Assembly (NCBI GenBank): GCA_030645475.1
Contig: JAUSMA010000016.1
Span: 1 to 64,000 of the forward strand
DNA from: Nitrospirota bacterium
Lineage (GTDB): Bacteria > Nitrospirota > Nitrospiria > Nitrospirales > Nitrospiraceae
Reading direction: 5' to 3'
DNA length: 64,000 nucleotides
The translations under genes were made by a program, and so were the position numbers. Shown here piece after piece: positions 1 to 64,000 of the stretch (within the stretch, counting starts at the first letter, position 1; the number at the start of each line of letters is the position of its first letter). Below the pieces are notes generated by a model. The model was not told the origin of the DNA, ran no database searches, and saw nothing but the letters and a program-made list of their open reading frames with translations.

Positions 1-298
1 ACAGGATTTTCTCCGCAAGATGACCGAGATGAATCGAGATGGGACCCTGGCGATCACCATCTACCATTCGTTGCAGAAGGAAGTTCTCGCGCTGACGCGA
101 TTCGCCTGGCGCTGCCGGCAATGCGGCAGACTGTACCAACGACAACGACGGACGATTCAGCCGCGGCGGCACCATTGCGGTATCTGCCGCGGAGCGCTAC
201 AAGAATTGCGGTCGGTAGGTCAGACCCAGCTCGAGACACCGCCACCAACACCAGCCCCCACTCTGTTGCAGCGGATTCAATTATCGTTTAGGTTCTAA
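1..298 (+). CDS. SprT-like zinc metalloprotease, C-terminal part (cut by window start)
   Basis: The reading frame is open from base 2 and ends at TAA 296-298. The visible protein matches, nearly residue for residue, the last ~100 residues of the complete SprT-like protein encoded on the other strand at 2155-2805. It contains the zinc-ribbon part (two CxxC-type pairs) and the proline-rich tail. The HExxH protease motif would lie upstream of the window, so it is not known whether this copy is whole. The small internal ATG at 20 is only an in-frame methionine. The gene is followed directly at its stop codon by a palindromic repeat. In this family SprT/Spartan-like proteins are DNA- or protein-associated metalloproteases; the cellular role here is not shown. 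Confidence 0.75.
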   Translation, partial: QDFLRKMTEMNRDGTLAITIYHSLQKEVLALTRFAWRCRQCGRLYQRQRRTIQPRRHHCGICRGALQELRSVGQTQLETPPPTPAPTLLQRIQLSFRF

Positions 299-423
299 GC
301 AGGATGCTGAAACAATTCGCCAGCATCGTTCTCGCATCGTTCAGACCCTCAACGTACCCTGCGGGTACGCCTCGGCCCTTCACTCGCTACGGCCTTGCTG
401 GACGAACTGTTTGAGCATCCTGC
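299..423. repeat. R1 palindromic intergenic repeat, copy 1
   Basis: About 125 bp, beginning with GCAGGATGCTGAAAC and ending with GTTTGAGCATCCTGC, so the ends are nearly perfect inverted repeats. An inner hairpin (CGTACCC/GGGTACG) lies in the middle. The element begins immediately after the stop codon of the preceding gene. Other copies are at 12741, 13956, 24529, 25718 and 55942. Confidence 0.9.
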
Positions 424-553
424 ATGCTGTTGTCATGAATATTTTTCGGTGACTGTTAGAGCTGTGGGTGCGAGATTTACCTATGCCCTTGTCTGCCAAG
501 GGCAGAATTGACTAGACTGCTGGCCTATTAGAAGACGTGAAAGGACGAGAACC

Positions 554-739
554 ATGGCAGACAGTCAGGATGAGCGAAACGGGAAAGCCTATAGCCTCTA
601 TACCTCCATCAGGCGATACTTTGAACCGCTCCGGCAACATTGGGATAAGCTGTCGGCTGAGGAGCAGGGGGTGGTGATTCAGGAAGTGGAAGCCTTCTTG
701 AACTCGGTTCGTCCGTCCGACAATCAACGTCCAAGCTGA
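554..739 (+). CDS. Small conserved-looking protein of unknown function (61 aa)
   Basis: A 61-residue hydrophilic protein rich in Glu, Arg and Ser, with no signal peptide or membrane segment. The start is supported by an AAGGACGAG Shine-Dalgarno-like stretch shortly upstream of ATG 554. It contains an aromatic and basic stretch (YTSIRRYFEPLRQHW) that could form an amphipathic helix. It lies convergent with the polymerase gene, 10 bp from that gene's stop. I do not recognise the family. The good ribosome-binding site and the compact placement between two genes are the reasons to call it. Confidence 0.55.
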   Translation: MADSQDERNGKAYSLYTSIRRYFEPLRQHWDKLSAEEQGVVIQEVEAFLNSVRPSDNQRPS

Positions 740-749
740 GCCTTCCCGG

Positions 750-1898
750 TTACTCTTCCGGAATCCCGCCCAGTCGAACCATACGACTGCCATATCGTTC
801 GATCAGTCCATCTAGAGCTTCGATCGCCTGAGTTTGGCGTTGTGTAAAGAGCGAGTCTGTCGCTGGTACGAGGCCGGACAGCGACAAGCCCACCAATCGA
901 TAGCGGGTCTGCGGTCTGGCCAGGCTCTGGAGTGCAGACTGGACGGCCGTCCACATGGCAGGATCGTAGTTGAGCGGATGCCCAAATTGCTGCTGTCGCG
1001 TGGTGATTTGGAACGTGGCATCTTTGAGTTTGACGGTGAACGATCCCGCCGCCAGTCCTTGCACGCGCAGGTCGTGCGCCAAGGTCCCGAGAAAACTTTT
1101 GATCGTCAGTTCCAGGAAGGCCAGATCGCTGGTGTCCTGTTCGAACGTCGTTTCATGCCCGAGGCTTTTGGAGGCTCGATCGACTACCACCGGGTCGCGA
1201 TCGATTCCTTGTGCCACTTCCTGCCACGCGAGAAGGCGGGTGCCCCATTGTTGTCGAAGAAACGGCTCATGTTGTGGATCGAGCAGGTCGCCGACGCAGT
1301 GGATGCCGAGCCCATTCAACATGACCGCAGACTTCGGTCCGATGCCCGGCAGGTCGCGCACCGGACGCGCCGCCAGAAACGCCGCTTCCGTTCCCGGCTC
1401 GATCACCGCCAGTCCGTCCGGCTTATGGGCATCCGCAGCCACCTTGGCCACAGTCTTTCCGGTGGCAAGCGCCACCGTGCAACGGAGCCCCGTGGCGTCG
1501 AAGATCGCGTCCTTCACACATTGGCCCAGGCTGGACGGATCTGGATAGAGCGACTGCATGTCCGTCGTTTCCGCGTAAAACTCATCGATGCTCGTCCATT
1601 CGGTGACGGGGAGCAGGCGGTTGATGACGGCCTGCATCTGTTCATGCAGCCGTTGATAGAGCGGCCGATCCGGGGGGACAAGAATGAGGTCTGGGCAGAG
1701 GCGCCGTGCTTCGCCGGTCGGCATGGCCGAGCGGACGCCGAACGAACGGGCGGCATAACTGGCGGCGGCGATGATGCCTCGCGGAGAGGATCCACCGACG
1801 GCGACTGGTTTGCCCGCAAGACTTGGGTCTGCCAGGACGGCGGCTGAGGCGAACATGGCATCCACGTCTCCGAAGAGAATCTGACGAGACCAGCGCAT
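750..1898 (-). CDS. dinB: Y-family DNA polymerase IV
   Basis: A 382-residue translesion polymerase. The N-terminus has the metal-binding strand GDVDAMFAS (D11 and D13) with the steric-gate aromatic at F16. The palm continues with SYAARSFGVRSAMP and the second catalytic motif SIDEFYAE. A helix-hairpin-helix (LPGIGPKSAVMLNGLGI) marks the thumb, and the C-terminal ~110 residues fit a little-finger domain. The first position of the usual FF pair is Met, a mild departure from E. coli DinB. There is no obvious beta-clamp-binding tail beyond the little finger. A GGAG Shine-Dalgarno lies about 9 nt upstream of ATG. The gene sits alone between two inverted SprT copies and shows no ImuA or RecA-like neighbour. 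Confidence 0.9.
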   Translation of the reverse strand: MRWSRQILFGDVDAMFASAAVLADPSLAGKPVAVGGSSPRGIIAAASYAARSFGVRSAMPTGEARRLCPDLILVPPDRPLYQRLHEQMQAVINRLLPVTEWTSIDEFYAETTDMQSLYPDPSSLGQCVKDAIFDATGLRCTVALATGKTVAKVAADAHKPDGLAVIEPGTEAAFLAARPVRDLPGIGPKSAVMLNGLGIHCVGDLLDPQHEPFLRQQWGTRLLAWQEVAQGIDRDPVVVDRASKSLGHETTFEQDTSDLAFLELTIKSFLGTLAHDLRVQGLAAGSFTVKLKDATFQITTRQQQFGHPLNYDPAMWTAVQSALQSLARPQTRYRLVGLSLSGLVPATDSLFTQRQTQAIEALDGLIERYGSRMVRLGGIPEE

Positions 1899-1915
1899 GG
1901 ATCATCTCCGGTACG

Positions 1916-2125
1916 TCGTTCGTGAAGCGTCGTTCGTCTCTCGTCCGAAGAAAAGAGCGTATAGCCTATAGCGTATGGCTAGGAGTCAGAGCTGGAGCTG
2001 CCGAAACCAATGATCAACTTCTCTTCCAACAGACGGTGATTTTTCCGAGCCATCAGCTATAAGCCATACGCTATCAGCTCCGTCCTCACACGAGATACGT
2101 TTCACGAGGAACGCTTCACGGTCTT
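1916..2125. repeat. R2 intergenic repeat cluster (inverted copies)
   Basis: Short repeats in both orientations. AGCGTATAGCCTATAGCG near 1957 faces CATACGCTATCAGCT near 2064. CGTTCGTGAAGCGTCG near 1917 faces CGTTTCACGAGGAACGC near 2097. The same words recur at 7368, 7816, 8262, 10747 and 23643. No gene is seen in this gap. Confidence 0.7.
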
Positions 2126-2130
2126 TGTGT

Positions 2131-2455
2131 TGGCGAATTGTTTGAGCATCCTGCTTAGAACCTAAACGATAGTTGAATCCGCTGCAACAGAGTGAGAGTG
2201 GGGGCTGGTGTTGGCGGCGGTGCCTCAATCTGGGTCTGACCTACTGGCCGCAATTCTTGTAGCGCTCCGCGGCAGATACCGCAATGGTGCCGCCGCGGTT
2301 GAATCGACCGTCGTTGTCGTTGGTATAGCCTGCCGCATTGCCGGCAGCGCCAGGCGAATCGCGTCAGCGCGAGAACTTCCTTCTGCAACGAATGGTAGAT
2401 GGTGATCGCCAGAGCCCCATCCCTGTTCATCTCGGTCATCTTGCGGAGAAAATCC
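2131..2455. repeat. Inverted duplicate of bases 1-325
   Basis: This stretch is the near-identical reverse complement of the window start. It includes the 3' part of the SprT-like gene and the first ~24 bp of the adjoining R1 repeat. The two arms enclose the 61-aa gene and dinB. Confidence 0.85.
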
Positions 2456-2805
2456 TGTCGATGATTTGGCCGCCGCTTGAGGATGTCGAACTGCCATTGA
2501 TGAATCATTTCGTGCGCGAGTGTATTCACGATCTCCTGCTCCCCATACTCGGTTGCCTGGACGACCTGGTGGAGCAAGGGAAGCGAGAGGCGAATCTCAC
2601 GCTTGGTTGGCGGGCGAAGACCCTCCTGATCCAGCCGTGGTTTCGGCCCTCGACGACTCACGAACATACCGACCGAGGAGGTCAATCGGCGGCTCCAGAC
2701 GAGATCGATCGGAGGGAGCAGACCTTCGAAATAGCGGCCGTTCAGTTCGACCCACATCCGGGTCAGCTGCTGTGAGGTTACTGGAGGGGCTTGGCGTGGG
2801 GCCAT
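2155..2805 (-). CDS. SprT-like zinc metalloprotease
   Basis: A 216-residue protein with the metalloprotease motif HEMIH at 98-102, a likely third ligand H115, and a zinc ribbon with Cys at 154, 157, 175 and 178. It ends in a Pro/Thr-rich tail. The length and domain order fit the SprT/Spartan-like family, where the protease core is followed by a zinc-ribbon. The start lies 10 bp downstream of the stop of the deoxyhypusine-synthase-like gene on the same strand, so the two are probably co-transcribed. The 3' third is duplicated in inverted orientation at the start of the window. The cellular substrate cannot be read from the sequence. DNA-protein crosslink repair is known for eukaryotic relatives and is only a suggestion here. 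Confidence 0.85.
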   Translation of the reverse strand: MAPRQAPPVTSQQLTRMWVELNGRYFEGLLPPIDLVWSRRLTSSVGMFVSRRGPKPRLDQEGLRPPTKREIRLSLPLLHQVVQATEYGEQEIVNTLAHEMIHQWQFDILKRRPNHRQDFLRKMTEMNRDGALAITIYHSLQKEVLALTRFAWRCRQCGRLYQRQRRSIQPRRHHCGICRGALQELRPVGQTQIEAPPPTPAPTLTLLQRIQLSFRF

Positions 2806-2815
2806 AGGACGGGGG

Positions 2816-3832
2816 TTACCCCAATTCTTCGTGCACGGCCGCGGCGAGCAACGGCACCATGATTTCGTGGTGGCCGATGAGGGAGTAACCCTTCCCGCCC
2901 TTCTGGGTCGGTCGCCGTACCACGTTGGTAAGCGGGCGGTAGTGAGCGAGGAAGTCCATGTTCACGGTCGTAATGTTGGTCAGATCATGGCCCAAATTGC
3001 GTCCCAGCGACACCGCCTTGAGGAAGACTTCCGGCAAAATGACGGCAGAGCCGATATTGAGGTAGACGCCGCCCTCCATGCCAGACACGACGGCAGCAAG
3101 CCGGCGAAAGTCCAGGAGCGACGTTGCGCCAATGGCGGCTCCGTCCGCGGAAGGATGCATATGGATGATGTCGGTCCCGATCGCCACATGCACAGTCACA
3201 GGAATGCCAAGCCGTGCTCCGGTCGCGAGGATGCTCGTCTCGCGGTTGGGAAACTGTCCCTGGCGCCGGTTGATGTAGTGGCCGACCGATTCGCCGAGCC
3301 CCTCGCGATCGTGGGCCCCGCGGACGATCGCTTCGTTCAGCATGCGGCCGGTTTCTTCCGCCATACCGAAGCGTCCCGCGTCGATCTCTGCGTCGACTTC
3401 CTCGGAGGTGTGGCCCATGAGCGCTAATTCGAAATCGTGAATGATCCCGGCGCCGTTCATGGCCACGGCCGATACGATTCCTTGCTGCATCAGGTCCACG
3501 AGAATCGGATTCAATCCGACCTTGACGACGTGGGCGCCGATGCCCACGATGACCGGCCGGCCCTTGCGATGGGCCTTAGCGATAGCTTTGGCGACCGCGC
3601 GCAACGTTTTCACGCCGAGGATATCCGGCAGCGAGCGATAGAACTGGCTGAAGCTGCCTCCACGGTGCCAGGGGCGGGCAAAGTCGGAGACACGAACCTT
3701 ACTGTGCCGCTTTTTGAGCGGATAGGTCGTGAGATCCGTCACATTGATCGGCGCGATCAGCTTCGGGGTCGTAATGGGGGGCCGTTGCCGGTCAGGAGGC
3801 TTTGCCAAGGAGCTGTTCCTCAATGAGTTCAC
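2816..3832 (-). CDS. Deoxyhypusine-synthase-like protein, function unknown
   Basis: A 338-residue cytoplasmic protein with a Rossmann-type pattern (PVIVGIGAHVVKVGLNP, then AVAMNGAGIIHDFELALMG). Its C-terminal GGKGYSLIGHHEIMVPLL resembles the region around the active lysine of deoxyhypusine synthases. Bacteria normally lack eIF5A, so the classical reaction is unlikely. Related bacterial enzymes work on polyamines, but most members are uncharacterised. The start overlaps the end of gmhA by 41 bp, and sprT follows after 10 bp, so translation is probably coupled. The neighbour gmhA hints at envelope or sugar metabolism, which is an inference from context only. The family assignment rests on pattern resemblance and should be treated as moderate. 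Confidence 0.6.
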   Translation of the reverse strand: MNSLRNSSLAKPPDRQRPPITTPKLIAPINVTDLTTYPLKKRHSKVRVSDFARPWHRGGSFSQFYRSLPDILGVKTLRAVAKAIAKAHRKGRPVIVGIGAHVVKVGLNPILVDLMQQGIVSAVAMNGAGIIHDFELALMGHTSEEVDAEIDAGRFGMAEETGRMLNEAIVRGAHDREGLGESVGHYINRRQGQFPNRETSILATGARLGIPVTVHVAIGTDIIHMHPSADGAAIGATSLLDFRRLAAVVSGMEGGVYLNIGSAVILPEVFLKAVSLGRNLGHDLTNITTVNMDFLAHYRPLTNVVRRPTQKGGKGYSLIGHHEIMVPLLAAAVHEELG

Positions 3833-4370
3833 ACAGGACGTGGCCGAGCGTGATGTGACTTTCTTGAATGCGGGCCGTCACGGTCGAAGGTACGACGAAG
3901 GGGTATTCCACCAGCCCGGCCAGTTTTCCACCGGTTCCACCGGTCCACCCGATGGTCGTGAGGCCGCAAGCCCGCGCGGCCTCCACACCCTTTAAGACGT
4001 TCGGCGAATTGCCGCTGGTGCTGATGGCAATGGCGATGTCGCCTTTCTGGCCATGGGCGCGCACCTGCCGGGCAAAGAGTTCCTCGAAGCCGTAGTCGTT
4101 GGCGATGCAGGTGATGGCGGCAATATCGGTGGCCAGCGCGATGGCCGGGAGCGGGGCCCGCTCGCGTTTATAACGGCCGACGAATTCGGCTGCGAGATGG
4201 GCCGCATCCGTGGCGCTGCCACCGTTGCCGAACAATAAGACTTTGCGTCCTTGGCGAAAGGCCTCGACCATTAAGGTTGCGACCTGCGCGATGCGATCGA
4301 CATGGTCGCGCGCGAACTGTTGCTTGACGGATGCGCTGTCGGCAAAGGCACTGAGTATAAGATCTTTCAT
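3792..4370 (-). CDS. gmhA: Phosphoheptose isomerase (SIS domain)
   Basis: Converts sedoheptulose 7-phosphate to D-glycero-manno-heptose 7-phosphate, the first step of ADP-heptose synthesis for LPS inner core. The 192-residue protein has the SIS signatures GNGGSATDAAHLAAEFVGRY and ISTSGNSPNVL, and the C-terminal ESHITLGH block that carries the metal/catalytic His in GmhA. I start at ATG 4370 because this gives the usual family length; a GTG at 4400 would add ten residues and also has a purine-rich upstream stretch. The 3' end overlaps the deoxyhypusine-synthase-like gene. It lies 55 bp downstream of the SPFH gene on the same strand and may be part of that transcript. No other heptose gene is in the window. 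Confidence 0.88.
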   Translation of the reverse strand: MKDLILSAFADSASVKQQFARDHVDRIAQVATLMVEAFRQGRKVLLFGNGGSATDAAHLAAEFVGRYKRERAPLPAIALATDIAAITCIANDYGFEELFARQVRAHGQKGDIAIAISTSGNSPNVLKGVEAARACGLTTIGWTGGTGGKLAGLVEYPFVVPSTVTARIQESHITLGHVLCELIEEQLLGKAS

Positions 4371-4425
4371 GGGACGCGATTCTAGGCAACCCTCCGTCAC
4401 CTGTCAAACGTGACGTGACGACCAA

Positions 4426-5364
4426 TCACGACTTGATGGTGGTGAGGGGACCGGTCTGCCGGATGGCGCTCATCGCCAAGGCGATCATGGAGCCGACATC
4501 GGAGACCGTCGCAGGCAGGATCAACGTGTTGGTCGTCTTCGCCAACTCGCCGAACTTGGTGATGTACTGTTCTGCCACGCGTAGCTGGACGGCTTCCTGA
4601 CCGCCCGGAATCTGGATCGTTTCTGCGACCTTGCGAAGTCCCTCAGCCGTGGCCTGCGCAATGGCGAGGATGGCCGATGCCGCTCCCTCTGCCTCGTTGA
4701 TCTGCTGCTGTTTCTTGGCCTCGGAGGCTTTGATCACTTGTTGCTTCTCGCCCTCGGCCTGGTTGATGGCTGCGTCGCGCTCGCCTTCCGACGTGAGAAT
4801 CACCGCCCGCTTCTCCCGCTCTGCCCGCATCTGCTTTTCCATGGCGTCCAACACGCCCTTCGGGGGGGTGATGTTCTTGATTTCGTAGCGGAGGACTTTG
4901 ACGCCCCAGGGATCTGAGGCCTTGTCGAGTTCGTTGACGACCTGGATATTGATGTTCGTCCGCTCTTCGAATGTCCGGTCGAGCTCAATCTTGCCCATCT
5001 CGCTTCGCAACGTGGTCTGCGCCAGTTGGATCAGCGCAAAATTGTAGTCGCTGATGCCGTACGACGCGCGCTGAGGGTTCAAGACCTTGAGGTACAAGAT
5101 GCCGTCCACCGACACCTGCACGTTATCGCGCGTGATACAGACTTGCTCGGGGATGTCGATGGCCGTTTCCTTGAGCGAATGTTTATAGCGAATACGGTCG
5201 ATGAAGGGGAGGAGGATATGAAACCCTGCATCCAGTGAGGCGGCGTATTTGCCGAGTCGCTCGACCACATAGGCGCTTTGCTGCGGCACGACCACGGCGG
5301 TTTTGCCAATGACGATCAACACCAGCAAGGCTAAGACCAGCATGACAAAGAGTCCTTCGCTCAT
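4426..5364 (-). CDS. SPFH/band-7 (paraslipin/stomatin-like) membrane protein
   Basis: A 312-residue protein with one N-terminal membrane helix (about 4-25), the conserved VVPQQSAYVVERLGKYA opening of the SPFH domain, and an Ala/Glu/Gln-rich coiled coil at about 190-265 (EGERDAAINQAEGEKQQVIKA region). This is the architecture of QmcA/paraslipin proteins, which form large cytoplasmic-membrane cages that associate with quality-control proteases. AAGGAG lies 7 nt upstream of the ATG. The upstream neighbour is an NfeD protein, the classical partner of SPFH proteins, 37 bp away on the same strand, so the pair forms an operon. The specific client is unknown. Confidence 0.9.
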   Translation of the reverse strand: MSEGLFVMLVLALLVLIVIGKTAVVVPQQSAYVVERLGKYAASLDAGFHILLPFIDRIRYKHSLKETAIDIPEQVCITRDNVQVSVDGILYLKVLNPQRASYGISDYNFALIQLAQTTLRSEMGKIELDRTFEERTNINIQVVNELDKASDPWGVKVLRYEIKNITPPKGVLDAMEKQMRAEREKRAVILTSEGERDAAINQAEGEKQQVIKASEAKKQQQINEAEGAASAILAIAQATAEGLRKVAETIQIPGGQEAVQLRVAEQYITKFGELAKTTNTLILPATVSDVGSMIALAMSAIRQTGPLTTIKS

Positions 5365-5401
5365 CGTGCACTCCTTCGTGTTCGTTCCGGGTTTCCCCTG
5401 C

Positions 5402-5836
5402 CTATTCCGCTGATATCCAGATGGTGAGTCCCTCGACCCGCTCGACTGTGCATCGTTGACCCTTTGTCAAAGGGACCGTCCCGGCATTGTGGGCAGTCCA
5501 GGAGGTGCCGCGCAGCTCAGCTTTGCCGGTGGCGCCTGGCAGCAAGTCTTCAATTGGGATCGCGCTTTCTCCCGCGAGTGAATCCACGGCAGGCAGGTCC
5601 TTGTCCTGTCTGTTGATCCAGGCCAATAACGGTCCGCGGAAAACCAGCAAGGATAGGATCGCGAGTCCTGAGAACAAGAGCCACTGGAGCCATTCTGCTT
5701 GGGCGAATCCCAGCCAGGTGAGACTGCCGACGATCAGAGCCGCTAACCCAAAGAAGAGAATGTAGAAGCCCCCCGGCGTGATCATTTCGACGCCGAGCAA
5801 GACGAGGCCGAGGAACATCCAATACCACCAGATCAT
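5402..5836 (-). CDS. NfeD-family membrane protein, partner of the SPFH protein
   Basis: A 144-residue protein with three hydrophobic helices in the first ~70 residues (starting MIWWYWMFLGLVLLGVE) and a C-terminal soluble OB-like domain containing LLPGATGKAELRG and VERVEGLTIWI, which fits the short NfeD1b class without a serine-protease domain. It is the first gene of the minus-strand run and is followed by the SPFH gene. A GAGGT-like site precedes the ATG. In the family, NfeD OB domains face the cytoplasm and work with SPFH oligomers. Nothing odd is seen. Confidence 0.88.
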   Translation of the reverse strand: MIWWYWMFLGLVLLGVEMITPGGFYILFFGLAALIVGSLTWLGFAQAEWLQWLLFSGLAILSLLVFRGPLLAWINRQDKDLPAVDSLAGESAIPIEDLLPGATGKAELRGTSWTAHNAGTVPLTKGQRCTVERVEGLTIWISAE

Positions 5837-6092
5837 CGGGGGACCTCATTGAGTATTCGAAAGAGTTGCGAGGGATGTCGCGCGTCAGGAAAGTCTAAGC
5901 GCGTTTCCGGAGACCGTCAAGCAGAACGCACGTTGCTTGACCATGAATCGATGGCTCAGAGTGGCGAAGACTCATGGGGCGGTCGAGCGGCCGATGCGGA
6001 GGTTGGGGCCTTGAGCGACGCGACCTGTCTGCGCGAAGCCGCTTCGGCGAAGGCAGGGTATGAAGCCGGAAGGAATTTGCGCCGTCCTATGG

Positions 6093-6098
6093 TATAGT
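6093..6098 (+). promoter_or_regulatory. Putative -10 box giving a leaderless or nearly leaderless transcript
   Basis: TATAGT followed by CCGCGCCC lies 9 nt before ATG 6108, and no Shine-Dalgarno lies between. Similar boxes with a GC-rich discriminator precede the sigma-factor gene (58914-58919), hemL (12168-12173) and the OB-fold protein gene (52254-52259). Confidence 0.4.
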
Positions 6099-6107
6099 CC
6101 GCGCCCA

Positions 6108-7364
6108 ATGGCGCATGACCAACCAGTGAAAGCATTAGTGATCGCCCTCACCGGCCATACGGCGGCGGCGGTCTATTCGATTAATCGTCTGCAGCCGGAC
6201 TCGCTTTGCTTTGTGTTGCCGGAAGGGGCGAAGGCGCTCGTTGAAGCCGATGTGCAACCGAAGATTGAACATATGCCCAGACGGTGGGATTGGGTGGTAC
6301 TGGCGGAGACCGACGAATTTGTCGGCTGTTATCGGGCGCTTGCGCAGGCGCTCCCGGAGATGTTGCATACGTGGGATGTGCAGCCAGGCGAGCTCGTCGT
6401 CGATGTGACCGGGGCGACTCCGGCCATGGCGGGTGCGCTCACGCTGGCCACCTTGTCTCTCAGTTCGCGGATCGTCTCGCTCGTGCCGGCGAGAGAGGGA
6501 CAGGAAGAGGACCGGATCGATATCGCCGGACTGCCGTTCCTCTGGACGCAGGGCAATCCCTGGGATGAAGCGGCCTCGGTCTCGCGCCGCGAGGGCTGTG
6601 AGCTGTTCAATCGGGGATTGTTTGCCGCATCGGCAAAGCTGTTTCGCGAGCTCGAAGCCAGGGTGAGCGGGGGGCAGAAGCCGCTCTATCGCGCCTTTGC
6701 AGATCTGGCAGATGGCTACGATCTCTGGGAGCGATTTCAGTACCGTCAGGCCTGGGAGAAATTAAAGCACGCCGTGAAGGCTTTCGAGATGGCGGCATTG
6801 TGGGGCGGACCGCCAGGACTCAAAGCTGTCCTTCCCCCGATCAAAGCGAATGCGGGATTCCTCGAAAAGCTCGTGCTCGATCCTGCTCCGGTCAAAGACA
6901 TGCAGCCTATCGATTTGCTGGCCCATGCCGGTCGGCGACTGCGTGGCGCGCATGATCCGGAGACCGCGATGGTCTCGTTGGTTCGTGCGCTCGAAGCCTT
7001 TGCCCAACGACAACTGTTCAAGCAACACCAGATTAAAACCTGGGACGTGCTGCCGGAGCAATTGCCGGAGGCGCTACGAGAAACCTGCCGGACTTGCTGG
7101 CTGGAAGACCTCGACGGCAAGTACAAATTGCCCCTGCAGGCGCAGTTTCGGGTATTGGCCGGATTGGGCGACCAGATGGGCCAAGCCTTTCTGCGTGAGT
7201 GGCCGACGATGAAACCTCTGCTCGACGCGGCCAGTCATGCCGTCCTCGGCCATGGCTTCGAGCCGGTCAAGGCCGAGCGGGTCCAGCAGTTGTACGACGT
7301 CGTGTTGAGACTCACGGGTGTGCATGAGGCGTCGCTCCCGAAGTTTCCGACGCTGAACGTCTAA
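6108..7364 (+). CDS. CARF-domain protein of the Cas02710 (TIGR02710) type
   Basis: A 418-residue protein from ATG 6108 (an in-frame ATG at 6060 would add 16 residues). The N-terminal ~140 residues fit a CARF Rossmann domain, with a VIALTGHT strand-turn and the DVTGATPAM motif (D99 to M107) that corresponds to the DxTGGT ligand-binding motif. The C-terminal half has the repeat-like ALEAFAQRQLFKQHQIKTWDVLP block known from Cas02710/Csx proteins and ends with an HEPN-like helix bundle. Family members sense cyclic oligoadenylates and are CRISPR ancillary ribonucleases. Here the HEPN motif region reads ASHAVLGHG, and no Arg stands where RNxxxxH is expected, so nuclease activity is doubtful. No CRISPR array or cas gene lies in the window. 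Confidence 0.75.
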   Translation: MAHDQPVKALVIALTGHTAAAVYSINRLQPDSLCFVLPEGAKALVEADVQPKIEHMPRRWDWVVLAETDEFVGCYRALAQALPEMLHTWDVQPGELVVDVTGATPAMAGALTLATLSLSSRIVSLVPAREGQEEDRIDIAGLPFLWTQGNPWDEAASVSRREGCELFNRGLFAASAKLFRELEARVSGGQKPLYRAFADLADGYDLWERFQYRQAWEKLKHAVKAFEMAALWGGPPGLKAVLPPIKANAGFLEKLVLDPAPVKDMQPIDLLAHAGRRLRGAHDPETAMVSLVRALEAFAQRQLFKQHQIKTWDVLPEQLPEALRETCRTCWLEDLDGKYKLPLQAQFRVLAGLGDQMGQAFLREWPTMKPLLDAASHAVLGHGFEPVKAERVQQLYDVVLRLTGVHEASLPKFPTLNV

Positions 7365-7367
7365 AGA

Positions 7368-7402
7368 GCTTATGGCGTATGGCTGGTAGCGTATAGCACG
7401 AA
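7368..7402. repeat. R2 repeat upstream of the four-helix-bundle pseudogene
   Basis: GCTTATGGCGTATGGCTGGT and then AGCGTATAGC, the same words as at 1957 and 10747. Its partner in inverse orientation (7816-7841) lies just downstream of the pseudogene, so the gene is bracketed by the repeat. Confidence 0.65.
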
Positions 7403-7419
7403 CAAAGACAAAATTAAAA

Positions 7420-7777
7420 ATGGCATTCAGATTTGAAACGTTGGAAATTTGGCAGTTAGCCAAGGAGTACGCGACAAGGATCTATGCCGTAACCGCTAAG
7501 TTTCCTAGACATGAAGACTATGGATTAAAATCCCAGCTGAATCGGGCAGTGAATTCAATCGCGCTCAATATCGCGGAGGGGACGGCCAAAAACAGTAACA
7601 AAGCATTCGACTATCAGTTGGAGATTGCCCTGGGGTCAACTTTTGAAGTGGTTGCCGGGGCGTTCTTGCAAGGATCGAGCGTACATCACAGAGATAGAAC
7701 ATCGTGCCTTATATGAGGATGGACAGCGGCTTGCGAAAAGTATCAACGCTTTTAGAAACACGCTGTTGATATCGTAA
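7420..7777 (+). pseudogene. Four-helix-bundle (S23/IVP-type) protein gene with a frameshift
   Basis: Translation from ATG 7420 gives MAFRFETLEIWQLAKEYA and continues through the conserved LNRAVNSIALNIAEGTAK and FDYQLEIALGSTFEVVAGAFL blocks of the 23S-rRNA intervening-sequence / four-helix-bundle family (usually about 120 aa). After about base 7668 the frame runs into unrelated residues and stops at 7716. The adjacent frame continues the family with AYITEIEHRALYEDGQRLA, then NAFRNTLLIS, ending at TAA 7775-7777. One extra base near TTGCAAGGATCG would explain it. It could be a true mutation or a sequencing error. Base composition is more AT-rich than the neighbours, and no Shine-Dalgarno is evident. 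The biochemical role of these proteins is not established. Confidence 0.8.
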
Positions 7778-7815
7778 TGTTCGACTCTTTCCCGTGGTTC
7801 GGATTATTGTCCAGG

Positions 7816-7841
7816 CCATTAGCCATACGCCATAAACTCTT
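7816..7841. repeat. R2 repeat downstream of the four-helix-bundle pseudogene
   Basis: CATTAGCCATACGCCATAAA, the reverse complement of the R2 words at 7368-7402. Confidence 0.6.
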
Positions 7842-7859
7842 ATTCGGCCATTCGCTCTT

Positions 7860-8258
7860 ATGGAAATTAGGATCTACTACGAAGACACCGACTGTGGCGG
7901 GGTCGTGTACTACGCCAACTATCTGAAGTATTTCGAGCGGGCTCGTACCGAGTATCTTGAATCGCGCGGCCAGTCGGTTGCGGCGTTAATGGAGCAGGGT
8001 ACCGTCTTTGTTGTGGTGCATGCCGAAGCTGACTACCGCTCACCAGGCCGGTATGGAGAAACATTGGTGATAGAAACCAGCGTGACCGATGTGACTCCGG
8101 CCTCGTTCACTTTTTCCCATGTGCTGCGCGAGAAGGCGAGCGGGCGGGTTGTGGTGGAAGGCTCAGCCCGCCTCGCGGCAACGGATGGCAATGGTAAAGT
8201 ACAGCGCCTCGATAAGGCGATGGTCGCCGCACTACAGTCTGAGCCGCGTTCGGCTTGA
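7860..8258 (+). CDS. ybgC: YbgC-type acyl-CoA thioesterase (hot-dog fold)
   Basis: A 132-residue single hot-dog-domain protein. It has the family signature YYEDTDCGGVVYYANYLKYF, whose Asp (D12 in the DTD block) is the catalytic residue in 4-hydroxybenzoyl-CoA thioesterase relatives. YbgC proteins hydrolyse short-chain acyl-CoA or acyl-ACP and are usually next to tol-pal. Here no tol-pal gene is adjacent, so the link is not visible. The ATG has no clear Shine-Dalgarno. Repeats flank the gene on both sides (7816-7841 and 8262-8348). Assignment to YbgC rather than another hot-dog thioesterase is based on length and the N-terminal signature. Confidence 0.85.
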   Translation: MEIRIYYEDTDCGGVVYYANYLKYFERARTEYLESRGQSVAALMEQGTVFVVVHAEADYRSPGRYGETLVIETSVTDVTPASFTFSHVLREKASGRVVVEGSARLAATDGNGKVQRLDKAMVAALQSEPRSA

Positions 8259-8261
8259 AGT

Positions 8262-8348
8262 CGTCGTTCGTGAAGCGTGAAGCGCAAGACGGAAGTGGTC
8301 GTCATGCTTTGCGAGATACGAGTGACGCTTCACGAGAGACGTGTGAAG
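8262..8348. repeat. R2-type GAAGCG/CGCTTC inverted repeat
   Basis: TCGTTCGTGAAGCGTGAAGC at the left faces GACGCTTCACGAGAGACG at the right, giving a long imperfect palindrome. The same words occur in the 1916-2125 cluster. Confidence 0.6.
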
Positions 8349-8363
8349 CGAAGGAGTCACTAA

Positions 8364-8477
8364 ATGGACAAGCTCGGAACCTGGCTCGCCATCACCGGCG
8401 TCGCGATAGGATTTATGGTACTCGGTTGGCTGCTGTTTTCTGATAATCCGTCGGATAAGAACAAGAAGAAGCCGTAG
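8364..8477 (+). CDS. Small single-pass membrane protein (37 aa)
   Basis: ATG 8364 to TAG 8475-8477 encodes 37 residues: a short polar N-terminus, one hydrophobic helix (WLAITGVAIGFMVLGWLLF) and a Lys-rich tail (DKNKKKP), so the C-terminus is expected in the cytoplasm. A strong AAGGAG lies 8 nt upstream, which is the main reason to call so short a gene. It lies between ybgC and the gene cassette. The function is unknown. Confidence 0.6.
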   Translation: MDKLGTWLAITGVAIGFMVLGWLLFSDNPSDKNKKKP

Positions 8478-8527
8478 CTCACTCGCAAGCAGTCCGTCCC
8501 CGCTCAGTCTTCACCATCGCCAGAGCT

Positions 8528-8594
8528 ACCTAACAAGGTTGTGGTTCAGCGGCGGGCCGCCCAGCGGGCCGTCCGCTGCAAGCGCTTGTTAGGT
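8528..8594 (-). other. attC recombination site of an integron-type gene cassette
   Basis: Read on the minus strand, the 67-bp site starts with ACCTAACAAG (R'') and ends with CTTGTTAGGT (R'), a perfect 10-bp complement. Inside, CAGCGGACGG pairs with CCGCCGCTG and leaves one extrahelical A. An unpaired spacer separates the two stems, and a GC-rich loop closes the fold. This is the architecture of attC sites recognised by integron integrases as folded single strands. It begins 21 bp after the stop codon of the minus-strand gene, as in a standard cassette. Confidence 0.85.
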
Positions 8595-8615
8595 GGGGCT
8601 CGGGATAGCGTTTCA

Positions 8616-9410
8616 TCACAGCGTCCTCCCTTTGCGATCGCGCCTATCGAGAGTTGCCTGCGCGTCAATCGTGGTTACGTGCGTTGTGGCGACAGGCACC
8701 TCAAACCCAACGATCTCTGCGGCGGGGTACTTATGCTGCAGGTGCGCGAGCAAGGCAGCGTCCTCCCGACGGTCGATTGGGCCTTCGACAATTAGCCAGC
8801 CGCCCTTCGTCGAGGCTTCCAGGACGTCAAGAACGCAGCGCGGGGGAAGCGAGGCCCACATTGCACTCTTGGCGAACCTGCTGTACCTGGGTGAGAAGTG
8901 GTTCGGAAGTAGATTGATCCCCTCGTCCACTTCGATCATCACTCCGTCTAGCGACGCACAGCGGTAGAAGTCGCCGAGTCCAGCATATGCGCACTTGCGC
9001 AGCGTCCCCGACGCGGTGCGCACACATCGGGTACCCAGCAGGGTCGATGTGATCTGTTCGAAGACACCATGGACAAATGGTCCGAGGTCAGCGCGATACC
9101 AGAGGAGGCGATAGTCGTCAGTGCCGGCAAGAGCCTCAAGCTGTACAACCGCGCCCGTAATCTCGGCTGACAGGGTGTTGTGCTTCTCAAGCGTCGTTTC
9201 AATCGTCTGTTGGTCACCCGGTCGCACCGACTTCATGGCCTTACGGAGCGACGCATCGAGGCGCCTCGACTTCACTTCTACGAACAGACGCTCGCCGTCC
9301 CTCTGAGCGAGCAGGTCCGGCCTCTTGTCAGTTGACACGGTCAGCTGCTCGACTACGAACCCGAGTCGCTGCAGCATGTCACGAACATGCTCTTGGTCGT
9401 GATCGCGCAT
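8616..9410 (-). CDS. Cassette-borne protein with a PD-(D/E)xK nuclease-like N-terminus
   Basis: A 264-residue protein without signal or membrane segments. The first ~60 residues contain RPDLLAQRDGERLFVEVKSR, that is D32, E45 and K47, with the spacing of a PD-(D/E)xK restriction-endonuclease fold. The remaining ~200 residues match nothing I recognise; they contain one cluster of aromatic residues and a segment AEIVGFEVPVATTHV near the end. The ATG lies only a few bases inside the cassette start, with AGAGGGA immediately upstream, typical of cassettes that use little leader. A DNA-processing or defence role is an inference from the fold and from the cassette setting. A non-catalytic reading is possible. 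Confidence 0.7.
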   Translation of the reverse strand: MRDHDQEHVRDMLQRLGFVVEQLTVSTDKRPDLLAQRDGERLFVEVKSRRLDASLRKAMKSVRPGDQQTIETTLEKHNTLSAEITGAVVQLEALAGTDDYRLLWYRADLGPFVHGVFEQITSTLLGTRCVRTASGTLRKCAYAGLGDFYRCASLDGVMIEVDEGINLLPNHFSPRYSRFAKSAMWASLPPRCVLDVLEASTKGGWLIVEGPIDRREDAALLAHLQHKYPAAEIVGFEVPVATTHVTTIDAQATLDRRDRKGRTL

Positions 9411-9544
9411 TCCCTCTACCTAACTATGTATTATCTGGTTCCGTATAAGATGCCACACGTTTTAAGGCAGCGGATAAGGCCCGTACGGTATCCTGCCAGG
9501 ATTGGCGCTCTAAGTCCAAGGGTGTTCTTGTCGGTTTTGCGACG

Positions 9545-10195
9545 TTAGGAGTGGGGCTTCGCGAAGCCGTCTATCCGGAGACTCTCTGCTACGTTCCGTC
9601 CATCGACGTACACATCGGCTACGGTACGGTCGTAGACATCTCGTCCATGCGGGACGATGCGGATTGGTCCGCTGCGAAGCAATTCTTCCAGCCGCAGCCT
9701 GGCTGCCTGTCCGCCCGGCTCGTTCAGTTCCGGGGTGTCGATGCCTCGGAGTCTGACGCGCTCGGTCCCATAGCGAAAGGTGTCACCGTCGACCACGTAG
9801 ACCTGCCGACCGTCCACTGTGCGCTCAATGCCACCGAGTGGTGCGGCAGCTTGTCGACGGAGCATCGATCGGAGACTTTTACTGCTGGATCGTCGCAGCC
9901 CTTTGGGCTTCTTGTGAGGATGGAGTCCCTTTTCACGGTGAGGCCGGTGGGGACGGACGGTGCTCCCGGCTCGTGGTTCGGGCTTCCAACAAAGATCGCA
10001 GGAGGAACGTGGGTCGGTGATGGCGGCATCGGGCGATAACGGAGCGGTGGGTAAGGAGGAGGGCGGCGCGGTGGTTGGCTGAGTCAGCCCCTCATGAGGC
10101 ATGGCGAACAAGCAGAGGATGGTCCAGAGGGCGATCAGAAGACAGCTGCAGGGGGCATGTCTCACGACGCGCAATATGTGTCGGAATCGTTCCAT
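9545..10195 (-). CDS. Secreted thermonuclease (staphylococcal-nuclease-like)
   Basis: A 216-residue protein. The N-terminus has a signal sequence (hydrophobic run LLIALWTILCLFAMP at about 20-34). A ~70-residue Pro/Arg/Ser-rich linker follows, and the SNase domain occupies roughly 120-216. The domain shows VYVVDGDTFRYG, VRLRGIDTPEL (the Arg and the Asp of the active site) and GRDVYDRTVADVYVDG (second Arg). The C-terminal helix region is shorter than in S. aureus nuclease, as is common for bacterial single-domain members. Extracytoplasmic DNA/RNA degradation is the expected role. The next gene upstream is on the other strand. Confidence 0.85.
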   Translation of the reverse strand: MERFRHILRVVRHAPCSCLLIALWTILCLFAMPHEGLTQPTTAPPSSLPTAPLSPDAAITDPRSSCDLCWKPEPRAGSTVRPHRPHREKGLHPHKKPKGLRRSSSKSLRSMLRRQAAAPLGGIERTVDGRQVYVVDGDTFRYGTERVRLRGIDTPELNEPGGQAARLRLEELLRSGPIRIVPHGRDVYDRTVADVYVDGRNVAESLRIDGFAKPHS

Positions 10196-10329
10196 ACGAT
10201 AAGTTGCTCAGCAGGGTTTGTGCCAGAAGAAGGGGGCCGCTCCCGTTTTGTTGACAATGCAGAAATTCGCATGCTGAAATGTCCGCATGTCGATTGGAAA
10301 GATGTAACGAAATAGAAGGGGGCCGGACT

Positions 10330-10563
10330 ATGGATATGATGGGACGTGTGGGGCTGATCGAGATTCCGATCTTGATCGCGCCTGACCAAAAGATCTGGAT
10401 GGATCGCATGATTAAGGAAGGCAAGATTGCCATTCCTCCAGGCGGGACGCTGGAAAAAGGTTCGCTCTATTCGATGTTTGTCCGCATGCTCCTGCATAAC
10501 GCGATGGAAGAGCAGAAGCGGCAGGAAGTGTTGGATATGGAGGACGAGGACGACGACGAATAG
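10330..10563 (+). CDS. Hypothetical protein with acidic C-terminus (77 aa)
   Basis: The start at ATG 10330 is chosen because GAAGGGGG lies about 9 nt upstream; an ATG at 10279 would add 17 residues without a good site. The protein begins MDMMGRVGLIEIPILIAPDQ, has a helical middle with many charged residues, and ends with an unbroken acidic run (MEDEDDDE). No known domain is recognised. It lies divergent from the thermonuclease gene. Confidence 0.55.
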   Translation: MDMMGRVGLIEIPILIAPDQKIWMDRMIKEGKIAIPPGGTLEKGSLYSMFVRMLLHNAMEEQKRQEVLDMEDEDDDE

Positions 10564-10872
10564 AGAGGTTGCTGAAACCCTTCGTCAGGTTCTGATCGCT
10601 TCGCTCAAGGGCTCAACGTATTCAGTATACGTTGGGCCCTTAAGCTATCTGCAGCATTGCTGGCTGGTAGGTTTGACCAGCCTCCCAGGAGCCTGCGGCT
10701 GTATCGAAACCGGTTCGGCTAGTATCTCGGGCGATACATCCGTAAAGAGCCTATACCTATAGCTGATAGCGTATAGCCAGAGCTAACAACTGACCGCTCA
10801 TTCTTTTCCTGCCATATGCTATCAGCCATAAGCTCTTTGCTCTCTGGCCATACGCCATCAGCCATCAGCTCT
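10564..10872. repeat. Intergenic region with a variant R1 hairpin and R2 repeats
   Basis: About 309 bp without a gene. At 10608-10642 a strong palindrome (AAGGGCTCAACGTAT, loop, ATACGTTGGGCCCTT) occupies the same place as the inner hairpin of R1, flanked by the R1-like words GCTGAAAC and CAGCATTGCTGGC. From 10747 to 10870 several R2 words follow in both orientations (CTATAGCTGATAGCGTATAG, CATATGCTATCAGCCATAAG, CCATACGCCATCAGCC). Confidence 0.7.
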
Positions 10873-12156
10873 TCAAAGTTCTTTGAAGGCGGAATGCGCG
10901 GCTTTGATCGTGTAATCGATATCGCGGCTTGAATGGGCGGTTGAGAGGAAGGCGGCCTCGAATTGAGAGGGAGCCAAGTAGACTCCCTGCTCCAGCATCG
11001 CGTGAAAGAATTGTCCGTATCGCTTTGTGTCTGACAGTTTAGCGGTATTCCAGTTCACCACCGGTCCTGAGGTAAAGAAGGCGCCCAGCATTGAACCGAC
11101 TCTGGTTTGTGTGAGAGGTACACCCGCTTTTTTCGCGGCCGCTCCAATCCCGTTGGCCAGCGCGGCCGATTGTTCGTTCAACTTCTTATAGACCCCGCGG
11201 CGCTTGAGCTGCTTGAGTGTTTCAATGCCGGCGGACACGGCTAACGGATTTCCCGACAAGGTTCCTGCCTGATAGACCGGCCCGGATGGCGCGATCAGAT
11301 CCATGATCTCTTTCCGTCCTCCGTAGGCGCCGACCGGCAAGCCTCCGCCGATGATTTTCCCCAATACCGTCAGATCCGGCGTAATGCCATAGAGCGTTTG
11401 GGCTCCGCCGTACGCGACTCGAAAGCCGGAAATCACTTCGTCGAAAATCAGGAGGATGTCGTTTTCTGCGGTGAGTCGTCTGAGAGACGAAAGAAACTCA
11501 GGGGTCGGCGGCACGACGCCCATGTTCCCTGCAATGGGCTCCAAAATAATGCAGGCCAACGTATTCCGATGTTCTTTGATGATCTGTTGCACCGCTTGGA
11601 TGTCGTTATACGGCACGGTCAAGGTGTGTTTGGCAAAGTCAGCCGGGACTCCCAGCGAATCCGGTATTCCCAGCGTGGCCAGACCCGAGCCGGCTTTCGC
11701 CAGCAAATAATCGCTGTGGCCGTGATAGCAGCCTTCGAACTTGAGGATGTTGTCTCGCTTCGTAAAGCCACGGGCGACTCGAATGGCGCTCATGACCGCT
11801 TCGGTACCGGAACTGACCAGCCGGACCTTCTCCATCGAGGGGAAAGCTTGATTGATCATGCGGGCGAGCGTGACTTCCAGCTCGGTCGGTGCGCCGTAGC
11901 TGGTGCCGTTTGCGGCGGCCTTTTTGATCGTGCTGATCACCGATGGGGCGGCATGGCCCAAAATCATCGGGCCCCATGACAGTACGTAGTCGATGTAGGT
12001 GTTCCCATCGACGTCGTAGAGGCGGGCGCCTTTGGCGCGTTTGATAAACCGGGGTTGGCCTCCGACCGAGCGAAAGGCCCGCACCGGACTATTCACGCCA
12101 CCGGGAATCAACAGTTGTGCGTCGGCAAACAGTTTGGCTGAACGAGTCGTTTTCAT
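10873..12156 (-). CDS. hemL: Glutamate-1-semialdehyde 2,1-aminomutase
   Basis: Converts glutamate-1-semialdehyde to 5-aminolevulinate in the C5 tetrapyrrole pathway, using pyridoxal phosphate. From ATG 12156 the protein is 427 residues. It opens [20 protein letters not shown] and NSPVRAF, then has the cofactor-site blocks [17 protein letters not shown] and [18 protein letters not shown] with the Schiff-base lysine. An in-frame ATG at 12177 would add seven residues; I prefer 12156 because family members start there and a TACTGT box stands 11 nt upstream. The gene appears monocistronic, with a repeat-filled gap after it. Confidence 0.92.
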
Positions 12157-12177
12157 AATGGGGGCGCACAGTACCAT

Positions 12178-12425
12178 GTGGCAGAGCCTCGGTCAAGAAA
12201 GAGCAGGTCCTCGTGGCGTGGTCGAGCGACTGGGGCCAAAAAGTGTCTGAAGAGATACGCCTCTCAGCATTTTTGATACAGGATCATAAATCCAAGGGAT
12301 AGGGACTTTTCGTAATCCCTTGCAAATATGTCGATTCATGTTACGAATCGAGTGCGGCCTGAGTCTTGCCTAACTAGACAAGCATGAGACAGAGCTCTAG
12401 ATAGTAATTTGCTAAAGGATGAGTG
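12178..12425. other. Gene-free gap with two small hairpins
   Basis: AAGGGAT near 12293 can pair with ATCCCTT near 12317, and CGATTC near 12332 with GAATCG near 12344. They lie 80-130 bp upstream of the small Cys-protein gene, so they could belong to its leader or to a small RNA. No further support is visible. Confidence 0.25.
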
Positions 12426-12665
12426 ATGAGAATTGTGTGTTCGTGGTGCCGGCAAGAAGGAGTTACTTCACTGGTGGGGGAGAAGGCGCCTCTCGACGAT
12501 GCGCGTGAAACGCACGGGATTTGCGTCTTTCATCGCCATGACGTGCAAGCTCGCTGGCAGGCATCGGCTCGCACCGTCTCGTACTCTGGAACAGCGACCG
12601 GATTGTCTTCTGTGCTCTTCCGCTGGACAGGCCTTCTGAACGTGGCCAAGAGGCTGCGCCCCTAG
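12426..12665 (+). CDS. Small Cys/His-containing protein
   Basis: A 79-residue protein starting MRIVCSWCRQEGVTSL with a second cluster ETHGICVFHRHD, giving a C-x2-C ... H-x2-C-x2-H pattern compatible with a small zinc-binding knuckle. AAAGGATG lies shortly upstream of ATG 12426; a GTG at 12423 is in frame but less likely. The second half (SYSGTATGLSSVLFRWTGLL) has no obvious domain and ends at the edge of a repeat region, so the C-terminus may have been altered by the repeat. The function is unknown. Confidence 0.5.
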   Translation: MRIVCSWCRQEGVTSLVGEKAPLDDARETHGICVFHRHDVQARWQASARTVSYSGTATGLSSVLFRWTGLLNVAKRLRP

Positions 12666-12740
12666 CAGGCTGCGGAATAACTCGGTGTATGCGAAAAATT
12701 GGCCCAAATACTTCGAGTGGCACCTCGGCTTGAACAACCA

Positions 12741-12864
12741 CAGGATGCTCAAAAAGGCCGTCCAGCAAGGCCGCAACGAGCGAAGAGGCGAGACGTACTG
12801 GTTGGTACGTTGAGCCTCTTCGTGAAGCGAGAACGCCGCTGGCGGACTTTTTCAGCATCCTGCT
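12741..12864. repeat. R1 palindromic repeat, copy in inverse orientation
   Basis: Reads AGGATGCTCAAAAAGGCC ... GGACTTTTTCAGCATCCT, so it is R1 on the minus strand. Homology with copy 55942-56066 continues about 55 bp beyond the R1 end (12685-12740, with the counterpart near 56067-56125), which suggests a longer original unit. Confidence 0.85.
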
Positions 12865-12899
12865 AGGATCGTGCATTTCTCCGTCGATAGTATGAGGGC

Positions 12900-13415
12900 T
12901 TAGGTTTCCGGCTTCCGAGTCGGTTGCGTCGTGACGTCTGTCATGCCCCAATGAGCCCGCTTGTTTTTCTCCCGTTCCGATACAGCGAACAACACGTGAA
13001 ACGGCGTCGCTTGTTGCCGGCCCATTCCCGCCTGTCCGTTTCCCCAGGCCTCTCCCGCGTCTCGCAATACCTCAAGCAAGGTTGTGTACTCTTCTTCATC
13101 GTCTGGCAACACCTGTGCCGCATCGGTGATGAGGAGGATATAGCCCTTGGCCGGCAGCCATTCCAGGTCAGCCAGACATTCCTCAAGAGCATCCCAGTTC
13201 TGTCCAAAGTAGTCCGGGAAATCCAAGGCTCTGGCACATTCGCGCAACAGGCCGTCGGTGGTCTGACACTTGGCGCCCTTGATGACTTTCAAGGCAAATC
13301 CGGGTGGTGGATGCACCAGCGATTCAGCGCGCTGTCCTGTTTTTACGATGAGCAATGAGGTCCAGGGAGCTTTCGTCGACTGAAGATAAGTGGATAATGT
13401 GAGCTTCGATATCAT
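12900..13415 (-). CDS. Barstar-family ribonuclease inhibitor
   Basis: A 171-residue cytoplasmic protein. Residues about 43-115 match barstar, with FPDYFGQNWDALEECLADL as the characteristic helix that plugs the RNase active site, followed by GYILLITDAAQVLPDD. The N-terminal ~40 and C-terminal ~45 residues extend beyond classical barstar (about 90 aa). ATG 13413-13415 overlaps the stop of the RNase gene (ATGA), so toxin and inhibitor are translationally coupled, with the toxin first. The expected role is to neutralise the neighbouring barnase-like enzyme before export. Confidence 0.85.
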   Translation of the reverse strand: MISKLTLSTYLQSTKAPWTSLLIVKTGQRAESLVHPPPGFALKVIKGAKCQTTDGLLRECARALDFPDYFGQNWDALEECLADLEWLPAKGYILLITDAAQVLPDDEEEYTTLLEVLRDAGEAWGNGQAGMGRQQATPFHVLFAVSEREKNKRAHWGMTDVTTQPTRKPET

Positions 13416-13873
13416 GGTGTCTCATTCATCGGAGTGAACGTTCGATAATGGTCGCCGCTATAGTAGGCTCTTCCTGTGGCTTGCTCGATGACGATTCGCT
13501 CCGCATCCCGCGAGCGGCCGCGTATCTTGGGATTCACATCGTACTCACGATAGTGGCCGCGAGGCAGTCGTCGTTCACGATTCTGAAATACCCCGCCTCC
13601 GATATATCCGGGGAGGGCCTTGTCCTCATGTTGCCGAATGGCCTCTAGGAGGTCTCGGGCTTTTTGTGGGAAGGCCTGTTCGGCTCGATGCAGTCGATCG
13701 AGAGGTGGTGTGGCATCGTGAAGAGCCGGCCCTGGGGATTGAACGGATGAGACGGAGGCAGATGGTACAGTCGGCTCAGGCGACGAGTCGACGTTGGGGC
13801 AACCGGTGAGGCCACAGAGCAGCAGCCCAGCAAGGACGACGACTATTCCATAGACCTTCCAGATTCGATCCAT
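13412..13873 (-). CDS. Barnase/RNase Sa-type ribonuclease, predicted lipoprotein
   Basis: A 153-residue protein. The N-terminus is a lipoprotein signal (hydrophobic VVVLAGLLLCG, lipobox LTGC with C25). A ~60-residue Ser/Pro-rich linker follows. The catalytic domain (about 85-150) has GGGVFQNRERRLP, then E110 in YREYDV, R126 in AERIVIE and H142 in YYSGDHYRTF; these match the catalytic Glu, Arg and His of microbial guanyl-specific RNases. It overlaps the barstar gene by 4 bp. Secreted RNases with cytoplasmic barstar are known, but a lipid-anchored form is unusual. Surface display for competition or RNA scavenging is an inference. Confidence 0.85.
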   Translation of the reverse strand: MDRIWKVYGIVVVLAGLLLCGLTGCPNVDSSPEPTVPSASVSSVQSPGPALHDATPPLDRLHRAEQAFPQKARDLLEAIRQHEDKALPGYIGGGVFQNRERRLPRGHYREYDVNPKIRGRSRDAERIVIEQATGRAYYSGDHYRTFTPMNETP

Positions 13874-13955
13874 AGTGTCACGTTCGTATCACGAGGCACG
13901 GCAATAGAGGACGAACCCTAGCATGCAGGATCTTGGAGGATCAACGAACCAGCGA

Positions 13956-14082
13956 GCAGGATGCTGAAACAGGCTGCCAGCAGCGTTCTCGCCTCGAAAG
14001 CATCCTCAACGTAGCCAGGGGCTACGCCTCCGGTGCTTCCATCGGCTGCGGCCTTGCTGGACAACCTGTTTGAGCATCCTGC
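13956..14082. repeat. R1 palindromic repeat
   Basis: GCAGGATGCTGAAACAGG ... CCTGTTTGAGCATCCTGC with the inner hairpin CGTAGCC/GGCTACG. It sits in the 403-bp gap 13874-14276 between divergent genes; apart from this element I see nothing recognisable in the gap. Confidence 0.9.
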
Positions 14083-14276
14083 GGAGTGTGCTCGTGCTGT
14101 GCCGGAAGGGTTTTTCCGCAGCCTGTGAGCCAGGAATTGTTGCTATCGTCCATTTGCCAGCGTAGCATCCGATCTGTTCATTTTGTAGAGAATGTTCCCC
14201 TGTCAGGCATCTCCCGGCTAGCTATACGGGCAGGCATGATGGTTGGTTACGTCAGGACGAGTTAACGAGGTATAGA

Positions 14277-16601
14277 GTGGAATCCACAGTGGACCGGCTT
14301 GAGTTTGTGACAGTCGAAGGACTTCTGGCCTACGGGGAGATGTTGGCGCGTCGCCTTTCCGGTGAGGGAGTGACGCTCCCACCCCTTTCGACGTCCTCAG
14401 TCGATCGACCACAACGAACTCGTGACGCCATGGAGAAGATCCGGGCCTTTGTGCAGTCTGCGCAAGGGGGCTTCGCCGGGGCAGAGGAATATCGAGCGGC
14501 CCGTCGCGCACTGATCGATGAGGGTTGCCGGGGGGATGAACTGGTGTTCTTTGCCGCCTGGAATGCGCTCCTTGCAGCAGGCGAGTTGGCCCCGCTCTTT
14601 CGCGTGCCGATCAAGTCCGTGCAGAAACCGGCCCATCGCCGGCCGGTGGCGATTGTGCCGCGCGCGCAACTGACACCGCAGTTGGTCGAGGATCGTATCG
14701 TACTGGATCTTGGTGAGGATCGGTTTTGGCTCTTGCCGCGCGACTTAACCGGCCGCACGCTCCTCTTCACGATGCGTCATGGTGTCTCCCGCGTGGAGAG
14801 CAGTACCTATCGAGTTGGACGTCGTCTCGCGAACGTGCTGGATCCTGAGCGAGGCGTCCCCAAAGCCGACGCAGTGGGTGCAGCCCTGGCCAAGATGTTG
14901 GGCTTGGTCGGGCAACAACTGGACTTCCTGCACATCCACAACTACCTCGATCCGCGCACCTTCGTTCATCTGGTGAGCCACAGCCCCAATACGCGGCAAC
15001 TGTACGAGCGGGTCATCGCGGCGCTGATGCAGGGGCAGGCACAACAGGCTGATGCGCTCCCTCCAGTCTGCGATCCCGCCTTGGACTCTCAGGATTTCGG
15101 ATGGGTCACGGGTCTGGAGAAAAAGGTAGAAGCCGAGGAGGCCGCACAGGCATTCGGCGTGGATGTGCAGACAGCCAAGCGCCTGATCAAACATCCCCTT
15201 TACAGCTACCCGGGCGGACATTCCTTCTTCGATGTCTATGTGGATATCGTGGATGGGTTCCGCCGGTTGGGGCAGTCCCACGAGGGGAAGGCCGTCTGTC
15301 TGTACAGCCATAGCTCCACGCTGCGGGCGCTCATGATTTATCTCGATCCTCGTCCCTTTCGCGAAGCCTTCACTGAGTTTGGCGAATATAAAGAGGGACA
15401 GGATAACGTCGTCCTGCTGACCTATGAACAGGGACTCTTATCCGGCTATTCCACTGCGGTGGGTCTGTCGGCGCGTGAGCGGGCGGCGCGGGAAACCTGG
15501 GTGAAGGTCGAGCGCGAACGCAGAGACCGGATCACGCTCAAGCCCCGACAGATCAAGCGGATCGTGGCATTGGTCTCGGGCGGCGACTTCGCCGGGGCCG
15601 GCGCCGCGTTAAAAGAGCTGCGCGTGACAGGACATCGGTTTGGCCTGGAGGTCTATTTCGTTCGTCACGGGTTCTTGGGTTTGGCCAATAACTGGATCGA
15701 AGCGGTGACGGAAGACGATACCCGCGGTATGGGCAGTCATGCGAGCAGTCCCATCGGGAGCAGCCGCTTCGAAGATTTCAAGAGCGAGCAGGTGCAGCAG
15801 GTCACGATGCGGCATCTACGGCCTTACATGGAAGACGGCGCCTTGGTCGTCATTGGCGGGGATGGGAGTCTTCGAGGCGCGCGGGCGCTCTATGAAGGAT
15901 TTGGAGTTCAGGCAGTCGGAATTCCCGGCACGATCGATAATAATCTTGCGGGGACGACCTCCCTGGGTTTTCATTCGGCTGTGTCGCTGGCGAATCAATC
16001 CATCGAGTCGTTGAAAGCTACCAGTTCCGCGATGGGCAGCGTCTTTTTCGTCGAGATTATGGGGGCCGGGTCCGGCCATCTCGCCCTCGCTTGTGCCTAT
16101 CAGGCCAGGGCGGAAGGCATCCTGGTCAACGAGCATCCCGACCCAGACGCCTATATCGACGACATCATCATGGGTACGCTCAAACGTACGTTAGGAGTCC
16201 CGAACAAGAGCCATCTGTTTGTGGTGGCGGAACAGACGCCCCATCGCCATCACCAGGATGGCGGTGTGCGCGGTCTTGTCGAATATGTCGCAGGCACACT
16301 CACGACGTGGCCGCAGTTTCAGGCGCGTGCCGGTGAATATCGCCTTGCCCCAGCGACCAAAGCCACAATCCTCGGCCACACGTTACGGGGAGCGCCCCCG
16401 ACCCCGGAGGACAAAACCATCGGACAAGATCTGGCCTACGAAGCCATTCGCCGCCTCGTCAAGGAGCCGGAGCGGGTGGTCGGGTGCATGTTGGCCTATC
16501 GCGGGCCCGGCACCATCGAGGCCATCCCACTTCACGCGGTCGCACCGAAGCAGTTCGATTGGGAGATCTTCGCCCGCATGCATGGAAGCGAACTGCCGTA
16601 G
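14277..16601 (+). CDS. Histidine-phosphatase / 6-phosphofructokinase fusion protein
   Basis: A 774-residue two-domain protein starting at GTG 14277 (GAGG 6 nt upstream). Residues about 160-400 form a phosphoglycerate-mutase-like histidine phosphatase with R167-H168-G169 and the second catalytic His at 345 (LYSHSSTLRAL). Residues about 428-774 form a PfkA-type domain: VSGGDFAGAG (nucleotide/phosphate loop), GGDGS at 527-531, PGTIDNN at 550-556 with D554 in the catalytic Asp position, MGAGSGHLA and NEHPDP. The canonical PGTIDND is PGTIDNN, and the MGR substrate Arg is Ala, so activity or substrate may be altered. The first ~155 residues match nothing known to me. pyk follows, so a glycolytic role is likely. 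Confidence 0.85.
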   Translation: MESTVDRLEFVTVEGLLAYGEMLARRLSGEGVTLPPLSTSSVDRPQRTRDAMEKIRAFVQSAQGGFAGAEEYRAARRALIDEGCRGDELVFFAAWNALLAAGELAPLFRVPIKSVQKPAHRRPVAIVPRAQLTPQLVEDRIVLDLGEDRFWLLPRDLTGRTLLFTMRHGVSRVESSTYRVGRRLANVLDPERGVPKADAVGAALAKMLGLVGQQLDFLHIHNYLDPRTFVHLVSHSPNTRQLYERVIAALMQGQAQQADALPPVCDPALDSQDFGWVTGLEKKVEAEEAAQAFGVDVQTAKRLIKHPLYSYPGGHSFFDVYVDIVDGFRRLGQSHEGKAVCLYSHSSTLRALMIYLDPRPFREAFTEFGEYKEGQDNVVLLTYEQGLLSGYSTAVGLSARERAARETWVKVERERRDRITLKPRQIKRIVALVSGGDFAGAGAALKELRVTGHRFGLEVYFVRHGFLGLANNWIEAVTEDDTRGMGSHASSPIGSSRFEDFKSEQVQQVTMRHLRPYMEDGALVVIGGDGSLRGARALYEGFGVQAVGIPGTIDNNLAGTTSLGFHSAVSLANQSIESLKATSSAMGSVFFVEIMGAGSGHLALACAYQARAEGILVNEHPDPDAYIDDIIMGTLKRTLGVPNKSHLFVVAEQTPHRHHQDGGVRGLVEYVAGTLTTWPQFQARAGEYRLAPATKATILGHTLRGAPPTPEDKTIGQDLAYEAIRRLVKEPERVVGCMLAYRGPGTIEAIPLHAVAPKQFDWEIFARMHGSELP

Positions 16602-16743
16602 CGCCTCGATCATCAATGAGAGAGGCGGCCCGCGTCTGAAACGGCGGTTGCGTTGTGGGGATGGAGGTCGTTTGTTAGAATGGCATCCCTGAATATCATG
16701 GTGAGAGGAACGGGGAACGAGGGCCGCTCATTCCGTTCGACCA

Positions 16744-18216
16744 ATGAAAGCAACCGTATCGTCTATGCGTAAAGCTAAAATCGTCTGTACCATCGGCCCC
16801 GCCAGTGATTCGCCCGCCGTGCTGGATCAATTAATTGAAAGCGGCATGGATGCGGCGCGCCTCAACTTTTCTCACGGGACTCACGAATCGCATGCGCGTG
16901 CGATCAAGGCCATTCGCGAAGCCGCGAATCGCCGGCAGGCGGCGGTGGCGATCATCCAGGACCTGCAAGGACCGAGGATCCGTATCGGAGACGTCGATCC
17001 GGGCGGGATCGATCTGGTGGCCGGCCAGACGGTGAGACTCGTGACGACTCTGCTCCGGTCCGGCGGTCAACTCGGCGCACAGTCTCTCGCGTCATCCGGC
17101 ATGCGAGAGATTTCGGTGGCGTACCAATACCTGGTGCGGGATGTCCAGCCAGGCGCCCGCATCCTGATTGACGATGGACTCATCGAGCTGGTCGCACATC
17201 GCATTATCGGCAGCACCGTCGAATGTGGAGTCGTAACCGGGGGACGACTGACCTCGCACAAGGGCATGAATCTGCCGGATACGCGCATCAGCGCTCCGAC
17301 TCTCACCGACAAAGATCGGGACGATCTCCGGTTCGGCATCGCCCAAGGAGTGGACTATGTGGCCCTCTCGTTTGTCAGAGGCCCCGATGATGTGGTGGCA
17401 GCAAGGCAGTTAATGGCCGACTGGGGCGGCGATGTGCCGATTATTGCGAAGATCGAACGGCCGGAAGCGGTGGAATGCTTGGACGCGATTCTCGATCAGG
17501 CGGACGGCGTGATGGTGGCGCGGGGCGATTTGGGCGTAGAGATGGGGCCGGAGGCGGTTCCGCTCCTCCAGAAGCGGATTATCGCCGAAGCGAACCGCCG
17601 GCGCCGACTCGTGATCACGGCCACTCAGATGTTGGAGTCGATGACGCACCACTCACGCCCGACAAGGGCTGAAGCGTCGGATGTGGCCAATGCCGTGTTC
17701 GACGGGACCGATGCCGTCATGCTGTCCGGAGAAACGGCGGTCGGGCAACATCCGGTTGAAACCGTCCGTGTCATGAACCGCATCGTTCGCGCCGCAGAAG
17801 AGGGGGCACGATCCTGGTATGTGCGCTCGTCCATCGCGCCACAAGAGGAAGGGTCCTTCCCTGAAGCCATTTGCCACTCGGCCTTTTCCGCAGCCTCAGT
17901 CATCGGGGCGAGCGTCATCGTGGCTTTTAGCGAACGGGGTACGACCGCGCGCTTGTTGTCGAAGCAGCGACCTGCCGCGTCGATTGTGGGATTGACTCCC
18001 TTTGAGGCTGTCCGGCAGCGGATGGCGCTGTACTGGGGTGTGATTCCTCATACGATGCGCCAGATCGCGCAAACCGATGAGCGGATCGAGGAAGCGGAAC
18101 GCCGCCTGAAGACCGAGGGCTTAGCCGTCACGGGACAGCGGATCGTGATCCTCTCGGGGACCAGGATCGGTCAGCCCGGGGAAACCAATTTGATGAAGTT
18201 ACACAAAATCGGGTGA
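16744..18216 (+). CDS. pyk: Pyruvate kinase
   Basis: Transfers phosphate from phosphoenolpyruvate to ADP. The 490-residue protein carries the family blocks RKAKIVCTIGPAS, LNFSHGTHESH, IQDLQGPRIRIG, the inserted B domain (about 75-165), the PEP/metal site IIAKIERPEAVE and GVMVARGDLGVEMG, and the C-terminal domain with AFSERGTTARLLSKQRPAA. An in-frame ATG at 16765 fits the usual family N-terminus as well; neither start has a convincing Shine-Dalgarno. It lies 142 bp downstream of the phosphofructokinase fusion on the same strand. The C-terminus extends to IGQPGETNLMKLHKIG, normal for the family. Confidence 0.95.
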   Translation: MKATVSSMRKAKIVCTIGPASDSPAVLDQLIESGMDAARLNFSHGTHESHARAIKAIREAANRRQAAVAIIQDLQGPRIRIGDVDPGGIDLVAGQTVRLVTTLLRSGGQLGAQSLASSGMREISVAYQYLVRDVQPGARILIDDGLIELVAHRIIGSTVECGVVTGGRLTSHKGMNLPDTRISAPTLTDKDRDDLRFGIAQGVDYVALSFVRGPDDVVAARQLMADWGGDVPIIAKIERPEAVECLDAILDQADGVMVARGDLGVEMGPEAVPLLQKRIIAEANRRRRLVITATQMLESMTHHSRPTRAEASDVANAVFDGTDAVMLSGETAVGQHPVETVRVMNRIVRAAEEGARSWYVRSSIAPQEEGSFPEAICHSAFSAASVIGASVIVAFSERGTTARLLSKQRPAASIVGLTPFEAVRQRMALYWGVIPHTMRQIAQTDERIEEAERRLKTEGLAVTGQRIVILSGTRIGQPGETNLMKLHKIG

Positions 18217-18282
18217 GTCGAACAGTTGGGTGGTGCACCCGGTTTCTTTGGCGGGGTATAGATTGAAAGTGAAGCGCACACG

Positions 18283-18843
18283 ATGACAGCCAATAGAGTC
18301 GGCCGGTTCATATTGTTTCTCTATCCGTTACTGGCGCTGCTGTTGTCGGCCGGGGAGGGGCTTGCGCAGAGCGGATCCCTCGACCATTCACCGTCAGAGG
18401 TGGTGAAGCGGTATCTGTCGCTCGATTATAAGGGGGCGCGGCTCGACGCCCTGTCGGTCGAAACGGTCGCATCGTACACGGGTTGGCATGAAGAGCCCAC
18501 GTGGGGACATGTCGTCGTGACGCAGGGTTTTGTGGTGGCGGAGCATTATCGCCAATGGGAGGTGATCGATCGGCTGGAAGTCGTGATTCCGGTCACCTTT
18601 CAGGTCATCGGCTCGGTGTACTTGGAAACCGCCGGTTTTGTGCAGGGGGCCGTGACAGAAGAGGTCCGGTTTCGCGTGAAAGCGGTCAACAATCGATGGA
18701 GGATTGTCGAGCCGATGTTGCCCCCCCATATCGGGCAGAAGCGGATGGTGAACGTCGTGCGCGAAGCCTGGATCAAGGAAACCGACCAGGCGAAGCGAGC
18801 CCGACTTGCGTCGTTGCAGGAGGAGTTACGAAAGGTAAAATGA
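18283..18843 (+). CDS. Secreted protein of unknown function
   Basis: A 186-residue protein with a Sec signal peptide (FILFLYPLLALLLSAGEG, cleavage near LAQS). The mature part begins SPSEVVKRYLSLDYKGARLD and is mostly beta-rich with paired Val/Thr strands; the fold of NTF2-like SnoaL-type proteins is possible but not shown. A Lys/Arg-rich helix closes the protein. The stop overlaps the start of the phosphatase gene, and the two M16 genes follow with 4-bp overlaps, so four genes form one operon. The role is unknown. Confidence 0.7.
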   Translation: MTANRVGRFILFLYPLLALLLSAGEGLAQSGSLDHSPSEVVKRYLSLDYKGARLDALSVETVASYTGWHEEPTWGHVVVTQGFVVAEHYRQWEVIDRLEVVIPVTFQVIGSVYLETAGFVQGAVTEEVRFRVKAVNNRWRIVEPMLPPHIGQKRMVNVVREAWIKETDQAKRARLASLQEELRKVK

Positions 18844-19490
18844 TGGGAAAGACCTCAGTCGAATTGTTGATTTTTGATTTGGATGGGACGCTCATCGAGT
18901 CCAAGTGGGATATTGCCACGTCGGTCAACCTAACCTTGGGCGAGCTGGGACTGCCGCAGCGGCCACTCGAAGAAATCTTCGGGTTTGTGGGGGATGGGGT
19001 GAAACAATTGCTGCGTCTGTCGGTGGGCGACAACAGCCGTGTCACCTTCGAGGAAGCCTTGCGGGTGTTCAGAGGCCAGTACCTGGCCCATTGCCTCGAT
19101 CGGACGACCTTCTATCCCGGCATTGGGGAGATGCTGACGCATTTTGCCGGCAAGCGGAAGGCTGTGGCGACCAACAAAGCGATCGAGTATACGAATGTGA
19201 TTCTTCAAGGGTTAGGAGCCGACCATTTTCAATATGTCGTCGGAGGCGATCACGGGTTCGGCTTGAAGCCGGAACCGGGTATGCTGTTGCATGTCATGAA
19301 AGAACTGAATGTATTGCCCGAGCAGACCGTGCTCATCGGAGATAGCACCAACGATATCAACGGCGGGCATAACGCCGGAATTCGCGTCTGTGCCGTCGGA
19401 TACGGGATGGGGAATCGCGCCAAGATGGAAGCCTGTCAGCCGGACTGGTTTATCGAACGACCGGAACAACTCATGGAGCTATTCATATGA
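18843..19490 (+). CDS. gph: HAD-superfamily phosphoglycolate phosphatase
   Basis: A 215-residue HAD hydrolase with motif I LIFDLDGTLIES (nucleophile and acid/base Asp), motif II AVATNKA, motif III Lys in GLKPEPGML and motif IV IGDSTNDINGGHNAG, plus a helical cap typical of subfamily IA. This pattern fits phosphoglycolate phosphatase, which removes 2-phosphoglycolate from DNA repair or oxygenase activity. Close HAD relatives with other substrates cannot be excluded. ATG 18843 is preferred over ATG 18840 because AAAGG stands 7 nt upstream. It overlaps both neighbours by a few bases. Confidence 0.8.
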   Translation: MGKTSVELLIFDLDGTLIESKWDIATSVNLTLGELGLPQRPLEEIFGFVGDGVKQLLRLSVGDNSRVTFEEALRVFRGQYLAHCLDRTTFYPGIGEMLTHFAGKRKAVATNKAIEYTNVILQGLGADHFQYVVGGDHGFGLKPEPGMLLHVMKELNVLPEQTVLIGDSTNDINGGHNAGIRVCAVGYGMGNRAKMEACQPDWFIERPEQLMELFI

Positions 19491-21052
19491 TGACTCACGT
19501 TTCACGTTTCACGATGCTGCTGCTCGCGCTCGCTGTCAGCTTCGACCTGTCGCATGCCGCTTCGCCCGGTCTGGCGGATCGTGTGGTGGAGCAGAAGTTG
19601 GCGAACGGATTGACGGTGCTCATGGTCGAACGGCATCAAACGCCGGTGGTGTCGCTCAACATGACATTCAGAGTCGGGGGGGTGAACGAGCAGGTGGGGC
19701 AAACAGGCCTGGCGCACCTCTATGAACATATGGCCTTCAAGGGCACGAGGACGGTCGGGACGAAAGACTACGAGAAAGAGCGGCCGATTCTCGAGGAGTT
19801 GTTTCGGGTGGGAACCGAGTTGGAACAGCGGCAACGTGAATTTGCACGGAAGAATGTCGGGAAATCAGCCAGCCCCGAGGAGCGAACAGCGATCGAGGGG
19901 TTGCAGAAGCGATTCACCGAGCTGCAAGAAAAAGCGGGGCAGTTCGTCGCAGGGAATGAGATGGCCCTGCTCTACCAACGTCATGGAGGGGTTGGGCTCA
20001 ATGCCGCGACCGGCAAAGACATGACTCGTTATACGATCAGTCTCCCTGCTAATCGTCTGCCCCTCTGGGCGGCGCTCGAAGCCGATCGCATGGCGCATCC
20101 CGTCCTCCGTGAATTCTACAAGGAACGCGGCGTAGTCATGGAGGAGCGGCGGTTACGGAACGACGATAGTGCGAACGGACTGTTGTTCGAAACCTTCACC
20201 TCGGCAGCCTTCCGAGCCCATCAATATGGGATTCCGACGATCGGCTGGGAGTCCGACATCCTGTCCCTGACGCCCGCCGACACCGAAGCCTTTTTCAAGG
20301 CCCACTACGGCCCCGATAACGCGACGATTGCGATCGTGGGCGATATCAATCCGAAAGAAGTCATGGCCCTGATCGAGCAGACGTTCGGGAAGATACCGGC
20401 CGCGCCTCCGCAGCCTCCCATGGTCACTGCCGAGCCGCCTCAACGGGGGGAGCGCCGCGTGGAGGTGGAGTTCGATGCCGAACCCTCTCTGGCCATCGGA
20501 TTTCACAAGCCGGCGTTAGGCCATCCCGATGACTATGTCTTCGACGTGATCGACGCGGTGCTGACCGACGGACTTACGTCCCGGCTCTATGCCAATCTGG
20601 TCCGCGAGAAGCGGATCGCCGCCTCGGTGAACTCCGATGCGAATTATCCGGGGGTCCGTTCCCCGAACCTGTTCGTTCTCAATGCCACACCGCTGGCGCC
20701 CCATACGACGGCAGAAATCGAGGCGGCCATCTATGCCGAACTCGAACGGCTCAAGACGGAGCCGGTCTCCGCCAGGGAACTCGAAAAGGTGCTGAATAAC
20801 CTCGATGCGGATTTAGTGCGGGCGCTTCGATCCAACGGAGGGCTGGCGTCTCAGCTGGCGCTCTATCAGACGGTGGCAGAAGACTGGCGCTATGCGCTGA
20901 AGGCCCGGGATAAAATTGCCGCAGTGACGACGGCGGATATCCAGCGTGTAGCCGTTGAGTACTTCACGAAGTCGAACCGTACGGTGGCCACATTGGTGAA
21001 GAAAGCCGGCGGAAAAAACGTCGCGGCGGCGCAGCATGAGGTGGCGCGATGA
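19487..21052 (+). CDS. M16-family zinc peptidase, catalytic partner
   Basis: A 521-residue periplasmic protein with an N-terminal signal (MLLLALAVSFDLSHAA). The inverted zinc motif HLYEH is at 77-81 (H77, E80, H81) within GQTGLAHLYEHMAFKGT, and a downstream block (VVMEERRLRNDD) belongs to the M16 core. A ~70-residue helical insertion (about 98-165) separates the zinc motif from the NAATGKDMTRY segment. The first ten codons contain the intergenic repeat word TTTCACGTTTCACG. It overlaps gph by 4 bp and the second M16 gene by 4 bp. In such pairs the active subunit cuts unfolded or transit-type peptides together with an inactive partner. Confidence 0.88.
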   Translation: MMTHVSRFTMLLLALAVSFDLSHAASPGLADRVVEQKLANGLTVLMVERHQTPVVSLNMTFRVGGVNEQVGQTGLAHLYEHMAFKGTRTVGTKDYEKERPILEELFRVGTELEQRQREFARKNVGKSASPEERTAIEGLQKRFTELQEKAGQFVAGNEMALLYQRHGGVGLNAATGKDMTRYTISLPANRLPLWAALEADRMAHPVLREFYKERGVVMEERRLRNDDSANGLLFETFTSAAFRAHQYGIPTIGWESDILSLTPADTEAFFKAHYGPDNATIAIVGDINPKEVMALIEQTFGKIPAAPPQPPMVTAEPPQRGERRVEVEFDAEPSLAIGFHKPALGHPDDYVFDVIDAVLTDGLTSRLYANLVREKRIAASVNSDANYPGVRSPNLFVLNATPLAPHTTAEIEAAIYAELERLKTEPVSARELEKVLNNLDADLVRALRSNGGLASQLALYQTVAEDWRYALKARDKIAAVTTADIQRVAVEYFTKSNRTVATLVKKAGGKNVAAAQHEVAR

Positions 21053-22524
21053 GGGGGATGAGGGACGTGAAACGTGAAACGCGAAATGTAAAACGGGGAT
21101 GCTTTATTCTGACCGCGATGGTCATCGCCCTCATCGTTCCGGTGTTGACCGCCTGTGCCGAAAATCTGGCGTTGGGCGATCCTCGGCAGATGACGTTCAA
21201 GCCGGTTGAGTTCACTCCTCCCGAACCGGATCGCGTGGTGCTTGAAAACGGCATGGTGGTCTATCTCCTGGAGGACCATGAGCTGCCGTTGGTCAGCATC
21301 ACCGCGACCATGCGGACGGGCGGCTGGCTCGATCCGGCGGATAAAGTCGGCCTGGCGTCGCTCACCGGTTCCATCATGCGGACCGGAGGGGGTGGCGGTC
21401 TCTCGGCGGAGCAAGTGGACGAGGAGTTGGAGCAGTTCGCCGGAGACGTCGGTATTTCCATTGGACGGCAATCCGGTTCTGCGTCGCTCGATGTCCTGAG
21501 CAAAGACTTGAAGCGGGGGCTTCAGATTTTTGCCGGGCTGATTCGGACGCCGGCTTTTGAGCCGGCGAAGGTTGAACTGGCCAAGCTGCAGTCCATCGAA
21601 GGGATTCGCCGCAGGCAAGACAATCCCGGCTCCATCGTCGGCCGCGAGTTCGTGAAGCTGCTGTATGGGGCAGATCATCCGACTGCGCGTGAAAGCAGCA
21701 TCGAGTCCGTCACCCGCATCACCAGAGAGGACTTGATCGCCTTTCACAAGAAGACCGTCCATCCGAACGGCATGATGGTGGGGGTGACGGGAGATTTTGA
21801 GAAGACCGCGATGCTGGCCCTGCTCCGAGAGATATTCGGCGATTGGAAGAAAGGCGAGGTGCCGGTGCTGACGATTGCCGAGGTGCCCCAGAGCCAGACG
21901 CCAAAGCCCGTCGTCCGGTTCGTCAACAAGGATACGTCGCAAACGCATCTGCGCGTCGGCCATCTGTCGATCAAGGAGCAGGATCCTGACTATGTGTCCT
22001 TGGCGATTGCCAACGACATTCTGGGGGGCAGTTCCTTCCGCAGCCGGCTCTTCAACGACGTGCGGACCAAGCGGGGCTTGGCCTATTCGGTCGGCAGCCG
22101 GTTGAACACCGGAGTGCACGATCAAGGGGTCTGGTTGATGCGCGCCGAGACGAAGCTGCCATCGACGCAAGAGGTCATCGCGCGGTTTATTGCGAACATG
22201 GAGCGGATGAGGACCGAGTTGGTGACGGACAGCGAATTGGCGGAAGCGAAAGAGGCCTATGTGAACTCGTTTGTATTCTCCTTTGCCAGTTCGTCGGCGA
22301 TCGTCGGGCGGTTGGTTGAGCTGGAATACGATGGGCTCCCCAAGGATTTTCTGCAGCAGTTGCGGGCCCGCGTGGTGGCCTTGACGAAAGAGGAAATCCT
22401 GGCTGCCTCAAAGAAGCATTTCCACCCAGAACGATTGACGATTGTCGCAGTCGGGGCAGGCGAGGCCCTGCCGAAGCTGCTGTCGGGATTCGGGGAAGTC
22501 AAAGAAGTGAAGGTGGCTCCGTAG
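21049..22524 (+). CDS. M16-family protein, non-catalytic partner, predicted lipoprotein
   Basis: A 491-residue M16-fold protein. The place of the HxxEH motif reads VGLASLTGSIMRTGG, so the zinc ligands are absent. The C-terminal half has the conserved DYVSLAIANDILGGSSFRSRLF and RGLAYSVGS blocks seen in substrate-binding M16 subunits. The N-terminus is basic (KRETRNVKRG), then hydrophobic to VLTAC, a lipobox. The basic part is encoded by the intergenic repeat word GACGTGAAACGTGAAACG. It is the last gene of the operon and follows the catalytic partner with a 4-bp overlap. Partnering with that subunit is well precedented. Confidence 0.85.
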   Translation: MRGMRDVKRETRNVKRGCFILTAMVIALIVPVLTACAENLALGDPRQMTFKPVEFTPPEPDRVVLENGMVVYLLEDHELPLVSITATMRTGGWLDPADKVGLASLTGSIMRTGGGGGLSAEQVDEELEQFAGDVGISIGRQSGSASLDVLSKDLKRGLQIFAGLIRTPAFEPAKVELAKLQSIEGIRRRQDNPGSIVGREFVKLLYGADHPTARESSIESVTRITREDLIAFHKKTVHPNGMMVGVTGDFEKTAMLALLREIFGDWKKGEVPVLTIAEVPQSQTPKPVVRFVNKDTSQTHLRVGHLSIKEQDPDYVSLAIANDILGGSSFRSRLFNDVRTKRGLAYSVGSRLNTGVHDQGVWLMRAETKLPSTQEVIARFIANMERMRTELVTDSELAEAKEAYVNSFVFSFASSSAIVGRLVELEYDGLPKDFLQQLRARVVALTKEEILAASKKHFHPERLTIVAVGAGEALPKLLSGFGEVKEVKVAP

Positions 22525-22548
22525 GCTGAGAGAAGAGTGGCGGGTGGC

Positions 22549-22634
22549 CCGCTGATCTCCTGTGCTCGCGCAACGCGCGGCCTGAGAAGGCCCTCGTTGG
22601 ACGCGCGCAGTGGGAGATCAACAGGCCACTCGCC
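22549..22634. repeat. R3 palindromic repeat, single copy
   Basis: TGATCTCC ... GGGAGATCA outer arms enclose the core GCTCGCGCAACGCGCGGCC, a small GGCC/GGCC hairpin and GGACGCGCGCAGTG. The same core recurs three times in 53733-54145. It lies in the 307-bp gap 22525-22831, which otherwise shows nothing. Confidence 0.75.
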
Positions 22635-22831
22635 CTGGGGAATAACGCCTTCGGAGCTTTGGTGGAGAGGAGAAGGAGTAGCGGATGGTTTAGTCGAGGC
22701 TTGTGTCGCGCAGCTCGCCCTTTAAAAATGGCTTGCTAGACGTCCACAGGGATGTTTGACCAGACCCTCTATCCGGAGAAGTAGTGATCAAGAGTTAAGG
22801 AAGCGGTTCCACACTTCGGAAAGCCTACAGC

Positions 22832-23629
22832 ATGACGCTCAGTTGCAAGTATATAAGCGAGGAGAAGTCTCTTCTTGCCTATCTTGATTTGACCGGAACG
22901 ACGCGCTTTTATGAAAACAGTGAATTAACGGAACAAATAGAGAGGATTTCGCGAGTTGTTGGTGTAGTACGTGCGGAAATTGAGAATACCTTTGGGGCAG
23001 ACAAAACGAATCTATTCGTCCATATGTACGCAGACTCCCTCGTGATCGCCCAGAAGAATGAATTGATCGAAAATTGTGCAGGAAAATTTGTTGAGCTGAT
23101 GCTGAAGGTCCAGTATCAAGTTCTTAATGGTAGCCAATTTAATAAGGTCAAGGCGAAGGCTTCCGAGGGTTACAAATTGATGCCAACTCTAAGTCGAGCC
23201 CTGGTAAGAAGAGGCTCTTATTACGGGATGATCTGCAGTGAGATACAGCAATCGATAGACAACACTTTCTCTAACTTCAGCTTGGTCGGCGGTTTGGCGA
23301 TCGTTGAAATGGACAAGGCTCTCAAAGGTTTACCCATGGGGACGTACATTGACGCATCTCTTATCACGGAGGCAGGGGTTGAAAAGGAAAGACTGATCGA
23401 CGTTACTAATGAGAGGGGATTAAAGTTTGTTAAGCCTCAAAAGGATTTTGATCGCTTGCGCAGTATCTTTTCTTTTAATCAGAATGCCCCTGCAGACATT
23501 AAGGATTGGGTAGACCACTTGATCAAGTTGTCGGGGAATGACGAGCACTTTAGAAATAAAATAACTCCATGGGTAGATGCAGTAAGAGGAGCTCGCCCAT
23601 CGATATGTCGAAGATGTGTCGGAACGTGA
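22832..23629 (+). CDS. AT-rich orphan protein with nucleotidyl-cyclase-like motifs
   Basis: A 265-residue soluble protein. LLAYLDLTGTTRFYE (about 14-28) and HMYADSLVIAQ (about 64-74) resemble the first metal-Asp strand and the second metal-Asp hairpin of class III nucleotidyl cyclases. ALVRRGSYYGMI and SLVGGLAIVEMDKALKGLP further along follow the same fold order. The similarity is motif-level only, so cyclase activity is not claimed. Base composition is clearly more AT-rich than on both sides, which suggests recent transfer. The neighbours are an R3 repeat upstream and an R2 repeat downstream. Such cyclase-like orphans are often found in defence settings, but no partner effector is visible here. 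Confidence 0.45.
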   Translation: MTLSCKYISEEKSLLAYLDLTGTTRFYENSELTEQIERISRVVGVVRAEIENTFGADKTNLFVHMYADSLVIAQKNELIENCAGKFVELMLKVQYQVLNGSQFNKVKAKASEGYKLMPTLSRALVRRGSYYGMICSEIQQSIDNTFSNFSLVGGLAIVEMDKALKGLPMGTYIDASLITEAGVEKERLIDVTNERGLKFVKPQKDFDRLRSIFSFNQNAPADIKDWVDHLIKLSGNDEHFRNKITPWVDAVRGARPSICRRCVGT

Positions 23630-23642
23630 AGGACTCGCTGAA

Positions 23643-23675
23643 GCTGATGGCTGAGAGCTGACTGCTGATAGCTAA
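23643..23675. repeat. R2-type repeat
   Basis: GCTGATGGCTGAGAGCTGAC and GCTGATAGC, in the 57-bp gap before the metallo-hydrolase gene. Confidence 0.5.
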
Positions 23676-23686
23676 GGATTTATCGC

Positions 23687-24529
23687 ATGCCGCTTGAGGA
23701 CGAATTTTCAGACATCATTAAGAAGGCGCGGATGGGGCAGGGGCTGTCGGTCGCCGAGATCTCCCGGACTACTGGATTGCCTGGCGGAGACATCACTGCG
23801 CTGGAGCGCGGCGATCCTCCGCGCGATCGCGCCGAGGTGCGGGCCCTGGCGAAGGCGTTGGGACTTCGTCCCGGGCCGTTGGAGCAGATTGCGATTGACC
23901 AATGGGAGCCGTCGGTTGCGTCTCCGATCTCTTGGGTGGAGGCCGTACGGGGCTCGATCAACGGGTATGGTGTGCAGGGTTATGTGGTCTATGACGGCGG
24001 AGAGGCGCTGTTGATCGACACCGCCTACAATGCGTCGGCGATGATCGATGTATTATCAAAGCACCATCTGCGTCTGGTCGGGATCTGTCTGACGCATGGT
24101 CATGCAGACCATGCCGATGGGATCGATCAGATTTTGAAGTATCGTGAGGCGCCGGTGTATCTCGGATCGGAGGATGTCGAACTCCTGAGTTGGCGTCCGC
24201 CCGCCGATCAGCTCAAAGCGCCGGAGGATGGCCAAACAATTGCCGTTGGACGTTTGCGTGTGCAATGTCTGGCGACGCCTGGCCATACCCCTGGCGGGAT
24301 CTGTTATCGAGTGGAGGCTGAGTCCCTGCACGTCTGTTTCGTCGGCGATACCCTGTTTGCGGGATCCATTGGCCGTTCGAATCCCAGTGCACTGTACCAG
24401 ACCCATCTGGGGTCGGTCAGGACCAAGGTCCTCGGGTTACCGCCTGAATATCGATTGCTGCCTGGCCACGGACCGGGGACGACGGTTCGGGAAGAGCTTG
24501 ATCATAATCCCTTCGCATTGGATCACTAG
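23687..24529 (+). CDS. HTH-XRE plus metallo-beta-lactamase-fold hydrolase
   Basis: A 280-residue fusion. Residues about 8-68 are a Cro/C1-type helix-turn-helix (GLSVAEISRTTGLPGGDITALERG). Residues about 85-280 are a metallo-beta-lactamase fold with the complete metal motif THGHADHADG, GHTPGG, GDTLFAGSIGRS and LPGHGPGTT, close to glyoxalase-II-type hydrolases. AAGGA lies 9 nt upstream of the ATG. The stop codon abuts an R1 repeat. The hydrolase domain could work on thioester or lactone substrates. The HTH suggests regulation or DNA targeting of its own, but no target site is evident. Confidence 0.82.
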   Translation: MPLEDEFSDIIKKARMGQGLSVAEISRTTGLPGGDITALERGDPPRDRAEVRALAKALGLRPGPLEQIAIDQWEPSVASPISWVEAVRGSINGYGVQGYVVYDGGEALLIDTAYNASAMIDVLSKHHLRLVGICLTHGHADHADGIDQILKYREAPVYLGSEDVELLSWRPPADQLKAPEDGQTIAVGRLRVQCLATPGHTPGGICYRVEAESLHVCFVGDTLFAGSIGRSNPSALYQTHLGSVRTKVLGLPPEYRLLPGHGPGTTVREELDHNPFALDH

Positions 24530-24652
24530 CAGGATGCTGAAACAGCCCGCCAGCTGCGTTCTCGCATCGCTCAGAGGCTCAACGTACCGCAAGGGTACGC
24601 CTCGCCTCTTCGCTTGCTGCGGCCTTGCTGGACGGACTGTTTGAGCATCCTG
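24529..24652. repeat. R1 palindromic repeat at the 3' end of the hydrolase gene
   Basis: GCAGGATGCTGAAACAGCCC ... GGACTGTTTGAGCATCCTG with the inner hairpin CGTACCG/GGGTACG. The first base of the repeat is the last base of the stop codon. Confidence 0.9.
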
Positions 24653-24742
24653 ACACGGTTCTCCTATTGTCCTAAACGTACGGGTCACGGAATTTTCACC
24701 GTGTTGTGATAGCTTCGCGACAACCTGTGAGAAGAATATCTT

Positions 24743-25717
24743 ATGAGCCTCGATGAGCGGAGCGACGACCAACCGATCCGCGTCGGACCACTGCCGGCTG
24801 CGGCGGTAGATTCTGAAGATCTCAATGATCATTCCGCGGACGACGAATTCGAGGAGACGTCCTTCTCGAAATGGATCCTGCCCCTCAGCCTCCTTGTTGC
24901 GACGATTTTTACCACGCTCTGGGCCGGAGCCTATCAGGCCTATAAGGGGCCGATCCATGGGCCTGTAGACTTTCTCCTCGAACATTTCGAGACGCTTTGG
25001 CGCGGAATTCCCTTTGCCGCCACGTTGTTGGGGATTCTGGTGACCCATGAATGCGGTCACTATGTGCTCTCCCGCATCCACGGCGTGCCGGCTTCATTGC
25101 CGCTGTTCATTCCCGGTCCTCCCCATTTCATCGGGACATTTGGCGCCATCATCCGTCTTCGCGGGCCGATCATGAATCGGCGTGCATTGTTCGACATCGG
25201 TGTGGCTGGCCCGCTGGCCGGCTTTGTTGTTGCAGTCGTGGCGTTGGTCATCGGCCTGAACCTGTCGACGGTGGTGGATCGAACGGCGACCTACGGATTG
25301 CAGTTGGGCGAACCCCTGCTCTTGCAGTTCATCTCCTGGCTGGTCGTCGGATCGCTTCCTCCTCAGGCCGACATCGTCTTGCACCCGATTGGTTTTGCCG
25401 CTTGGTTCGGTCTATTTGTGACATCGCTGAATCTGATTCCCATCGGCCAACTCGACGGCGGGCATGTGGCGTACGCCCTATGGGGCTCCCGCCAACGCAC
25501 GATCGCCTTTGCCATGGTGCCGCTGTTGATCATGCTGGGATTCGTGGGCTGGCCTGGCTGGTGGCTCTGGGCGTTCATGTCGGGAATCTGGGGTCTTGGC
25601 CATCCGCCGGTGCTCGACCCTCACGTGCCGCTCGGCCGTGGGCGGGTTGTGGTTGGATGGATCGCGCTTGCCGTGTTTATCCTCACCTTTGCCCCCATCC
25701 CATTTTCTTTTCATTAG
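24743..25717 (+). CDS. Site-2-type membrane metalloprotease (M50)
   Basis: A 324-residue polytopic protein with a ~55-residue acidic N-terminus and about six membrane segments starting at WILPLSLLVATIFTTLW. The zinc motif HECGH lies in ILVTHECGHYVLSR, and the third metal-ligand region is NLIPIGQLDGGHVAYA (the NPDG-type motif here ends in LDGGH). This is the EGY/S2P-like class of intramembrane proteases. There is no PDZ domain. The substrate is unknown; sigma/anti-sigma signalling is possible in this family. It ends exactly where an R1 repeat begins. Confidence 0.88.
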   Translation: MSLDERSDDQPIRVGPLPAAAVDSEDLNDHSADDEFEETSFSKWILPLSLLVATIFTTLWAGAYQAYKGPIHGPVDFLLEHFETLWRGIPFAATLLGILVTHECGHYVLSRIHGVPASLPLFIPGPPHFIGTFGAIIRLRGPIMNRRALFDIGVAGPLAGFVVAVVALVIGLNLSTVVDRTATYGLQLGEPLLLQFISWLVVGSLPPQADIVLHPIGFAAWFGLFVTSLNLIPIGQLDGGHVAYALWGSRQRTIAFAMVPLLIMLGFVGWPGWWLWAFMSGIWGLGHPPVLDPHVPLGRGRVVVGWIALAVFILTFAPIPFSFH

Positions 25718-25842
25718 CAGGATGCTGAAACCGGTCGCCAGCTTCGTTCTCGCCTCGAAAGCATCCTCAACGTAGCCAGGGGCTACGCCTCCGGTGCTTC
25801 CATCGGCTGCGGCCTTGCTGACGGCCGGTTTGAGCATCCTGC
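25718..25842. repeat. R1 palindromic repeat next to the IS3 element
   Basis: GCAGGATGCTGAAACCGG ... CCGGTTTGAGCATCCTGC with the inner hairpin CGTAGCC/GGCTACG. It abuts the stop codon of the M50 gene and lies 16 bp from the left end of the IS3 element. Confidence 0.9.
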
Positions 25843-25936
25843 GTCCAGACGCCAGCCAGCGTAAGCTCCCCCTAATCTGAGACGGTTTCAAAGGAGAACT
25901 TTCTGGCACAATAGCCACGCTAGCCAGGAGGTTCCC

Positions 25937-26203
25937 ATGCGTCAGTCGAAGTTCACCGAGACCCAAATTGTGTCGATTCTGAAGGAGGCCGATGCCGGCC
26001 GACCCGTCAATGAGATCTGGCGGAGCTACGGCATCAGTTCGGCCACCTACTACAAGTGGAAAGCCAAATATGGGGGACTGGAGGCCTCGGACATCCAGCG
26101 GCTCAAGGAGCTGGAGCAGGAGAACAGCAAGCTGAAACGTCTCTATGCGGACATGGCGTTGGAGAATGCCGCGCTGAAAGATGTTATCGCAAAAAAACTC
26201 TAA
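25937..26203 (+). CDS. IS3-family transposase OrfA
   Basis: An 88-residue protein with the N-terminal helix-turn-helix of IS3 OrfA (QSKFTETQIVSILKEA and SYGISSATYYKWK) and a leucine-zipper-like segment (LKELEQENSKLKRLYADMAL). AGGAGG lies 7 nt upstream. Near its end the heptamer AAAAAAAC (26191-26198) provides a site for -1 frameshifting into OrfB. Confidence 0.92.
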   Translation: MRQSKFTETQIVSILKEADAGRPVNEIWRSYGISSATYYKWKAKYGGLEASDIQRLKELEQENSKLKRLYADMALENAALKDVIAKKL

Positions 26204-27054
26204 CGCCTGCTGCACGGCGGGAGGTCGCCACCCATCTGGTGACTCAATCCGGCCTTCCGGTTCAGCGGGCGTGTCAGGCCGTCGGCCTCAGTCGAGCCAC
26301 GTACTATCGGCCGATCGTCAATTGGGTCCAGCGCGACGCCCCGGTTATTGCGGCGCTGACGATGCTGGGTGAGACGCAGCCCCGCTGGGGGTTCTGGAAA
26401 TATGTGGATCGGTTGCGGAACACGGGCCATCGGTGGAATCACAAACGGCTCTGGCGCGTGTATTGCCATCTGCGGCTGAATCTGCCCCGCCGGACGAAGC
26501 GACGGTTCCCCGTTCGGCCGCGGCAGCCCCTGGAAGTGGTCCCGGCACCGAACGTGGTCTGGGCGCTGGATTTCATGAGTGATAGCTTGTACGGCGGTCG
26601 ACGGTTTCGGACCCTCAATATTCTAGATGAAGGCGTGCGAGAGGCCTTGGCCATCGAAGTGGATACGTCTTTGCCGGCGGAGCGCGTAATCCGTGTGCTG
26701 GAGCAAGTGGTGGCCTGGCGCGGCCAGCCGAAGGCCATTCGGCTCGACAATGGTCCGGAGTTCATCGCCGAGCGCTTCATGGCCTGGTGTGCCGAACGCA
26801 CGATTGAGGTGCGACATATTCAGCCGGGGAAGCCCGATCAGAATGCCTTGATCGAGCGCGACAATCGAACCTATCGCACCGAAGTGCTCAATGCCTATGT
26901 GTTTGAGTCGTTGGAGCAGGTACGGGAGATCACTGCCGAATGGTTGCAGCAGTATAACGAAGAGCGGCCCCATGAGTCGTTGGCGGGCGTACCGCCCGCC
27001 CTCTATCGGGCCCAACTTAAAGCCAGAAATTCTCCTTTACCACTGTCTCCTTGA
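26194..27054 (+). CDS. IS3-family transposase OrfB (made by -1 frameshift)
   Basis: Reads from the A-run in the -1 frame as KTLTPAARREVATHLV and continues to 27054. The DDE catalytic residues are visible: Asp in WALDFMSD, Asp in IRLDNGPE and Glu in ALIERDNRTYR, with the usual spacing of the rve integrase domain. An HTH_21 segment (VQRACQAVGLSRATYYRP) precedes it. It has no good start of its own, so the OrfAB fusion through the frameshift site is the expected transposase. The protein appears complete and is probably functional. Confidence 0.92.
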   Translation, partial: KTLTPAARREVATHLVTQSGLPVQRACQAVGLSRATYYRPIVNWVQRDAPVIAALTMLGETQPRWGFWKYVDRLRNTGHRWNHKRLWRVYCHLRLNLPRRTKRRFPVRPRQPLEVVPAPNVVWALDFMSDSLYGGRRFRTLNILDEGVREALAIEVDTSLPAERVIRVLEQVVAWRGQPKAIRLDNGPEFIAERFMAWCAERTIEVRHIQPGKPDQNALIERDNRTYRTEVLNAYVFESLEQVREITAEWLQQYNEERPHESLAGVPPALYRAQLKARNSPLPLSP

Positions 27055-27154
27055 CGGGGGAGCTTACGCCAGTGGCTTGGATGAATCCTGAGATTTTCTT
27101 GTCCGAATACCTGGGCGGTCCTACAGTGTGCCTATGGCATTCATAGAGACCTCC

Positions 27155-27877
27155 ATGCTGTCTTGTCCCAAGTGTCAGGCTGATCGGCCAGATGGAGCGA
27201 CAGAATGTGTGAAGTGCGGAATCATCTTTGCGAAGTATCGTCCGCTTGCCCCATTACAGCGACAGCCTCTGCTGAGGGACCGCTCTCGCTGGGTGGCCTT
27301 TGCCAAAGAATGGCTTATTGAATCGGATACACCGACCGACTCGATCACGTTCGCTGGACGAATTGCGGTATTTCTGTTGTTGCTCTGGTGGGGGCGAGCC
27401 TTCATCGTCACGCCGCTCGAAACCAACTACACAGGGGAGTCGTTCCTCCATCTGATCAATCTGCCGTTCCACGAAGCAGGCCATCTTCTGTTTATCCCTC
27501 TGGGGCGGTTCATGATGATTCTGGGAGGAAGTCTCGGCCAGATCCTGATGCCGCTCGTTTGTCTTGGTACCTTTCTCATCAAGACGCGCGATCCCTTCGG
27601 CGGGGTAGTGGCGCTGTGGTGGATGGCGGAAAGCTTCATGGATATCGCCCCCTACATCAACGATGCGCGGGCCCTGGATCTCATGCTCCTTGGCGGCGTG
27701 ACGGGAAAAGAAACGGACGGGCACGACTGGAACAATATCCTGACGATGTTGGGCTGGTTGGAGTATGACCATCGTCTGGCTCACCTCGCCTACCACGTCG
27801 GCATTCTCCTGATGCTGGTCTCGTTCGCATGGGGCGGGCTGCTTCTTCTGAAGCATTACCGCAGGCTCTCACCGTAA
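27155..27877 (+). CDS. Zinc-ribbon membrane protein with an HEAGH motif
   Basis: From ATG 27155 the protein starts MLSCPKCQADRPDG and has two CxxC pairs (CPKC, CVKC) of a small zinc ribbon. Three or four membrane segments follow (IAVFLLLLWWGRAF and later hydrophobic runs). LPFHEAGHLLFIPLG carries an HExxH-like site next to a membrane segment, as in M50-type peptidases. The usual C-terminal NPDG motif is not found, so a peptidase function is uncertain. In-frame starts at 27128 (GTG) and 27134 also exist. It follows the IS3 element, and the DUF1566 gene follows on the same strand. Confidence 0.65.
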   Translation: MLSCPKCQADRPDGATECVKCGIIFAKYRPLAPLQRQPLLRDRSRWVAFAKEWLIESDTPTDSITFAGRIAVFLLLLWWGRAFIVTPLETNYTGESFLHLINLPFHEAGHLLFIPLGRFMMILGGSLGQILMPLVCLGTFLIKTRDPFGGVVALWWMAESFMDIAPYINDARALDLMLLGGVTGKETDGHDWNNILTMLGWLEYDHRLAHLAYHVGILLMLVSFAWGGLLLLKHYRRLSP

Positions 27878-27935
27878 CCAGCTTGCGCGCCCGCAGAAAC
27901 TCTCTTACCATAGACCTCGATCAGGAGGTACGAAC

Positions 27936-28415
27936 ATGCAAAGCCTGAGAGCCATTCGAGCTTGTCTCATCGTATTGGGCATGATGCTGTTGGCCAGTTA
28001 CGTCATCGCAGCCGACTCCACTGTTTCTTCTCGATTCACGTTGGTCTTACATGGTGCCGCCGTGAAGGACAACAGTACGGGTTTAATCTGGGAGCAGGAG
28101 CCAGATCGGGAGCACGATGTGTGGGGGGCGTCGGTGGCTCGTTGTGCAACGAAAGAAGTCGGAGGGCAGAAGGGCTGGCGCGCACCGTCTGTGGACGAAC
28201 TCAAGACCTTGATCGATGCCTCTCAACATGACCCGGCGTTGCCGGCCGGCCATCCCTTCTCCAACATCAAGTCGGAGATCTATTGGACGGCGACGCCGCA
28301 CCCCACCGACGACATGGTGTCCTGGCAGATCAGCTTTTTTAGCGGTGAACCGGTGACCGATCAGAAATCAGGAACCAGGCGTTTGTGGTGCCTGCTGGGT
28401 GAGCCACGCAAGTAA
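27936..28415 (+). CDS. Secreted DUF1566 (Lcl_C) domain protein
   Basis: A 159-residue protein with a signal peptide (LIVLGMMLLASYVIAA). It shows the DUF1566 pattern: VKDNSTGLIWEQEP, GQKGWRAPSVDELKTLID, a WTATP block and a C-terminal WCLLGE. The fold belongs to the FGE/C-type-lectin-like group and is found in many secreted Gram-negative proteins. AGGAGG stands 7 nt upstream of the ATG. Its role is unknown; binding of sugars or surface partners is a family-level suggestion. Confidence 0.8.
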   Translation: MQSLRAIRACLIVLGMMLLASYVIAADSTVSSRFTLVLHGAAVKDNSTGLIWEQEPDREHDVWGASVARCATKEVGGQKGWRAPSVDELKTLIDASQHDPALPAGHPFSNIKSEIYWTATPHPTDDMVSWQISFFSGEPVTDQKSGTRRLWCLLGEPRK

Positions 28416-28619
28416 ACAGTCCTCAGCCGACCCTCTTTAATAAACAGAGTCCTGTGCAGGCTCGACATTTGACTCTGTTCGGTAAGTCTCTTCTCTCTTA
28501 TCTCCCCTCATTTCCTAATTATTTCTGGCCCAGTTCTATGATCGTGGGCCCTGCTTTTGAGAGGCTAGCGATTTCCGTCCGCCGTTGCGTAGAATGTGTT
28601 CCTTGCCGAAAGGAGCCGA

Positions 28620-30650
28620 GTGAGGATTCATACAATCAGAGGCCGCATCGTACTGGCCATTGTTGTGGTCGGCTGCATTCCGCTGCTGACCTGCCTTATT
28701 CTCGCCTATGTATCGGGCATGCGATCGCTTCGCGACGTGATCGGTGGGAACTTTCAAACGATTGCGGCGCAGGCGGCGGATCGCGTCACGATGTTGGTGC
28801 AAGGGGAAATCCAGCGGGTTCGCCTCTTGGCCTCGGCGCCGTTGCGGGTTCGTCAGCCGGTAGAGCTCGCCAATCGTTCCTATCCCGGAGAGCATTCTAA
28901 GGCCATCGCTCAAATCCAAGATCGTGCCCGAGCCTGGGAGCAAGGCACGAACGTGGCCGCCCGTCTCTTGAACACCGAGCTCTCACGATTTTTGTTGGAG
29001 ACGAAAGTGCGAGATGGGGACAAGATGGTCGGGATTCTCATTACGGATCAGCATGGCGCGCTTGTCGCAGCTACATCGGAGCCAGACCACTATTTCTTTG
29101 GGGAGGAGCCTTGGTGGAAGGCGATTCAGGATGGAGGCGGTGAACAGGTCTATCTGAGCGGACTCACGCCGGGACGTGCCGGTTCCTTTCGTTCTCCTGA
29201 AGAGACGATCGATGTAGCTGTGCCAATTTTCGACGACCACCAACGTATCGTGATCGGTGCGATCAAGATTTCGTACCGGTTCGATACGCTCTTCGGGATG
29301 ATCAATCAAATCCGCATCGGCCAGACCGGCCATGCGATGCTGTTCAGCGCCGATGGCCAGCCGCTCATCTGTCCGATCCTTCCCCGTCAGGCCCATCGCA
29401 TTCCTGCGCCCCTTATGGCCATGATCGTGTCCGATGACCCCGGGTGGGGGATCGCCGAAGACGATGGGCATGGCGCTCATGACACCGTAGTCGGCTTCGC
29501 GCCAGTCCGGGGTCTGGGTATGCCTGGCGATACCTGGCACGTCTTTGTCCGGCAACAGCCCGCTGAAAGTTACGCGCCGATCAGGGATCAGCTCCGCAAT
29601 CTTGCCATCATCGGCTTCGTCATGATCGGACTCTTGTGGGCCATCGGCCGCTATGTGGCGGCCAGAATTGCCCGCCCGATCCAAACTCTGCAGGCAGGGG
29701 TCGAGGCGATCAGCCGTGGAACCTATGGGGGACCGCTCGACATTCGGACGGGAGACGAGTTCGAAGAATTGGCAACCGCCGTGCATCGGATGGCGGACAA
29801 GCTCAACGCGTCCCATGCCGAGATGGAATCGTTGAACAACGATTTGACCAGGCGGGTCGAGGAAAAGACCACCGAGATCACTCGTCATATGAAACAGCTC
29901 CATCTTTCCGAACGCCTGGCGACGCTGGGCAAGGTGGCGAGCGGGATTGCCCATGAGATTAACAATCCCTTGGGCATCATGCTCAACCGGATTGAATGTA
30001 TCGAAGCGGAAGCGGTTGACCTGGAGCTGCCTGGAGAGGTGCAGCGGGATCTCCTGGCGATCCGGTCTCAAGCAGAACGGATCAGCCGGATCACCAGGAG
30101 CATGTTGGCCCTCTCACATGGTTCCGCCACGACGCTGAAGCCGATCGATCTGAACTGCGTGCTCCGTTCCTGTGTGGACATGGCACGGGAACGGGCTGCC
30201 GCCCAGGGGGTCCGCCTTGAATCTGCCTTGTGCCCCGATGTGCCGGCGATCATGGGTGATCGGGATCGGCTGGAAACGGTCGTCCTCAATCTCCTCAACA
30301 ATGCGATTGATGCCGTGCGGGGATGCAACCGTGAAGGGGTGGTGAGGGTTCAGTCGGATCGGCTGCGACGCGATGGGGAAGAGTGGGTCAGGGTCAAAGT
30401 GATCGACAATGGACCTGGTATCCCGGAGGAAATTCTCGGTCACATCTTCGATCCGTTCTTTACGACGAAGGATGTCGGCCAAGGGACGGGGCTGGGGCTG
30501 TTTTTGAGCTATGGTATTGTGTCTGATCATCGGGGGCGCTTGGAAGTTGCGAACGGCGAGGTCGGCGCCGTGGCGTCGGTAATCCTCCCTGCGCTACAGA
30601 CCGCGTCCGATGTACCTCAGGAGGCCGGATGGGGACAGGAAAAATATTGA
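28620..30650 (+). CDS. Membrane sensor histidine kinase
   Basis: A 676-residue kinase. GTG 28620 is chosen because AAAGGAG lies 5 nt upstream; the longer ORF from 28596 lacks a site. Order: membrane helix 1 (about 8-30), a periplasmic ~290-residue dCACHE-like sensor domain, helix 2 (IIGFVMIGLLWAIGRYVAA), HAMP, a coiled coil, then HisKA with the phospho-acceptor H445 in SGIAHEINNPLGI, and an HATPase domain with NLLNNAIDAV, DNGPGIPEE and GQGTGLGLFLSYGIV. The 3' end overlaps the NtrC-type regulator gene by 22 bp. It is the first gene of the regulatory set upstream of the copper-oxidase modules. Confidence 0.92.
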   Translation: MRIHTIRGRIVLAIVVVGCIPLLTCLILAYVSGMRSLRDVIGGNFQTIAAQAADRVTMLVQGEIQRVRLLASAPLRVRQPVELANRSYPGEHSKAIAQIQDRARAWEQGTNVAARLLNTELSRFLLETKVRDGDKMVGILITDQHGALVAATSEPDHYFFGEEPWWKAIQDGGGEQVYLSGLTPGRAGSFRSPEETIDVAVPIFDDHQRIVIGAIKISYRFDTLFGMINQIRIGQTGHAMLFSADGQPLICPILPRQAHRIPAPLMAMIVSDDPGWGIAEDDGHGAHDTVVGFAPVRGLGMPGDTWHVFVRQQPAESYAPIRDQLRNLAIIGFVMIGLLWAIGRYVAARIARPIQTLQAGVEAISRGTYGGPLDIRTGDEFEELATAVHRMADKLNASHAEMESLNNDLTRRVEEKTTEITRHMKQLHLSERLATLGKVASGIAHEINNPLGIMLNRIECIEAEAVDLELPGEVQRDLLAIRSQAERISRITRSMLALSHGSATTLKPIDLNCVLRSCVDMARERAAAQGVRLESALCPDVPAIMGDRDRLETVVLNLLNNAIDAVRGCNREGVVRVQSDRLRRDGEEWVRVKVIDNGPGIPEEILGHIFDPFFTTKDVGQGTGLGLFLSYGIVSDHRGRLEVANGEVGAVASVILPALQTASDVPQEAGWGQEKY

Positions 30651-32044
30651 TCGTCGATGACGAAGTCGACGCGCTGGATAATTGCCGTCGCATTCTGAGC
30701 CGGTTGGGATATGAGTGTTTGACGGAGCACGATCCGATTCGCGCGGTACAGCGGATTCAACAGGAACGGCCCGGACTGGTCCTCACCGACCTGCGCATGC
30801 CGGGGCTCGACGGGATCGGCGTGCTGGCGGAAGCGAAACGAGTCGATCCCACCATCAAAGTGGTTCTGCTGACCGCATACGCCACCGTGCAGACAGCCGT
30901 GGCTGCGATGCGGCAAGGGGCGATGGATTACATTCTGAAACCCTATACCAGTATAGATCTGGAGGACGTAGCCCGACGGGCTTTTAGAGGGAAGGAGCAG
31001 GCAGGAGCGCACGTTCCATCTTGGAACGATCTCGATCGACGGCCAGACCTATCCGACGGCGTCGGGAAACAGACACTCAGGCTCATGCTGGGGCAAAGCG
31101 AAGCCATCCGGGAGGTGAAAGACCTCATCAAAAAAGTGGCTCATACGGACGCCAACATTTTGATTTACGGCGAGAGCGGAACAGGAAAAGAATTGGCGGC
31201 TCGCGCGATTCACGACCAAAGTAGCCGGGCGGCCGAGCCTTTTGTGCCGGTGGACTGTGTGGCGTTACCCGATGCCTTGTTGGAATCGGAACTGTTCGGG
31301 CACGAGAAAGGGGCCTTCACGGGGGCGCATGCGGCGAAGGCCGGTCTCTTTGAAGTGGCGAACGGCGGCACGGTGTTTCTCGACGAAGTCAGCGAGATGA
31401 GCCCGATGCTGCAGTCGAGACTCCTTCGGGTCCTTCAGGAGCGCCATGTCCGGAGGGTCGGCGGGACGCGCTATGCCGATATCGATGTGCGGGTAATCGC
31501 GGCGTCTAATCGAGATCTCGAAGAAGCGTGGCGGAAGGGCCTGTTTAGGGAAGATTTATTTTATCGCCTCAACGTCATCCCGATCGTGCTCCCGCCGCTT
31601 CGAGAGCGCAAGGGCGATGTGGAAGTCTTGGCGCAGGCATTTCTGCGGCGCTTTATGGAGCGGAAAATGTGCGCCTCGGACGACACGGTGGAATTCGGTC
31701 CGATCGCGTTATCGCTGTTACGAGCGTACACATGGCCGGGCAATGTGAGGGAGTTGCAGAACGTCGTGGAGCGGGCGGCGGCGCTGTCTGATGGTCCCGT
31801 GATCGGCGTGGAGCATTTGCCGGACCGACTGTGCGCGGCTTTCCGGGAAGACGTGGCTGACCAAGATGTCGCCTCGTTCAAAGAGGCCAAGCAAGCCGTC
31901 GTTCGCACCTTCGAACGCAGTTTTCTGGTCGACCTGCTGAAGCGGCATGGAGGTCAGCAGGGACGCGCGGCCCAGGAGGCCGGAGTGGATCGGAAAACTA
32001 TTGAGCGCATGATCAAGAAACACGGGCTCGGGGAATCGCGGTAA
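30629..32044 (+). CDS. NtrC-family sigma-54-dependent response regulator
   Basis: A 471-residue regulator. The REC domain (1-120) has the acidic pair at the start, phospho-acceptor D54 in VLTDLRMPG, and the TAYATVQTAV and YILKP blocks. The AAA+ domain has Walker A GESGTGKE (181-188), the sigma-54 contact loop GAFTGA at 228-233, and Walker B GGTVFLDEV. The C-terminus carries a Fis-type helix-turn-helix (GGQQGRAAQEAGVDRKTIERMI). All parts needed to activate sigma-54 promoters are intact. It is co-transcribed with the sensor kinase. The likely targets are the sigma-54 sites at 33722 and 43205, which is an inference from position. Confidence 0.93.
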   Translation: MGTGKILIVDDEVDALDNCRRILSRLGYECLTEHDPIRAVQRIQQERPGLVLTDLRMPGLDGIGVLAEAKRVDPTIKVVLLTAYATVQTAVAAMRQGAMDYILKPYTSIDLEDVARRAFRGKEQAGAHVPSWNDLDRRPDLSDGVGKQTLRLMLGQSEAIREVKDLIKKVAHTDANILIYGESGTGKELAARAIHDQSSRAAEPFVPVDCVALPDALLESELFGHEKGAFTGAHAAKAGLFEVANGGTVFLDEVSEMSPMLQSRLLRVLQERHVRRVGGTRYADIDVRVIAASNRDLEEAWRKGLFREDLFYRLNVIPIVLPPLRERKGDVEVLAQAFLRRFMERKMCASDDTVEFGPIALSLLRAYTWPGNVRELQNVVERAAALSDGPVIGVEHLPDRLCAAFREDVADQDVASFKEAKQAVVRTFERSFLVDLLKRHGGQQGRAAQEAGVDRKTIERMIKKHGLGESR

Positions 32045-32219
32045 CCGCGATTATTCTTGTCGGAAGCAGTAAATCCTCTCTCCCCTTCTAGATTTCCAAT
32101 CCATCTCGGCACCGAACTTGCTCTATTCGATGAGCGGACAACGTGACTCACCCTCACGATCATCGTCCTCCTTTTGCCTGCCGACTAGAGGCTAGGGGAG
32201 AATCGGAAGGCAAAATAGT

Positions 32220-33434
32220 ATGGCAGCACCGGACAAAATTCTCATCGTGGACGATGAGCCTGACGCACTTGAAAATTGCCGCCGGATACTGAGCGGGCAT
32301 CGGTACGATTGCCTTGTGGAAACCGACCCAAGCCAAGCACTGGCGGCCATTGAGCGCGAACATCCCAAGGTGCTGCTGACCGATTTTCGGATGCCGGGAC
32401 TTGACGGGATCGGTCTCCTCAAAGCGGCTAAACGTATCGATCCGGCAATCCAGGTTGTGCTGTTGACCGCCTATGCGTCTATCAAGACCGCTGTCGCCTC
32501 GATGCGCCATGGCGCATTCGATTACCTCACCAAACCCTTTACAGGGGAGGAACTCCGGACCGTGATCCGGCGCGCATTGGGCGAAGAATCGGGCGACTCG
32601 ACAAAGTATGAGGACGAATCGGCATCCCCATCGAGGGGCAAGGCTAAGAGATCAACCGTTCGGATCGAAGAGGAGGTCCTTGCCGGAATCAGTGCCGCGA
32701 TGCAGGCGGTGCGGGAGCTCATCCAACGAGTGGCGGCGACCGAGGCCACGGTGCTGATTGTCGGGGAACAGGGCACGAGCAAGGAGTGCGTCGCGCGAAC
32801 GATCCATGCCAGGAGTGCTTGTCAGTCGAAACCGTTCGTGCCGGTCGACTGTCTGACTTCCGATGACTCTGCATTGGAGGTGCAGCTATTCGGGACTCAG
32901 CAGTCGGCATCCCGCATCGGTGTCGGATCGCAGCCGGGGCTCTTGGAGCTGGCGCATGGAGGCACCCTGTTTCTGGACGAAGTTGGCGGCCTCAGTTTGC
33001 AACTCCAGGCGAAACTGTTGCGCGCCTTGAAAGAGCGACGGGGTCGCCGGGTGGGCGGCGACCGCTTTGTCGAGATTGACACGCGCGTGATCGCCGGGTC
33101 GTCCCAGGATCTTCAACGCGCCTGCAGCCGGGGCGAGTTCCGTGACGATTTCTATCAATTTCTCAACATCGTTCCGATCGTGCTGCCGCCGCTGCGCGGT
33201 CGCGTCGAGGATATCGAGGCGCTCGCGCGATCGTATCTGCAGACCACCTTACGCGAGCGGGGCAGGCCACTTCTGCAGGCCGGCTTCACGTCCGACGCGC
33301 TCGCGCTGCTTCGCCGCTATGCCTGGCCCGGCAATGTGCGCGAACTGCAGAACGTCATCGAGCGAGCGGTCGTGCTTGCCGACGGCCCCCTCATTGATCT
33401 CACGCACCTTCCTGACCGGCTACGCTCGTCGTGA
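32220..33434 (+). CDS. Degenerate NtrC-type paralogue without DNA-binding domain
   Basis: A 404-residue protein. The REC domain is intact (D55 in LLTDFRMPG). The AAA+ domain is altered: Walker A reads GEQGTSKE (182-189) instead of GESGTGKE, and the GAFTGA loop is missing (LFGTQQSASRIGVGSQPG stands there). Walker B (GGTLFLDEV) is kept. The sequence ends after the DLTHLPDRL segment without a helix-turn-helix. The protein therefore cannot contact sigma-54 in the usual way or bind DNA by a Fis-type domain. It lies 175 bp downstream of the intact regulator and looks like its diverged duplicate. A modulator or phosphate sink is possible. Confidence 0.88.
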   Translation: MAAPDKILIVDDEPDALENCRRILSGHRYDCLVETDPSQALAAIEREHPKVLLTDFRMPGLDGIGLLKAAKRIDPAIQVVLLTAYASIKTAVASMRHGAFDYLTKPFTGEELRTVIRRALGEESGDSTKYEDESASPSRGKAKRSTVRIEEEVLAGISAAMQAVRELIQRVAATEATVLIVGEQGTSKECVARTIHARSACQSKPFVPVDCLTSDDSALEVQLFGTQQSASRIGVGSQPGLLELAHGGTLFLDEVGGLSLQLQAKLLRALKERRGRRVGGDRFVEIDTRVIAGSSQDLQRACSRGEFRDDFYQFLNIVPIVLPPLRGRVEDIEALARSYLQTTLRERGRPLLQAGFTSDALALLRRYAWPGNVRELQNVIERAVVLADGPLIDLTHLPDRLRSS

Positions 33435-33721
33435 CGATAGCCGAGTCTCCACGCATTGTTCCGCCGATCCGAAATCCCGCGGCTTGTCTTTCTTCCTTTT
33501 CCCAACTGTCCCAACCCGCCACATTCCGCGCGAGTCTGTGTCTAAGTCGATAGACAGGTCTATCTGCTTGATTCTTCGCGCTTTCGCGCTTGCATCTCTG
33601 CGGAGATGAGACAGCAAAGTCGCATTCTCCGAAAAGCCTCTTCAAACAGTGAAGCGTGGCCGAGAACCTGGAAACCAGCATGGACAGCGGTATTTCGCTG
33701 GCCGTCCTGTCCCTATGTGAA

Positions 33722-33737
33722 TGGCACTGTTTTTGCG
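33722..33737 (+). promoter_or_regulatory. Sigma-54 promoter (-24/-12), copper-oxidase gene 1
   Basis: TGGCACTGTTTTTGCG fits the consensus TGGCACG-N4-TTGCW, with GG and GC separated by the required spacing. The predicted transcript would start near 33747, just before the structured leader. The match is by eye, without a scoring matrix. Confidence 0.75.
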
Positions 33738-33750
33738 CAAGAGTTTCACT

Positions 33751-33821
33751 GCTGGTGAAGGAACAGTTGTTTGGACCGGCCTCTGAATAACCGGCATCTC
33801 AGGGAGATGCCCTTCACCAGC
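33751..33821 (+). ncRNA. Structured 5' leader of copper-oxidase gene 1
   Basis: GCTGGTGAAGG (33751-33761) pairs with CCTTCACCAGC (33811-33821), an 11-bp stem. Inside lies TTTGGACCGGCCTCTGAA and a hairpin GGCATCTC/GAGATGCC (33793-33811). The second oxidase gene has the same arrangement at 43265-43337. A T-rich stretch (TTATTGTTTTT) follows the stem, so a terminator or attenuator reading is also possible. The rest of the 527-bp gap 33435-33961 holds a smaller hairpin near 33853 and nothing else that I recognise. Confidence 0.55.
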
Positions 33822-33961
33822 CCTTATTGTTTTTGGAACGAAAAATGTTCGCCGGCAGCGGCGAGGCTGCCGAATAGAACAGTGGACGATCACAGCGGGG
33901 CAGGGTCAATCTCAGCCCGCCGTCCGGAAGAGGGGCGGCGGTAGAAGAAGGAGGCTGCAGT

Positions 33962-36900
33962 ATGAAAAAGGTATCGGGTTCGCACAGCTGCCGGGCTTAC
34001 CGCGCGGCGGCAAGTCTGCCGGCAGCGCTGCTCGTCAGCAGTTTGCTGGCATCCCCGATGGGGCTGGCCGCAGAGCAGCATGGTCACCACGGCGACGTGG
34101 GGGAGGCATCAGCAGACAAGGTAATTTATCGCGAGGGCGGATCGGTCCTGCACGACCGTATGATGGAGGAGGTGAAGCGTCAACAGGAATCGATCGGTCA
34201 GAAAGGCGGGTATAGTACGGGCGCCAACAGCCATATGTTACAGCAAGGCGTTCTCCTGGTGACGGAGGATCCGACGAAAGTCTCCGTCAACAACGGGCAG
34301 CGCTGTCCGGCCACCGCCCCGGTGAAAGACTATCACGTCTCGGCGATCAACATCGAAATTACGCTGAGCCGGTTCCTCGACTATTTCCCGGGCTACATGT
34401 ACGTGCTCACAGAGAATGTCGAGAAAGTCCGCGGCGAAGAAGCCGCGAACAAGGCGGCGCGGGAAAAGGAAAACGATCCCGGCGCCGTGTCGAACGGGTT
34501 GCAGGGCGATGTCATTCAGCCCCTCGTGATCCGGGCCAACCAGGGCGATTGCCTCAAGCTCACCTTGCACAACGATATCAAGGATGAAGTTTCCAGCCTG
34601 ATCATCAATGGGTCCTCCATGGTGGTGTCGGCCTCAGGAAAACCCGCCACTCCGTCCGATCCCGATGCAACGGTCCCGTCCGGCGGCAAGCAGAGCTTCG
34701 AATGGTACATCAAGCCGGATACCCAGGAGGGGGCGAGGTTTTTCCGATCGCATGCGTCGCGCGACCAGTTCAACCAGGGCTTGATCGGCATGCTGGTGGT
34801 GGAGCCGCGCGGCTCACGCTATCTCAGCCCGTTCGACGGCAAGCCGATGGCCAGCGGCTGGGAGGCCATGATCGAAGATCCCAAGGGCGCGGACTTCCGG
34901 GAATTCGCGATTTTCTATCATGAGGCCGGCGACGAAGCGTTCCGTCTCTTGAACAAGAAGGGCGAAATGCTGCCCCAGCGCGATCCGCATACCGATTCCT
35001 ATCGGCCGGGCGCGCGGTTACTGAACTACCGCAGTGAACCGCACGGCACGCGCATCGAGCTTCAGGCCCACATGGGCTTCTATGGCGATGAGTCCATGGC
35101 GTACGGGTCCTATACCTTCGGCGATCCCGCCACGACCATTCCCCGGTCCTACCTCGGCGATCCGGCCAAGTTCCGGATGGCGGGCGGCTCGGAAATCGTG
35201 CACTCGCATCACCTCCACGGCGGCTCCATCCGCTGGGCGCGCCAGCCGGGGAATAGCAACCTGGACTTCGCGGTGTCGAAGAACGGGCCGGTGAAGTTCC
35301 CTCCGATCAGCGATCCCTCAGACCGTTTGGACGTGCAGTCCATCGGGCCGACAGAGGTCTACGATCAGGTGATTGAGGGTGGGTCGGGGGGCCTGCAAGC
35401 CCTGGCCGGTGAGTTCGTGTTCCATTGCCACATCCCGCAGCATTATGTGACGGGCATGTGGGGCTTCTGGCGCGTGTACAACACGCTGCAGCAGCCGGGC
35501 TCCCAGACCGACGTGATGAAGCCGCTGGTCGAGCTGCCGGATCGCATCGGCAAGATCAAGACGGGCACTTCGTCGGACAAGCTTGTCGGCACGACGGTGG
35601 ACTGGTACGGCGGCAAGAAGTACGAGATCACCAAGGACAAGACCGATTGGAAAGCCAACCCGGTCAAGGTCTCCATCAAGGATTGGGTGGAGATGATGCT
35701 CACGCCGCAAGGCAAGCCGGGCAAGAAGAGCACCGAGAAAGAGCAGACGCTGGCCTACGATGCGACGGTCAACGATTGGGCGTGGGATGGGAGCAAGGCG
35801 CTCAGCGAGCCAGAGACCTCGTACGAATGGGTCAACTACAAGTCGGCGACGCCGGGCAAGCGGCAGGAGATTCTCTTCGATTCGCAATCCGGCAAGATCG
35901 CCTGGCCGTGGTTACGGCCGCACCTGGGCCGGCGCGTGCCGTTCTCTCCGAGCCACAGCGGCGCGCCGTGGCTGGAGCCGATCCATCGCCGCGAGGACGG
36001 CAGCAACTCCACCGAACCGCCGAAGCCGGGCGAGCAAGGGCCCTGGAGTCTGTGCCCGGAAGGGGCGCCGCTGAAGTCCTTCAATATCCACGCGATCGGG
36101 TTGCCGATCACGCTGAAGACGGCGACGGCCAAGACGCCGGCGATCGTAGATCCGGGTGGATTGCTCTATGTACTGCATGAAGAAGAGCAGGAAGTCCGGA
36201 AGAATCCCGCCAAGCAGATGCCGCTGGTGATCCGCGGCAACGTACAGGATTGCATCGACGTCGTGTACAAGAGCGAGTTGAAAGATGATGAGCGGCAAGG
36301 GTTCTCCAGCAAGACGAACCTGCATCCGCACATGTTCCAGTTCGACACGCAGGCGTCGGACGGCCCGATCATCGGTTTCTCGTACGAGATGTCGCTGCGA
36401 CCGTTCACGATCCTGAAGGACGAGCATCCCGGCAAGGGCATGCCCGTGCCGATGAACACGACGATGGAGGCCGATGCCGCGAAGGGGACGGCCAGCATCA
36501 AAGTGAAGGATGCCTCCCGGTACCACGTCAAGACCGAGTTGGGCGTGGGGATGGACGAAGTGAATGGGTTCGAGTCGGCGCGCATCAGCAAGATCGAGGG
36601 CAACACGATCACGTTCGAGCGGCCGCTGAAGTATAGCCATAAGAAGGGCGAGATCGTGTCGGTGGAGTGGATCCGTGAACGGTGGTATGTGGACGCCGAT
36701 TTCGGGACCACTTTCTGGCACGACCATGTGTTTGGATTGGACGGGTGGGGCCATGGTTTCTACTCCACCTTCATCGCCGAACCGCCGCGGTCCACGTATC
36801 ATGACCCGGTGACCGGCAAAGAAATCCGCAGCGGGCCGGTGGCGGACATTCATACCCTCGAACCGGTGTCCGCGCATATCCGGGGCTCCTTCCGTGAAAT

Positions 36901-38713
36901 CGTGACCCAGGTCATGGATTCCAATCCCCGGACCGCGGAACTCATCACGGCCGACAATCCACAGGCGAGAGTGGGGGCCATCTCGGTGGACGGCACGCCG
37001 TCTGCGGTCTATCCGGCCAAACTCAACCTGTCGCCGATGAAGTTTTTGAACGGCGGCGAAGCGACGACGGGCGGCGGCTACAACATGCGCGTCGAGCCCT
37101 TGTCAGTGCGGCTCGCGAACAATCCGGATCCGTCGCAACTGTTCAGCAGTCTGATCCACGGCGATCCCGGGACCCCGATGTTGCGGGCGTACTTGGGCGA
37201 TCCGATCGTGGTCCGGTTGATCGAAGGATCGGCCAACGAAGTGCATTCCTGGCACATCAGCGGCCACTGGTTCCCGATGGAGCGGTACAGCAAGAACTCC
37301 ATTCCCAGAAGTTCGCTGCACGTGGTGATCGGAGAGCGGTACGATGCGGCCATTCCGGCCGCAGGAGGACCGCAACAGATGGCGGGCGACTACCCCTACT
37401 ACAGCGGTCGCGCGTCGCACTTCGTGGAAGGCAGCTGGGGCCTCTTCCGGGTATTGGACAAAGCGGATGCGACGCTGAAGCCGCTGCCGGGACGGGAAGA
37501 GATCCCGCAGTCGGCCAAGTCCGTCTGCCCGGCCGATGCGCCGGTGAAGACCTTCAATGTTGCAGCTATCGACAAGGCGATTCGCTATAACAAGGGCACG
37601 CCCGGTGTGATGGAAGTGGACATGGAGCGGAAGATGGTGTTGGGGAACGAGACCGGCAAGATGTACGTGCTCGAAGGCGAGAAGACCAAGGTCGCCGCGG
37701 GCAGCATTGAACCGAGCCCGTTGACCCTGCACGTGAACGTGGGTGATTGCATCAAGGTCAATCTCAAGAACGAGATGGCCAAGGAGCGGGCCGGGTTCCA
37801 CGTCGACCATGTGGCGTACGATCCCAAGGAGTCGATGGGAATCAACGCCGGGAACAACCCCGGCGACCAGACGGTGGCGCCGGGGCAGAGCCGGACCTAC
37901 ACGTTCTTCGCGCATCCGGAGTTCGGGGAGAACGCCGCCCTGATTCAGGATTGGGGGAATGTGATCGAGAATCCGCGGAACGGGCTCTTCGGAGCGATCG
38001 TCATCGGTCCGAAGGGATCGCAGTATCGCGATCCGGCGACCGGCGAAGATCTGGCCCAGAAGAGTTCCTGGCGAGCGGACGTGATTGTGGACCGGAGCCT
38101 GTCGGGCAACGAGACTCGACAGAACTATCGATCTTTCGCGCTCCTGTTCCAGGATGAAGACAACATCATCGGCACCAGCTTCATGCCCTACATCCAAAAG
38201 GTGGCAGGCGTGACGGCGGTGAATTACCGGTCCGAGCCGACCGATTATCGGGTCGAGAAGGGTTGTGCGTACAGCGAAGTGTTTGCCTGCGTCAAGACGG
38301 GCGACACTCCGGTGACGCCGGCCATCGCGGCGCATGTGGGCGACCCGGTCGTGATTCATGTCCTCGGCGCGTTCAGTGAACAGGTGCAACTGTTTAGCGT
38401 GTCGGGCCATGAGTGGAAGCACGAGCCCTACATGAGCGGGGCGGACCTCGTGAGCACCATGGAGTTCGGCGGCACCGAGGTGATCAATGCCTGGCTGCAT
38501 GGTGGGGCCGGAGGTCCGAACGGGATCCCTGGCAACTATCTGTGGCTGAACCAGAGACCGGGGTATCTCGACGCCGGTCACTGGGGGACGTTGACGGTGC
38601 TCGACCGCGACAGCCGGGCGATCCTGCCGCTGAGCGGGCAGGCGCCGGCCACGCAACAGGCTGAAGAGCAGACTCCAGTGCAGTCTGTGCCGGTGTCCAT
38701 GAAGGCCAACTAG
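33962..38713 (+). CDS. Giant multicopper-oxidase-like periplasmic protein 1
   Basis: A 1,583-residue secreted protein (signal peptide ending SPMGLAAEQ) made of several cupredoxin-type domains in three blocks. Block 1 has R262-S-H264, a cluster HSHHLHGG (H414-H419) and the type-1/trinuclear motif HCHIPQHYVTGM (H488, C489, H490, H494, M499). Block 2 has HPH (788-790), WHDHVFG (H920, H922) and HSWHISGHWFPM (H1095 to M1106). Block 3 (about 1200-1583) keeps cupredoxin-like strands but few ligands. The first HxH pair is RSH here and HSH in the paralogue. The family is larger than typical multicopper oxidases (about 500 aa). The substrate is unknown; metal oxidation is a possibility only. Confidence 0.85.
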   Translation: MKKVSGSHSCRAYRAAASLPAALLVSSLLASPMGLAAEQHGHHGDVGEASADKVIYREGGSVLHDRMMEEVKRQQESIGQKGGYSTGANSHMLQQGVLLVTEDPTKVSVNNGQRCPATAPVKDYHVSAINIEITLSRFLDYFPGYMYVLTENVEKVRGEEAANKAAREKENDPGAVSNGLQGDVIQPLVIRANQGDCLKLTLHNDIKDEVSSLIINGSSMVVSASGKPATPSDPDATVPSGGKQSFEWYIKPDTQEGARFFRSHASRDQFNQGLIGMLVVEPRGSRYLSPFDGKPMASGWEAMIEDPKGADFREFAIFYHEAGDEAFRLLNKKGEMLPQRDPHTDSYRPGARLLNYRSEPHGTRIELQAHMGFYGDESMAYGSYTFGDPATTIPRSYLGDPAKFRMAGGSEIVHSHHLHGGSIRWARQPGNSNLDFAVSKNGPVKFPPISDPSDRLDVQSIGPTEVYDQVIEGGSGGLQALAGEFVFHCHIPQHYVTGMWGFWRVYNTLQQPGSQTDVMKPLVELPDRIGKIKTGTSSDKLVGTTVDWYGGKKYEITKDKTDWKANPVKVSIKDWVEMMLTPQGKPGKKSTEKEQTLAYDATVNDWAWDGSKALSEPETSYEWVNYKSATPGKRQEILFDSQSGKIAWPWLRPHLGRRVPFSPSHSGAPWLEPIHRREDGSNSTEPPKPGEQGPWSLCPEGAPLKSFNIHAIGLPITLKTATAKTPAIVDPGGLLYVLHEEEQEVRKNPAKQMPLVIRGNVQDCIDVVYKSELKDDERQGFSSKTNLHPHMFQFDTQASDGPIIGFSYEMSLRPFTILKDEHPGKGMPVPMNTTMEADAAKGTASIKVKDASRYHVKTELGVGMDEVNGFESARISKIEGNTITFERPLKYSHKKGEIVSVEWIRERWYVDADFGTTFWHDHVFGLDGWGHGFYSTFIAEPPRSTYHDPVTGKEIRSGPVADIHTLEPVSAHIRGSFREIVTQVMDSNPRTAELITADNPQARVGAISVDGTPSAVYPAKLNLSPMKFLNGGEATTGGGYNMRVEPLSVRLANNPDPSQLFSSLIHGDPGTPMLRAYLGDPIVVRLIEGSANEVHSWHISGHWFPMERYSKNSIPRSSLHVVIGERYDAAIPAAGGPQQMAGDYPYYSGRASHFVEGSWGLFRVLDKADATLKPLPGREEIPQSAKSVCPADAPVKTFNVAAIDKAIRYNKGTPGVMEVDMERKMVLGNETGKMYVLEGEKTKVAAGSIEPSPLTLHVNVGDCIKVNLKNEMAKERAGFHVDHVAYDPKESMGINAGNNPGDQTVAPGQSRTYTFFAHPEFGENAALIQDWGNVIENPRNGLFGAIVIGPKGSQYRDPATGEDLAQKSSWRADVIVDRSLSGNETRQNYRSFALLFQDEDNIIGTSFMPYIQKVAGVTAVNYRSEPTDYRVEKGCAYSEVFACVKTGDTPVTPAIAAHVGDPVVIHVLGAFSEQVQLFSVSGHEWKHEPYMSGADLVSTMEFGGTEVINAWLHGGAGGPNGIPGNYLWLNQRPGYLDAGHWGTLTVLDRDSRAILPLSGQAPATQQAEEQTPVQSVPVSMKAN

Positions 38714-38738
38714 GCCGGAATAGACATCAGGAAACGGT

Positions 38739-38784
38739 GCGGGGGAATCCGACAGGTGTATGTCCGGGTTCCCCCGTTCCTTTT
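38739..38784 (+). terminator. Rho-independent terminator after copper-oxidase gene 1
   Basis: CGGGGGAATCC pairs with GGTTCCCCCG around a ~16-nt loop, then CCTTTT follows. The stem is GC-rich and lies 26 bp after the stop codon. Confidence 0.65.
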
Positions 38785-38843
38785 CGCGGATGGGAGGGGA
38801 GCGCGTCTTGAAGCGGGGCTCAGCCGTGAGGTAGAACCACCAC

Positions 38844-39440
38844 ATGGGACAGAGGGGGCACAGGGAACAGTTTCAGTGGCTCTTGGGATCTCTGGCGGCG
38901 TTTTTGTTCGTCGTCATGGCTGACGACGTCACGGCGCTCGATTTTTCCGCCGAGCGGATCGTCACGAGTGGGAAGAAGGTGGTGACCGCCCACGTCAATG
39001 CCAAGGACGATCGCTGGCGGTTCGAGTTCGCCCAACCGCAAGGGGGCGCCAGCATCATTATCGTGCGGATGGACCGCCACAGCTCCTGGCTCATTTTGTC
39101 CAAGCGGCGGCAGTATCTTGAGGTGCCGATTGCGAGAGACCATCAGTTGGCGGTGAGCGAAACGATGGAAGGAGAACTCTCGCGCGAATTCGTCGGCGAG
39201 CAAACGCTGAACGGCTATCCCACCGAGCTGTTCGAAGTCACCGTTGCGGAGAGTGGGGGATCCAGACAATATTATCAATGGGTGACCAAGGTTCAGCGGT
39301 TTCCGGTGCAGACGGTGAGCAAGCAGGGCAAGTGGTCGGAGGAGTTTCGCCATGTGATCTTCACCGAGCAATCTCCGTTCTTATTCGAACTCCCGCAACG
39401 ATTGGATCGGGCGAATCCGCCTGCGGAGACGCGACAGTAG
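38844..39440 (+). CDS. Secreted LolA-like/DUF4412-type protein
   Basis: A 198-residue protein with a signal peptide (FLFVVMADDVTA region). The mature part is built from paired beta-strands (FSAERIVTSGKKVVTAHVN and RRQYLEVPIARDHQLAV), like LolA/LolB or DUF4412 half-barrels. It lies between oxidase gene 1 and the blue-copper gene and has no counterpart in module 2. An uncommon N-terminus (MGQRGHREQFQW) and a distant GAGGT make the start less sure. The function is unknown. Confidence 0.65.
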   Translation: MGQRGHREQFQWLLGSLAAFLFVVMADDVTALDFSAERIVTSGKKVVTAHVNAKDDRWRFEFAQPQGGASIIIVRMDRHSSWLILSKRRQYLEVPIARDHQLAVSETMEGELSREFVGEQTLNGYPTELFEVTVAESGGSRQYYQWVTKVQRFPVQTVSKQGKWSEEFRHVIFTEQSPFLFELPQRLDRANPPAETRQ

Positions 39441-39469
39441 CTGACGCAAGACGTGGAGGAGGGACACCA

Positions 39470-40243
39470 GTGAAAAGATCAATCAGGATGGGCCTGTGTC
39501 TTGGTGTAATTGTTCACATGAGCATGGGGTTCGGAGTCCTGTGGCAGGCCAGCGCGTATGACACCGTTGCTGTGACGGACGGGGCGGTGGTGCGGGGCAC
39601 GGTGACGTTTAAAGGGACTGCACCGGAGCCCAAAGAGTTCGAGTTGCGCCGATACCCGGATCGCGTCTTTTGCGGCGCCCTGTCAGAGGGGGACGGACGC
39701 CGGTTTCTCAAGGAAGTGAATGTCGGACAGGGCGGCGGTCTCAAGGATGTGGTGGTCGTCGTGGAAGGGGTGCAGAGCGGGAAGCCGTTCACCTTTACGA
39801 ATGCCCAGGTCGAAGCCAATGTGTGCCAGTTTCTTCCCTTCGTCACTGTCGTGAGCGACAAGCGGCAACTGACCGTGACCAATCGAGATCCGGTGTCGCA
39901 CGATATTCAGGGCTACAGCTACGACCAGTCCGGCGTGGACATTGTCCTCCACCGGCCTTCGCTCATGGCGACCGGGACCACGGATGTCGTGCATCTGGTC
40001 AAAGGGCGGAAAATTTTCACCATGCAGTGCGGGATGCATCCCTACATGCAGAACTGGGGGTATGCGATCGACAACCCCTATTATGCTGTGACAGACTTGG
40101 ACGGCTCATTTTCCATCGGTGACCTTCCTCCCGGCACCTACCGTGTGAAAGCCTGGCATCCGATTCTGGGCGTCCAAGAACGGGAGCTGACAGTCGAACC
40201 GAAGGGCACCGCCACGCTCGATGTACTGTTTGACGCGAACTGA
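39470..40243 (+). CDS. Blue-copper (cupredoxin-like) protein with C-terminal beta domain, module 1
   Basis: A 257-residue secreted protein starting at GTG 39470 (GGAGGAGGG upstream). After the signal peptide, residues about 35-200 form a cupredoxin-like fold with a probable type-1 copper set: H144 (VSHDIQG), C187, H190 and M193 (MQCGMHPYM). The C-terminal ~55 residues (DLDGSFSIGDLPPGTYRVKAW) match carboxypeptidase-regulatory-like or transthyretin-like beta domains. It is part of the oxidase module and resembles the protein at 48292 along its whole length. Electron transfer from or to the large oxidase is the plausible role. Confidence 0.8.
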   Translation: MKRSIRMGLCLGVIVHMSMGFGVLWQASAYDTVAVTDGAVVRGTVTFKGTAPEPKEFELRRYPDRVFCGALSEGDGRRFLKEVNVGQGGGLKDVVVVVEGVQSGKPFTFTNAQVEANVCQFLPFVTVVSDKRQLTVTNRDPVSHDIQGYSYDQSGVDIVLHRPSLMATGTTDVVHLVKGRKIFTMQCGMHPYMQNWGYAIDNPYYAVTDLDGSFSIGDLPPGTYRVKAWHPILGVQERELTVEPKGTATLDVLFDAN

Positions 40244-40256
40244 CCGGAGGCCAATG

Positions 40257-40760
40257 ATGAACAACCGAGCCGTCGTTCTTGTCATGCTCCTTGGAATGCT
40301 GCCGGTCGGCTCGGCTCTGGCTGCGGAGCAGGAGCCCCCTTCAGCGGGACGGGTTGAAGTGGTGTTGGCAGATGAGCATCGCAAGAATGTGAACGAGATT
40401 AAGCAGGAATTTGCTGAGGCCGGCCTTACGAACATCCATATTCAATTCATGAAAGTGGGCCGTCCGCCGACCAATATCGGTGTTGGGCCGCAGGTGACGG
40501 CGGAGCGCGCGCGAGCTGCCATCCGGCTGGCGAAGCACTACAATCGGGGCATCACGATCCTCTTGCCGGAGAGGCTCTTCCCAGACCACTATGTGACGAT
40601 CGCCTCCTCCAGCTTCGACGACACCGTGGAATATCCCGTGAACGAGGAGGCCATGAAGGAATTGGAGAATCCAGTGCTCACGACGGAGCAGTTTCACGCG
40701 TTGTACCGCCGACTGACGCCGGCCAATCAATTGCCAGTGAAGAAAGGCCGGGTGTTCTAA
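40257..40760 (+). CDS. Small secreted protein of unknown family, module 1
   Basis: A 167-residue protein with a signal peptide (VVLVMLLGMLPVGSALAA). Start chosen at ATG 40257, 6 nt after GGAGG; ATG 40254 is too close. The mature part has RVEVVLADEHRKNVNEIKQE, then LLPERLFPDHYVTIASSS with FDDTVE, and a C-terminal helix LTTEQFHALYRRL. The same order and motifs occur in the module-2 protein at 49072, so it is a conserved family. I recognise no known domain and no metal site. It stands between the blue-copper gene and the SmbP-like gene in both modules. Confidence 0.7.
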   Translation: MNNRAVVLVMLLGMLPVGSALAAEQEPPSAGRVEVVLADEHRKNVNEIKQEFAEAGLTNIHIQFMKVGRPPTNIGVGPQVTAERARAAIRLAKHYNRGITILLPERLFPDHYVTIASSSFDDTVEYPVNEEAMKELENPVLTTEQFHALYRRLTPANQLPVKKGRVF

Positions 40761-41167
40761 TGGGACTCAAACAAGTTTTCATAATTGTCGTGCTGTCTTT
40801 CTCTGTCGGGACGTCTTTCGTTCAGGCGGGGTCGCCGAAAGACATTCAGGATCGCGGGAAGGCGATGCTCCGAGATGCCGAGGAAATGGTCATGCATGGA
40901 GGGATGGGTGATGGGAAGGCCATCGTGCATCACTGCGGTGAAGTGGCGAAACATGCGGAAGCGATTCTCAAGGCGTTGCCGCCCATAGACGAGCATGGCA
41001 AGGAAGCCGTGCCCCATTTACAGGAAGCCATCAAGCAGTGTAAGCGGGTGGCTGAGATGGGCGACAAGGTCGATCCCGGCGCCAGCTTAAACCCCGCCAC
41101 GAAAGCTCGCGCAGCGGCCAGGGAGGCGATGAAGCATCTGAATGCGCTGCGGGATGGTGGCGCATAG
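40760..41167 (+). CDS. SmbP-like small metal-binding protein, module 1
   Basis: A 135-residue secreted protein with a signal peptide (IIVVLSFSVGTSFVQAG). The mature helical protein is rich in His and acidic residues, with HHCGEVAKHAEAILKALPP and HGKEAVPHLQEAIKQ, resembling the small metal-binding protein SmbP of Nitrosomonas (a four-helix bundle that binds copper and other metals). The paralogue at 49580 has the same helices. It overlaps the stop of the preceding gene by one base. Metal buffering in the periplasm next to the copper oxidase is a reasonable reading. Confidence 0.7.
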   Translation: MGLKQVFIIVVLSFSVGTSFVQAGSPKDIQDRGKAMLRDAEEMVMHGGMGDGKAIVHHCGEVAKHAEAILKALPPIDEHGKEAVPHLQEAIKQCKRVAEMGDKVDPGASLNPATKARAAAREAMKHLNALRDGGA

Positions 41168-41202
41168 AAACGGGCTGCGCGCGACAAGCGCAATCCGAAG
41201 GC

Positions 41203-41270
41203 TGAAGTCCGAAGGCTGAAGGTCGGGGTTCGAAGTTCCGAACACTTTAGTCTTCAGTCTGCTTCACCCG
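41203..41270. repeat. Short direct and inverted repeats in the module-1/module-2 junction
   Basis: TCCGAAGGCTGAAG occurs twice in tandem (41203-41231), and CTTCAGTCTGCTTC follows in the opposite sense. No gene is seen in 41168-41322. Confidence 0.45.
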
Positions 41271-41322
41271 TTGCGCATTTCCAGACAATCTCACCCGTCT
41301 CGTTTTATGAGTGCGGCGCAGT

Positions 41323-41943
41323 CTATGGAGCATCGGGCTTCGGCGCCAGAGGGCTGACCGCATTTTGATCTCGCCCCGCCTGATAGCTCTCCAGCATTCT
41401 GGTGATCGCCGGCATCAATCGTTCTTGTGCCGAGACCGGCACTTTGATTCGTATCCCGCGGCCCTCGTTGCGACCGAGTGAAAAGATGTGGAGTTCGATC
41501 ATTTCGCCGTGCGTGGCATCCTGATACGTGAATGCCAATTGTTTCGCGGGGAATCCGGCCAGCGACATCTCCTGATCCTGCCGCCACTTCACCGTGATCG
41601 CTTTCTTGCCGTAGAGTTCCGTGATAATGCGGCGATGGGCTGCGGCAAATTCAGCGAGCGTCTGCCGTCCATCCTGGCTCTTGCCCTCCAAGACATTCAT
41701 GTGGCCGGATAGCGCGACGAGGCTGCTGTCGATAGGGGGGTAGAGCGTTACGCCAATTCCGTCCGGTATCGGATTTCCAAGACGCCAATGTTCCGGGTAA
41801 CGGACGGAGAAGCCGAAGCGGGCATTGGTATAGAGCTTCCACGCGGTGGCGTCGATTGTTCCAGCAGCAGCGGGGGCGCCGTCTTGCACGCCGAACGCGT
41901 GGATCAATAAGAGGGCGATGATGAGCAAGCTTGGCCGTGTCAT
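41323..41943 (-). CDS. Secreted protein of unknown function (PsbP-like domain possible)
   Basis: A 206-residue protein from ATG 41943 (AAGGAG 9 nt upstream). A signal peptide (LLIIALLLIHAFGV) precedes a mature part beginning LYTNARFGFSVRYPEHWRL, the opening of PsbP/DUF1795-type domains. The C-terminus is a Lys/Pro-rich tail. It lies on the minus strand between the two copper modules, next to the SUMF1-fold protein, which is also on the minus strand. The function is not known. Confidence 0.65.
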   Translation of the reverse strand: MTRPSLLIIALLLIHAFGVQDGAPAAAGTIDATAWKLYTNARFGFSVRYPEHWRLGNPIPDGIGVTLYPPIDSSLVALSGHMNVLEGKSQDGRQTLAEFAAAHRRIITELYGKKAITVKWRQDQEMSLAGFPAKQLAFTYQDATHGEMIELHIFSLGRNEGRGIRIKVPVSAQERLMPAITRMLESYQAGRDQNAVSPLAPKPDAP

Positions 41944-41986
41944 GTCATGTTTCTCCTTGGCCTGCCAGGCCACGCAATTACTGTAC

Positions 41987-42904
41987 TCATCGCGCGCAGC
42001 GGAAACCGATGGTCGCGGCGCGCTGATCCAGCGATGCCCCGCTTCTGGTGGCCGTTCGCAACAACACGGGCGTGCTTTTCCACGAGCCTCCGCGCACCAC
42101 CTTGTAGCGTCCGTTGGCCGGACCGCGCGGATTGCGGTCCGGCATGGTCATATAGTAGTCGATTCCGAACCAGTCTTCGACCCACTCGGCGGCATTGCCC
42201 GCCATGTGGTGCAGGCCATAGGGGCTTCGCCCCTCCTCCCCACGATCAACGGGCGCCACGATGGGAATTTCGTGCACGTGATACTGCCCGAACATCGCGA
42301 GCGCAGGCGTGGGAGGTTTTTGTCCCCAAGGAAACAGATTGCCGCTGTCCCCGCGAGCGGCTTTCTCCCACTCGGCTTCCGTCGGGAGCCGCTTGCCGTG
42401 CGCGTGACAGAAATCCGAGGCCTCAGACCAGGTGACGTAGAGTGCCGGCCACCGTGCCAATGTTTCGGGCGATAGGGCATGGATGGTCGTGACGTGATCG
42501 ATCAGTTTTCCCACTTCCTCGGGGGGGAGGCGTTGTTGCTGCCTCAGCCATAGTAAGTATTCTCCCAGACTCACCTCGTCTCGATCGATTTCATACCGAT
42601 TGAGCCAGACGCGTCGCTGCGGCTGCTCAGTGTCGTCATATTGAAGATCCAAGCTGAATGGTTTGTCGGTGTAGCGGGCGGTGCCCATGATGAACGTGCC
42701 CTCGGGGACAGGCAGCATTGGAGATTCGTCCGAACGTGCGACGATTGCATCGAGAGGGCTTCGCACATCGCCTCTCGTTTCGGCAGAGCCGGATGAGAGT
42801 GATGCCCCTAGGAGTATGATGACGACGACGAAGATGCAACTGCCGACGTAGAGACAAGCCGGAATGCGGCGCGTGCATGTGATCGTGCGAGTGCTGTTCT
42901 GCAT
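41987..42904 (-). CDS. Membrane-anchored SUMF1/FGE-fold protein
   Basis: A 305-residue protein with an N-terminal membrane anchor (LYVGSCIFVVVIILLGASL) and a ~240-residue FGE-sulfatase domain. The domain has VPEGTFIMGTARYTDKP, EIDRDEVSLGEYLLW, GKRLPTEAEWEKAARGDSG, HMAGNAAEWVEDW and VRGGSWKSTPVLLRTATR. The two active cysteines of true formylglycine-generating enzymes are absent from the GGSW region, so it is more likely a structural or EgtB-like relative. ATG 42904 has GGAG 5 nt upstream; a longer start at 42937 is less likely. It is in the gap between the two copper modules, opposite to them. Confidence 0.8.
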   Translation of the reverse strand: MQNSTRTITCTRRIPACLYVGSCIFVVVIILLGASLSSGSAETRGDVRSPLDAIVARSDESPMLPVPEGTFIMGTARYTDKPFSLDLQYDDTEQPQRRVWLNRYEIDRDEVSLGEYLLWLRQQQRLPPEEVGKLIDHVTTIHALSPETLARWPALYVTWSEASDFCHAHGKRLPTEAEWEKAARGDSGNLFPWGQKPPTPALAMFGQYHVHEIPIVAPVDRGEEGRSPYGLHHMAGNAAEWVEDWFGIDYYMTMPDRNPRGPANGRYKVVRGGSWKSTPVLLRTATRSGASLDQRAATIGFRCAR

Positions 42905-43204
42905 GAGGCTCCGATGCCAGGACGAAAAGGGTGTCACTATAATACGAGGATATTATCGGCACAAGGATGAAGGGGAAGGTCATCGTGCGGTGTTTCATCA
43001 TTCGGCATGAATGGGACATCTGCGCCCCATTGGGCGGAATCTTCAGACAATTCACAATCCACTTCTCCCATCAGCTGTTTATCGTAATCTCGTCGCGAAG
43101 AGTGGGGCGTTGATGTCCCATGACGTGACGTGAGTCGCCATCGGCAGAATCGAAATCTGCCTGAATCGTTGAGGAAACCCCTCTCAGGTTCCACCAGCTT
43201 TGGA

Positions 43205-43220
43205 TGGAACGGTATTTGCT
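43205..43220 (+). promoter_or_regulatory. Sigma-54 promoter (-24/-12), copper-oxidase gene 2
   Basis: TGGAACGGTATTTGCT matches TGGCACG-N4-TTGCW except for A at position 4. The GG/GC spacing is correct. The predicted start is near 43231. Confidence 0.65.
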
Positions 43221-43264
43221 CATCCATCGTCCGATTTACTGTGTGCTTGAGTATTGAACACCTG

Positions 43265-43337
43265 TCCGGTGAAGGCTGCGTAATTTATGGACTGGCCTCC
43301 TGAAATCGCAACCGCGCAGAGCGGAACCTTCACCGGA
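43265..43337 (+). ncRNA. Structured 5' leader of copper-oxidase gene 2
   Basis: TCCGGTGAAGG (43265-43275) pairs with CCTTCACCGGA (43327-43337), again 11 bp. The outer three pairs differ from leader 1 in a compensatory way (GCT/AGC against TCC/GGA). The inner word TATGGACTGGCCTCCTGAAA corresponds to TTTGGACCGGCCTCTGAA in leader 1. The surrounding 540-bp gap 42905-43444 holds the sigma-54 site and this element, and no other gene is supported. Confidence 0.55.
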
Positions 43338-43444
43338 CTATATTTATGACAGGACGCGAATGCGCCTCACCGCGCCAGCGTCGAGTGTATGGAGTTGCTG
43401 TGGATGGACGGTATTCAACGGTTGTTGTTCAGGAGGGGAAAAGG

Positions 43445-46400
43445 ATGACCAGTAGAAAGATCATGAGTCAGGCAGGAGTCGCGTTGCTTGCCGCCGTCTT
43501 AGGCGTCACGCAGACATGGGCAGAAGCGACGCCGCATCAACATACGGCCGCGGAGGCGACGGTCGTCCATCAGGCTGCCGGCCCGATGATGCAGGACAAG
43601 ATGTCGAAGGCTGTCCTGCAGATCGAGCGGGAGGTCAAGACCAAGGGACCGTTCCAGGGGGCCGGCGCCCACGCGATGCAGCAGGGTGTGCTGCTCGTGG
43701 CTGAGGACCCGGACAAGGTGCAAGTGACGCAGGGTGCTCGTTGTCCGGTGACCGCCCCTGTCCGTGCCTATGATGTCACGGCGATGAATGTCGAAATCAC
43801 CGTCAATCGGTTCGGCGATTTCTATCCGGGGTACATGTATGCGTTGACCGAGAACGTGGCCGGGGTGCGCGAGGAAGAAACGAAGAATAAGGCGGCGCGG
43901 GAGAGTGAGGATCCGACCTTTGCCGGCGGCGCCGTTTCAAATGGCCTGCAGGGCGATCTCATTCAGCCGCTCGTGATCCGGGCGAATCAGGGCGATTGTC
44001 TGCGGTTAACCTTGCGCAATCAGATTGCGGACGAGCCGACGAACATGATCATCAACGGTTCCCAGATGCTCGTGGCGAGCACGGGGAAGCCGGCGACGGG
44101 CAATAATCCTGACGCGCTGGTTCCAACCGGTAAGAGCGGGGAATTCGAATGGTACATCCCCATCGATTTGCAGGAAGGCGGCCGCGCGTTCCATAGCCAT
44201 GCGAGTCGGGATCAGTACTCCCTGGGCCTCTTGGGATCGCTCGTGGTCGAGCCTCGCGGCTCCCGTTTCCTCAGCCCGTTCACGGCGGAGGAGATGAAGA
44301 GCGGCTGGGAAGCCATCATCGATGTGGCGAACAGCTCAGACTTCCGTGAATTCGTCATTTTCTATCATGAGGCGGGCGACGAGACGTTCCGTCTCTTGAA
44401 TCGAAAGGGCGACATGCTGCCGCAGCGCGATGCCCACACGGACACCTATCGTCCATCCGCGCGTTTGCTCAACTATCGTAGCGAACCACACGGTGAACGT
44501 CTGGAAATCCAGGCGCATCTGGTCGGGTTTGCCGATGAATCGCAGGGCTATGGGTCCTATACCTTCGGCGATCCGGCGACGACGGTTCCGCGATCCTATC
44601 TGGGTGATCCGGCCAAGTTCCGGATGGTCGGCGGTTCGGAAATCGTGCATTCGCACCATATGCATGGTGGATCCATCCGTTGGGCCAGACAGCCTGGCAC
44701 CAGCAAACTCGATCCGACCCTGTCCAAGAATGGTCCGGTGAAGTTCCCGCCGATCAGCGACACCTCTGACCGGCTCGATGTGCAATCCATCGGTCCGTCG
44801 GAGATTTATGACGAAGTGATCGAAGGTGGATCGGGCGGCTTGCAGGCCCTGGCCGGCGAGTTCGTGTTCCATTGCCATATCCCGCAGCATTATGTGACGG
44901 GCATGTGGGGTTTCTGGCGCGTGTACAACACGCTGCAAACGCCGGGCGTGCAAACCGACGTGATGAAGCCGCTCGTCGAGTTGCCAGACCGGAAGGGCAA
45001 GAATAAGCAGGCGGTCAACTCAGACAAGTTGGTCGGCACCACGGTGGACTGGTACGGCGGGAAGAAGTACGAGATTACCAAGGACAAAACGGATTGGAAG
45101 TCCAATCCCGTGAAAGTCTCGATCAAGGATTGGGTCGAGTACATGCTGCCGCCGCAAGGATTGCCCGGCAAGACGGAAGACCAGGTCAAGCAGGCGCAGG
45201 CGCACGATGCGACGGTCGTGAACTGGAAGTGGGACGGCGCACTGGCGCTCAACGAGCCGGAGACGCCGCACAAGTGGGCGGACTATGTGTCGCCGACTCC
45301 GTTGAAGCGTCCGGCGATCACGTTCGATCCGCAGACCGGCAAACTGGCCTTCCCTTGGCTGCGTCCGCATCTCGGGAAGCGGCCTCCGTTTGCGCCGAAT
45401 CACGGAGGCGCGCCTTGGTTGGAGCCCTTCCGCGTACGGGAAGATGGAACGAGAAGTACCGAACAGGCCAAGCCTGGCGAGCAGGGGCCCTGGAGCCTCT
45501 GTCCGGAACATTCTCCACGCAAGTTCTTTACGATCCATTCCATCACGCTGCCGATTACCCTCAAGCCGGCGACTCCGAAAACCGCCGCGATTGTGGACCC
45601 AATCGGTATGATCTACGTCCTGCATGAAGAAGAGGAAGAGGTTCGCAAGAATCCCAAGAAGCAGCTGCCCTTGGTGATTCGAGGCAATGTCTACGATTGC
45701 GTCGATGTCATCTTCAAGAACGAAATTCCAGACGATGCACGGACGGGATGGGCGAATAAGATCAACCTCCATCCGCATTTCTTCCAGTTCGACACGAGCG
45801 CATCGGACGGACCCACCATCGGGTTCTCGTACGACATGTCGCTGCGGGCCTTCACGATGTTGGAAGATCCGCAACCGGACAAGGGTATGCCATTGCCCGG
45901 CAATACGGTGCTGACGGCGGATACCAAAGCCGGTGTGCGCAGCATTACGGTGAAGAATTCGGAGAAGTTCCATGTCAATACCGAACTCGGCGTCGGCATG
46001 GATGACCCGAAGTATTTCGAAGTCGCGCGGATCAAGGACATCAAGGGCAATACGATCACCTTCGATGCTCCGTTGAAGTACGGACATAAGAAAAACGACA
46101 TCGCCAGCGTGGAATTCATTCGTGAGCGCTGGTATGTAGACGCGGATCTCGGGACGGTGTATTGGCACGACCATGTGTTCGGTACCGATACCTGGGGCCA
46201 TGGGCTGTTCTCGGCCTTCATCACCGAGCCTCCGCGCTCGACCTATCACGATCCGGTGACCGGGAAGGAACTCCGGAGCGGTCCCATCGCGGACATTCAT
46301 ACCCTGGAACCGGTGTCGGCCCATATCCGGGGCAGCTTCCGCGAAGTCATGATGCATATCATGGACAGCAATGCGCGATCGGCAGAACTGATCACCACCG

Positions 46401-48163
46401 ACAATCCGCAAGCCAGGATGGGGGCGACGACCGTCGATGGGCCTCCGTCGCATCAGTTCCCTGAGCGGATCAACAAGTCCGCCATGACGTTCCTGAACGG
46501 CGGCGAAGCCACGACGGGCAGCGGCTACAGCATGCGTGTGGAGCCGTTGAGCGTGCGCCTCGCCAACAATCCGGACCCGTCGAAGTTGTTTGTGTCCGGT
46601 ATTCATGGCGATCCGGGCACACCGTTGCTCCGGGCCTATCTCGGCGATCCGATTATGGTTCGTGCACTTGTCGGTTCCGCCAATGAAGTCCATACGTGGC
46701 ACGTGACGGGGCACTGGTTCCCGATGGAGCGCTACGGGATCATGGCGATGCCGCGGAGCACGATTCACTTGGCGATCGGAGAGCGCTACGACCCGGCCAT
46801 TCCAGCTGCGGGCGGACCGCAGAAACAAGCGGGCGACTACATGTATTACAGTGGCCGTGCCTCGCACTTTGCGGAAGGCAGTTGGGGCCTCTTCCGTGTC
46901 TTCGATGAACTGCAAGGGGATCTGAAGCCCTTGCCGAGCCGTGAGCAGATTCAAAAGTCGGCCTCGTCGGTTTGTCCGGCGGAGGCGCCCCTGAAGACGT
47001 TCGACGTGTCGGCGATCGATCAGCGTATCCGGTTCCACGAAGGAACGCCCGGTACGATGGAAGTGGACCTTGAACGCAAGATGGTCTTCGAGAACGAGCA
47101 GGGCAAGATGTACATCCTTGCTGCAGATCGTGCGAAGGTCACGTCCGGCGAATTGAAGCCGAGCCCTCTGACCTTGCATGTGAACGTCGGCGATTGCGTG
47201 AAGATCAATCTGAAGAACGAGATGGCCAAAGAACGAGCCGGGTTCCACGTCGATATGATGGCGTTCGATCCGAAAGATTCGTTCGGCGCCAATGTCGGCA
47301 ACAATCCCGGCGATCAAACGATCGCGCCGGGCCAGAGCAAAACGTACACCTACTATGCACATCCGGAGTACGGTGAACTGGCGGCCCTCATCCAGGATTG
47401 GGGCAACGTGGTGGAGAATCCACGGAACGGTCTGTTCGGGTCCATCATCGTCGGTCCGAAGGGGTCGCGCTATCGTGACCCTATGACCGGCGACGACATC
47501 ACGATGAAGAGCAGCTGGCGTGCCGACGTGCTGGTGGATCGGACGATCCCCGGCAACGATACTCGGAAGAACTACCGCGACTTCTCCTTGATGTTCCAGG
47601 ACGAGGATAATATCGTGGGCGTCAGCTTCATGCCCTACATCCAGCAGGTGGCTGGTATCTCAGCGGTCAACTATCGCTCGGAACCGGCTGCATGGCGGAT
47701 CGAAAAGGGCTGTGACCTCTTCCAGGTCTTCAGTTGTGTGAAGGCCGGTGAGGAGCCAGTGACGCCGCTGCTGCAGGCGCATCTCGGCGACCCGGTGGCG
47801 ATTCACGTACTCGGCGCCTTCAGCGAGCAAGTGCAGTTGTTCACCGTGGACGGCCATGAATGGCCACATGAGCCCTACATGCAGGGTGCCGACCAGGTCA
47901 GCACCATGGAGTTCGGCGGTTCCGAGGTCATCAACGCCTATCTCACGGGCGGCGCCGGTGGACCGAATAAAATCGCCGGCGACTATATGTGGAAGAACCA
48001 GCGTCCGGCCTATGCAAATGCCGGGCAATGGGGACTCTTCAAAGTCCTTCCCGTCGGTGACCAGCACATTCTCTCACTGGCCTCACAGCTTCCTGCCGGC
48101 AAGACGGCGGAGCGTGAGACGGACGGCGGGAGTCTCGTGCGGACATCGATGGGCGGACGATAG
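43445..48163 (+). CDS. Giant multicopper-oxidase-like periplasmic protein 2
   Basis: A 1,572-residue secreted protein. The start at ATG 43445 gives a normal signal peptide (MSQAGVALLAAVLGVTQTWAEA) and has AGGAGG upstream; the ORF is open from 43346 but that start lies next to the leader stem. Domain order is as in protein 1: HSH at 250-252, HSHHMHGG, HCHIPQHYVTGM (H476, C477, H478, H482, M487), then LHPHFFQFD, WHDHVFG and HTWHVTGHWFPM, and a third cupredoxin-like block. Unlike protein 1, the first HxH pair is complete. The paralogues are similar throughout, including the linkers. Oxidation of a metal or other small substrate in the periplasm is the general family function. Confidence 0.85.
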   Translation: MTSRKIMSQAGVALLAAVLGVTQTWAEATPHQHTAAEATVVHQAAGPMMQDKMSKAVLQIEREVKTKGPFQGAGAHAMQQGVLLVAEDPDKVQVTQGARCPVTAPVRAYDVTAMNVEITVNRFGDFYPGYMYALTENVAGVREEETKNKAARESEDPTFAGGAVSNGLQGDLIQPLVIRANQGDCLRLTLRNQIADEPTNMIINGSQMLVASTGKPATGNNPDALVPTGKSGEFEWYIPIDLQEGGRAFHSHASRDQYSLGLLGSLVVEPRGSRFLSPFTAEEMKSGWEAIIDVANSSDFREFVIFYHEAGDETFRLLNRKGDMLPQRDAHTDTYRPSARLLNYRSEPHGERLEIQAHLVGFADESQGYGSYTFGDPATTVPRSYLGDPAKFRMVGGSEIVHSHHMHGGSIRWARQPGTSKLDPTLSKNGPVKFPPISDTSDRLDVQSIGPSEIYDEVIEGGSGGLQALAGEFVFHCHIPQHYVTGMWGFWRVYNTLQTPGVQTDVMKPLVELPDRKGKNKQAVNSDKLVGTTVDWYGGKKYEITKDKTDWKSNPVKVSIKDWVEYMLPPQGLPGKTEDQVKQAQAHDATVVNWKWDGALALNEPETPHKWADYVSPTPLKRPAITFDPQTGKLAFPWLRPHLGKRPPFAPNHGGAPWLEPFRVREDGTRSTEQAKPGEQGPWSLCPEHSPRKFFTIHSITLPITLKPATPKTAAIVDPIGMIYVLHEEEEEVRKNPKKQLPLVIRGNVYDCVDVIFKNEIPDDARTGWANKINLHPHFFQFDTSASDGPTIGFSYDMSLRAFTMLEDPQPDKGMPLPGNTVLTADTKAGVRSITVKNSEKFHVNTELGVGMDDPKYFEVARIKDIKGNTITFDAPLKYGHKKNDIASVEFIRERWYVDADLGTVYWHDHVFGTDTWGHGLFSAFITEPPRSTYHDPVTGKELRSGPIADIHTLEPVSAHIRGSFREVMMHIMDSNARSAELITTDNPQARMGATTVDGPPSHQFPERINKSAMTFLNGGEATTGSGYSMRVEPLSVRLANNPDPSKLFVSGIHGDPGTPLLRAYLGDPIMVRALVGSANEVHTWHVTGHWFPMERYGIMAMPRSTIHLAIGERYDPAIPAAGGPQKQAGDYMYYSGRASHFAEGSWGLFRVFDELQGDLKPLPSREQIQKSASSVCPAEAPLKTFDVSAIDQRIRFHEGTPGTMEVDLERKMVFENEQGKMYILAADRAKVTSGELKPSPLTLHVNVGDCVKINLKNEMAKERAGFHVDMMAFDPKDSFGANVGNNPGDQTIAPGQSKTYTYYAHPEYGELAALIQDWGNVVENPRNGLFGSIIVGPKGSRYRDPMTGDDITMKSSWRADVLVDRTIPGNDTRKNYRDFSLMFQDEDNIVGVSFMPYIQQVAGISAVNYRSEPAAWRIEKGCDLFQVFSCVKAGEEPVTPLLQAHLGDPVAIHVLGAFSEQVQLFTVDGHEWPHEPYMQGADQVSTMEFGGSEVINAYLTGGAGGPNKIAGDYMWKNQRPAYANAGQWGLFKVLPVGDQHILSLASQLPAGKTAERETDGGSLVRTSMGGR

Positions 48164-48242
48164 CCAGCATCCGGTGGCCTGCGTGCCTCAGGGCGCGCAG
48201 GCCACAAACACAGGTGCTAAGCCGGTCCCAAATCACTCAGCC

Positions 48243-48270
48243 CATGGGGGAGCCTGCGGGCTCCCCCATG
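48243..48270 (+). terminator. Strong hairpin between oxidase gene 2 and blue-copper gene 2
   Basis: CATGGGGGAGCC and GGCTCCCCCATG pair perfectly (12 bp) around a TGCG loop. No long T-run follows, so it may act as a partial terminator or as an RNA-stability element between the genes. Confidence 0.55.
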
Positions 48271-48291
48271 AACATTTGTAGGGTGGAGAAT

Positions 48292-49068
48292 ATGCCTGGA
48301 TCTGTGCGCCGATTCGCAACGAACATGATGATAGTGGTGACGCTGACGGTTGGGCTGGGCGGCATGGCGCAAGCCGGAGCCTATGAGGAAACAACCGTCG
48401 CCAATGGCGGGACGGTCACGGGGACGGTGAAATTTTCCGGTGAGCTGCCGGAGCCGACACGATTCGAGCTGCGCCGGTACTACGATCGTGCCTATTGCGG
48501 CGCCCTCTCGGATGGTTCCGGCTATCGGCTCCTTCGCGAAGTGGCCGTTGGTGAACAGCAGGGATTGAAAGATGTGATCGTCACCATCGAGGGAGTCGTA
48601 AAGGGGAAGCCCTTCGAATTTCAGGAGACAAAACTCGAAGCGAACATCTGTCAATTCGTACCCTTTGTCTCTGTCATGAGAAATGAGCATCCGCTGAGCG
48701 TGGTCAACCTGGATTCAGTTGCGCATGATCTGCAGTTTTATGAACGGGAACGGGAACACATTTTTATCATGTTTCACCGGCCGGCCCTGACCAAGGCAGG
48801 GACCAGCGACATCGTTCGGCTCACAGGGAATCGGCACGGGGTCACCATGCAATGCGGGATGCACCCCTATATGCAGGGGCATGGGCTTGCCGTGGAGAAC
48901 CCCTACTATGCCATCACCGGGATGGAAGGGACCTTTGCCATCAAGGATCTTCCGCCTGGGACCTATCGCATCAAGGCCTGGCATCCGACTCTTGGCGAGA
49001 AGGAACAGGCAATCACGGTGACTGACAATGGGGCTGCGTCGGTTAGTTTTACCTTTGAGGCAAAGTAG
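48292..49068 (+). CDS. Blue-copper (cupredoxin-like) protein with C-terminal beta domain, module 2
   Basis: A 258-residue secreted protein from ATG 48292 (GGTGGAG upstream). The type-1 copper set H145 (VAHDLQF), C188, H191 and M194 (MQCGMHPYM) has the same spacing as in the module-1 paralogue. The C-terminal segment GMEGTFAIKDLPPGTYRIKAW forms the carboxypeptidase-regulatory-like domain. It follows oxidase gene 2 after a 128-bp gap containing a strong hairpin. Function as in module 1: probable electron carrier or copper donor. Confidence 0.8.
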   Translation: MPGSVRRFATNMMIVVTLTVGLGGMAQAGAYEETTVANGGTVTGTVKFSGELPEPTRFELRRYYDRAYCGALSDGSGYRLLREVAVGEQQGLKDVIVTIEGVVKGKPFEFQETKLEANICQFVPFVSVMRNEHPLSVVNLDSVAHDLQFYEREREHIFIMFHRPALTKAGTSDIVRLTGNRHGVTMQCGMHPYMQGHGLAVENPYYAITGMEGTFAIKDLPPGTYRIKAWHPTLGEKEQAITVTDNGAASVSFTFEAK

Positions 49069-49071
49069 GTC

Positions 49072-49578
49072 ATGAAACTGCACCGATATGTGAGTGCCAG
49101 CATGATCGCTGTCTGTATCTTGGCGATCGGTGTGCCCGCCCTCTTTGCCGAGGGAACGGAGGCTCCCTCGGTGAGCCGGGTCGAGGTGGTACTCGCCGAT
49201 CGCTTGAAGAGTCAGGTGGCGGCGGTACGCGAGGAGTTCGTCCAAGCAGGGTTGACGAACGTTCACTTTCAATTCGCCAAACTGGGCCAGCCACCGCAGA
49301 ACATCGGCTTCGGCCGGGATGTGCCGGCCGAGAGGGCTCGGGACGCGATCCGCTTGGCGCTGAAATACAATCTTGGCGTCGGGATTTTGTTGCCTGAACG
49401 GCTCTTTCCTCCTCGGTTCGTGACCATCGCCTCGTCGAATTACGACGATACAGTCGAGTTTCCGATCGGCCAGGCTGCTCTTGCGCAACTTCAGAACCCC
49501 GATCTCACGACAGACGAGTTTCATCGGCTCTATCGTACATTGACCTCATCCTCGGCAGAACCGAAGGGACGGTATTAG
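49072..49578 (+). CDS. Small secreted protein of unknown family, module 2
   Basis: A 168-residue paralogue of the module-1 protein at 40257. The signal peptide is SMIAVCILAIGVPALFA. The mature part keeps RVEVVLADRLKSQVAAV, LLPERLFPPRFVTIASSN, YDDTVE and LTTDEFHRLYRTL. It starts 3 bp after the stop of the blue-copper gene. The conserved segments show that the family is under selection in both modules. No known domain is recognised. Confidence 0.7.
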   Translation: MKLHRYVSASMIAVCILAIGVPALFAEGTEAPSVSRVEVVLADRLKSQVAAVREEFVQAGLTNVHFQFAKLGQPPQNIGFGRDVPAERARDAIRLALKYNLGVGILLPERLFPPRFVTIASSNYDDTVEFPIGQAALAQLQNPDLTTDEFHRLYRTLTSSSAEPKGRY

Positions 49579-49579
49579 G

Positions 49580-50041
49580 ATGGGGTACGTGCGGCCGACT
49601 CCGATTCTCAATGTGGGGATGATCGCCACCATGCTGTTGGGGGCTGTCACGCTCACGTGGCTTCAACCGGCGTTGGCCGTGGAGATCTCCCTGGCGTCTG
49701 AAATTTCAGGATCGAAGCTCCGGGAAGAGGCGGATGATTTGATGAAGAATGCCGAAGAGATGGTGGCGCATGGGGGAATGGGGGATACCAAAGCGATCGT
49801 CCATCACTGCGGTCAGGTCAGTACACAGGCAGAAGCGATTCTAAAATCTCTTCCTCCGACCGATCCGCATGGCACGGAAGCCCAGCCCTACCTATTGGAG
49901 GCGATCAAGCAATGCCGGCGGGTTGCGGACTTGGGGGACTGGGTCGATCCGGGGGCGAGTTTGAATCCGGCGATCAAAGCCAGAGCAGCTGTGCGCGAAG
50001 CCGTGAAGCATTTGGCTGCTGTCAGAGAGAGCGGAGCGTAA
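49580..50041 (+). CDS. SmbP-like small metal-binding protein, module 2
   Basis: A 153-residue paralogue of the protein at 40760, with a longer N-terminus and the signal-like run MIATMLLGAVTLTWLQPALA. The mature part has EEMVAHGGMGDTKAIVHHCG, QVSTQAEAILKSLPPTDPHG and EAIKQCRRVADLGDWVDPG. His, Asp and Glu are enriched on the predicted helices. It starts one base after the preceding stop, closing module 2. Confidence 0.7.
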   Translation: MGYVRPTPILNVGMIATMLLGAVTLTWLQPALAVEISLASEISGSKLREEADDLMKNAEEMVAHGGMGDTKAIVHHCGQVSTQAEAILKSLPPTDPHGTEAQPYLLEAIKQCRRVADLGDWVDPGASLNPAIKARAAVREAVKHLAAVRESGA

Positions 50042-50128
50042 TTCCTTCTCGGCGCGACGTGGAGAGAGGGCCACACCAGTTCCCGCCGGCAACGGGTTGC
50101 CGATACGCGGCAGTCATATCCCTCATGG

Positions 50129-50830
50129 TCAATGTCCGCTGCCGGTCCTTGCAAAATATTCCCGCAGTCTGTTCATGAGTTTAGTCAGTGCCTGTCGGCG
50201 TGCTGCGGTGATCCCATCACGATCATCCACGCGTGCGGCGGGTCCGACGATCTTCGACGATCCCTGCGCTTCTTCCTGCGCCAGCTTGGTTTCTCCACGG
50301 ACATCCCAGAAGGCCGCTCGCACGAGACAGAGGGCATCGCTGTGGGTGCCGTCGGCGAAATAGGCCCCGAGGATCGTCCAGTAGAGCAGGGCCCCCTTGT
50401 AGTTGTTATAGCGATCGACGGTCGCGGCGCCATCCACGATGAGCAGGAGGTCTATGCCCTGTCGTATAGCGGATTCGCGTAACTGTACCAGTTGATTCCC
50501 CTTGATCGACGCGATGTGGATGAAGGAGGCGCCGCTGATGAGGTGGTCTCGTTGCAATTCGTTGGTCCAGGCCAGCAGGGATTCCCGATCGGCATCGGTC
50601 CACTCGAACTCATGGTGAAGGAATCCCGTTGGCATGACATAAAGCCCCAATTTTGGAGGGCCTTGTCTGGTCGGGGAGCTTACCGCCGATGTTGATGGCT
50701 GAGCACCGACAAAGCGAGTCTCTTCATCTTGCAGCGTGAGTTTGAGTGAGTCCAGATGCAGGCCCTGACTGCTCGCACAGCCAGTGAGGAGCAACGAAAG
50801 GGCCAGCGCGATGTATGATGGAACATTCAT
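50129..50830 (-). CDS. Predicted lipoprotein of unknown function
   Basis: A 233-residue protein from ATG 50830, with a lipoprotein signal ([15 protein letters not shown], lipobox LTGC). The mature part has [20 protein letters not shown] and a Rossmann-like stretch [17 protein letters not shown]. The upstream part of the longer ORF is discarded because it would overlap the dehydrogenase gene. The ATG overlaps the stop of the dehydrogenase gene by 4 bp, so the two are coupled. No known family is recognised. Confidence 0.7.
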
Positions 50831-51756
50831 GTCGGCGTCATATTCCCGTGGACGTTGGAGAGGTTTTCCAGTGCGATGATGAGCGCGTGGGTTCCGCTCC
50901 TGCCATGCCCGAGCTGTTGGACGGTCCGGTAGAGCTGATGTACCAAGGTGAGACCTGGCAGGGCAAGTCCCATCCGTTTCGATTCCTCCAGCGCGAGGCC
51001 CATATCTTTGACGAAATGTTCCACGAAAAATCCCGGGTCGAAGTTGCGTTGCAGAATACGAGGCGCGAGATGATCCAGCGTCCAACAGGCGGCGGCTCCG
51101 CCACGGATGGAGTCCAGCATCTTGTTCAGATCGAGCCCCGCCTGGTGGCCATAGAGCAGACTCTCGCAGACACCGATCATTGTGCCGGCGATCACGATCT
51201 GGTTACAGAGCTTTGCCTGTTGCCCGGTGCCGGGCCCTCCCTGATGTACGATCTTTTTCCCTAATAGCTCGAAGAGCGGCATCACGGCTTGCACGGTTTC
51301 GCTGCCGCCTCCGACCATGATCGAGAGGGTGGCGTTGCGCGCGCCCACATCGCCACCGGATACAGGAGCATCAATCGCTGAGAGCCCCTTGGCCGTTGCA
51401 CGTTCGGCGATCTCGCGGCTGAGGGCCGGGTCCGTCGTCGTCATATCGACGAGCACCGTGCCTGGTTGTGCGCCGGCGAGGATTCCATCTTCGCCGAAAT
51501 AGACGGTCCGCACGTCCTGGGGAAAACCCACCATCGTGAACAGCAGATCCGATTCAGCGGCGACTGCGCTTGGATTCCCGGCCCACGTTGCGCCGAGGTC
51601 CAGCAGCGCTGTGGCTTTGGATTTTGTGCGGCTGTGGAGGGTGACAGGATATCCCGCTCGGAGTAGATGACCACACATCGACGATCCCATCACGCCTGTG
51701 CCGATCCATCCGATTCTGGTTTGTGCCGGGGTGGCCCTCTGTAAAGTTCTCATCAT
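50827..51756 (-). CDS. Beta-hydroxyacid dehydrogenase family protein
   Basis: A 309-residue NAD(P)-dependent enzyme. The N-terminal Rossmann motif is [22 protein letters not shown]. Further blocks are [17 protein letters not shown], the substrate-binding [22 protein letters not shown] and the catalytic-lysine helix [15 protein letters not shown], with the C-terminal [15 protein letters not shown]. This is the pattern of 3-hydroxyisobutyrate, tartronate-semialdehyde and glyoxylate/succinate-semialdehyde reductases; which substrate is used cannot be decided here. It overlaps both neighbours by 4 bp and lies in an operon with them. Confidence 0.85.
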
Positions 51757-52244
51757 TGGGGCCTTGCCTCATCGAGTAGCGGAGTGATGCGGTCGGCCAC
51801 CGCCTGAATCACACCCTCTCGTTCTCCTGCCACCGTGACTCCCTGGAAACTGAGATAGTAGCCGCCGTGGCTTGGCGCTTGGACTGTCGCCTGAAGTTCG
51901 ATGCGTGCGCCGTCTTCCACGTCGGGATCTTTGACCGTCGGGAGACCGCAGCGGCCAAACGACGCCACATTGATCGAGGCCGTCTCGTCTTCTAAATAGA
52001 AAAGGTAGGCGCCGTAACAGGTGGTGCCAGCCGGCAGCGTATAGGGATCGAGGGGCTGCACGTTTCGAACGGTGCCTTGTAGGATCACCTGTCGAAGGTG
52101 AAAACGGCTGGGTTCCTCCAGGATCTCGCGAATCGTGATGGGGTCAGCGGCGTGAGTAGCGGATGGCAGCGCAGTCCAGCTCAACCAGAGGGCGATGAAG
52201 ACCAAAACCGCTCGCATGTGTGTGTCGAACCATTCGATGGTCAT
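51753..52244 (-). CDS. Secreted OB-fold-like protein
   Basis: A 163-residue protein with an N-terminal signal ([21 protein letters not shown]) and a mature part beginning [20 protein letters not shown], then [11 protein letters not shown], the opening of a bacterial OB-fold (the DNA/ligand-binding pattern seen in YdeI- and NirD-type proteins). Its ATG at 52244 has a TAGAAT box 9 nt upstream and no Shine-Dalgarno; an internal ATG at 52217 would also keep the signal peptide. It overlaps the dehydrogenase gene by 4 bp. The function is unknown. Confidence 0.65.
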
Positions 52245-52328
52245 AGGCCGTGCATTCTACCATTCTTGCACTCGCGGTTCGCACTGTTGCGGAAGGACAA
52301 TCTCTTTCGTAGTTGGGATACAAGTCGG

Positions 52329-52334
52329 TATAAT
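52329..52334 (+). promoter_or_regulatory. Putative sigma-70 -10 box of the M20 peptidase gene
   Basis: TATAAT followed by CCGCGG lies 27 nt before the start codon, and an AGGAGG Shine-Dalgarno stands between. The -35 region is weak (TTTCGT about 18 bp upstream). Confidence 0.5.
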
Positions 52335-52361
52335 CCGCGGCATCTTTCAGGAGGACGAATC

Positions 52362-53732
52362 ATGAGTATAAACGACCGACATCTCGCGGCCTATATCACG
52401 GAGACCCGCCCAGGGTTTGAAGATCTGCTTGGCCAGATGGTGGAGATTCCTTCGATCAGTATGGATCCGGCGAAAGCCCCCGACATCCGGCGCATGGCGG
52501 AATTTGCGAGGCAGGTGCTGACGGGCCTGGGGGCTGAGGCCCAGATTGTGGAGACCGGCGGTTATCCGATCCTGTCGGGAGGATGGATGACCGGCGCCCA
52601 GCATCCGACGGTCACCATCTATAACCATATGGATGTGCAGCCGGCCCAGGAGCCGGAATGGAAGCAAGCGCCCTTTGCGTTCAAGAACGAGAACGGCCTG
52701 TATCACGGCCGTGGCGCGACGGACGACAAGGGGCCAGCGCTCGCAGCCCTGTTCGGCGCACGGTACGCGATTGAGCAGGGAGTGCCGATCAATATTCGAT
52801 TTCTTTGGGAGCTGGAAGAGGAAATCGGCAGTCCCCATTTCGCAGCGGGGATGAAGAACCGCGCGGCAATTCCTCGGCCGGACTCCGTCGTCGTGTCGGA
52901 CACCATTTGGCTGGCCAAAGGAAAGCCCGCCATGCCCTATGGCCTGCGCGGCCTCTTGGGCGCTCGCCTCACGCTACGGACGGGAACGAAAGACGCCCAT
53001 TCCGGTGTAACGGGAGGTGCGGCGCGTAATCCGCTCACGGAACTGATGGAAGTGGCCCATGCCTGCGTCGATGCCAAGAGCGGCAAGGTGAAGATTCCAG
53101 GTTTCTATAACGATGTGATTGAGCCGACCAAAGCGGAGATCAAGAGTTTCCTCGCATCAGGTTTTCAGGTGAAGAGCTTCAAGCAGGCCTACGGATTTCA
53201 GACGTTACGTACAGACGATCCCGCCGAGATCATGCGACGCATTTGGGCCGCGCCGACGTTCGAGGTGCATGGATTGACCGGCGGCTATCACGGGCCGGGA
53301 GTGAAGACGATCGTGCCGGGCCATGGTGAACTCAAAGTCAGCATGCGGCTGGTGCCGAATCAAACTCCGGAAAAGGCCTTTGCTCTGCTGAAGCGCCACG
53401 TGGCCAAGATCAATCCGAACGTGAAGGTCGAGCGGGAGGGCATGCTGCACCCGTTCAAGGGCAGCTTCGACGGGCCCTATGTCGATTGTGTGAAGCGGGC
53501 GGCGAAAGCTGGGTTCGGCAAAGAACCGGCTTTTATACGCGAAGGCGGATCGATCGGCGCCGTGGTGACGATGCAGAAGGCCTGGAAGGTGCCGATCCTG
53601 TTTATGGGCTTGAGCCTGCCCGAGCACGGCTACCATGCGCCGAACGAATACTTCGACTGGGGCCAAGCCTCCAGCGGGATGAAGGCCTTCGCGCATTATT
53701 TTGACGAGCTGGCGAAGATGGGAAAGGGATAG
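52362..53732 (+). CDS. M20-family metallopeptidase
   Basis: A 456-residue peptidase from ATG 52362, preceded by CAGGAGGACG. Metal-binding and catalytic blocks of the M20 family are visible: YNHMDVQPAQEPEWKQAPF (first His and Asp), HGRGATDDKGPALAAL, WELEEEIGSPHF (catalytic Glu pair), and the C-terminal His region SLPEHGYHAPNEYFDW. A lid domain is inserted at about 180-300. Family members are dipeptidases, carboxypeptidases or acylases; the exact substrate is unknown. The longer ORF from 52098 is not used because it has no site and overlaps the divergent promoter region. Confidence 0.88.
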   Translation: MSINDRHLAAYITETRPGFEDLLGQMVEIPSISMDPAKAPDIRRMAEFARQVLTGLGAEAQIVETGGYPILSGGWMTGAQHPTVTIYNHMDVQPAQEPEWKQAPFAFKNENGLYHGRGATDDKGPALAALFGARYAIEQGVPINIRFLWELEEEIGSPHFAAGMKNRAAIPRPDSVVVSDTIWLAKGKPAMPYGLRGLLGARLTLRTGTKDAHSGVTGGAARNPLTELMEVAHACVDAKSGKVKIPGFYNDVIEPTKAEIKSFLASGFQVKSFKQAYGFQTLRTDDPAEIMRRIWAAPTFEVHGLTGGYHGPGVKTIVPGHGELKVSMRLVPNQTPEKAFALLKRHVAKINPNVKVEREGMLHPFKGSFDGPYVDCVKRAAKAGFGKEPAFIREGGSIGAVVTMQKAWKVPILFMGLSLPEHGYHAPNEYFDWGQASSGMKAFAHYFDELAKMGKG

Positions 53733-54145
53733 GGCAACCTGGTCGTCCTCCTGCTCGCGGAACGCGCACGATAGGAATGTGCTCGTTCGACGCGCGCAAT
53801 CGAGGATCGACCAGGCTGCCCTTGAAAACGAAGTAGTGAGGGATCGCTTGCGCAGAAGAGGGGATGGAGACTGATGATCTTCTGTGCTCGCGCAACGCGC
53901 GGTCGCGGACTCCCCTCGTTGGCCGCGCGCAGTAAAGGGCAGCCTTGGCCACTCCTCCTAGGGTGGGTGAATGGAGTGAGGATGTGGACCTGGGCTGAGG
54001 GTCTCCTGTGCTTGTGCAACGCGCGGCCTCAGAAGGATAGGAGGGGAGCAGCCAGACCATCCTTCTTGCTCGCTGAGGCCCCACGATGAAGCAGTGGTCC
54101 CTCAATGCGCGCAGTGAAGGCCAGTCTGGCTGCTCCCCTTAGGGC
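53733..54145. repeat. Cluster of three R3 palindromic repeats
   Basis: Copies at about 53733-53824, 53868-53960 and 53995-54145 share the core CTCGCGCAACGCGCGG (variants) and the closing CGCGCAGT. The outer arms differ but stay complementary: CCTGGTCG/CGACCAGG in the first, AGGGGAGCAGCCAGAC/GTCTGGCTGCTCCCCT in the third. The 716-bp gap 53733-54448 contains no supported gene. Confidence 0.75.
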
Positions 54146-54448
54146 AAAGTCGGGAAAGACAGAAGGCCCTCGCCAGGGCTAATGGCACGTCTCGGCGTCC
54201 CAGTAGGTAGGCGGGTGGAAAAGCCGTTTGCAGGGGAGACCAATCAGGTTGCCCACACTTGGGAGAACGCGTGTACGTTGTTGCTGGAGGCGACCACAAC
54301 TGTTTGGCAGGTGCCCAGCTTTCCCCTCCCAGGTCGCATCATGGCTTCCCCTTCTCCTGCTCTGATCCTAGTGATTGAAGTGGACTGTCGAAGCTTGTAA
54401 AGGAATTGATAACTACAACTGTGTCCGAACGTTGCTGGGGTAAAGGCG

Positions 54449-55165
54449 ATGACAATACGAGAGATAGAAAATGTTATCAGGATCGCCTTTGGTTTTGGAG
54501 ACCTCCGAGCGCCTTACTGGTTTATCGGTTTAGAGCCAGGGTTGAGCAGGACCGAACCCAAGAAGCGCAAGAAGATCATAGCGAACAGAATTTCTGCGTG
54601 GCAGGGACATGAAATTGACGACCTTTATGAATATCATTCTAGAATCAACGTTAATCAATGGTTTGGCCCAGAGGCCAAACTGCAAAGAACATGGGCAAAG
54701 CTGATCCGAATGTTATTAGTGCTAAATGGGAAACCAGCCGACGTGGAATCGATCAGGAAATTTCAAAGCGATGAGTGGGGCAGGACAAAGAGTAAGACAT
54801 GCCTTTTGGAATTGTTCCCTCTGCCTTGCCCATCCACCAAGGAAGAGGCCTGGAAAGCCTGTTATCCATTTGAACGCCATGATTATGAAATACGATGTAG
54901 GAAATTAAGAGTGCCTCGTTTGAAAGAATTGATACGAGAATACCGACCCAAAGCCGTAATATTCTATGGGATGATGAGGAGGAGAATGGAGGATTGGAAG
55001 CTAATCTCTGATGCTGGCTTCGACAATTCACGAGACGGATTTTTCATTGAGGGCAAGCAAGGAACCCTTTTCGTAGTGATACAGCACCCTGCTTCTTACG
55101 GGCCAACTAACGAGTACTTTGAGAAGATCGCAATAAAGATTCATCGACAGCTTAGAAAGGCCTGA
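54449..55165 (+). CDS. AT-rich orphan protein with UDG-like features
   Basis: A 238-residue soluble protein. PYWFIGLEPGLSRTEPKKR near the N-terminus resembles the GLxPG loop of the uracil-DNA-glycosylase superfamily, AVIFYGMMRRR resembles its middle strand, and VIQHPASYGPTNEYFEKIA resembles the HPSP loop. This is fold-level similarity only, so DNA glycosylase activity is not claimed. Lys and Arg are abundant (KKRKKIIANR). The gene is AT-rich compared with its neighbours and follows the R3 repeat cluster, which suggests acquisition. The start has AAAGG very close to the ATG. Confidence 0.5.
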   Translation: MTIREIENVIRIAFGFGDLRAPYWFIGLEPGLSRTEPKKRKKIIANRISAWQGHEIDDLYEYHSRINVNQWFGPEAKLQRTWAKLIRMLLVLNGKPADVESIRKFQSDEWGRTKSKTCLLELFPLPCPSTKEEAWKACYPFERHDYEIRCRKLRVPRLKELIREYRPKAVIFYGMMRRRMEDWKLISDAGFDNSRDGFFIEGKQGTLFVVIQHPASYGPTNEYFEKIAIKIHRQLRKA

Positions 55166-55201
55166 TCAAGCTTTGAGTAGGAACCTACCCATGGCTAAAC
55201 G

Positions 55202-55897
55202 CTATGCGCAGTCAAACAGCCAGGGACCGCGTCTGTCTGGTAGTGCGAGTGCTGCGTTGAGGTGATCAAGAAACTCCCGGCGGGAAATTTCCTCTGCGCC
55301 GAGCGCGATTACATGGGGTGAGGATTGCTGGCAGTCCATGAGGCTGAATCCCCAGGCATGCAGTTGGAGGATGAGTGAGACCAGCGCCACTTTCGATGCA
55401 TCGGAGGTTCGTGTGAACATCGACTCTGCGAAAAACGCTCCACCGATCGCGACGCCATAGACCCCGCCGACCAGGTGTCCTTCCTGCCAGGCTTCCACAG
55501 AATGGGCGTAGCCGAGTTCGTGTAGGCGCGTGTAAGCGTCGAGCATGTCCGCTGTGATCCATGTGCCCCCGTCAGGATATTGCGGTCTCGGTCCTGCACA
55601 GTGAGTCATCACCTCGCGAAAGCAGGTATCGAATGTGACGCGGAAGATGTCGGGGCGGAGACTTTTCTTGAGGCTGCGCGAGATGTGGAGCTTGGGGGGA
55701 AAGAGGACGGTCCTGGGATCGGGCGACCACCACAAGATCGGCTGATCGTCGTCGTACCAGGGAAAGATGCCGTGACGGTAGGCTTCGAGCAACCGTTCCG
55801 GCCGCAGGTCGCCTCCGACAGCGAGCAGTCCTTCTGGCGTTGCTGAATCAACGGGCGGAAAGCGCAGATCGGATGGGTTTGCGCTGAGCCTGAACAT
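55202..55897 (-). CDS. aat: Leucyl/phenylalanyl-tRNA-protein transferase
   Basis: Adds Leu or Phe from charged tRNA to N-terminal Arg/Lys of proteins, creating an N-degron for ClpAP. The 231-residue protein begins with LRFPPVDSATPEGLLAVGGD and contains GIFPWYDDDQPILWWSPDPRTVL, SRSLKKSLR and the C-terminal LMDCQQSSPHVIALGAEEI, which are the conserved blocks of Aat. The ATG has no strong Shine-Dalgarno. No clpA or clpS gene is in the window. Confidence 0.92.
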   Translation of the reverse strand: MFRLSANPSDLRFPPVDSATPEGLLAVGGDLRPERLLEAYRHGIFPWYDDDQPILWWSPDPRTVLFPPKLHISRSLKKSLRPDIFRVTFDTCFREVMTHCAGPRPQYPDGGTWITADMLDAYTRLHELGYAHSVEAWQEGHLVGGVYGVAIGGAFFAESMFTRTSDASKVALVSLILQLHAWGFSLMDCQQSSPHVIALGAEEISRREFLDHLNAALALPDRRGPWLFDCA

Positions 55898-55941
55898 GAC
55901 ACACCAGTTATGCGACGCGACGGTAAAAGGCTACGGTCTTA

Positions 55942-56066
55942 CAGGATGCTGAAAAAGTCCGCCAGCGGCGTTCTCGCCTCAAAAGCATCCTCAACGTAGC
56001 CAGAGGCTACGCCGCCGGTGCTTCCATCGGTTGCGGCCTTGCTGGACGGCCTTTTTGAGCATCCTG
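55942..56066. repeat. R1 palindromic repeat
   Basis: CAGGATGCTGAAAAAGTCCG ... CGGCCTTTTTGAGCATCCTG with the inner hairpin CGTAGCC/GGCTACG. Sequence similarity with the copy at 12741 continues for about 55 bp past the right end. It lies upstream of aat, in the gap before the next gene. Confidence 0.9.
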
Positions 56067-56139
56067 TGGTTGCTCAGACTACTGCGCCACTCGGAGTATT
56101 TCAGCCGTGTTGTTCGCATGCCCGTTATGGGCGAGACCT

Positions 56140-57855
56140 TCAGCCTTTTTTGTCTTCTGCCTGAGCCAGGATCGGCTGGAAGATGGGATCTGCGTCTAGG
56201 ACCGCTTTCAAGGACTCCGCTCCGATGAAGAAATTCCAGATGTCTGGATTCTGCCCTGGAATTTCGGCAAACCATTTCTTGGCTTCCGTCAGCCGCTCCA
56301 AGAGCGCCCGATTGTCCCGGTCCGGGGTGAACAGCAAGCTGTAAGCCTTGGTGTATTCAGCCATGAATTTATCGAGCGGAAGGTCGGCGGTTGCGAGCGC
56401 TGCGTCGGCGTCCTGATAGGCGGTCCGAATATCCGAGTCGTCGAAGATGCGGTTCCAGGCTACTTTGTTGATGCGGGACCAGGCCAGTTGGAGCAGGGCT
56501 TCGGCTCTGCCGGCTCGTCGCTCGGGCGGAATGGCTTTCACCAGGGATTGATGGGTTTCGATCGAGGCTTCTTGGTCGAGATTCCAGCGCAGGGCCACGC
56601 CTAACCGGAACAGGTTATCGAGTTGTTCCGGATGGACATCCGCCAGGGTCCTCATGGCCGAGAGCATGCGGTAGAGATAGTCGGCAGTCGTCGGTTTGTC
56701 GAACCCGCCCATCTCCATCCCCAGCGAGAGGTCTATGCGCACAGCCTGGGCGTAGATGTTCCAGAAATGTTCATTGACCACCAAGGCTAGCGCCGGATCC
56801 TTCACCATGAGTTTGTGAAAGGGGATGGCCTCGCGCAGGATCACGGCATAGAGGTGCCGGCTCAGCACCATGAGGGCTTCGGTGTGGTTCGGGTCGATGA
56901 TCAGCACACGATTCAACATGGCGACGCGGTCGCGCAGTTCAGGAAAGGTCGCGGCGCGAGCCGCTGCGGCGGTCAAGAGACCGGGAAGATCCGTCGGCCC
57001 CCACCAGACTTGCGAGTCCGGAAGGGCGCGGCTCGTTTCGGTGAGGAACGGAATTTTTTCCCGGATGCCGCTCCCGGCGATGGCGCCGCTGGTTACGGGA
57101 AGGTTCACGACCGCCATGTCGCCTGCGAAGCCATGTTTCTTCAGGCCGGAGAGGACGACCCATTGGAGCGTGATGTCTTTCAGCCCGCGTCTGGTCCGCT
57201 TGATCGTATTCGTCCATTTGACCGAACCGGCTGCGTAGGTCAACGGAGCGGTCAGAGGATCCTGATAGCTGATGGCTAACTTAACCAAGGTGGTCGGCAC
57301 CGCCACGACCGGGCCATTCAGCCGAAGGCGGAACGAGGCCGATGGGATTGGTGTACTGCCGACAATGCGAGTATGGAACCCGGTTCCCGGAGGCGTCAGG
57401 CCCAGTGAGTCGGTCACGAAGGCCGAGGCAGGGTAGCGGTTGAGCTCTTCACTGAAAAATGTCAGGTCGCCATTACTGGGCCACAAGACCTCCATGCCTA
57501 CATCGCTTCGGACCAAGGTGGGCGCATGGGCGGTTTTCAGACCTTGCCAGCAGGAGTCGTAGAGGGGGTCGGAGTCAGCCGGATAGGTCTTGATGCCCTT
57601 GGGAGACGCGGTCACGAGGGGATACTGACAGGCGAAGTCCAGTTGGCCCACGACGACGGTATTGCCCGCGCCCATGGCTTCGGCGTAACGCTGAGCCGTC
57701 GTTTCAGCAGCAGTGGCAGCCTGCTTCGATTTTTTCGCAGTTGCAGCGGATGCCGATGGGGTCTCGATCATGCTCATGGCCGTGACGATCGACAGGGTTC
57801 CAGCAAGAAACAGGATCGCGAACCGGCGACGTTGGAGAATCTGCAGGCGCATCAT
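56140..57855 (-). CDS. Large secreted protein of unknown function, possible TPR-like helices
   Basis: A 571-residue protein with a signal sequence (RRFAILFLAGTLSIVTAMSM) and an Ala/Lys-rich linker. The N-terminal ~250 residues are mixed alpha/beta, the C-terminal ~300 mainly helical with repeat-like segments (NRVLIIDPNHTEALMVLSRH, RLGVALRWNLDQEASIETHQ), which could be TPR-type solenoids. GGGGGAG lies 9 nt upstream of ATG 57855. I recognise no named family. A gap with an R1 repeat separates it from aat. Confidence 0.65.
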   Translation of the reverse strand: MMRLQILQRRRFAILFLAGTLSIVTAMSMIETPSASAATAKKSKQAATAAETTAQRYAEAMGAGNTVVVGQLDFACQYPLVTASPKGIKTYPADSDPLYDSCWQGLKTAHAPTLVRSDVGMEVLWPSNGDLTFFSEELNRYPASAFVTDSLGLTPPGTGFHTRIVGSTPIPSASFRLRLNGPVVAVPTTLVKLAISYQDPLTAPLTYAAGSVKWTNTIKRTRRGLKDITLQWVVLSGLKKHGFAGDMAVVNLPVTSGAIAGSGIREKIPFLTETSRALPDSQVWWGPTDLPGLLTAAAARAATFPELRDRVAMLNRVLIIDPNHTEALMVLSRHLYAVILREAIPFHKLMVKDPALALVVNEHFWNIYAQAVRIDLSLGMEMGGFDKPTTADYLYRMLSAMRTLADVHPEQLDNLFRLGVALRWNLDQEASIETHQSLVKAIPPERRAGRAEALLQLAWSRINKVAWNRIFDDSDIRTAYQDADAALATADLPLDKFMAEYTKAYSLLFTPDRDNRALLERLTEAKKWFAEIPGQNPDIWNFFIGAESLKAVLDADPIFQPILAQAEDKKG

Positions 57856-57979
57856 GTCGTACGCTCCCCCTAGGATAAAGGTCGAGAAGAAGTCGGTACT
57901 GTACCATGCAGCTGGAAGGATCTGAAAGGGGCCAGGGAGGCCGATTCACCGTTGGCAGGCTGTTAAAAAGTCGTTGTTC

Positions 57980-58285
57980 TTACTGTGCCTTGGCGGCGTC
58001 GAGGATCGCCCGGCGCATGCTCACACGGTCGCTGGACTTTAACGGCGGGACCGGGCGATGTCGGCAGAGTGTGACGGTTTGCCGAAGCGAGGCGATGAAG
58101 ACTTCGCAGTTCGGACAGGCGCCCAGATGTTTGCGTATTTCCCGGCAAATGTCGGACGGGAGTTCGTCGTCGATAAAGGCGGATAACTGCCGGAGAAGAT
58201 CCACGCAATGGCCTTGGCCTGGCGTATGGCGGTGAGACGATGGCTTGGATCGTTTTTTTTGCGCCGCTGTTTTTTTCTTAGTCAT
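57980..58285 (-). CDS. Anti-sigma factor with zinc-binding ZAS-type motif
   Basis: A 101-residue soluble protein. A Lys-rich N-terminus is followed by the ZAS signature ICREIRKHLGACPNCEVFIA (C-x6-HLGAC-PN-C), which binds zinc in anti-sigma factors of the RskA/ChrR type. It overlaps the sigma-factor gene by 4 bp (ATGA), so the pair is coupled. There is no membrane helix, so it is a cytoplasmic anti-sigma factor, perhaps redox- or metal-sensing. Confidence 0.8.
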   Translation of the reverse strand: MTKKKTAAQKKRSKPSSHRHTPGQGHCVDLLRQLSAFIDDELPSDICREIRKHLGACPNCEVFIASLRQTVTLCRHRPVPPLKSSDRVSMRRAILDAAKAQ

Positions 58286-58902
58286 GAGCCCAAGCCTCCC
58301 GACTTGTGGTCATCGTGGTTGGTGATGCCGCGGGCGCTGAGTTCTCGCCGCACAAATAAGCGGGCCCGGTGTAATCGTGATTTGACGGCTCGTTCGTTCA
58401 AACCCATGATGGATCCCACCTCTTTGGCACTCAGGCCCTCCATATCGCGGAGCACGAGGGCCATCCGATATTTTTTAGGCAATTTGTCGATCGCCTGGTC
58501 GAGGGCCTGCCGGAGCTCTTTGTTCTGCAGCGCTTCTTCCGGACTGAGCCCTTCCATGGGGATCTGAAGGCGAAATTCCCCTTCCGATGTGGGCACGAAA
58601 TCTTCAAGCGACAGCTCGTGCTGGGGCTCCCCTTTACGCTTGCGCCGCATCCGTATGCAGGCCCGTGAGGCGATGGTATAGAGCCAGGTGGAAACCCGTG
58701 CCTCGCCGCGAAAATCTTTGAGTCCCCGGTAGGCATTGAGAAAGGTCTCTTGCACGAGATCCTTGGCCGACTCCGTTTCGCCGCATAACCGGTGTGCATA
58801 TCGATAGATGAGGTCGACATGGTCTCGATAGAGCTTATCAAATCCGTCAGGCTCTTGCGTGGCAGGGTGTTGAAGCGACGTTTTTGGAGCGGGAGTGCGC
58901 AT
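58282..58902 (-). CDS. ECF-type RNA polymerase sigma factor
   Basis: A 206-residue sigma-70-family factor. Region 2 (about 25-95) has YRDHVDLIYRYAHRLCG, DLVQETFLNAYRGL and the STWLYTIASRACI core-binding block; region 4 (about 140-195) has IDKLPKKYRMALVLRDMEGLSAKEVGSIMG, ending with the helix-turn-helix. The N-terminal 22 residues are extra. A TAGACT box with CCGCGCC lies 11 nt before the ATG, without a Shine-Dalgarno. The target promoters are unknown. Confidence 0.9.
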   Translation of the reverse strand: MRTPAPKTSLQHPATQEPDGFDKLYRDHVDLIYRYAHRLCGETESAKDLVQETFLNAYRGLKDFRGEARVSTWLYTIASRACIRMRRKRKGEPQHELSLEDFVPTSEGEFRLQIPMEGLSPEEALQNKELRQALDQAIDKLPKKYRMALVLRDMEGLSAKEVGSIMGLNERAVKSRLHRARLFVRRELSARGITNHDDHKSGGLGS

Positions 58903-58913
58903 GGTTGGCGCGG

Positions 58914-58919
58914 AGTCTA
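58914..58919 (-). promoter_or_regulatory. Putative -10 box of the ECF sigma gene
   Basis: On the minus strand TAGACTCCGCGCC precedes the ATG by a few bases, with the same discriminator as the CARF gene promoter (TATAGTCCGCGCC). It would give a transcript with almost no leader. Confidence 0.4.
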
Positions 58920-59081
58920 GGGGCTTGGCTGAGGCCTGTCAAGCCAACTTGGCAGGATACTGAAAAGGCCGGCAACCGGGAAACGCTGAACGGTGCACAA
59001 AAAATACTCACGTCAGCGCTCATCGCTCAGAGCTCAGCGTTCAGATATTCGGGCAAGGCCGAATGGTACAAAGGCCGAGGG

Positions 59082-59915
59082 TCAGCGGATGGTTGCCGCG
59101 CTGGGTCGTGGAGTTGTGGGTTTTGTCGAGAGGAGCGTGACGGTGACATGCTCATGGTCGATACGAAGGGTCAAGGGCTGCCCCACCTTCACGTGAGGAA
59201 TTCCGATCTTTGAATTGAGCATGACCAGGCCGATGGGAGTACGAATAAAGACGAAGTTGGATTTGAGCTTGGTCACAGTTCCCGAGAGGAGAAGCTGCAC
59301 ATCGGCGCCGGTCGGTGGGGTTTGGCTGATCTGCAGATCGAACTGCAGGTCGTGGACTCCTCGGAGGCTATTGGCGTCGTCGACCTCGATGGTCAGCAGA
59401 TCTCCCTCGTGATAGCTCGAAAGCCGCTCGTCCTCTGTGCCGAGCTGGATGGTCAGGTCACCGTCGGGCCCCCACCATTGGAAGGATTTTGGACCACCAG
59501 TTCCAGGTGTCACGGGCCCGCTGAGATAGCGATGGACTAACGATCCGTCAGCCCTTTTTCGGATCTCGACGACGGTATGGCGCCCATGCACCCAAAAGGT
59601 CACGACTTGTGAGGCCTTGAGATCCTTCAATGTTGTCGTGGAGCTGAGGGTCAGCAGTCCGATCGGGGTCTTGAGAAAGACGATTCCGGCTTTGGTTCGC
59701 CAGACGGAGCCGCGCAACGTGACCGAGGGGTCGATTGTGGCTGGTTCACCTGCAGCTGGGGCCTCAGCGACCGGGGCGGAGATTATTCCGGTAGTGGCCG
59801 GTGACTCCTCGGCATGGACGGAGCTCAGGAGGGTGCCAACGATTACACCGGCGTAGAACGTGTCACGGATACAGTGCTGAATCCTGCGAAGAGATGGATG
59901 GCAGATTCCAATCAT
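59082..59915 (-). CDS. Secreted protein of unknown function
   Basis: A 277-residue protein from ATG 59915 (AAGGA upstream). A signal peptide-like stretch (FYAGVIVGTLLSSVHAE) is followed by two similar beta-rich segments: SVWRTKAGIVFLKTPIGLLTLS and VTKLKSNFVFIRTPIGLVMLN share the IGL(L/V)xLxS motif, so the protein contains an internal duplication. No family is recognised. The longer ORF from 59963 is less likely. Confidence 0.65.
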   Translation of the reverse strand: MIGICHPSLRRIQHCIRDTFYAGVIVGTLLSSVHAEESPATTGIISAPVAEAPAAGEPATIDPSVTLRGSVWRTKAGIVFLKTPIGLLTLSSTTTLKDLKASQVVTFWVHGRHTVVEIRKRADGSLVHRYLSGPVTPGTGGPKSFQWWGPDGDLTIQLGTEDERLSSYHEGDLLTIEVDDANSLRGVHDLQFDLQISQTPPTGADVQLLLSGTVTKLKSNFVFIRTPIGLVMLNSKIGIPHVKVGQPLTLRIDHEHVTVTLLSTKPTTPRPSAATIR

Positions 59916-60022
59916 CTGAGGTTTGTCCTTCTGCGATGCATCGTCACCTGGTGCGAATACCATGATGCCTGCGGGGAGTCAAGGTGAATGCCGATATCTC
60001 AGATGCCGGACCGGTGCGGTCC

Positions 60023-60550
60023 TCATGCTTGTGTGCGTGCGAGATCGGCAGGCATCGGGGCAAGGGGTTGGAGATGTACGGGACTGTTGCCAGGATGAGG
60101 GGGGGAGAGCAAGGGGTCGAGGGTCAGGATAATCCGGAGTTCATGACCGGCTGAGTGTGGGACCCCGAATCCTCTGAGCAGGAGCGATGGCGTGACCATG
60201 TGACAAATGCGGCGCATCTCGAACTGTGCCCAGTCCTCAGTCTCGACTCGGCGGTGGAGTTGTGCCAGTACGTCGCGACAGAATTCCGTGAGGAAGGACG
60301 GCATGGATTCAGGCGCCATTTGCGGCCAGAGTTCATGGGAGTCACCGAACAGGGCCATCAGTGCACGAGCCGGTCCATTCATATGCAGGATGCGAGCGGA
60401 TGAGGAAAACACGATCATGCCCGAGTCCGGGGAAGAGAGGAGGGATTGTGGCGTCGTATCTGTTCCCTGTAAGACGGCCTCGTTTGCCGTCAAGACATCA
60501 TCTGCTAGGCACTGAAGCGGGCTCTCCGGAAAAAGTGGTGACACAGGCAT
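60023..60550 (-). CDS. Protein with a PAS-like segment, function unknown
   Basis: A 175-residue protein. SGMIVFSSSARILHMNGPAR at about 43-62 resembles the first strands of a PAS domain. The rest is helical with Pro-rich ends. No kinase or output domain follows, and the Pro-rich C-terminus has no match. It could be a free PAS sensor fragment or a PAS-like fold. The function is not known. Confidence 0.5.
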   Translation of the reverse strand: MPVSPLFPESPLQCLADDVLTANEAVLQGTDTTPQSLLSSPDSGMIVFSSSARILHMNGPARALMALFGDSHELWPQMAPESMPSFLTEFCRDVLAQLHRRVETEDWAQFEMRRICHMVTPSLLLRGFGVPHSAGHELRIILTLDPLLSPPHPGNSPVHLQPLAPMPADLARTQA

Positions 60551-60701
60551 CCTTTCGGGGAAATGCTTCAGGACTGTGCAAGAGTTGAACCTATGGCTGG
60601 GCTCTAGGAAGCGTGACTATCCTACGAATACCGATCACAACGTGATGTTCAGAGTCGGGTGGCGCACAAAGAGGGTGTGGCGGTGGCGGAAATTGAACCA
60701 G

Positions 60702-62102
60702 CTATTTTTTGCGAACCAATAGGCGAATCGGGGTTCCCTCGAATCCATATTCCTCGCGGACTTGGTTCTCGAGAAAGCGGAGGTAGGAGGGCGTGATGTT
60801 GTCCGGGTGGCCGACAAACAACGCGAAGACGGGTGGTTGTATCGCGACCTGGGTCATGAAGGCAGACTTCGTGATTTTCGTCGGTTTGCCTTTCCGCACC
60901 GGGAGGGGGTGGGTGGTGAGAATCTCCTGGAGGAACTTGTTCAAGGCTCCGGTCGGGATCCGTTTCGAGAAAGCTGCGAATACCCGATCGATGGTGGGAA
61001 AGAGCTGGCCAAGCGAATCGGGATGCGCGGCGGAGGCGAATAGGACCGGCGCCCATGTCAGGAAGGGAAAGCGCCGATGCAGTTCCTGTTCGACTTCCTG
61101 CCGGGCCTGGCTGTCGCCTTCCCGGAGGTCCCATTTATTGACGAGGAGGAAACAGGCTCTTCCTTGCTTGATGATGATCCCTGCAATCTTGGTGTCCTGT
61201 TCCGTGACGCCTTCCGTGGCGTCGAGGAGCAAGACTCCGAGGTCGGATCGTCCGATAGCCAGGTGGGACCGGACCACGCTATAACCTTCGATGCCCCGGT
61301 CGATTTTTCCTCGACGACGAATGCCGGCGGTATCGGTGAAGAGATAATTCCGTCCTTGATGGAGGGCGATGGAGTCGATCGAATCTCTGGTGGTCCCCGG
61401 CACATCGCTGACGACCACCCGGTCTTCCCCGAGCACGGCGTTCACCAGCGTGGATTTTCCGACATTCGGTCGCCCCACGACGGCAATGCGGGGCATCGTC
61501 GTTTTCTCAGGGTTTTCATCGGGGACCGGGAGGAGCGGATAGAGCGCGTCCAGGAGGTCGGATACGCCGATGCCGTGCTCTGCCGAGATAGGATAGAGCG
61601 TGTCCGTGCCCAATTGATAGAAATCCGCCACGAGGGGTTCGACTTTGGGCGTGTCGATCTTATTCACCACAATAAACAAGGGCTTCGTTGTGCCGCGTAA
61701 GAGACGGACGACTGCGAGATCCGGGGTTGTGAGCCCGGTCCGGCCGTCCATCAGCAGAATCAAAATATCCGCTTCCGCAATGGCGAGTTCCGATTGACGC
61801 TTGATGAGGATCAACATGCTTTCCGAGGCGGTCGGGTCCAGGCCCCCTGTATCGACCAGGCGAAACGGCCTGTTCCGATAGGTGCCGTCGGCGTAGTTAC
61901 GATCTCGCGTGACACCGGGGACGTCGTCCACAATCGCCGTTCGTTTGCCGAGCATGCGATTAAAGAGCGTCGATTTGCCGACGTTGGGGCGACCGATAAT
62001 GGCCACAATAGGCGGGTGAGCCGCTGTGGCTTGCCGTACCGGTGCTGTTTCTTCGGCTGCGGTCTCTTCGGGGATGTTTTTGGGTTTTTTCGTGCGTGGC
62101 AT
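60702..62102 (-). CDS. der: GTPase Der (EngA), ribosome assembly
   Basis: A 466-residue protein with two consecutive TrmE/Era-type G domains. G domain 1 has [27 protein letters not shown] and NKIDTPK; G domain 2 has [32 protein letters not shown] and NKWDLREG. The C-terminal KH-like domain ends with [14 protein letters not shown] 62102 is chosen because the longer reading frame (62183) would run into the start of the divergent HAD gene. The Lys/Glu-rich N-terminal tail ([17 protein letters not shown]) is extra. It assists 50S ribosome subunit maturation. Confidence 0.93.
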
Positions 62103-62159
62103 AGAAATTTCTGTACCGACCGTAACATAAGATTTTTGGCAAACACAACCATCGTCGGG

Positions 62160-62165
62160 TACACT
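62160..62165 (+). promoter_or_regulatory. Putative -10 box of the HAD nucleotidase gene
   Basis: TACACT lies 8 nt before ATG 62174, with no Shine-Dalgarno between. It is weaker than the other boxes of this type. Confidence 0.25.
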
Positions 62166-62173
62166 CCAATGAA

Positions 62174-62869
62174 ATGACGTCATTTCACTTGAATTGGGAC
62201 GAGATCGATGACGTGCTGCTCGACATGGACGGCACGTTGCTGGATCGGCATTTCGACAACTTCTTTTTTGAGGAAGAGTTGCCGCGCCGGTATGCCCTAT
62301 TACATGGACTGACTTGTGAGGGGTCCCGCGAGCGATTGATGGCCATGTATCGGTCGGTCGAAGGGGAGCTGGCCTGGACCGATTTAGACTACTGGACCGA
62401 GCGAGTGGGCATCGATGTGGTGGCCATGCACAAGGAACTGGACCACATGATCGGGTTTTTGCCGAGCACAGAATCGTTCCTCCGGGAACTCAAGACCCTG
62501 GGGCGGCGGGTGACAATCCTCACCAACGCGCATCAATCGGGCGTGGAGGTGAAAATCGCCAAGACCGGCCTCGATCGGCATGTAGAGCGTATCGTGACGG
62601 CCTCCGAGGTGGGTTACTTGAAAATGCGGCCTGCGTATTGGCCGACCTGCCAGCGGTTGGTGGGCTTCGATCCTACACGTGCGCTGTTTATCGACGATGA
62701 TGAGGGTTGTCTGGCGGCCGCCCGGCAGTTCGGCATCGCGCATCTCGTCCACAGCGCGAAGTCCAGCTCGCAGCTGCCGCCGGCATTTTCTGCATCCTTT
62801 CGATCGGTTGAGAGTTTGTCGACCTTGATGAAGGGGCCTCTCCCGCCGCATCCTTCTCAAGCGTTATAG
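62174..62869 (+). CDS. HAD-type GMP/IMP nucleotidase (YrfG-like)
   Basis: A 231-residue HAD hydrolase with motif I DVLLDMDGTLLDRHFDNFFF, motif II ILTNAHQSG, the Lys region GYLKMRPAYW and motif IV FIDDDEGCLAAARQFG. The N-terminal IDDVLLDMDGTLLD block, the LDYWTE segment and the TLFIDD-type ending match E. coli YrfG, a purine 5'-nucleotidase. The 3' end overlaps the methyltransferase gene tail-to-tail by 6 bp. A few bases of leader precede the ATG. Confidence 0.8.
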   Translation: MTSFHLNWDEIDDVLLDMDGTLLDRHFDNFFFEEELPRRYALLHGLTCEGSRERLMAMYRSVEGELAWTDLDYWTERVGIDVVAMHKELDHMIGFLPSTESFLRELKTLGRRVTILTNAHQSGVEVKIAKTGLDRHVERIVTASEVGYLKMRPAYWPTCQRLVGFDPTRALFIDDDEGCLAAARQFGIAHLVHSAKSSSQLPPAFSASFRSVESLSTLMKGPLPPHPSQAL

Positions 62870-63487
62870 CGGCGCAGGCCTTGCCGATCCTCGATACATT
62901 TCCCCGCCCAATCGCGGGACCTGTTGCATCTGGAACCGGTCCAGCTTAGTGATGGCGAGTCCCGCCTGTTCGATGAGCTGATCGATCTTCCGGTTCAGGT
63001 TGCATCCACAGCCGATTATTCGTTGAAGCGGGTTCACGCGGTCTTGCCAGGCCGCAATCTTGGCATCGTCGCTCCGGCCATGCTCTAGAAACAGAAATAC
63101 TCCGTCATGTTTGAGGACTCGACAAACTTCCCGGAGTGCCTTCACCGGATCGGGAATCGTGCAGAGCGTCCAGGTACTGACAACGCAGTCGAAGGTTCGA
63201 GCGTCGAAGGGGAGCGTTTCCGCGCTGATCGGCTTGATTTGAAGGGGAAAAGCAACGGATTTACTTCGCTGCGCGACTCGGTTGGGGAGGAGCGGCGCCG
63301 GGTCTACGGCATGCAACCTGGACACGTCTCCCGTGTAGTGGGGCAGGTTGAGCCCGGTGCCCAGTCCGATTTCCAAAATCTCCCCGCGAGTGCCTTGCAA
63401 CAACAACGTTCGGAGCTGCTGGAATTCGTCGCCGCTCATGACCCAGTCCATGAGGCGGGGAAAGATCTGTGTCGCGTAGAGTCCCAT
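62864..63487 (-). CDS. Class I SAM-dependent methyltransferase
   Basis: A 207-residue protein with the SAM motif I EILEIGLGTGLNLPHY, a following acidic residue (HAVDPAPLLP), the motif FDCVVSTWTLCTIPDP and a final beta-sheet part (VFLFLEHGRSD). The C-terminal part is shorter than in typical small-molecule methyltransferases such as the phosphatidylethanolamine N-methyltransferase family, which it resembles in pattern. The substrate is unknown. Confidence 0.85.
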   Translation of the reverse strand: MGLYATQIFPRLMDWVMSGDEFQQLRTLLLQGTRGEILEIGLGTGLNLPHYTGDVSRLHAVDPAPLLPNRVAQRSKSVAFPLQIKPISAETLPFDARTFDCVVSTWTLCTIPDPVKALREVCRVLKHDGVFLFLEHGRSDDAKIAAWQDRVNPLQRIIGCGCNLNRKIDQLIEQAGLAITKLDRFQMQQVPRLGGEMYRGSARPAPL

Positions 63488-63682
63488 GATGTCCTTATTT
63501 GGATATTCCTTCGCGGGGTCGTGACGTGCGAACTCCGGGTGCTATTGTACTAGAAGACCGCTTCGTCGGTGTGCGAAGACTCGCCCATGTTCCGTGCCCT
63601 GCCCCACGTCGATTCTTGTTGCTCCCGCAGGTCTATGTTAGAGTCCTTCCTCTTTTTCTATACAGTTGCGGATTATCACGGC

Positions 63683-64000
63683 ATGAGCAAAACCTACGAT
63701 CATCAGTCCCTTGAAGTGAAGTGGCAGGCCTATTGGGAGGAGCACCGGACCTTCCGTGTAGCTGACGACCGGACCAAGCCGAAATTTTACTGCCTCGACA
63801 TGTTTCCCTACCCTTCCGGATCGGGCCTCCATGTCGGCCATCTTGAAGGTTATACCGCGACGGATATTGTGTCCCGCTACAAGCGGATGCGGGGCTTCAA
63901 TGTGCTGCATCCGATGGGGTGGGATGCATTTGGGCTTCCTGCCGAGCAGTACGCGGTGAAGACCGGTATTCACCCGGTCGTCACCACAGCTCAGAACATC
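63683..64000 (+). CDS. leuS: Leucyl-tRNA synthetase, N-terminal part (cut by window end)
   Basis: ATG 63683 opens a frame that runs to the window end: [20 protein letters not shown], then [20 protein letters not shown], where HVGH is the class I HIGH signature, followed by [20 protein letters not shown] and [14 protein letters not shown]. This is the standard N-terminus of bacterial LeuRS. The rest of the gene lies outside. There is no strong Shine-Dalgarno, and the upstream region is T/C-rich with a TACAGT box. Confidence 0.93.

Follow-up and report, generated by a model that had tools for sequence, protein, structure and literature searches.

The closest described relative of the enzymes considered here is MnxG, the Mn(II) oxidase of marine Bacillus, which works together with the small copper-binding proteins MnxE and MnxF; these are encoded in the same operon and are required for activity (PMC5622069). 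A related multicopper oxidase (MCO) was reported in 2013 in Nitrospina gracilis and Nitrospira defluvii, where a protective role against reactive oxygen species (ROS) by way of Mn(III) was proposed (PMC3578206), and the enzyme is therefore not new. Within the same phylum, 'Candidatus Manganitrophaceae' are Mn lithotrophs (PMC9040806). The MnxG-like enzyme family as such is thus already known. As far as the sources that we searched show, what is new is the gene module defined below, its orphan protein family, and a leader RNA that is matched by a reverse-complement ribosome-binding site.

The window analyzed here, a stretch of 64,000 nucleotides at the start of a Nitrospirota contig (C16), belongs to a 3.75-Mb genome that is 99.9% complete. 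It carries two paralogous gene sets on the same strand and in the same order, an MCO followed by a blue-copper protein (BCP), an orphan secreted protein (UNK) and an SmbP-like protein (SMB), as listed in Table 1. The two MCOs are 70% identical over 1552 aa, and the partners are 51% (BCP), 55% (UNK) and 61% (SMB) identical between modules; the DNA repeats keep a constant spacing of 9447 nt across most of the MCO. A sequence-only reading of this DNA had proposed a tandem four-gene duplication in fixed order with an additional gene in module 1, and both features are borne out. The label 'LolA-like' for that additional gene is not, since Pfam gives no LolA-family match for it at E<1 or at E<0.01. 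The same reading placed a kinase/NtrC pair directly upstream; the pair is present, but a second NtrC-like protein lies between it and MCO1. Its outline also omitted two genes between the modules, one for an FGE/SUMF1-like protein and one for an unassigned protein, which run convergently to module 1 and adjoin the modules in many relatives too. Signal peptides were judged by eye.

Table 1. Features of the locus in window coordinates; module 1 spans 33962-41167 and module 2 spans 43445-50041.
Feature	Position	Strand	Evidence or remark
Sensor histidine kinase (dCache_1, HAMP, HisKA, HATPase_c)	28596..30650	+	Pfam; orthologues near module in relatives
NtrC-type sigma-54 activator (receiver, Sigma54_activat, weak Fis HTH)	30629..32044	+	Pfam; adjoins module in relatives
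Second NtrC-like regulator (receiver and AAA+ domain)	32220..33434	+	Pfam; adjoins module in relatives
Module 1 sigma-54-type -24/-12 promoter, TGGCACTGTTTTTGCG	33722..33737	+	
Copy 1 of the structured leader RNA (loop GGACCGGCCTCT, 33773-33784)	33750..33824	+	Covariance model 58.9 bits (copy used in building the model)
MCO1, giant MnxG-like multicopper oxidase, 1583 aa	33962..38713	+	PDB 9bxa, Pfam Cu-oxidase_2/3, 12/12 Cu ligands
Secreted protein, module 1 only	38844..39440	+	Kept in M1 of relatives
BCP1, type-1 copper cupredoxin-like, C-terminal CarboxypepD_reg-like domain	39470..40243, start approximate	+	
UNK1, secreted orphan family	40254..40760	+	No Pfam family
SMB1, SmbP-like small metal-binding protein	40760..41167	+	PF16785 E=1.2e-9
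Protein without Pfam family, between modules	41323..41973	-	Kept near modules in relatives
FGE-sulfatase (SUMF1)-like protein, between modules	41987..42937	-	PF03781 E=3.1e-43; kept near modules
Module 2 sigma-54-type -24/-12 promoter, TGGAACGGTATTTGCT	43205..43220	+	
Copy 2 of the structured leader RNA (loop GGACTGGCCTCC, 43289-43300)	43264..43340	+	Covariance model 66.3 bits (copy used in building the model)
MCO2, giant MnxG-like multicopper oxidase, 1572 aa	43445..48163	+	NF041487 E=8e-43 (below cutoff); 9bxa
BCP2, type-1 copper cupredoxin-like	48292..49068, start approximate	+	
UNK2, secreted orphan family	49072..49578	+	
SMB2, SmbP-like	49580..50041	+	PF16785 E=9.2e-5, below curated cutoff; 61% to SMB1

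Homology to MnxG extends along the multi-domain chain of the large proteins: MCO1 matches the Bacillus enzyme (PDB 9bxa) with E=1.4e-99 in five stretches, and the N-terminal part of MCO2 does so with E=2.3e-64. Scores against the NCBIfam MnxG equivalog NF041487 are 118 and 146 bits, far under its 3100-bit cutoff. The twelve copper-ligand positions, in MCO2 H402, H405, H407, H476, C477, H478, H482, M487, H776, H778, H908 and H910, are invariant in all 24 MCO sequences compared, which span all clades. When residues are assigned by standard MCO motifs, H402, C477, H482 and M487 would make up the type-1 site and the eight remaining histidines the trinuclear site, the ligand set expected of a multicopper oxidase. 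The HxxHxH, HCH, HxH and HDH motifs occur in the same order in the 9bxa alignments, and the type-1 histidine of HCHxxxH aligns there with an alanine, so that the type-1 site of that MnxG domain may differ. An AlphaFold model of MCO2 residues 91-960 failed (pLDDT 41). Because the large proteins are MnxG homologues, the 'unknown substrate' of the sequence-only reading can be narrowed, with Mn(II) or another metal ion as the probable leading candidate.

The same genome encodes two more giant MCOs on other contigs, C15 and C67, which are 56% and 53% identical to MCO1. The C67 copy (45-4739), at the very end of its contig, shows one in-frame TAG in the search output. No NXR-like gene was seen by eye among the ORFs flanking these two paralogues, and the linkage described for N. 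defluvii was accordingly dropped for them. At the columns of MCO2 G461, L466, Q481, K576 and A1022, most of the other paralogues (clades A and B and class-level MCOs, as defined below) carry extra conserved Cys or His residues that M1 and M2 do not have, a pattern that suggests additional metal or disulfide sites in those enzymes.

In BCP, a putative amicyanin-like type-1 set (H143, C186, H189 and M192, with a short Cys-x2-His-x2-Met loop) is kept together with C67 and C118 in 61 of 62 sequences. The SMB alignment retains HGGMGDxKAIxHHC, in which K and I are consensus positions, plus a second cysteine; against PF16785, SMB1 scores 38.7, above the gathering threshold, and SMB2 23.0 against a threshold of 29. 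UNK belongs to no Pfam family that we could find. The model of UNK2 is usable (pLDDT 80) and describes an alpha/beta protein, for which the PDB gave no fold match at E<0.001; a 30-residue match to a designed protein (E=0.0005) was not counted as homology. A third UNK copy was not found in the same genome.

We considered how far the gene set holds together in relatives, whose names are nearly all Nitrospira or Nitrospirae. UNK occurs in 71 of 396 Nitrospirota genomes, and at the 56 named UNK loci of Nitrospira an MCO lies on the same strand within 2 kb in 54. An SmbP-like gene is present at 46 of these loci and BCP at 43, many of the absences falling on short contigs. Diverged UNK copies also occur in distant families of the class, where 20 of 27 loci have an MCO beside UNK, on either strand. 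The layout of M2 in relatives is MCO-BCP-UNK-SMB and that of M1 is MCO-(extra gene)-BCP-UNK-SMB, with UNK or the extra gene sometimes missing. The homologues are not found apart in most of these loci, and the set is a genuine unit.

In a quick maximum-likelihood tree, M1 and M2 form separate clades within the order Nitrospirales, with support of 100 each, and their orthologues are found in several genera; the two versions are thus old, and a recent local duplication is rejected. The order of M1 and M2 differs between genomes. Two further clades, A (the C15 type) and B (the C67 type), branch elsewhere in the tree, and a class-level sequence, L166, sits on a long branch at the base of M1 plus M2. 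This is an M-type MCO from outside Nitrospirales (G226:C1, 13503-18257) and a possible root of the M clade; a UNK homologue is encoded on the opposite strand at a distance of about 3 kb. The module is real, conserved, and more coherent than the sequence-only reading could show. With its linkage conserved, its copper ligands intact and both versions ancient, the proposal of one extracytoplasmic copper-redox system kept in two versions is supported; the interpretation given in the sequence-only reading as a whole is upheld in part.

We suggest, at roughly even confidence, that the modules specify Mnx-like periplasmic metal-oxidizing complexes under NtrC/sigma-54 and RNA-leader control. Each module would encode one such copper complex, in the periplasm or on the outer surface, in which the MCO would oxidize a reduced metal ion, in all likelihood Mn(II) but possibly Fe(II) or Cu(I), and pass the electrons from the type-1 copper to the trinuclear site, where O2 would be reduced. 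The SmbP-like protein could serve as a copper- or metal-binding accessory, as MnxE and MnxF do for MnxG; the cupredoxin BCP may act as an electron shuttle or in copper delivery, and the orphan UNK as a dedicated partner. The adjacent Cache-domain kinase and NtrC regulators would switch on transcription at the sigma-54 promoter, and the leader RNA at the start of the transcript, by means of an anti-Shine-Dalgarno (anti-SD) loop, may tune translation of the MCO by pairing with MCO ribosome-binding sites.

The MCO is present in 58 of 61 Nitrospirales genomes (this genome and its relatives), and since Mn oxidation is not known to be a general trait of nitrite oxidizers, the substrate may differ from Mn(II). 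Such near-universal presence would also fit housekeeping protection, and we consider it possible, if somewhat unlikely, that the modules are oxidative-stress or copper-detoxification devices, in which a periplasmic MCO oxidizes Mn(II) or Cu(I), yielding Mn(III) or Cu(II) respectively, to protect the cell rather than to make mineral or gain energy. The SmbP-like and cupredoxin partners, which are predicted to bind metal, agree with such a role. Classical copper-detoxification MCOs, however, have about 500 aa in three domains, unlike the giant MCO, and the match to CueO reaches only E=0.013. A Mn/ROS role was put forward for the related enzyme of Nitrospina gracilis and N. defluvii, but the Mn(III) proposal is itself speculative (PMC3578206).

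For the metal-oxidizing complex, the control region offers a further set of observations. The Fis HTH of the first NtrC-type regulator falls slightly below the Pfam threshold, and Pfam detects no HTH in the second, which is preceded at 32107 by a one-mismatch sigma-54-like site. Taken alone, the sigma-54 motif is not rarer than chance within the window. Directly upstream of the leader RNA, a GG-N10-GC motif of this type is found in 17/17 M1, 14/19 M2 and 6/9 clade-B loci, against 0.04, 0.04 and 0.01 expected from mononucleotide shuffles, a placement that fits the presence of adjacent NtrC regulators.

Neither this promoter nor the RNA leader that follows it before both MCO genes had been remarked on in the sequence-only reading, which was also silent on the precedent in PMC3578206. 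An inverted repeat around GGACYGGCCTC is common to the two MCO leaders, and this core occurs in the window at these two places only, against 0.08 expected; across the whole genome the longer core GGACYGGCCTCY has eight matches, five of them at the four MCO genes, and the reversed control has three. An alignment of 35 leaders from clades B, M1 and M2 plus one clade-A outlier defines an RNA of about 77 nt with an 11-bp closing stem, 10 of whose 11 pairs show changes on both sides. In the full 16-pair structure 97.3% of cells pair, none of 500 shuffles reaches any of the measures, and slid controls fall far below the covariation of the closing stem. Because the leaders were gathered by the core motif and not by the stem, this covariation does not follow from the way they were chosen. 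Folded singly, most leaders give a three-way junction of P1 with P2 and P3 hairpins, P2 having a hexaloop closed by GGA:UCC. When the M1 leader of the window is folded with its downstream ribosome-binding site, the prediction pairs the loop with that site instead.

The covariance model finds matches in 35 of the 61 genomes and in 93 of 127 Nitrospirales genomes. Compared by hand in the 61 genomes, 44 of 49 matches fall immediately 5' of a listed MCO and share its strand; among the remaining five, G009:C4 and G003:C109 are too near a contig end for a gene and G002:C520 is cut by one. Rfam gives no match at gathering score anywhere in the window, near copy 1 only a chance-level hairpin-ribozyme match by E-value, and identity with a known riboswitch was rejected on that basis. 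We also dropped a coding explanation of the loop as a short M-D-R/W-P-P ORF, since the variable base would alter the encoded residue and some clades lack the surrounding start codon. A literature search on Nitrospira and riboswitches returned no paper on these genes by titles and abstracts, subscription papers lying outside its scope.

The loop contains CCUCC, or CCUCU in the M1 leader of the window, and shows complementarity to the ribosome-binding sites of MCO genes. The M1 and B genes mostly have GGAGGCC(G) as their own site, of which 7-8 nt are complementary to the loop; the window sites are GGAGGCTG (M1) and GGAGGGGAA (M2), the latter pairing mainly through the Shine-Dalgarno sequence (SD) itself, and in 28 of 48 M2 genes the loop motif is not seen within one mismatch. 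The complementarity is longest, at 12-15 nt, with the third MCO paralogue, clade A. These genes have no leader, with L054 as the sole exception, and their ribosome-binding site GGAGGCCRGTCC, just before the ATG, is the reverse complement of the loop; it is present, with one mismatch allowed, in 16/16 clade-A genes more than 70% identical to the copy in this genome. A single copy per genome of the 17-mer AAGGAGGCCGGTCCATG is found in 49 of 296 genomes of the phylum, all of them Nitrospirales, and its reversed control in none. In the present genome it lies on contig C15 at 62446-62462 (about 12446-12462 of locus L055), and a second copy of GGAGGCCGGTCC is found 70 nt upstream. Duplex energies are predicted at -28 to -31 kcal/mol for the clade-A site and at -9 to -20 kcal/mol for the clade B, M1 and M2 sites.

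These observations raise the question of which gene the loop addresses. It might act mainly in trans, the leader RNA of M1, M2 or B silencing the clade-A MCO by masking its SD and start codon, a reading that we place on the unlikely side. It accounts for the presence of the loop's reverse complement within AAGGAGGCCGGTCCATG at the clade-A site, for the energy of the M2 loop with that site (-31.2 versus -14.7 kcal/mol with its own), for the small number of core matches in the genome and their concentration at MCO genes, and for the leader's occurrence in 56 of the 64 genomes with the motif; several diverged clade-A sites, moreover, change C to T and so keep G-U pairing. Yet leader and loop persist where no clade-A gene was found (G019, G027, G086, G102), the motif occurs without a detected leader in some genomes (G047, G054), and at the one variable position loop and site agree in G231 and G049 but do not match in G032 and G023. 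The persistence of the leader in such genomes weakens a pure trans-silencer and makes control of the leader's own gene the more parsimonious candidate for the primary role, with cross-regulation of clade A as an added possibility.

With the MCO as reference, the motif of clade A lies on the strand opposite to that used in clades B, M1 and M2, an arrangement that would also suit a DNA operator, the GGACYGGCCTC(C/T) core being read by a protein regulator in either orientation and the RNA structure being incidental. We regard this as improbable: the flanking stem has strong compensatory change, the core sits just downstream of the sigma-54-type promoter, and the clade-A motif is in exact register with the SD and the ATG. 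Least credible, and in our view very improbable, is a lithotrophic enzyme that would pass electrons from Mn(II) or Fe(II) by way of BCP to the respiratory chain instead of directly to O2. In its favor, the cupredoxin adjoins the MCO, UNK-MCO sets occur also in other families of the class, and a pair of novel MCOs is reported for each of the 'Ca. Manganitrophaceae' (PMC9040806). Against it, the trinuclear site that reduces O2 retains its ligands, and the paper on 'Ca. Manganitrophaceae' itself favors Cyc2 and PCC_1.

If the metal-oxidizing complex is correct, most Nitrospira, which include the main nitrite oxidizers and comammox organisms, would carry several secreted enzymes of manganese-oxidase type with dedicated control, linking the nitrogen cycle to the redox reactions of Mn and Cu in soils, drinking-water filters and sludge. 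As a compact and testable handle, the leader RNA would represent a novel class of bacterial RNA associated with just one family of enzymes, and knowing its ligand should show which physiological signal is sensed. UNK, the orphan, could serve as a genetic marker of the system across the class. A bolder version, which we offer as speculation and think unlikely as a whole, is that a new metal- or redox-sensing class of leader RNAs, made from sigma-54 promoters, coordinates the MnxG-like oxidases of Nitrospirales, each acting on its own MCO and also cross-silencing the paralogue with the reverse-complement ribosome-binding site; the cell would thereby exchange one giant metal oxidase for another.

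Riboswitch-type and trans-acting leader RNAs are exemplified by SreA, and the Nitrospira leader resembles these in being an mRNA 5' leader that combines a closing stem with inner hairpins and a loop of anti-SD type. It differs in lacking an Rfam family and in its association with one enzyme family, with a sigma-54-type promoter and with a paralogue's ribosome-binding site. The SMB proteins are like SmbP (PF16785) by the profile match of SMB1, whereas SMB2 stays under the curated cutoff and both have a distinct invariant HGGMGDxKAIxHHC and two invariant cysteines. The MnxG-like MCO of Nitrospina gracilis and N. defluvii is probably of the same protein family; there, one MCO lies in a gene cluster with NXR, whereas here we find two four-gene modules and two further paralogues, with an orphan partner and a leader RNA (PMC3578206). 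The likeness to the Mnx complex (MnxE3F3G) of marine Bacillus lies in the giant MCO, in its copper motifs, with HxxHxH and HCH before HxH and HDH, and in the small metal-binding partners encoded alongside. The Nitrospira MCO, known here from sequence, is about 350 aa longer than the solved 9bxa chain and falls far below the MnxG equivalog cutoff, and its partners are an SmbP-like protein, a cupredoxin and UNK rather than MnxE and MnxF.
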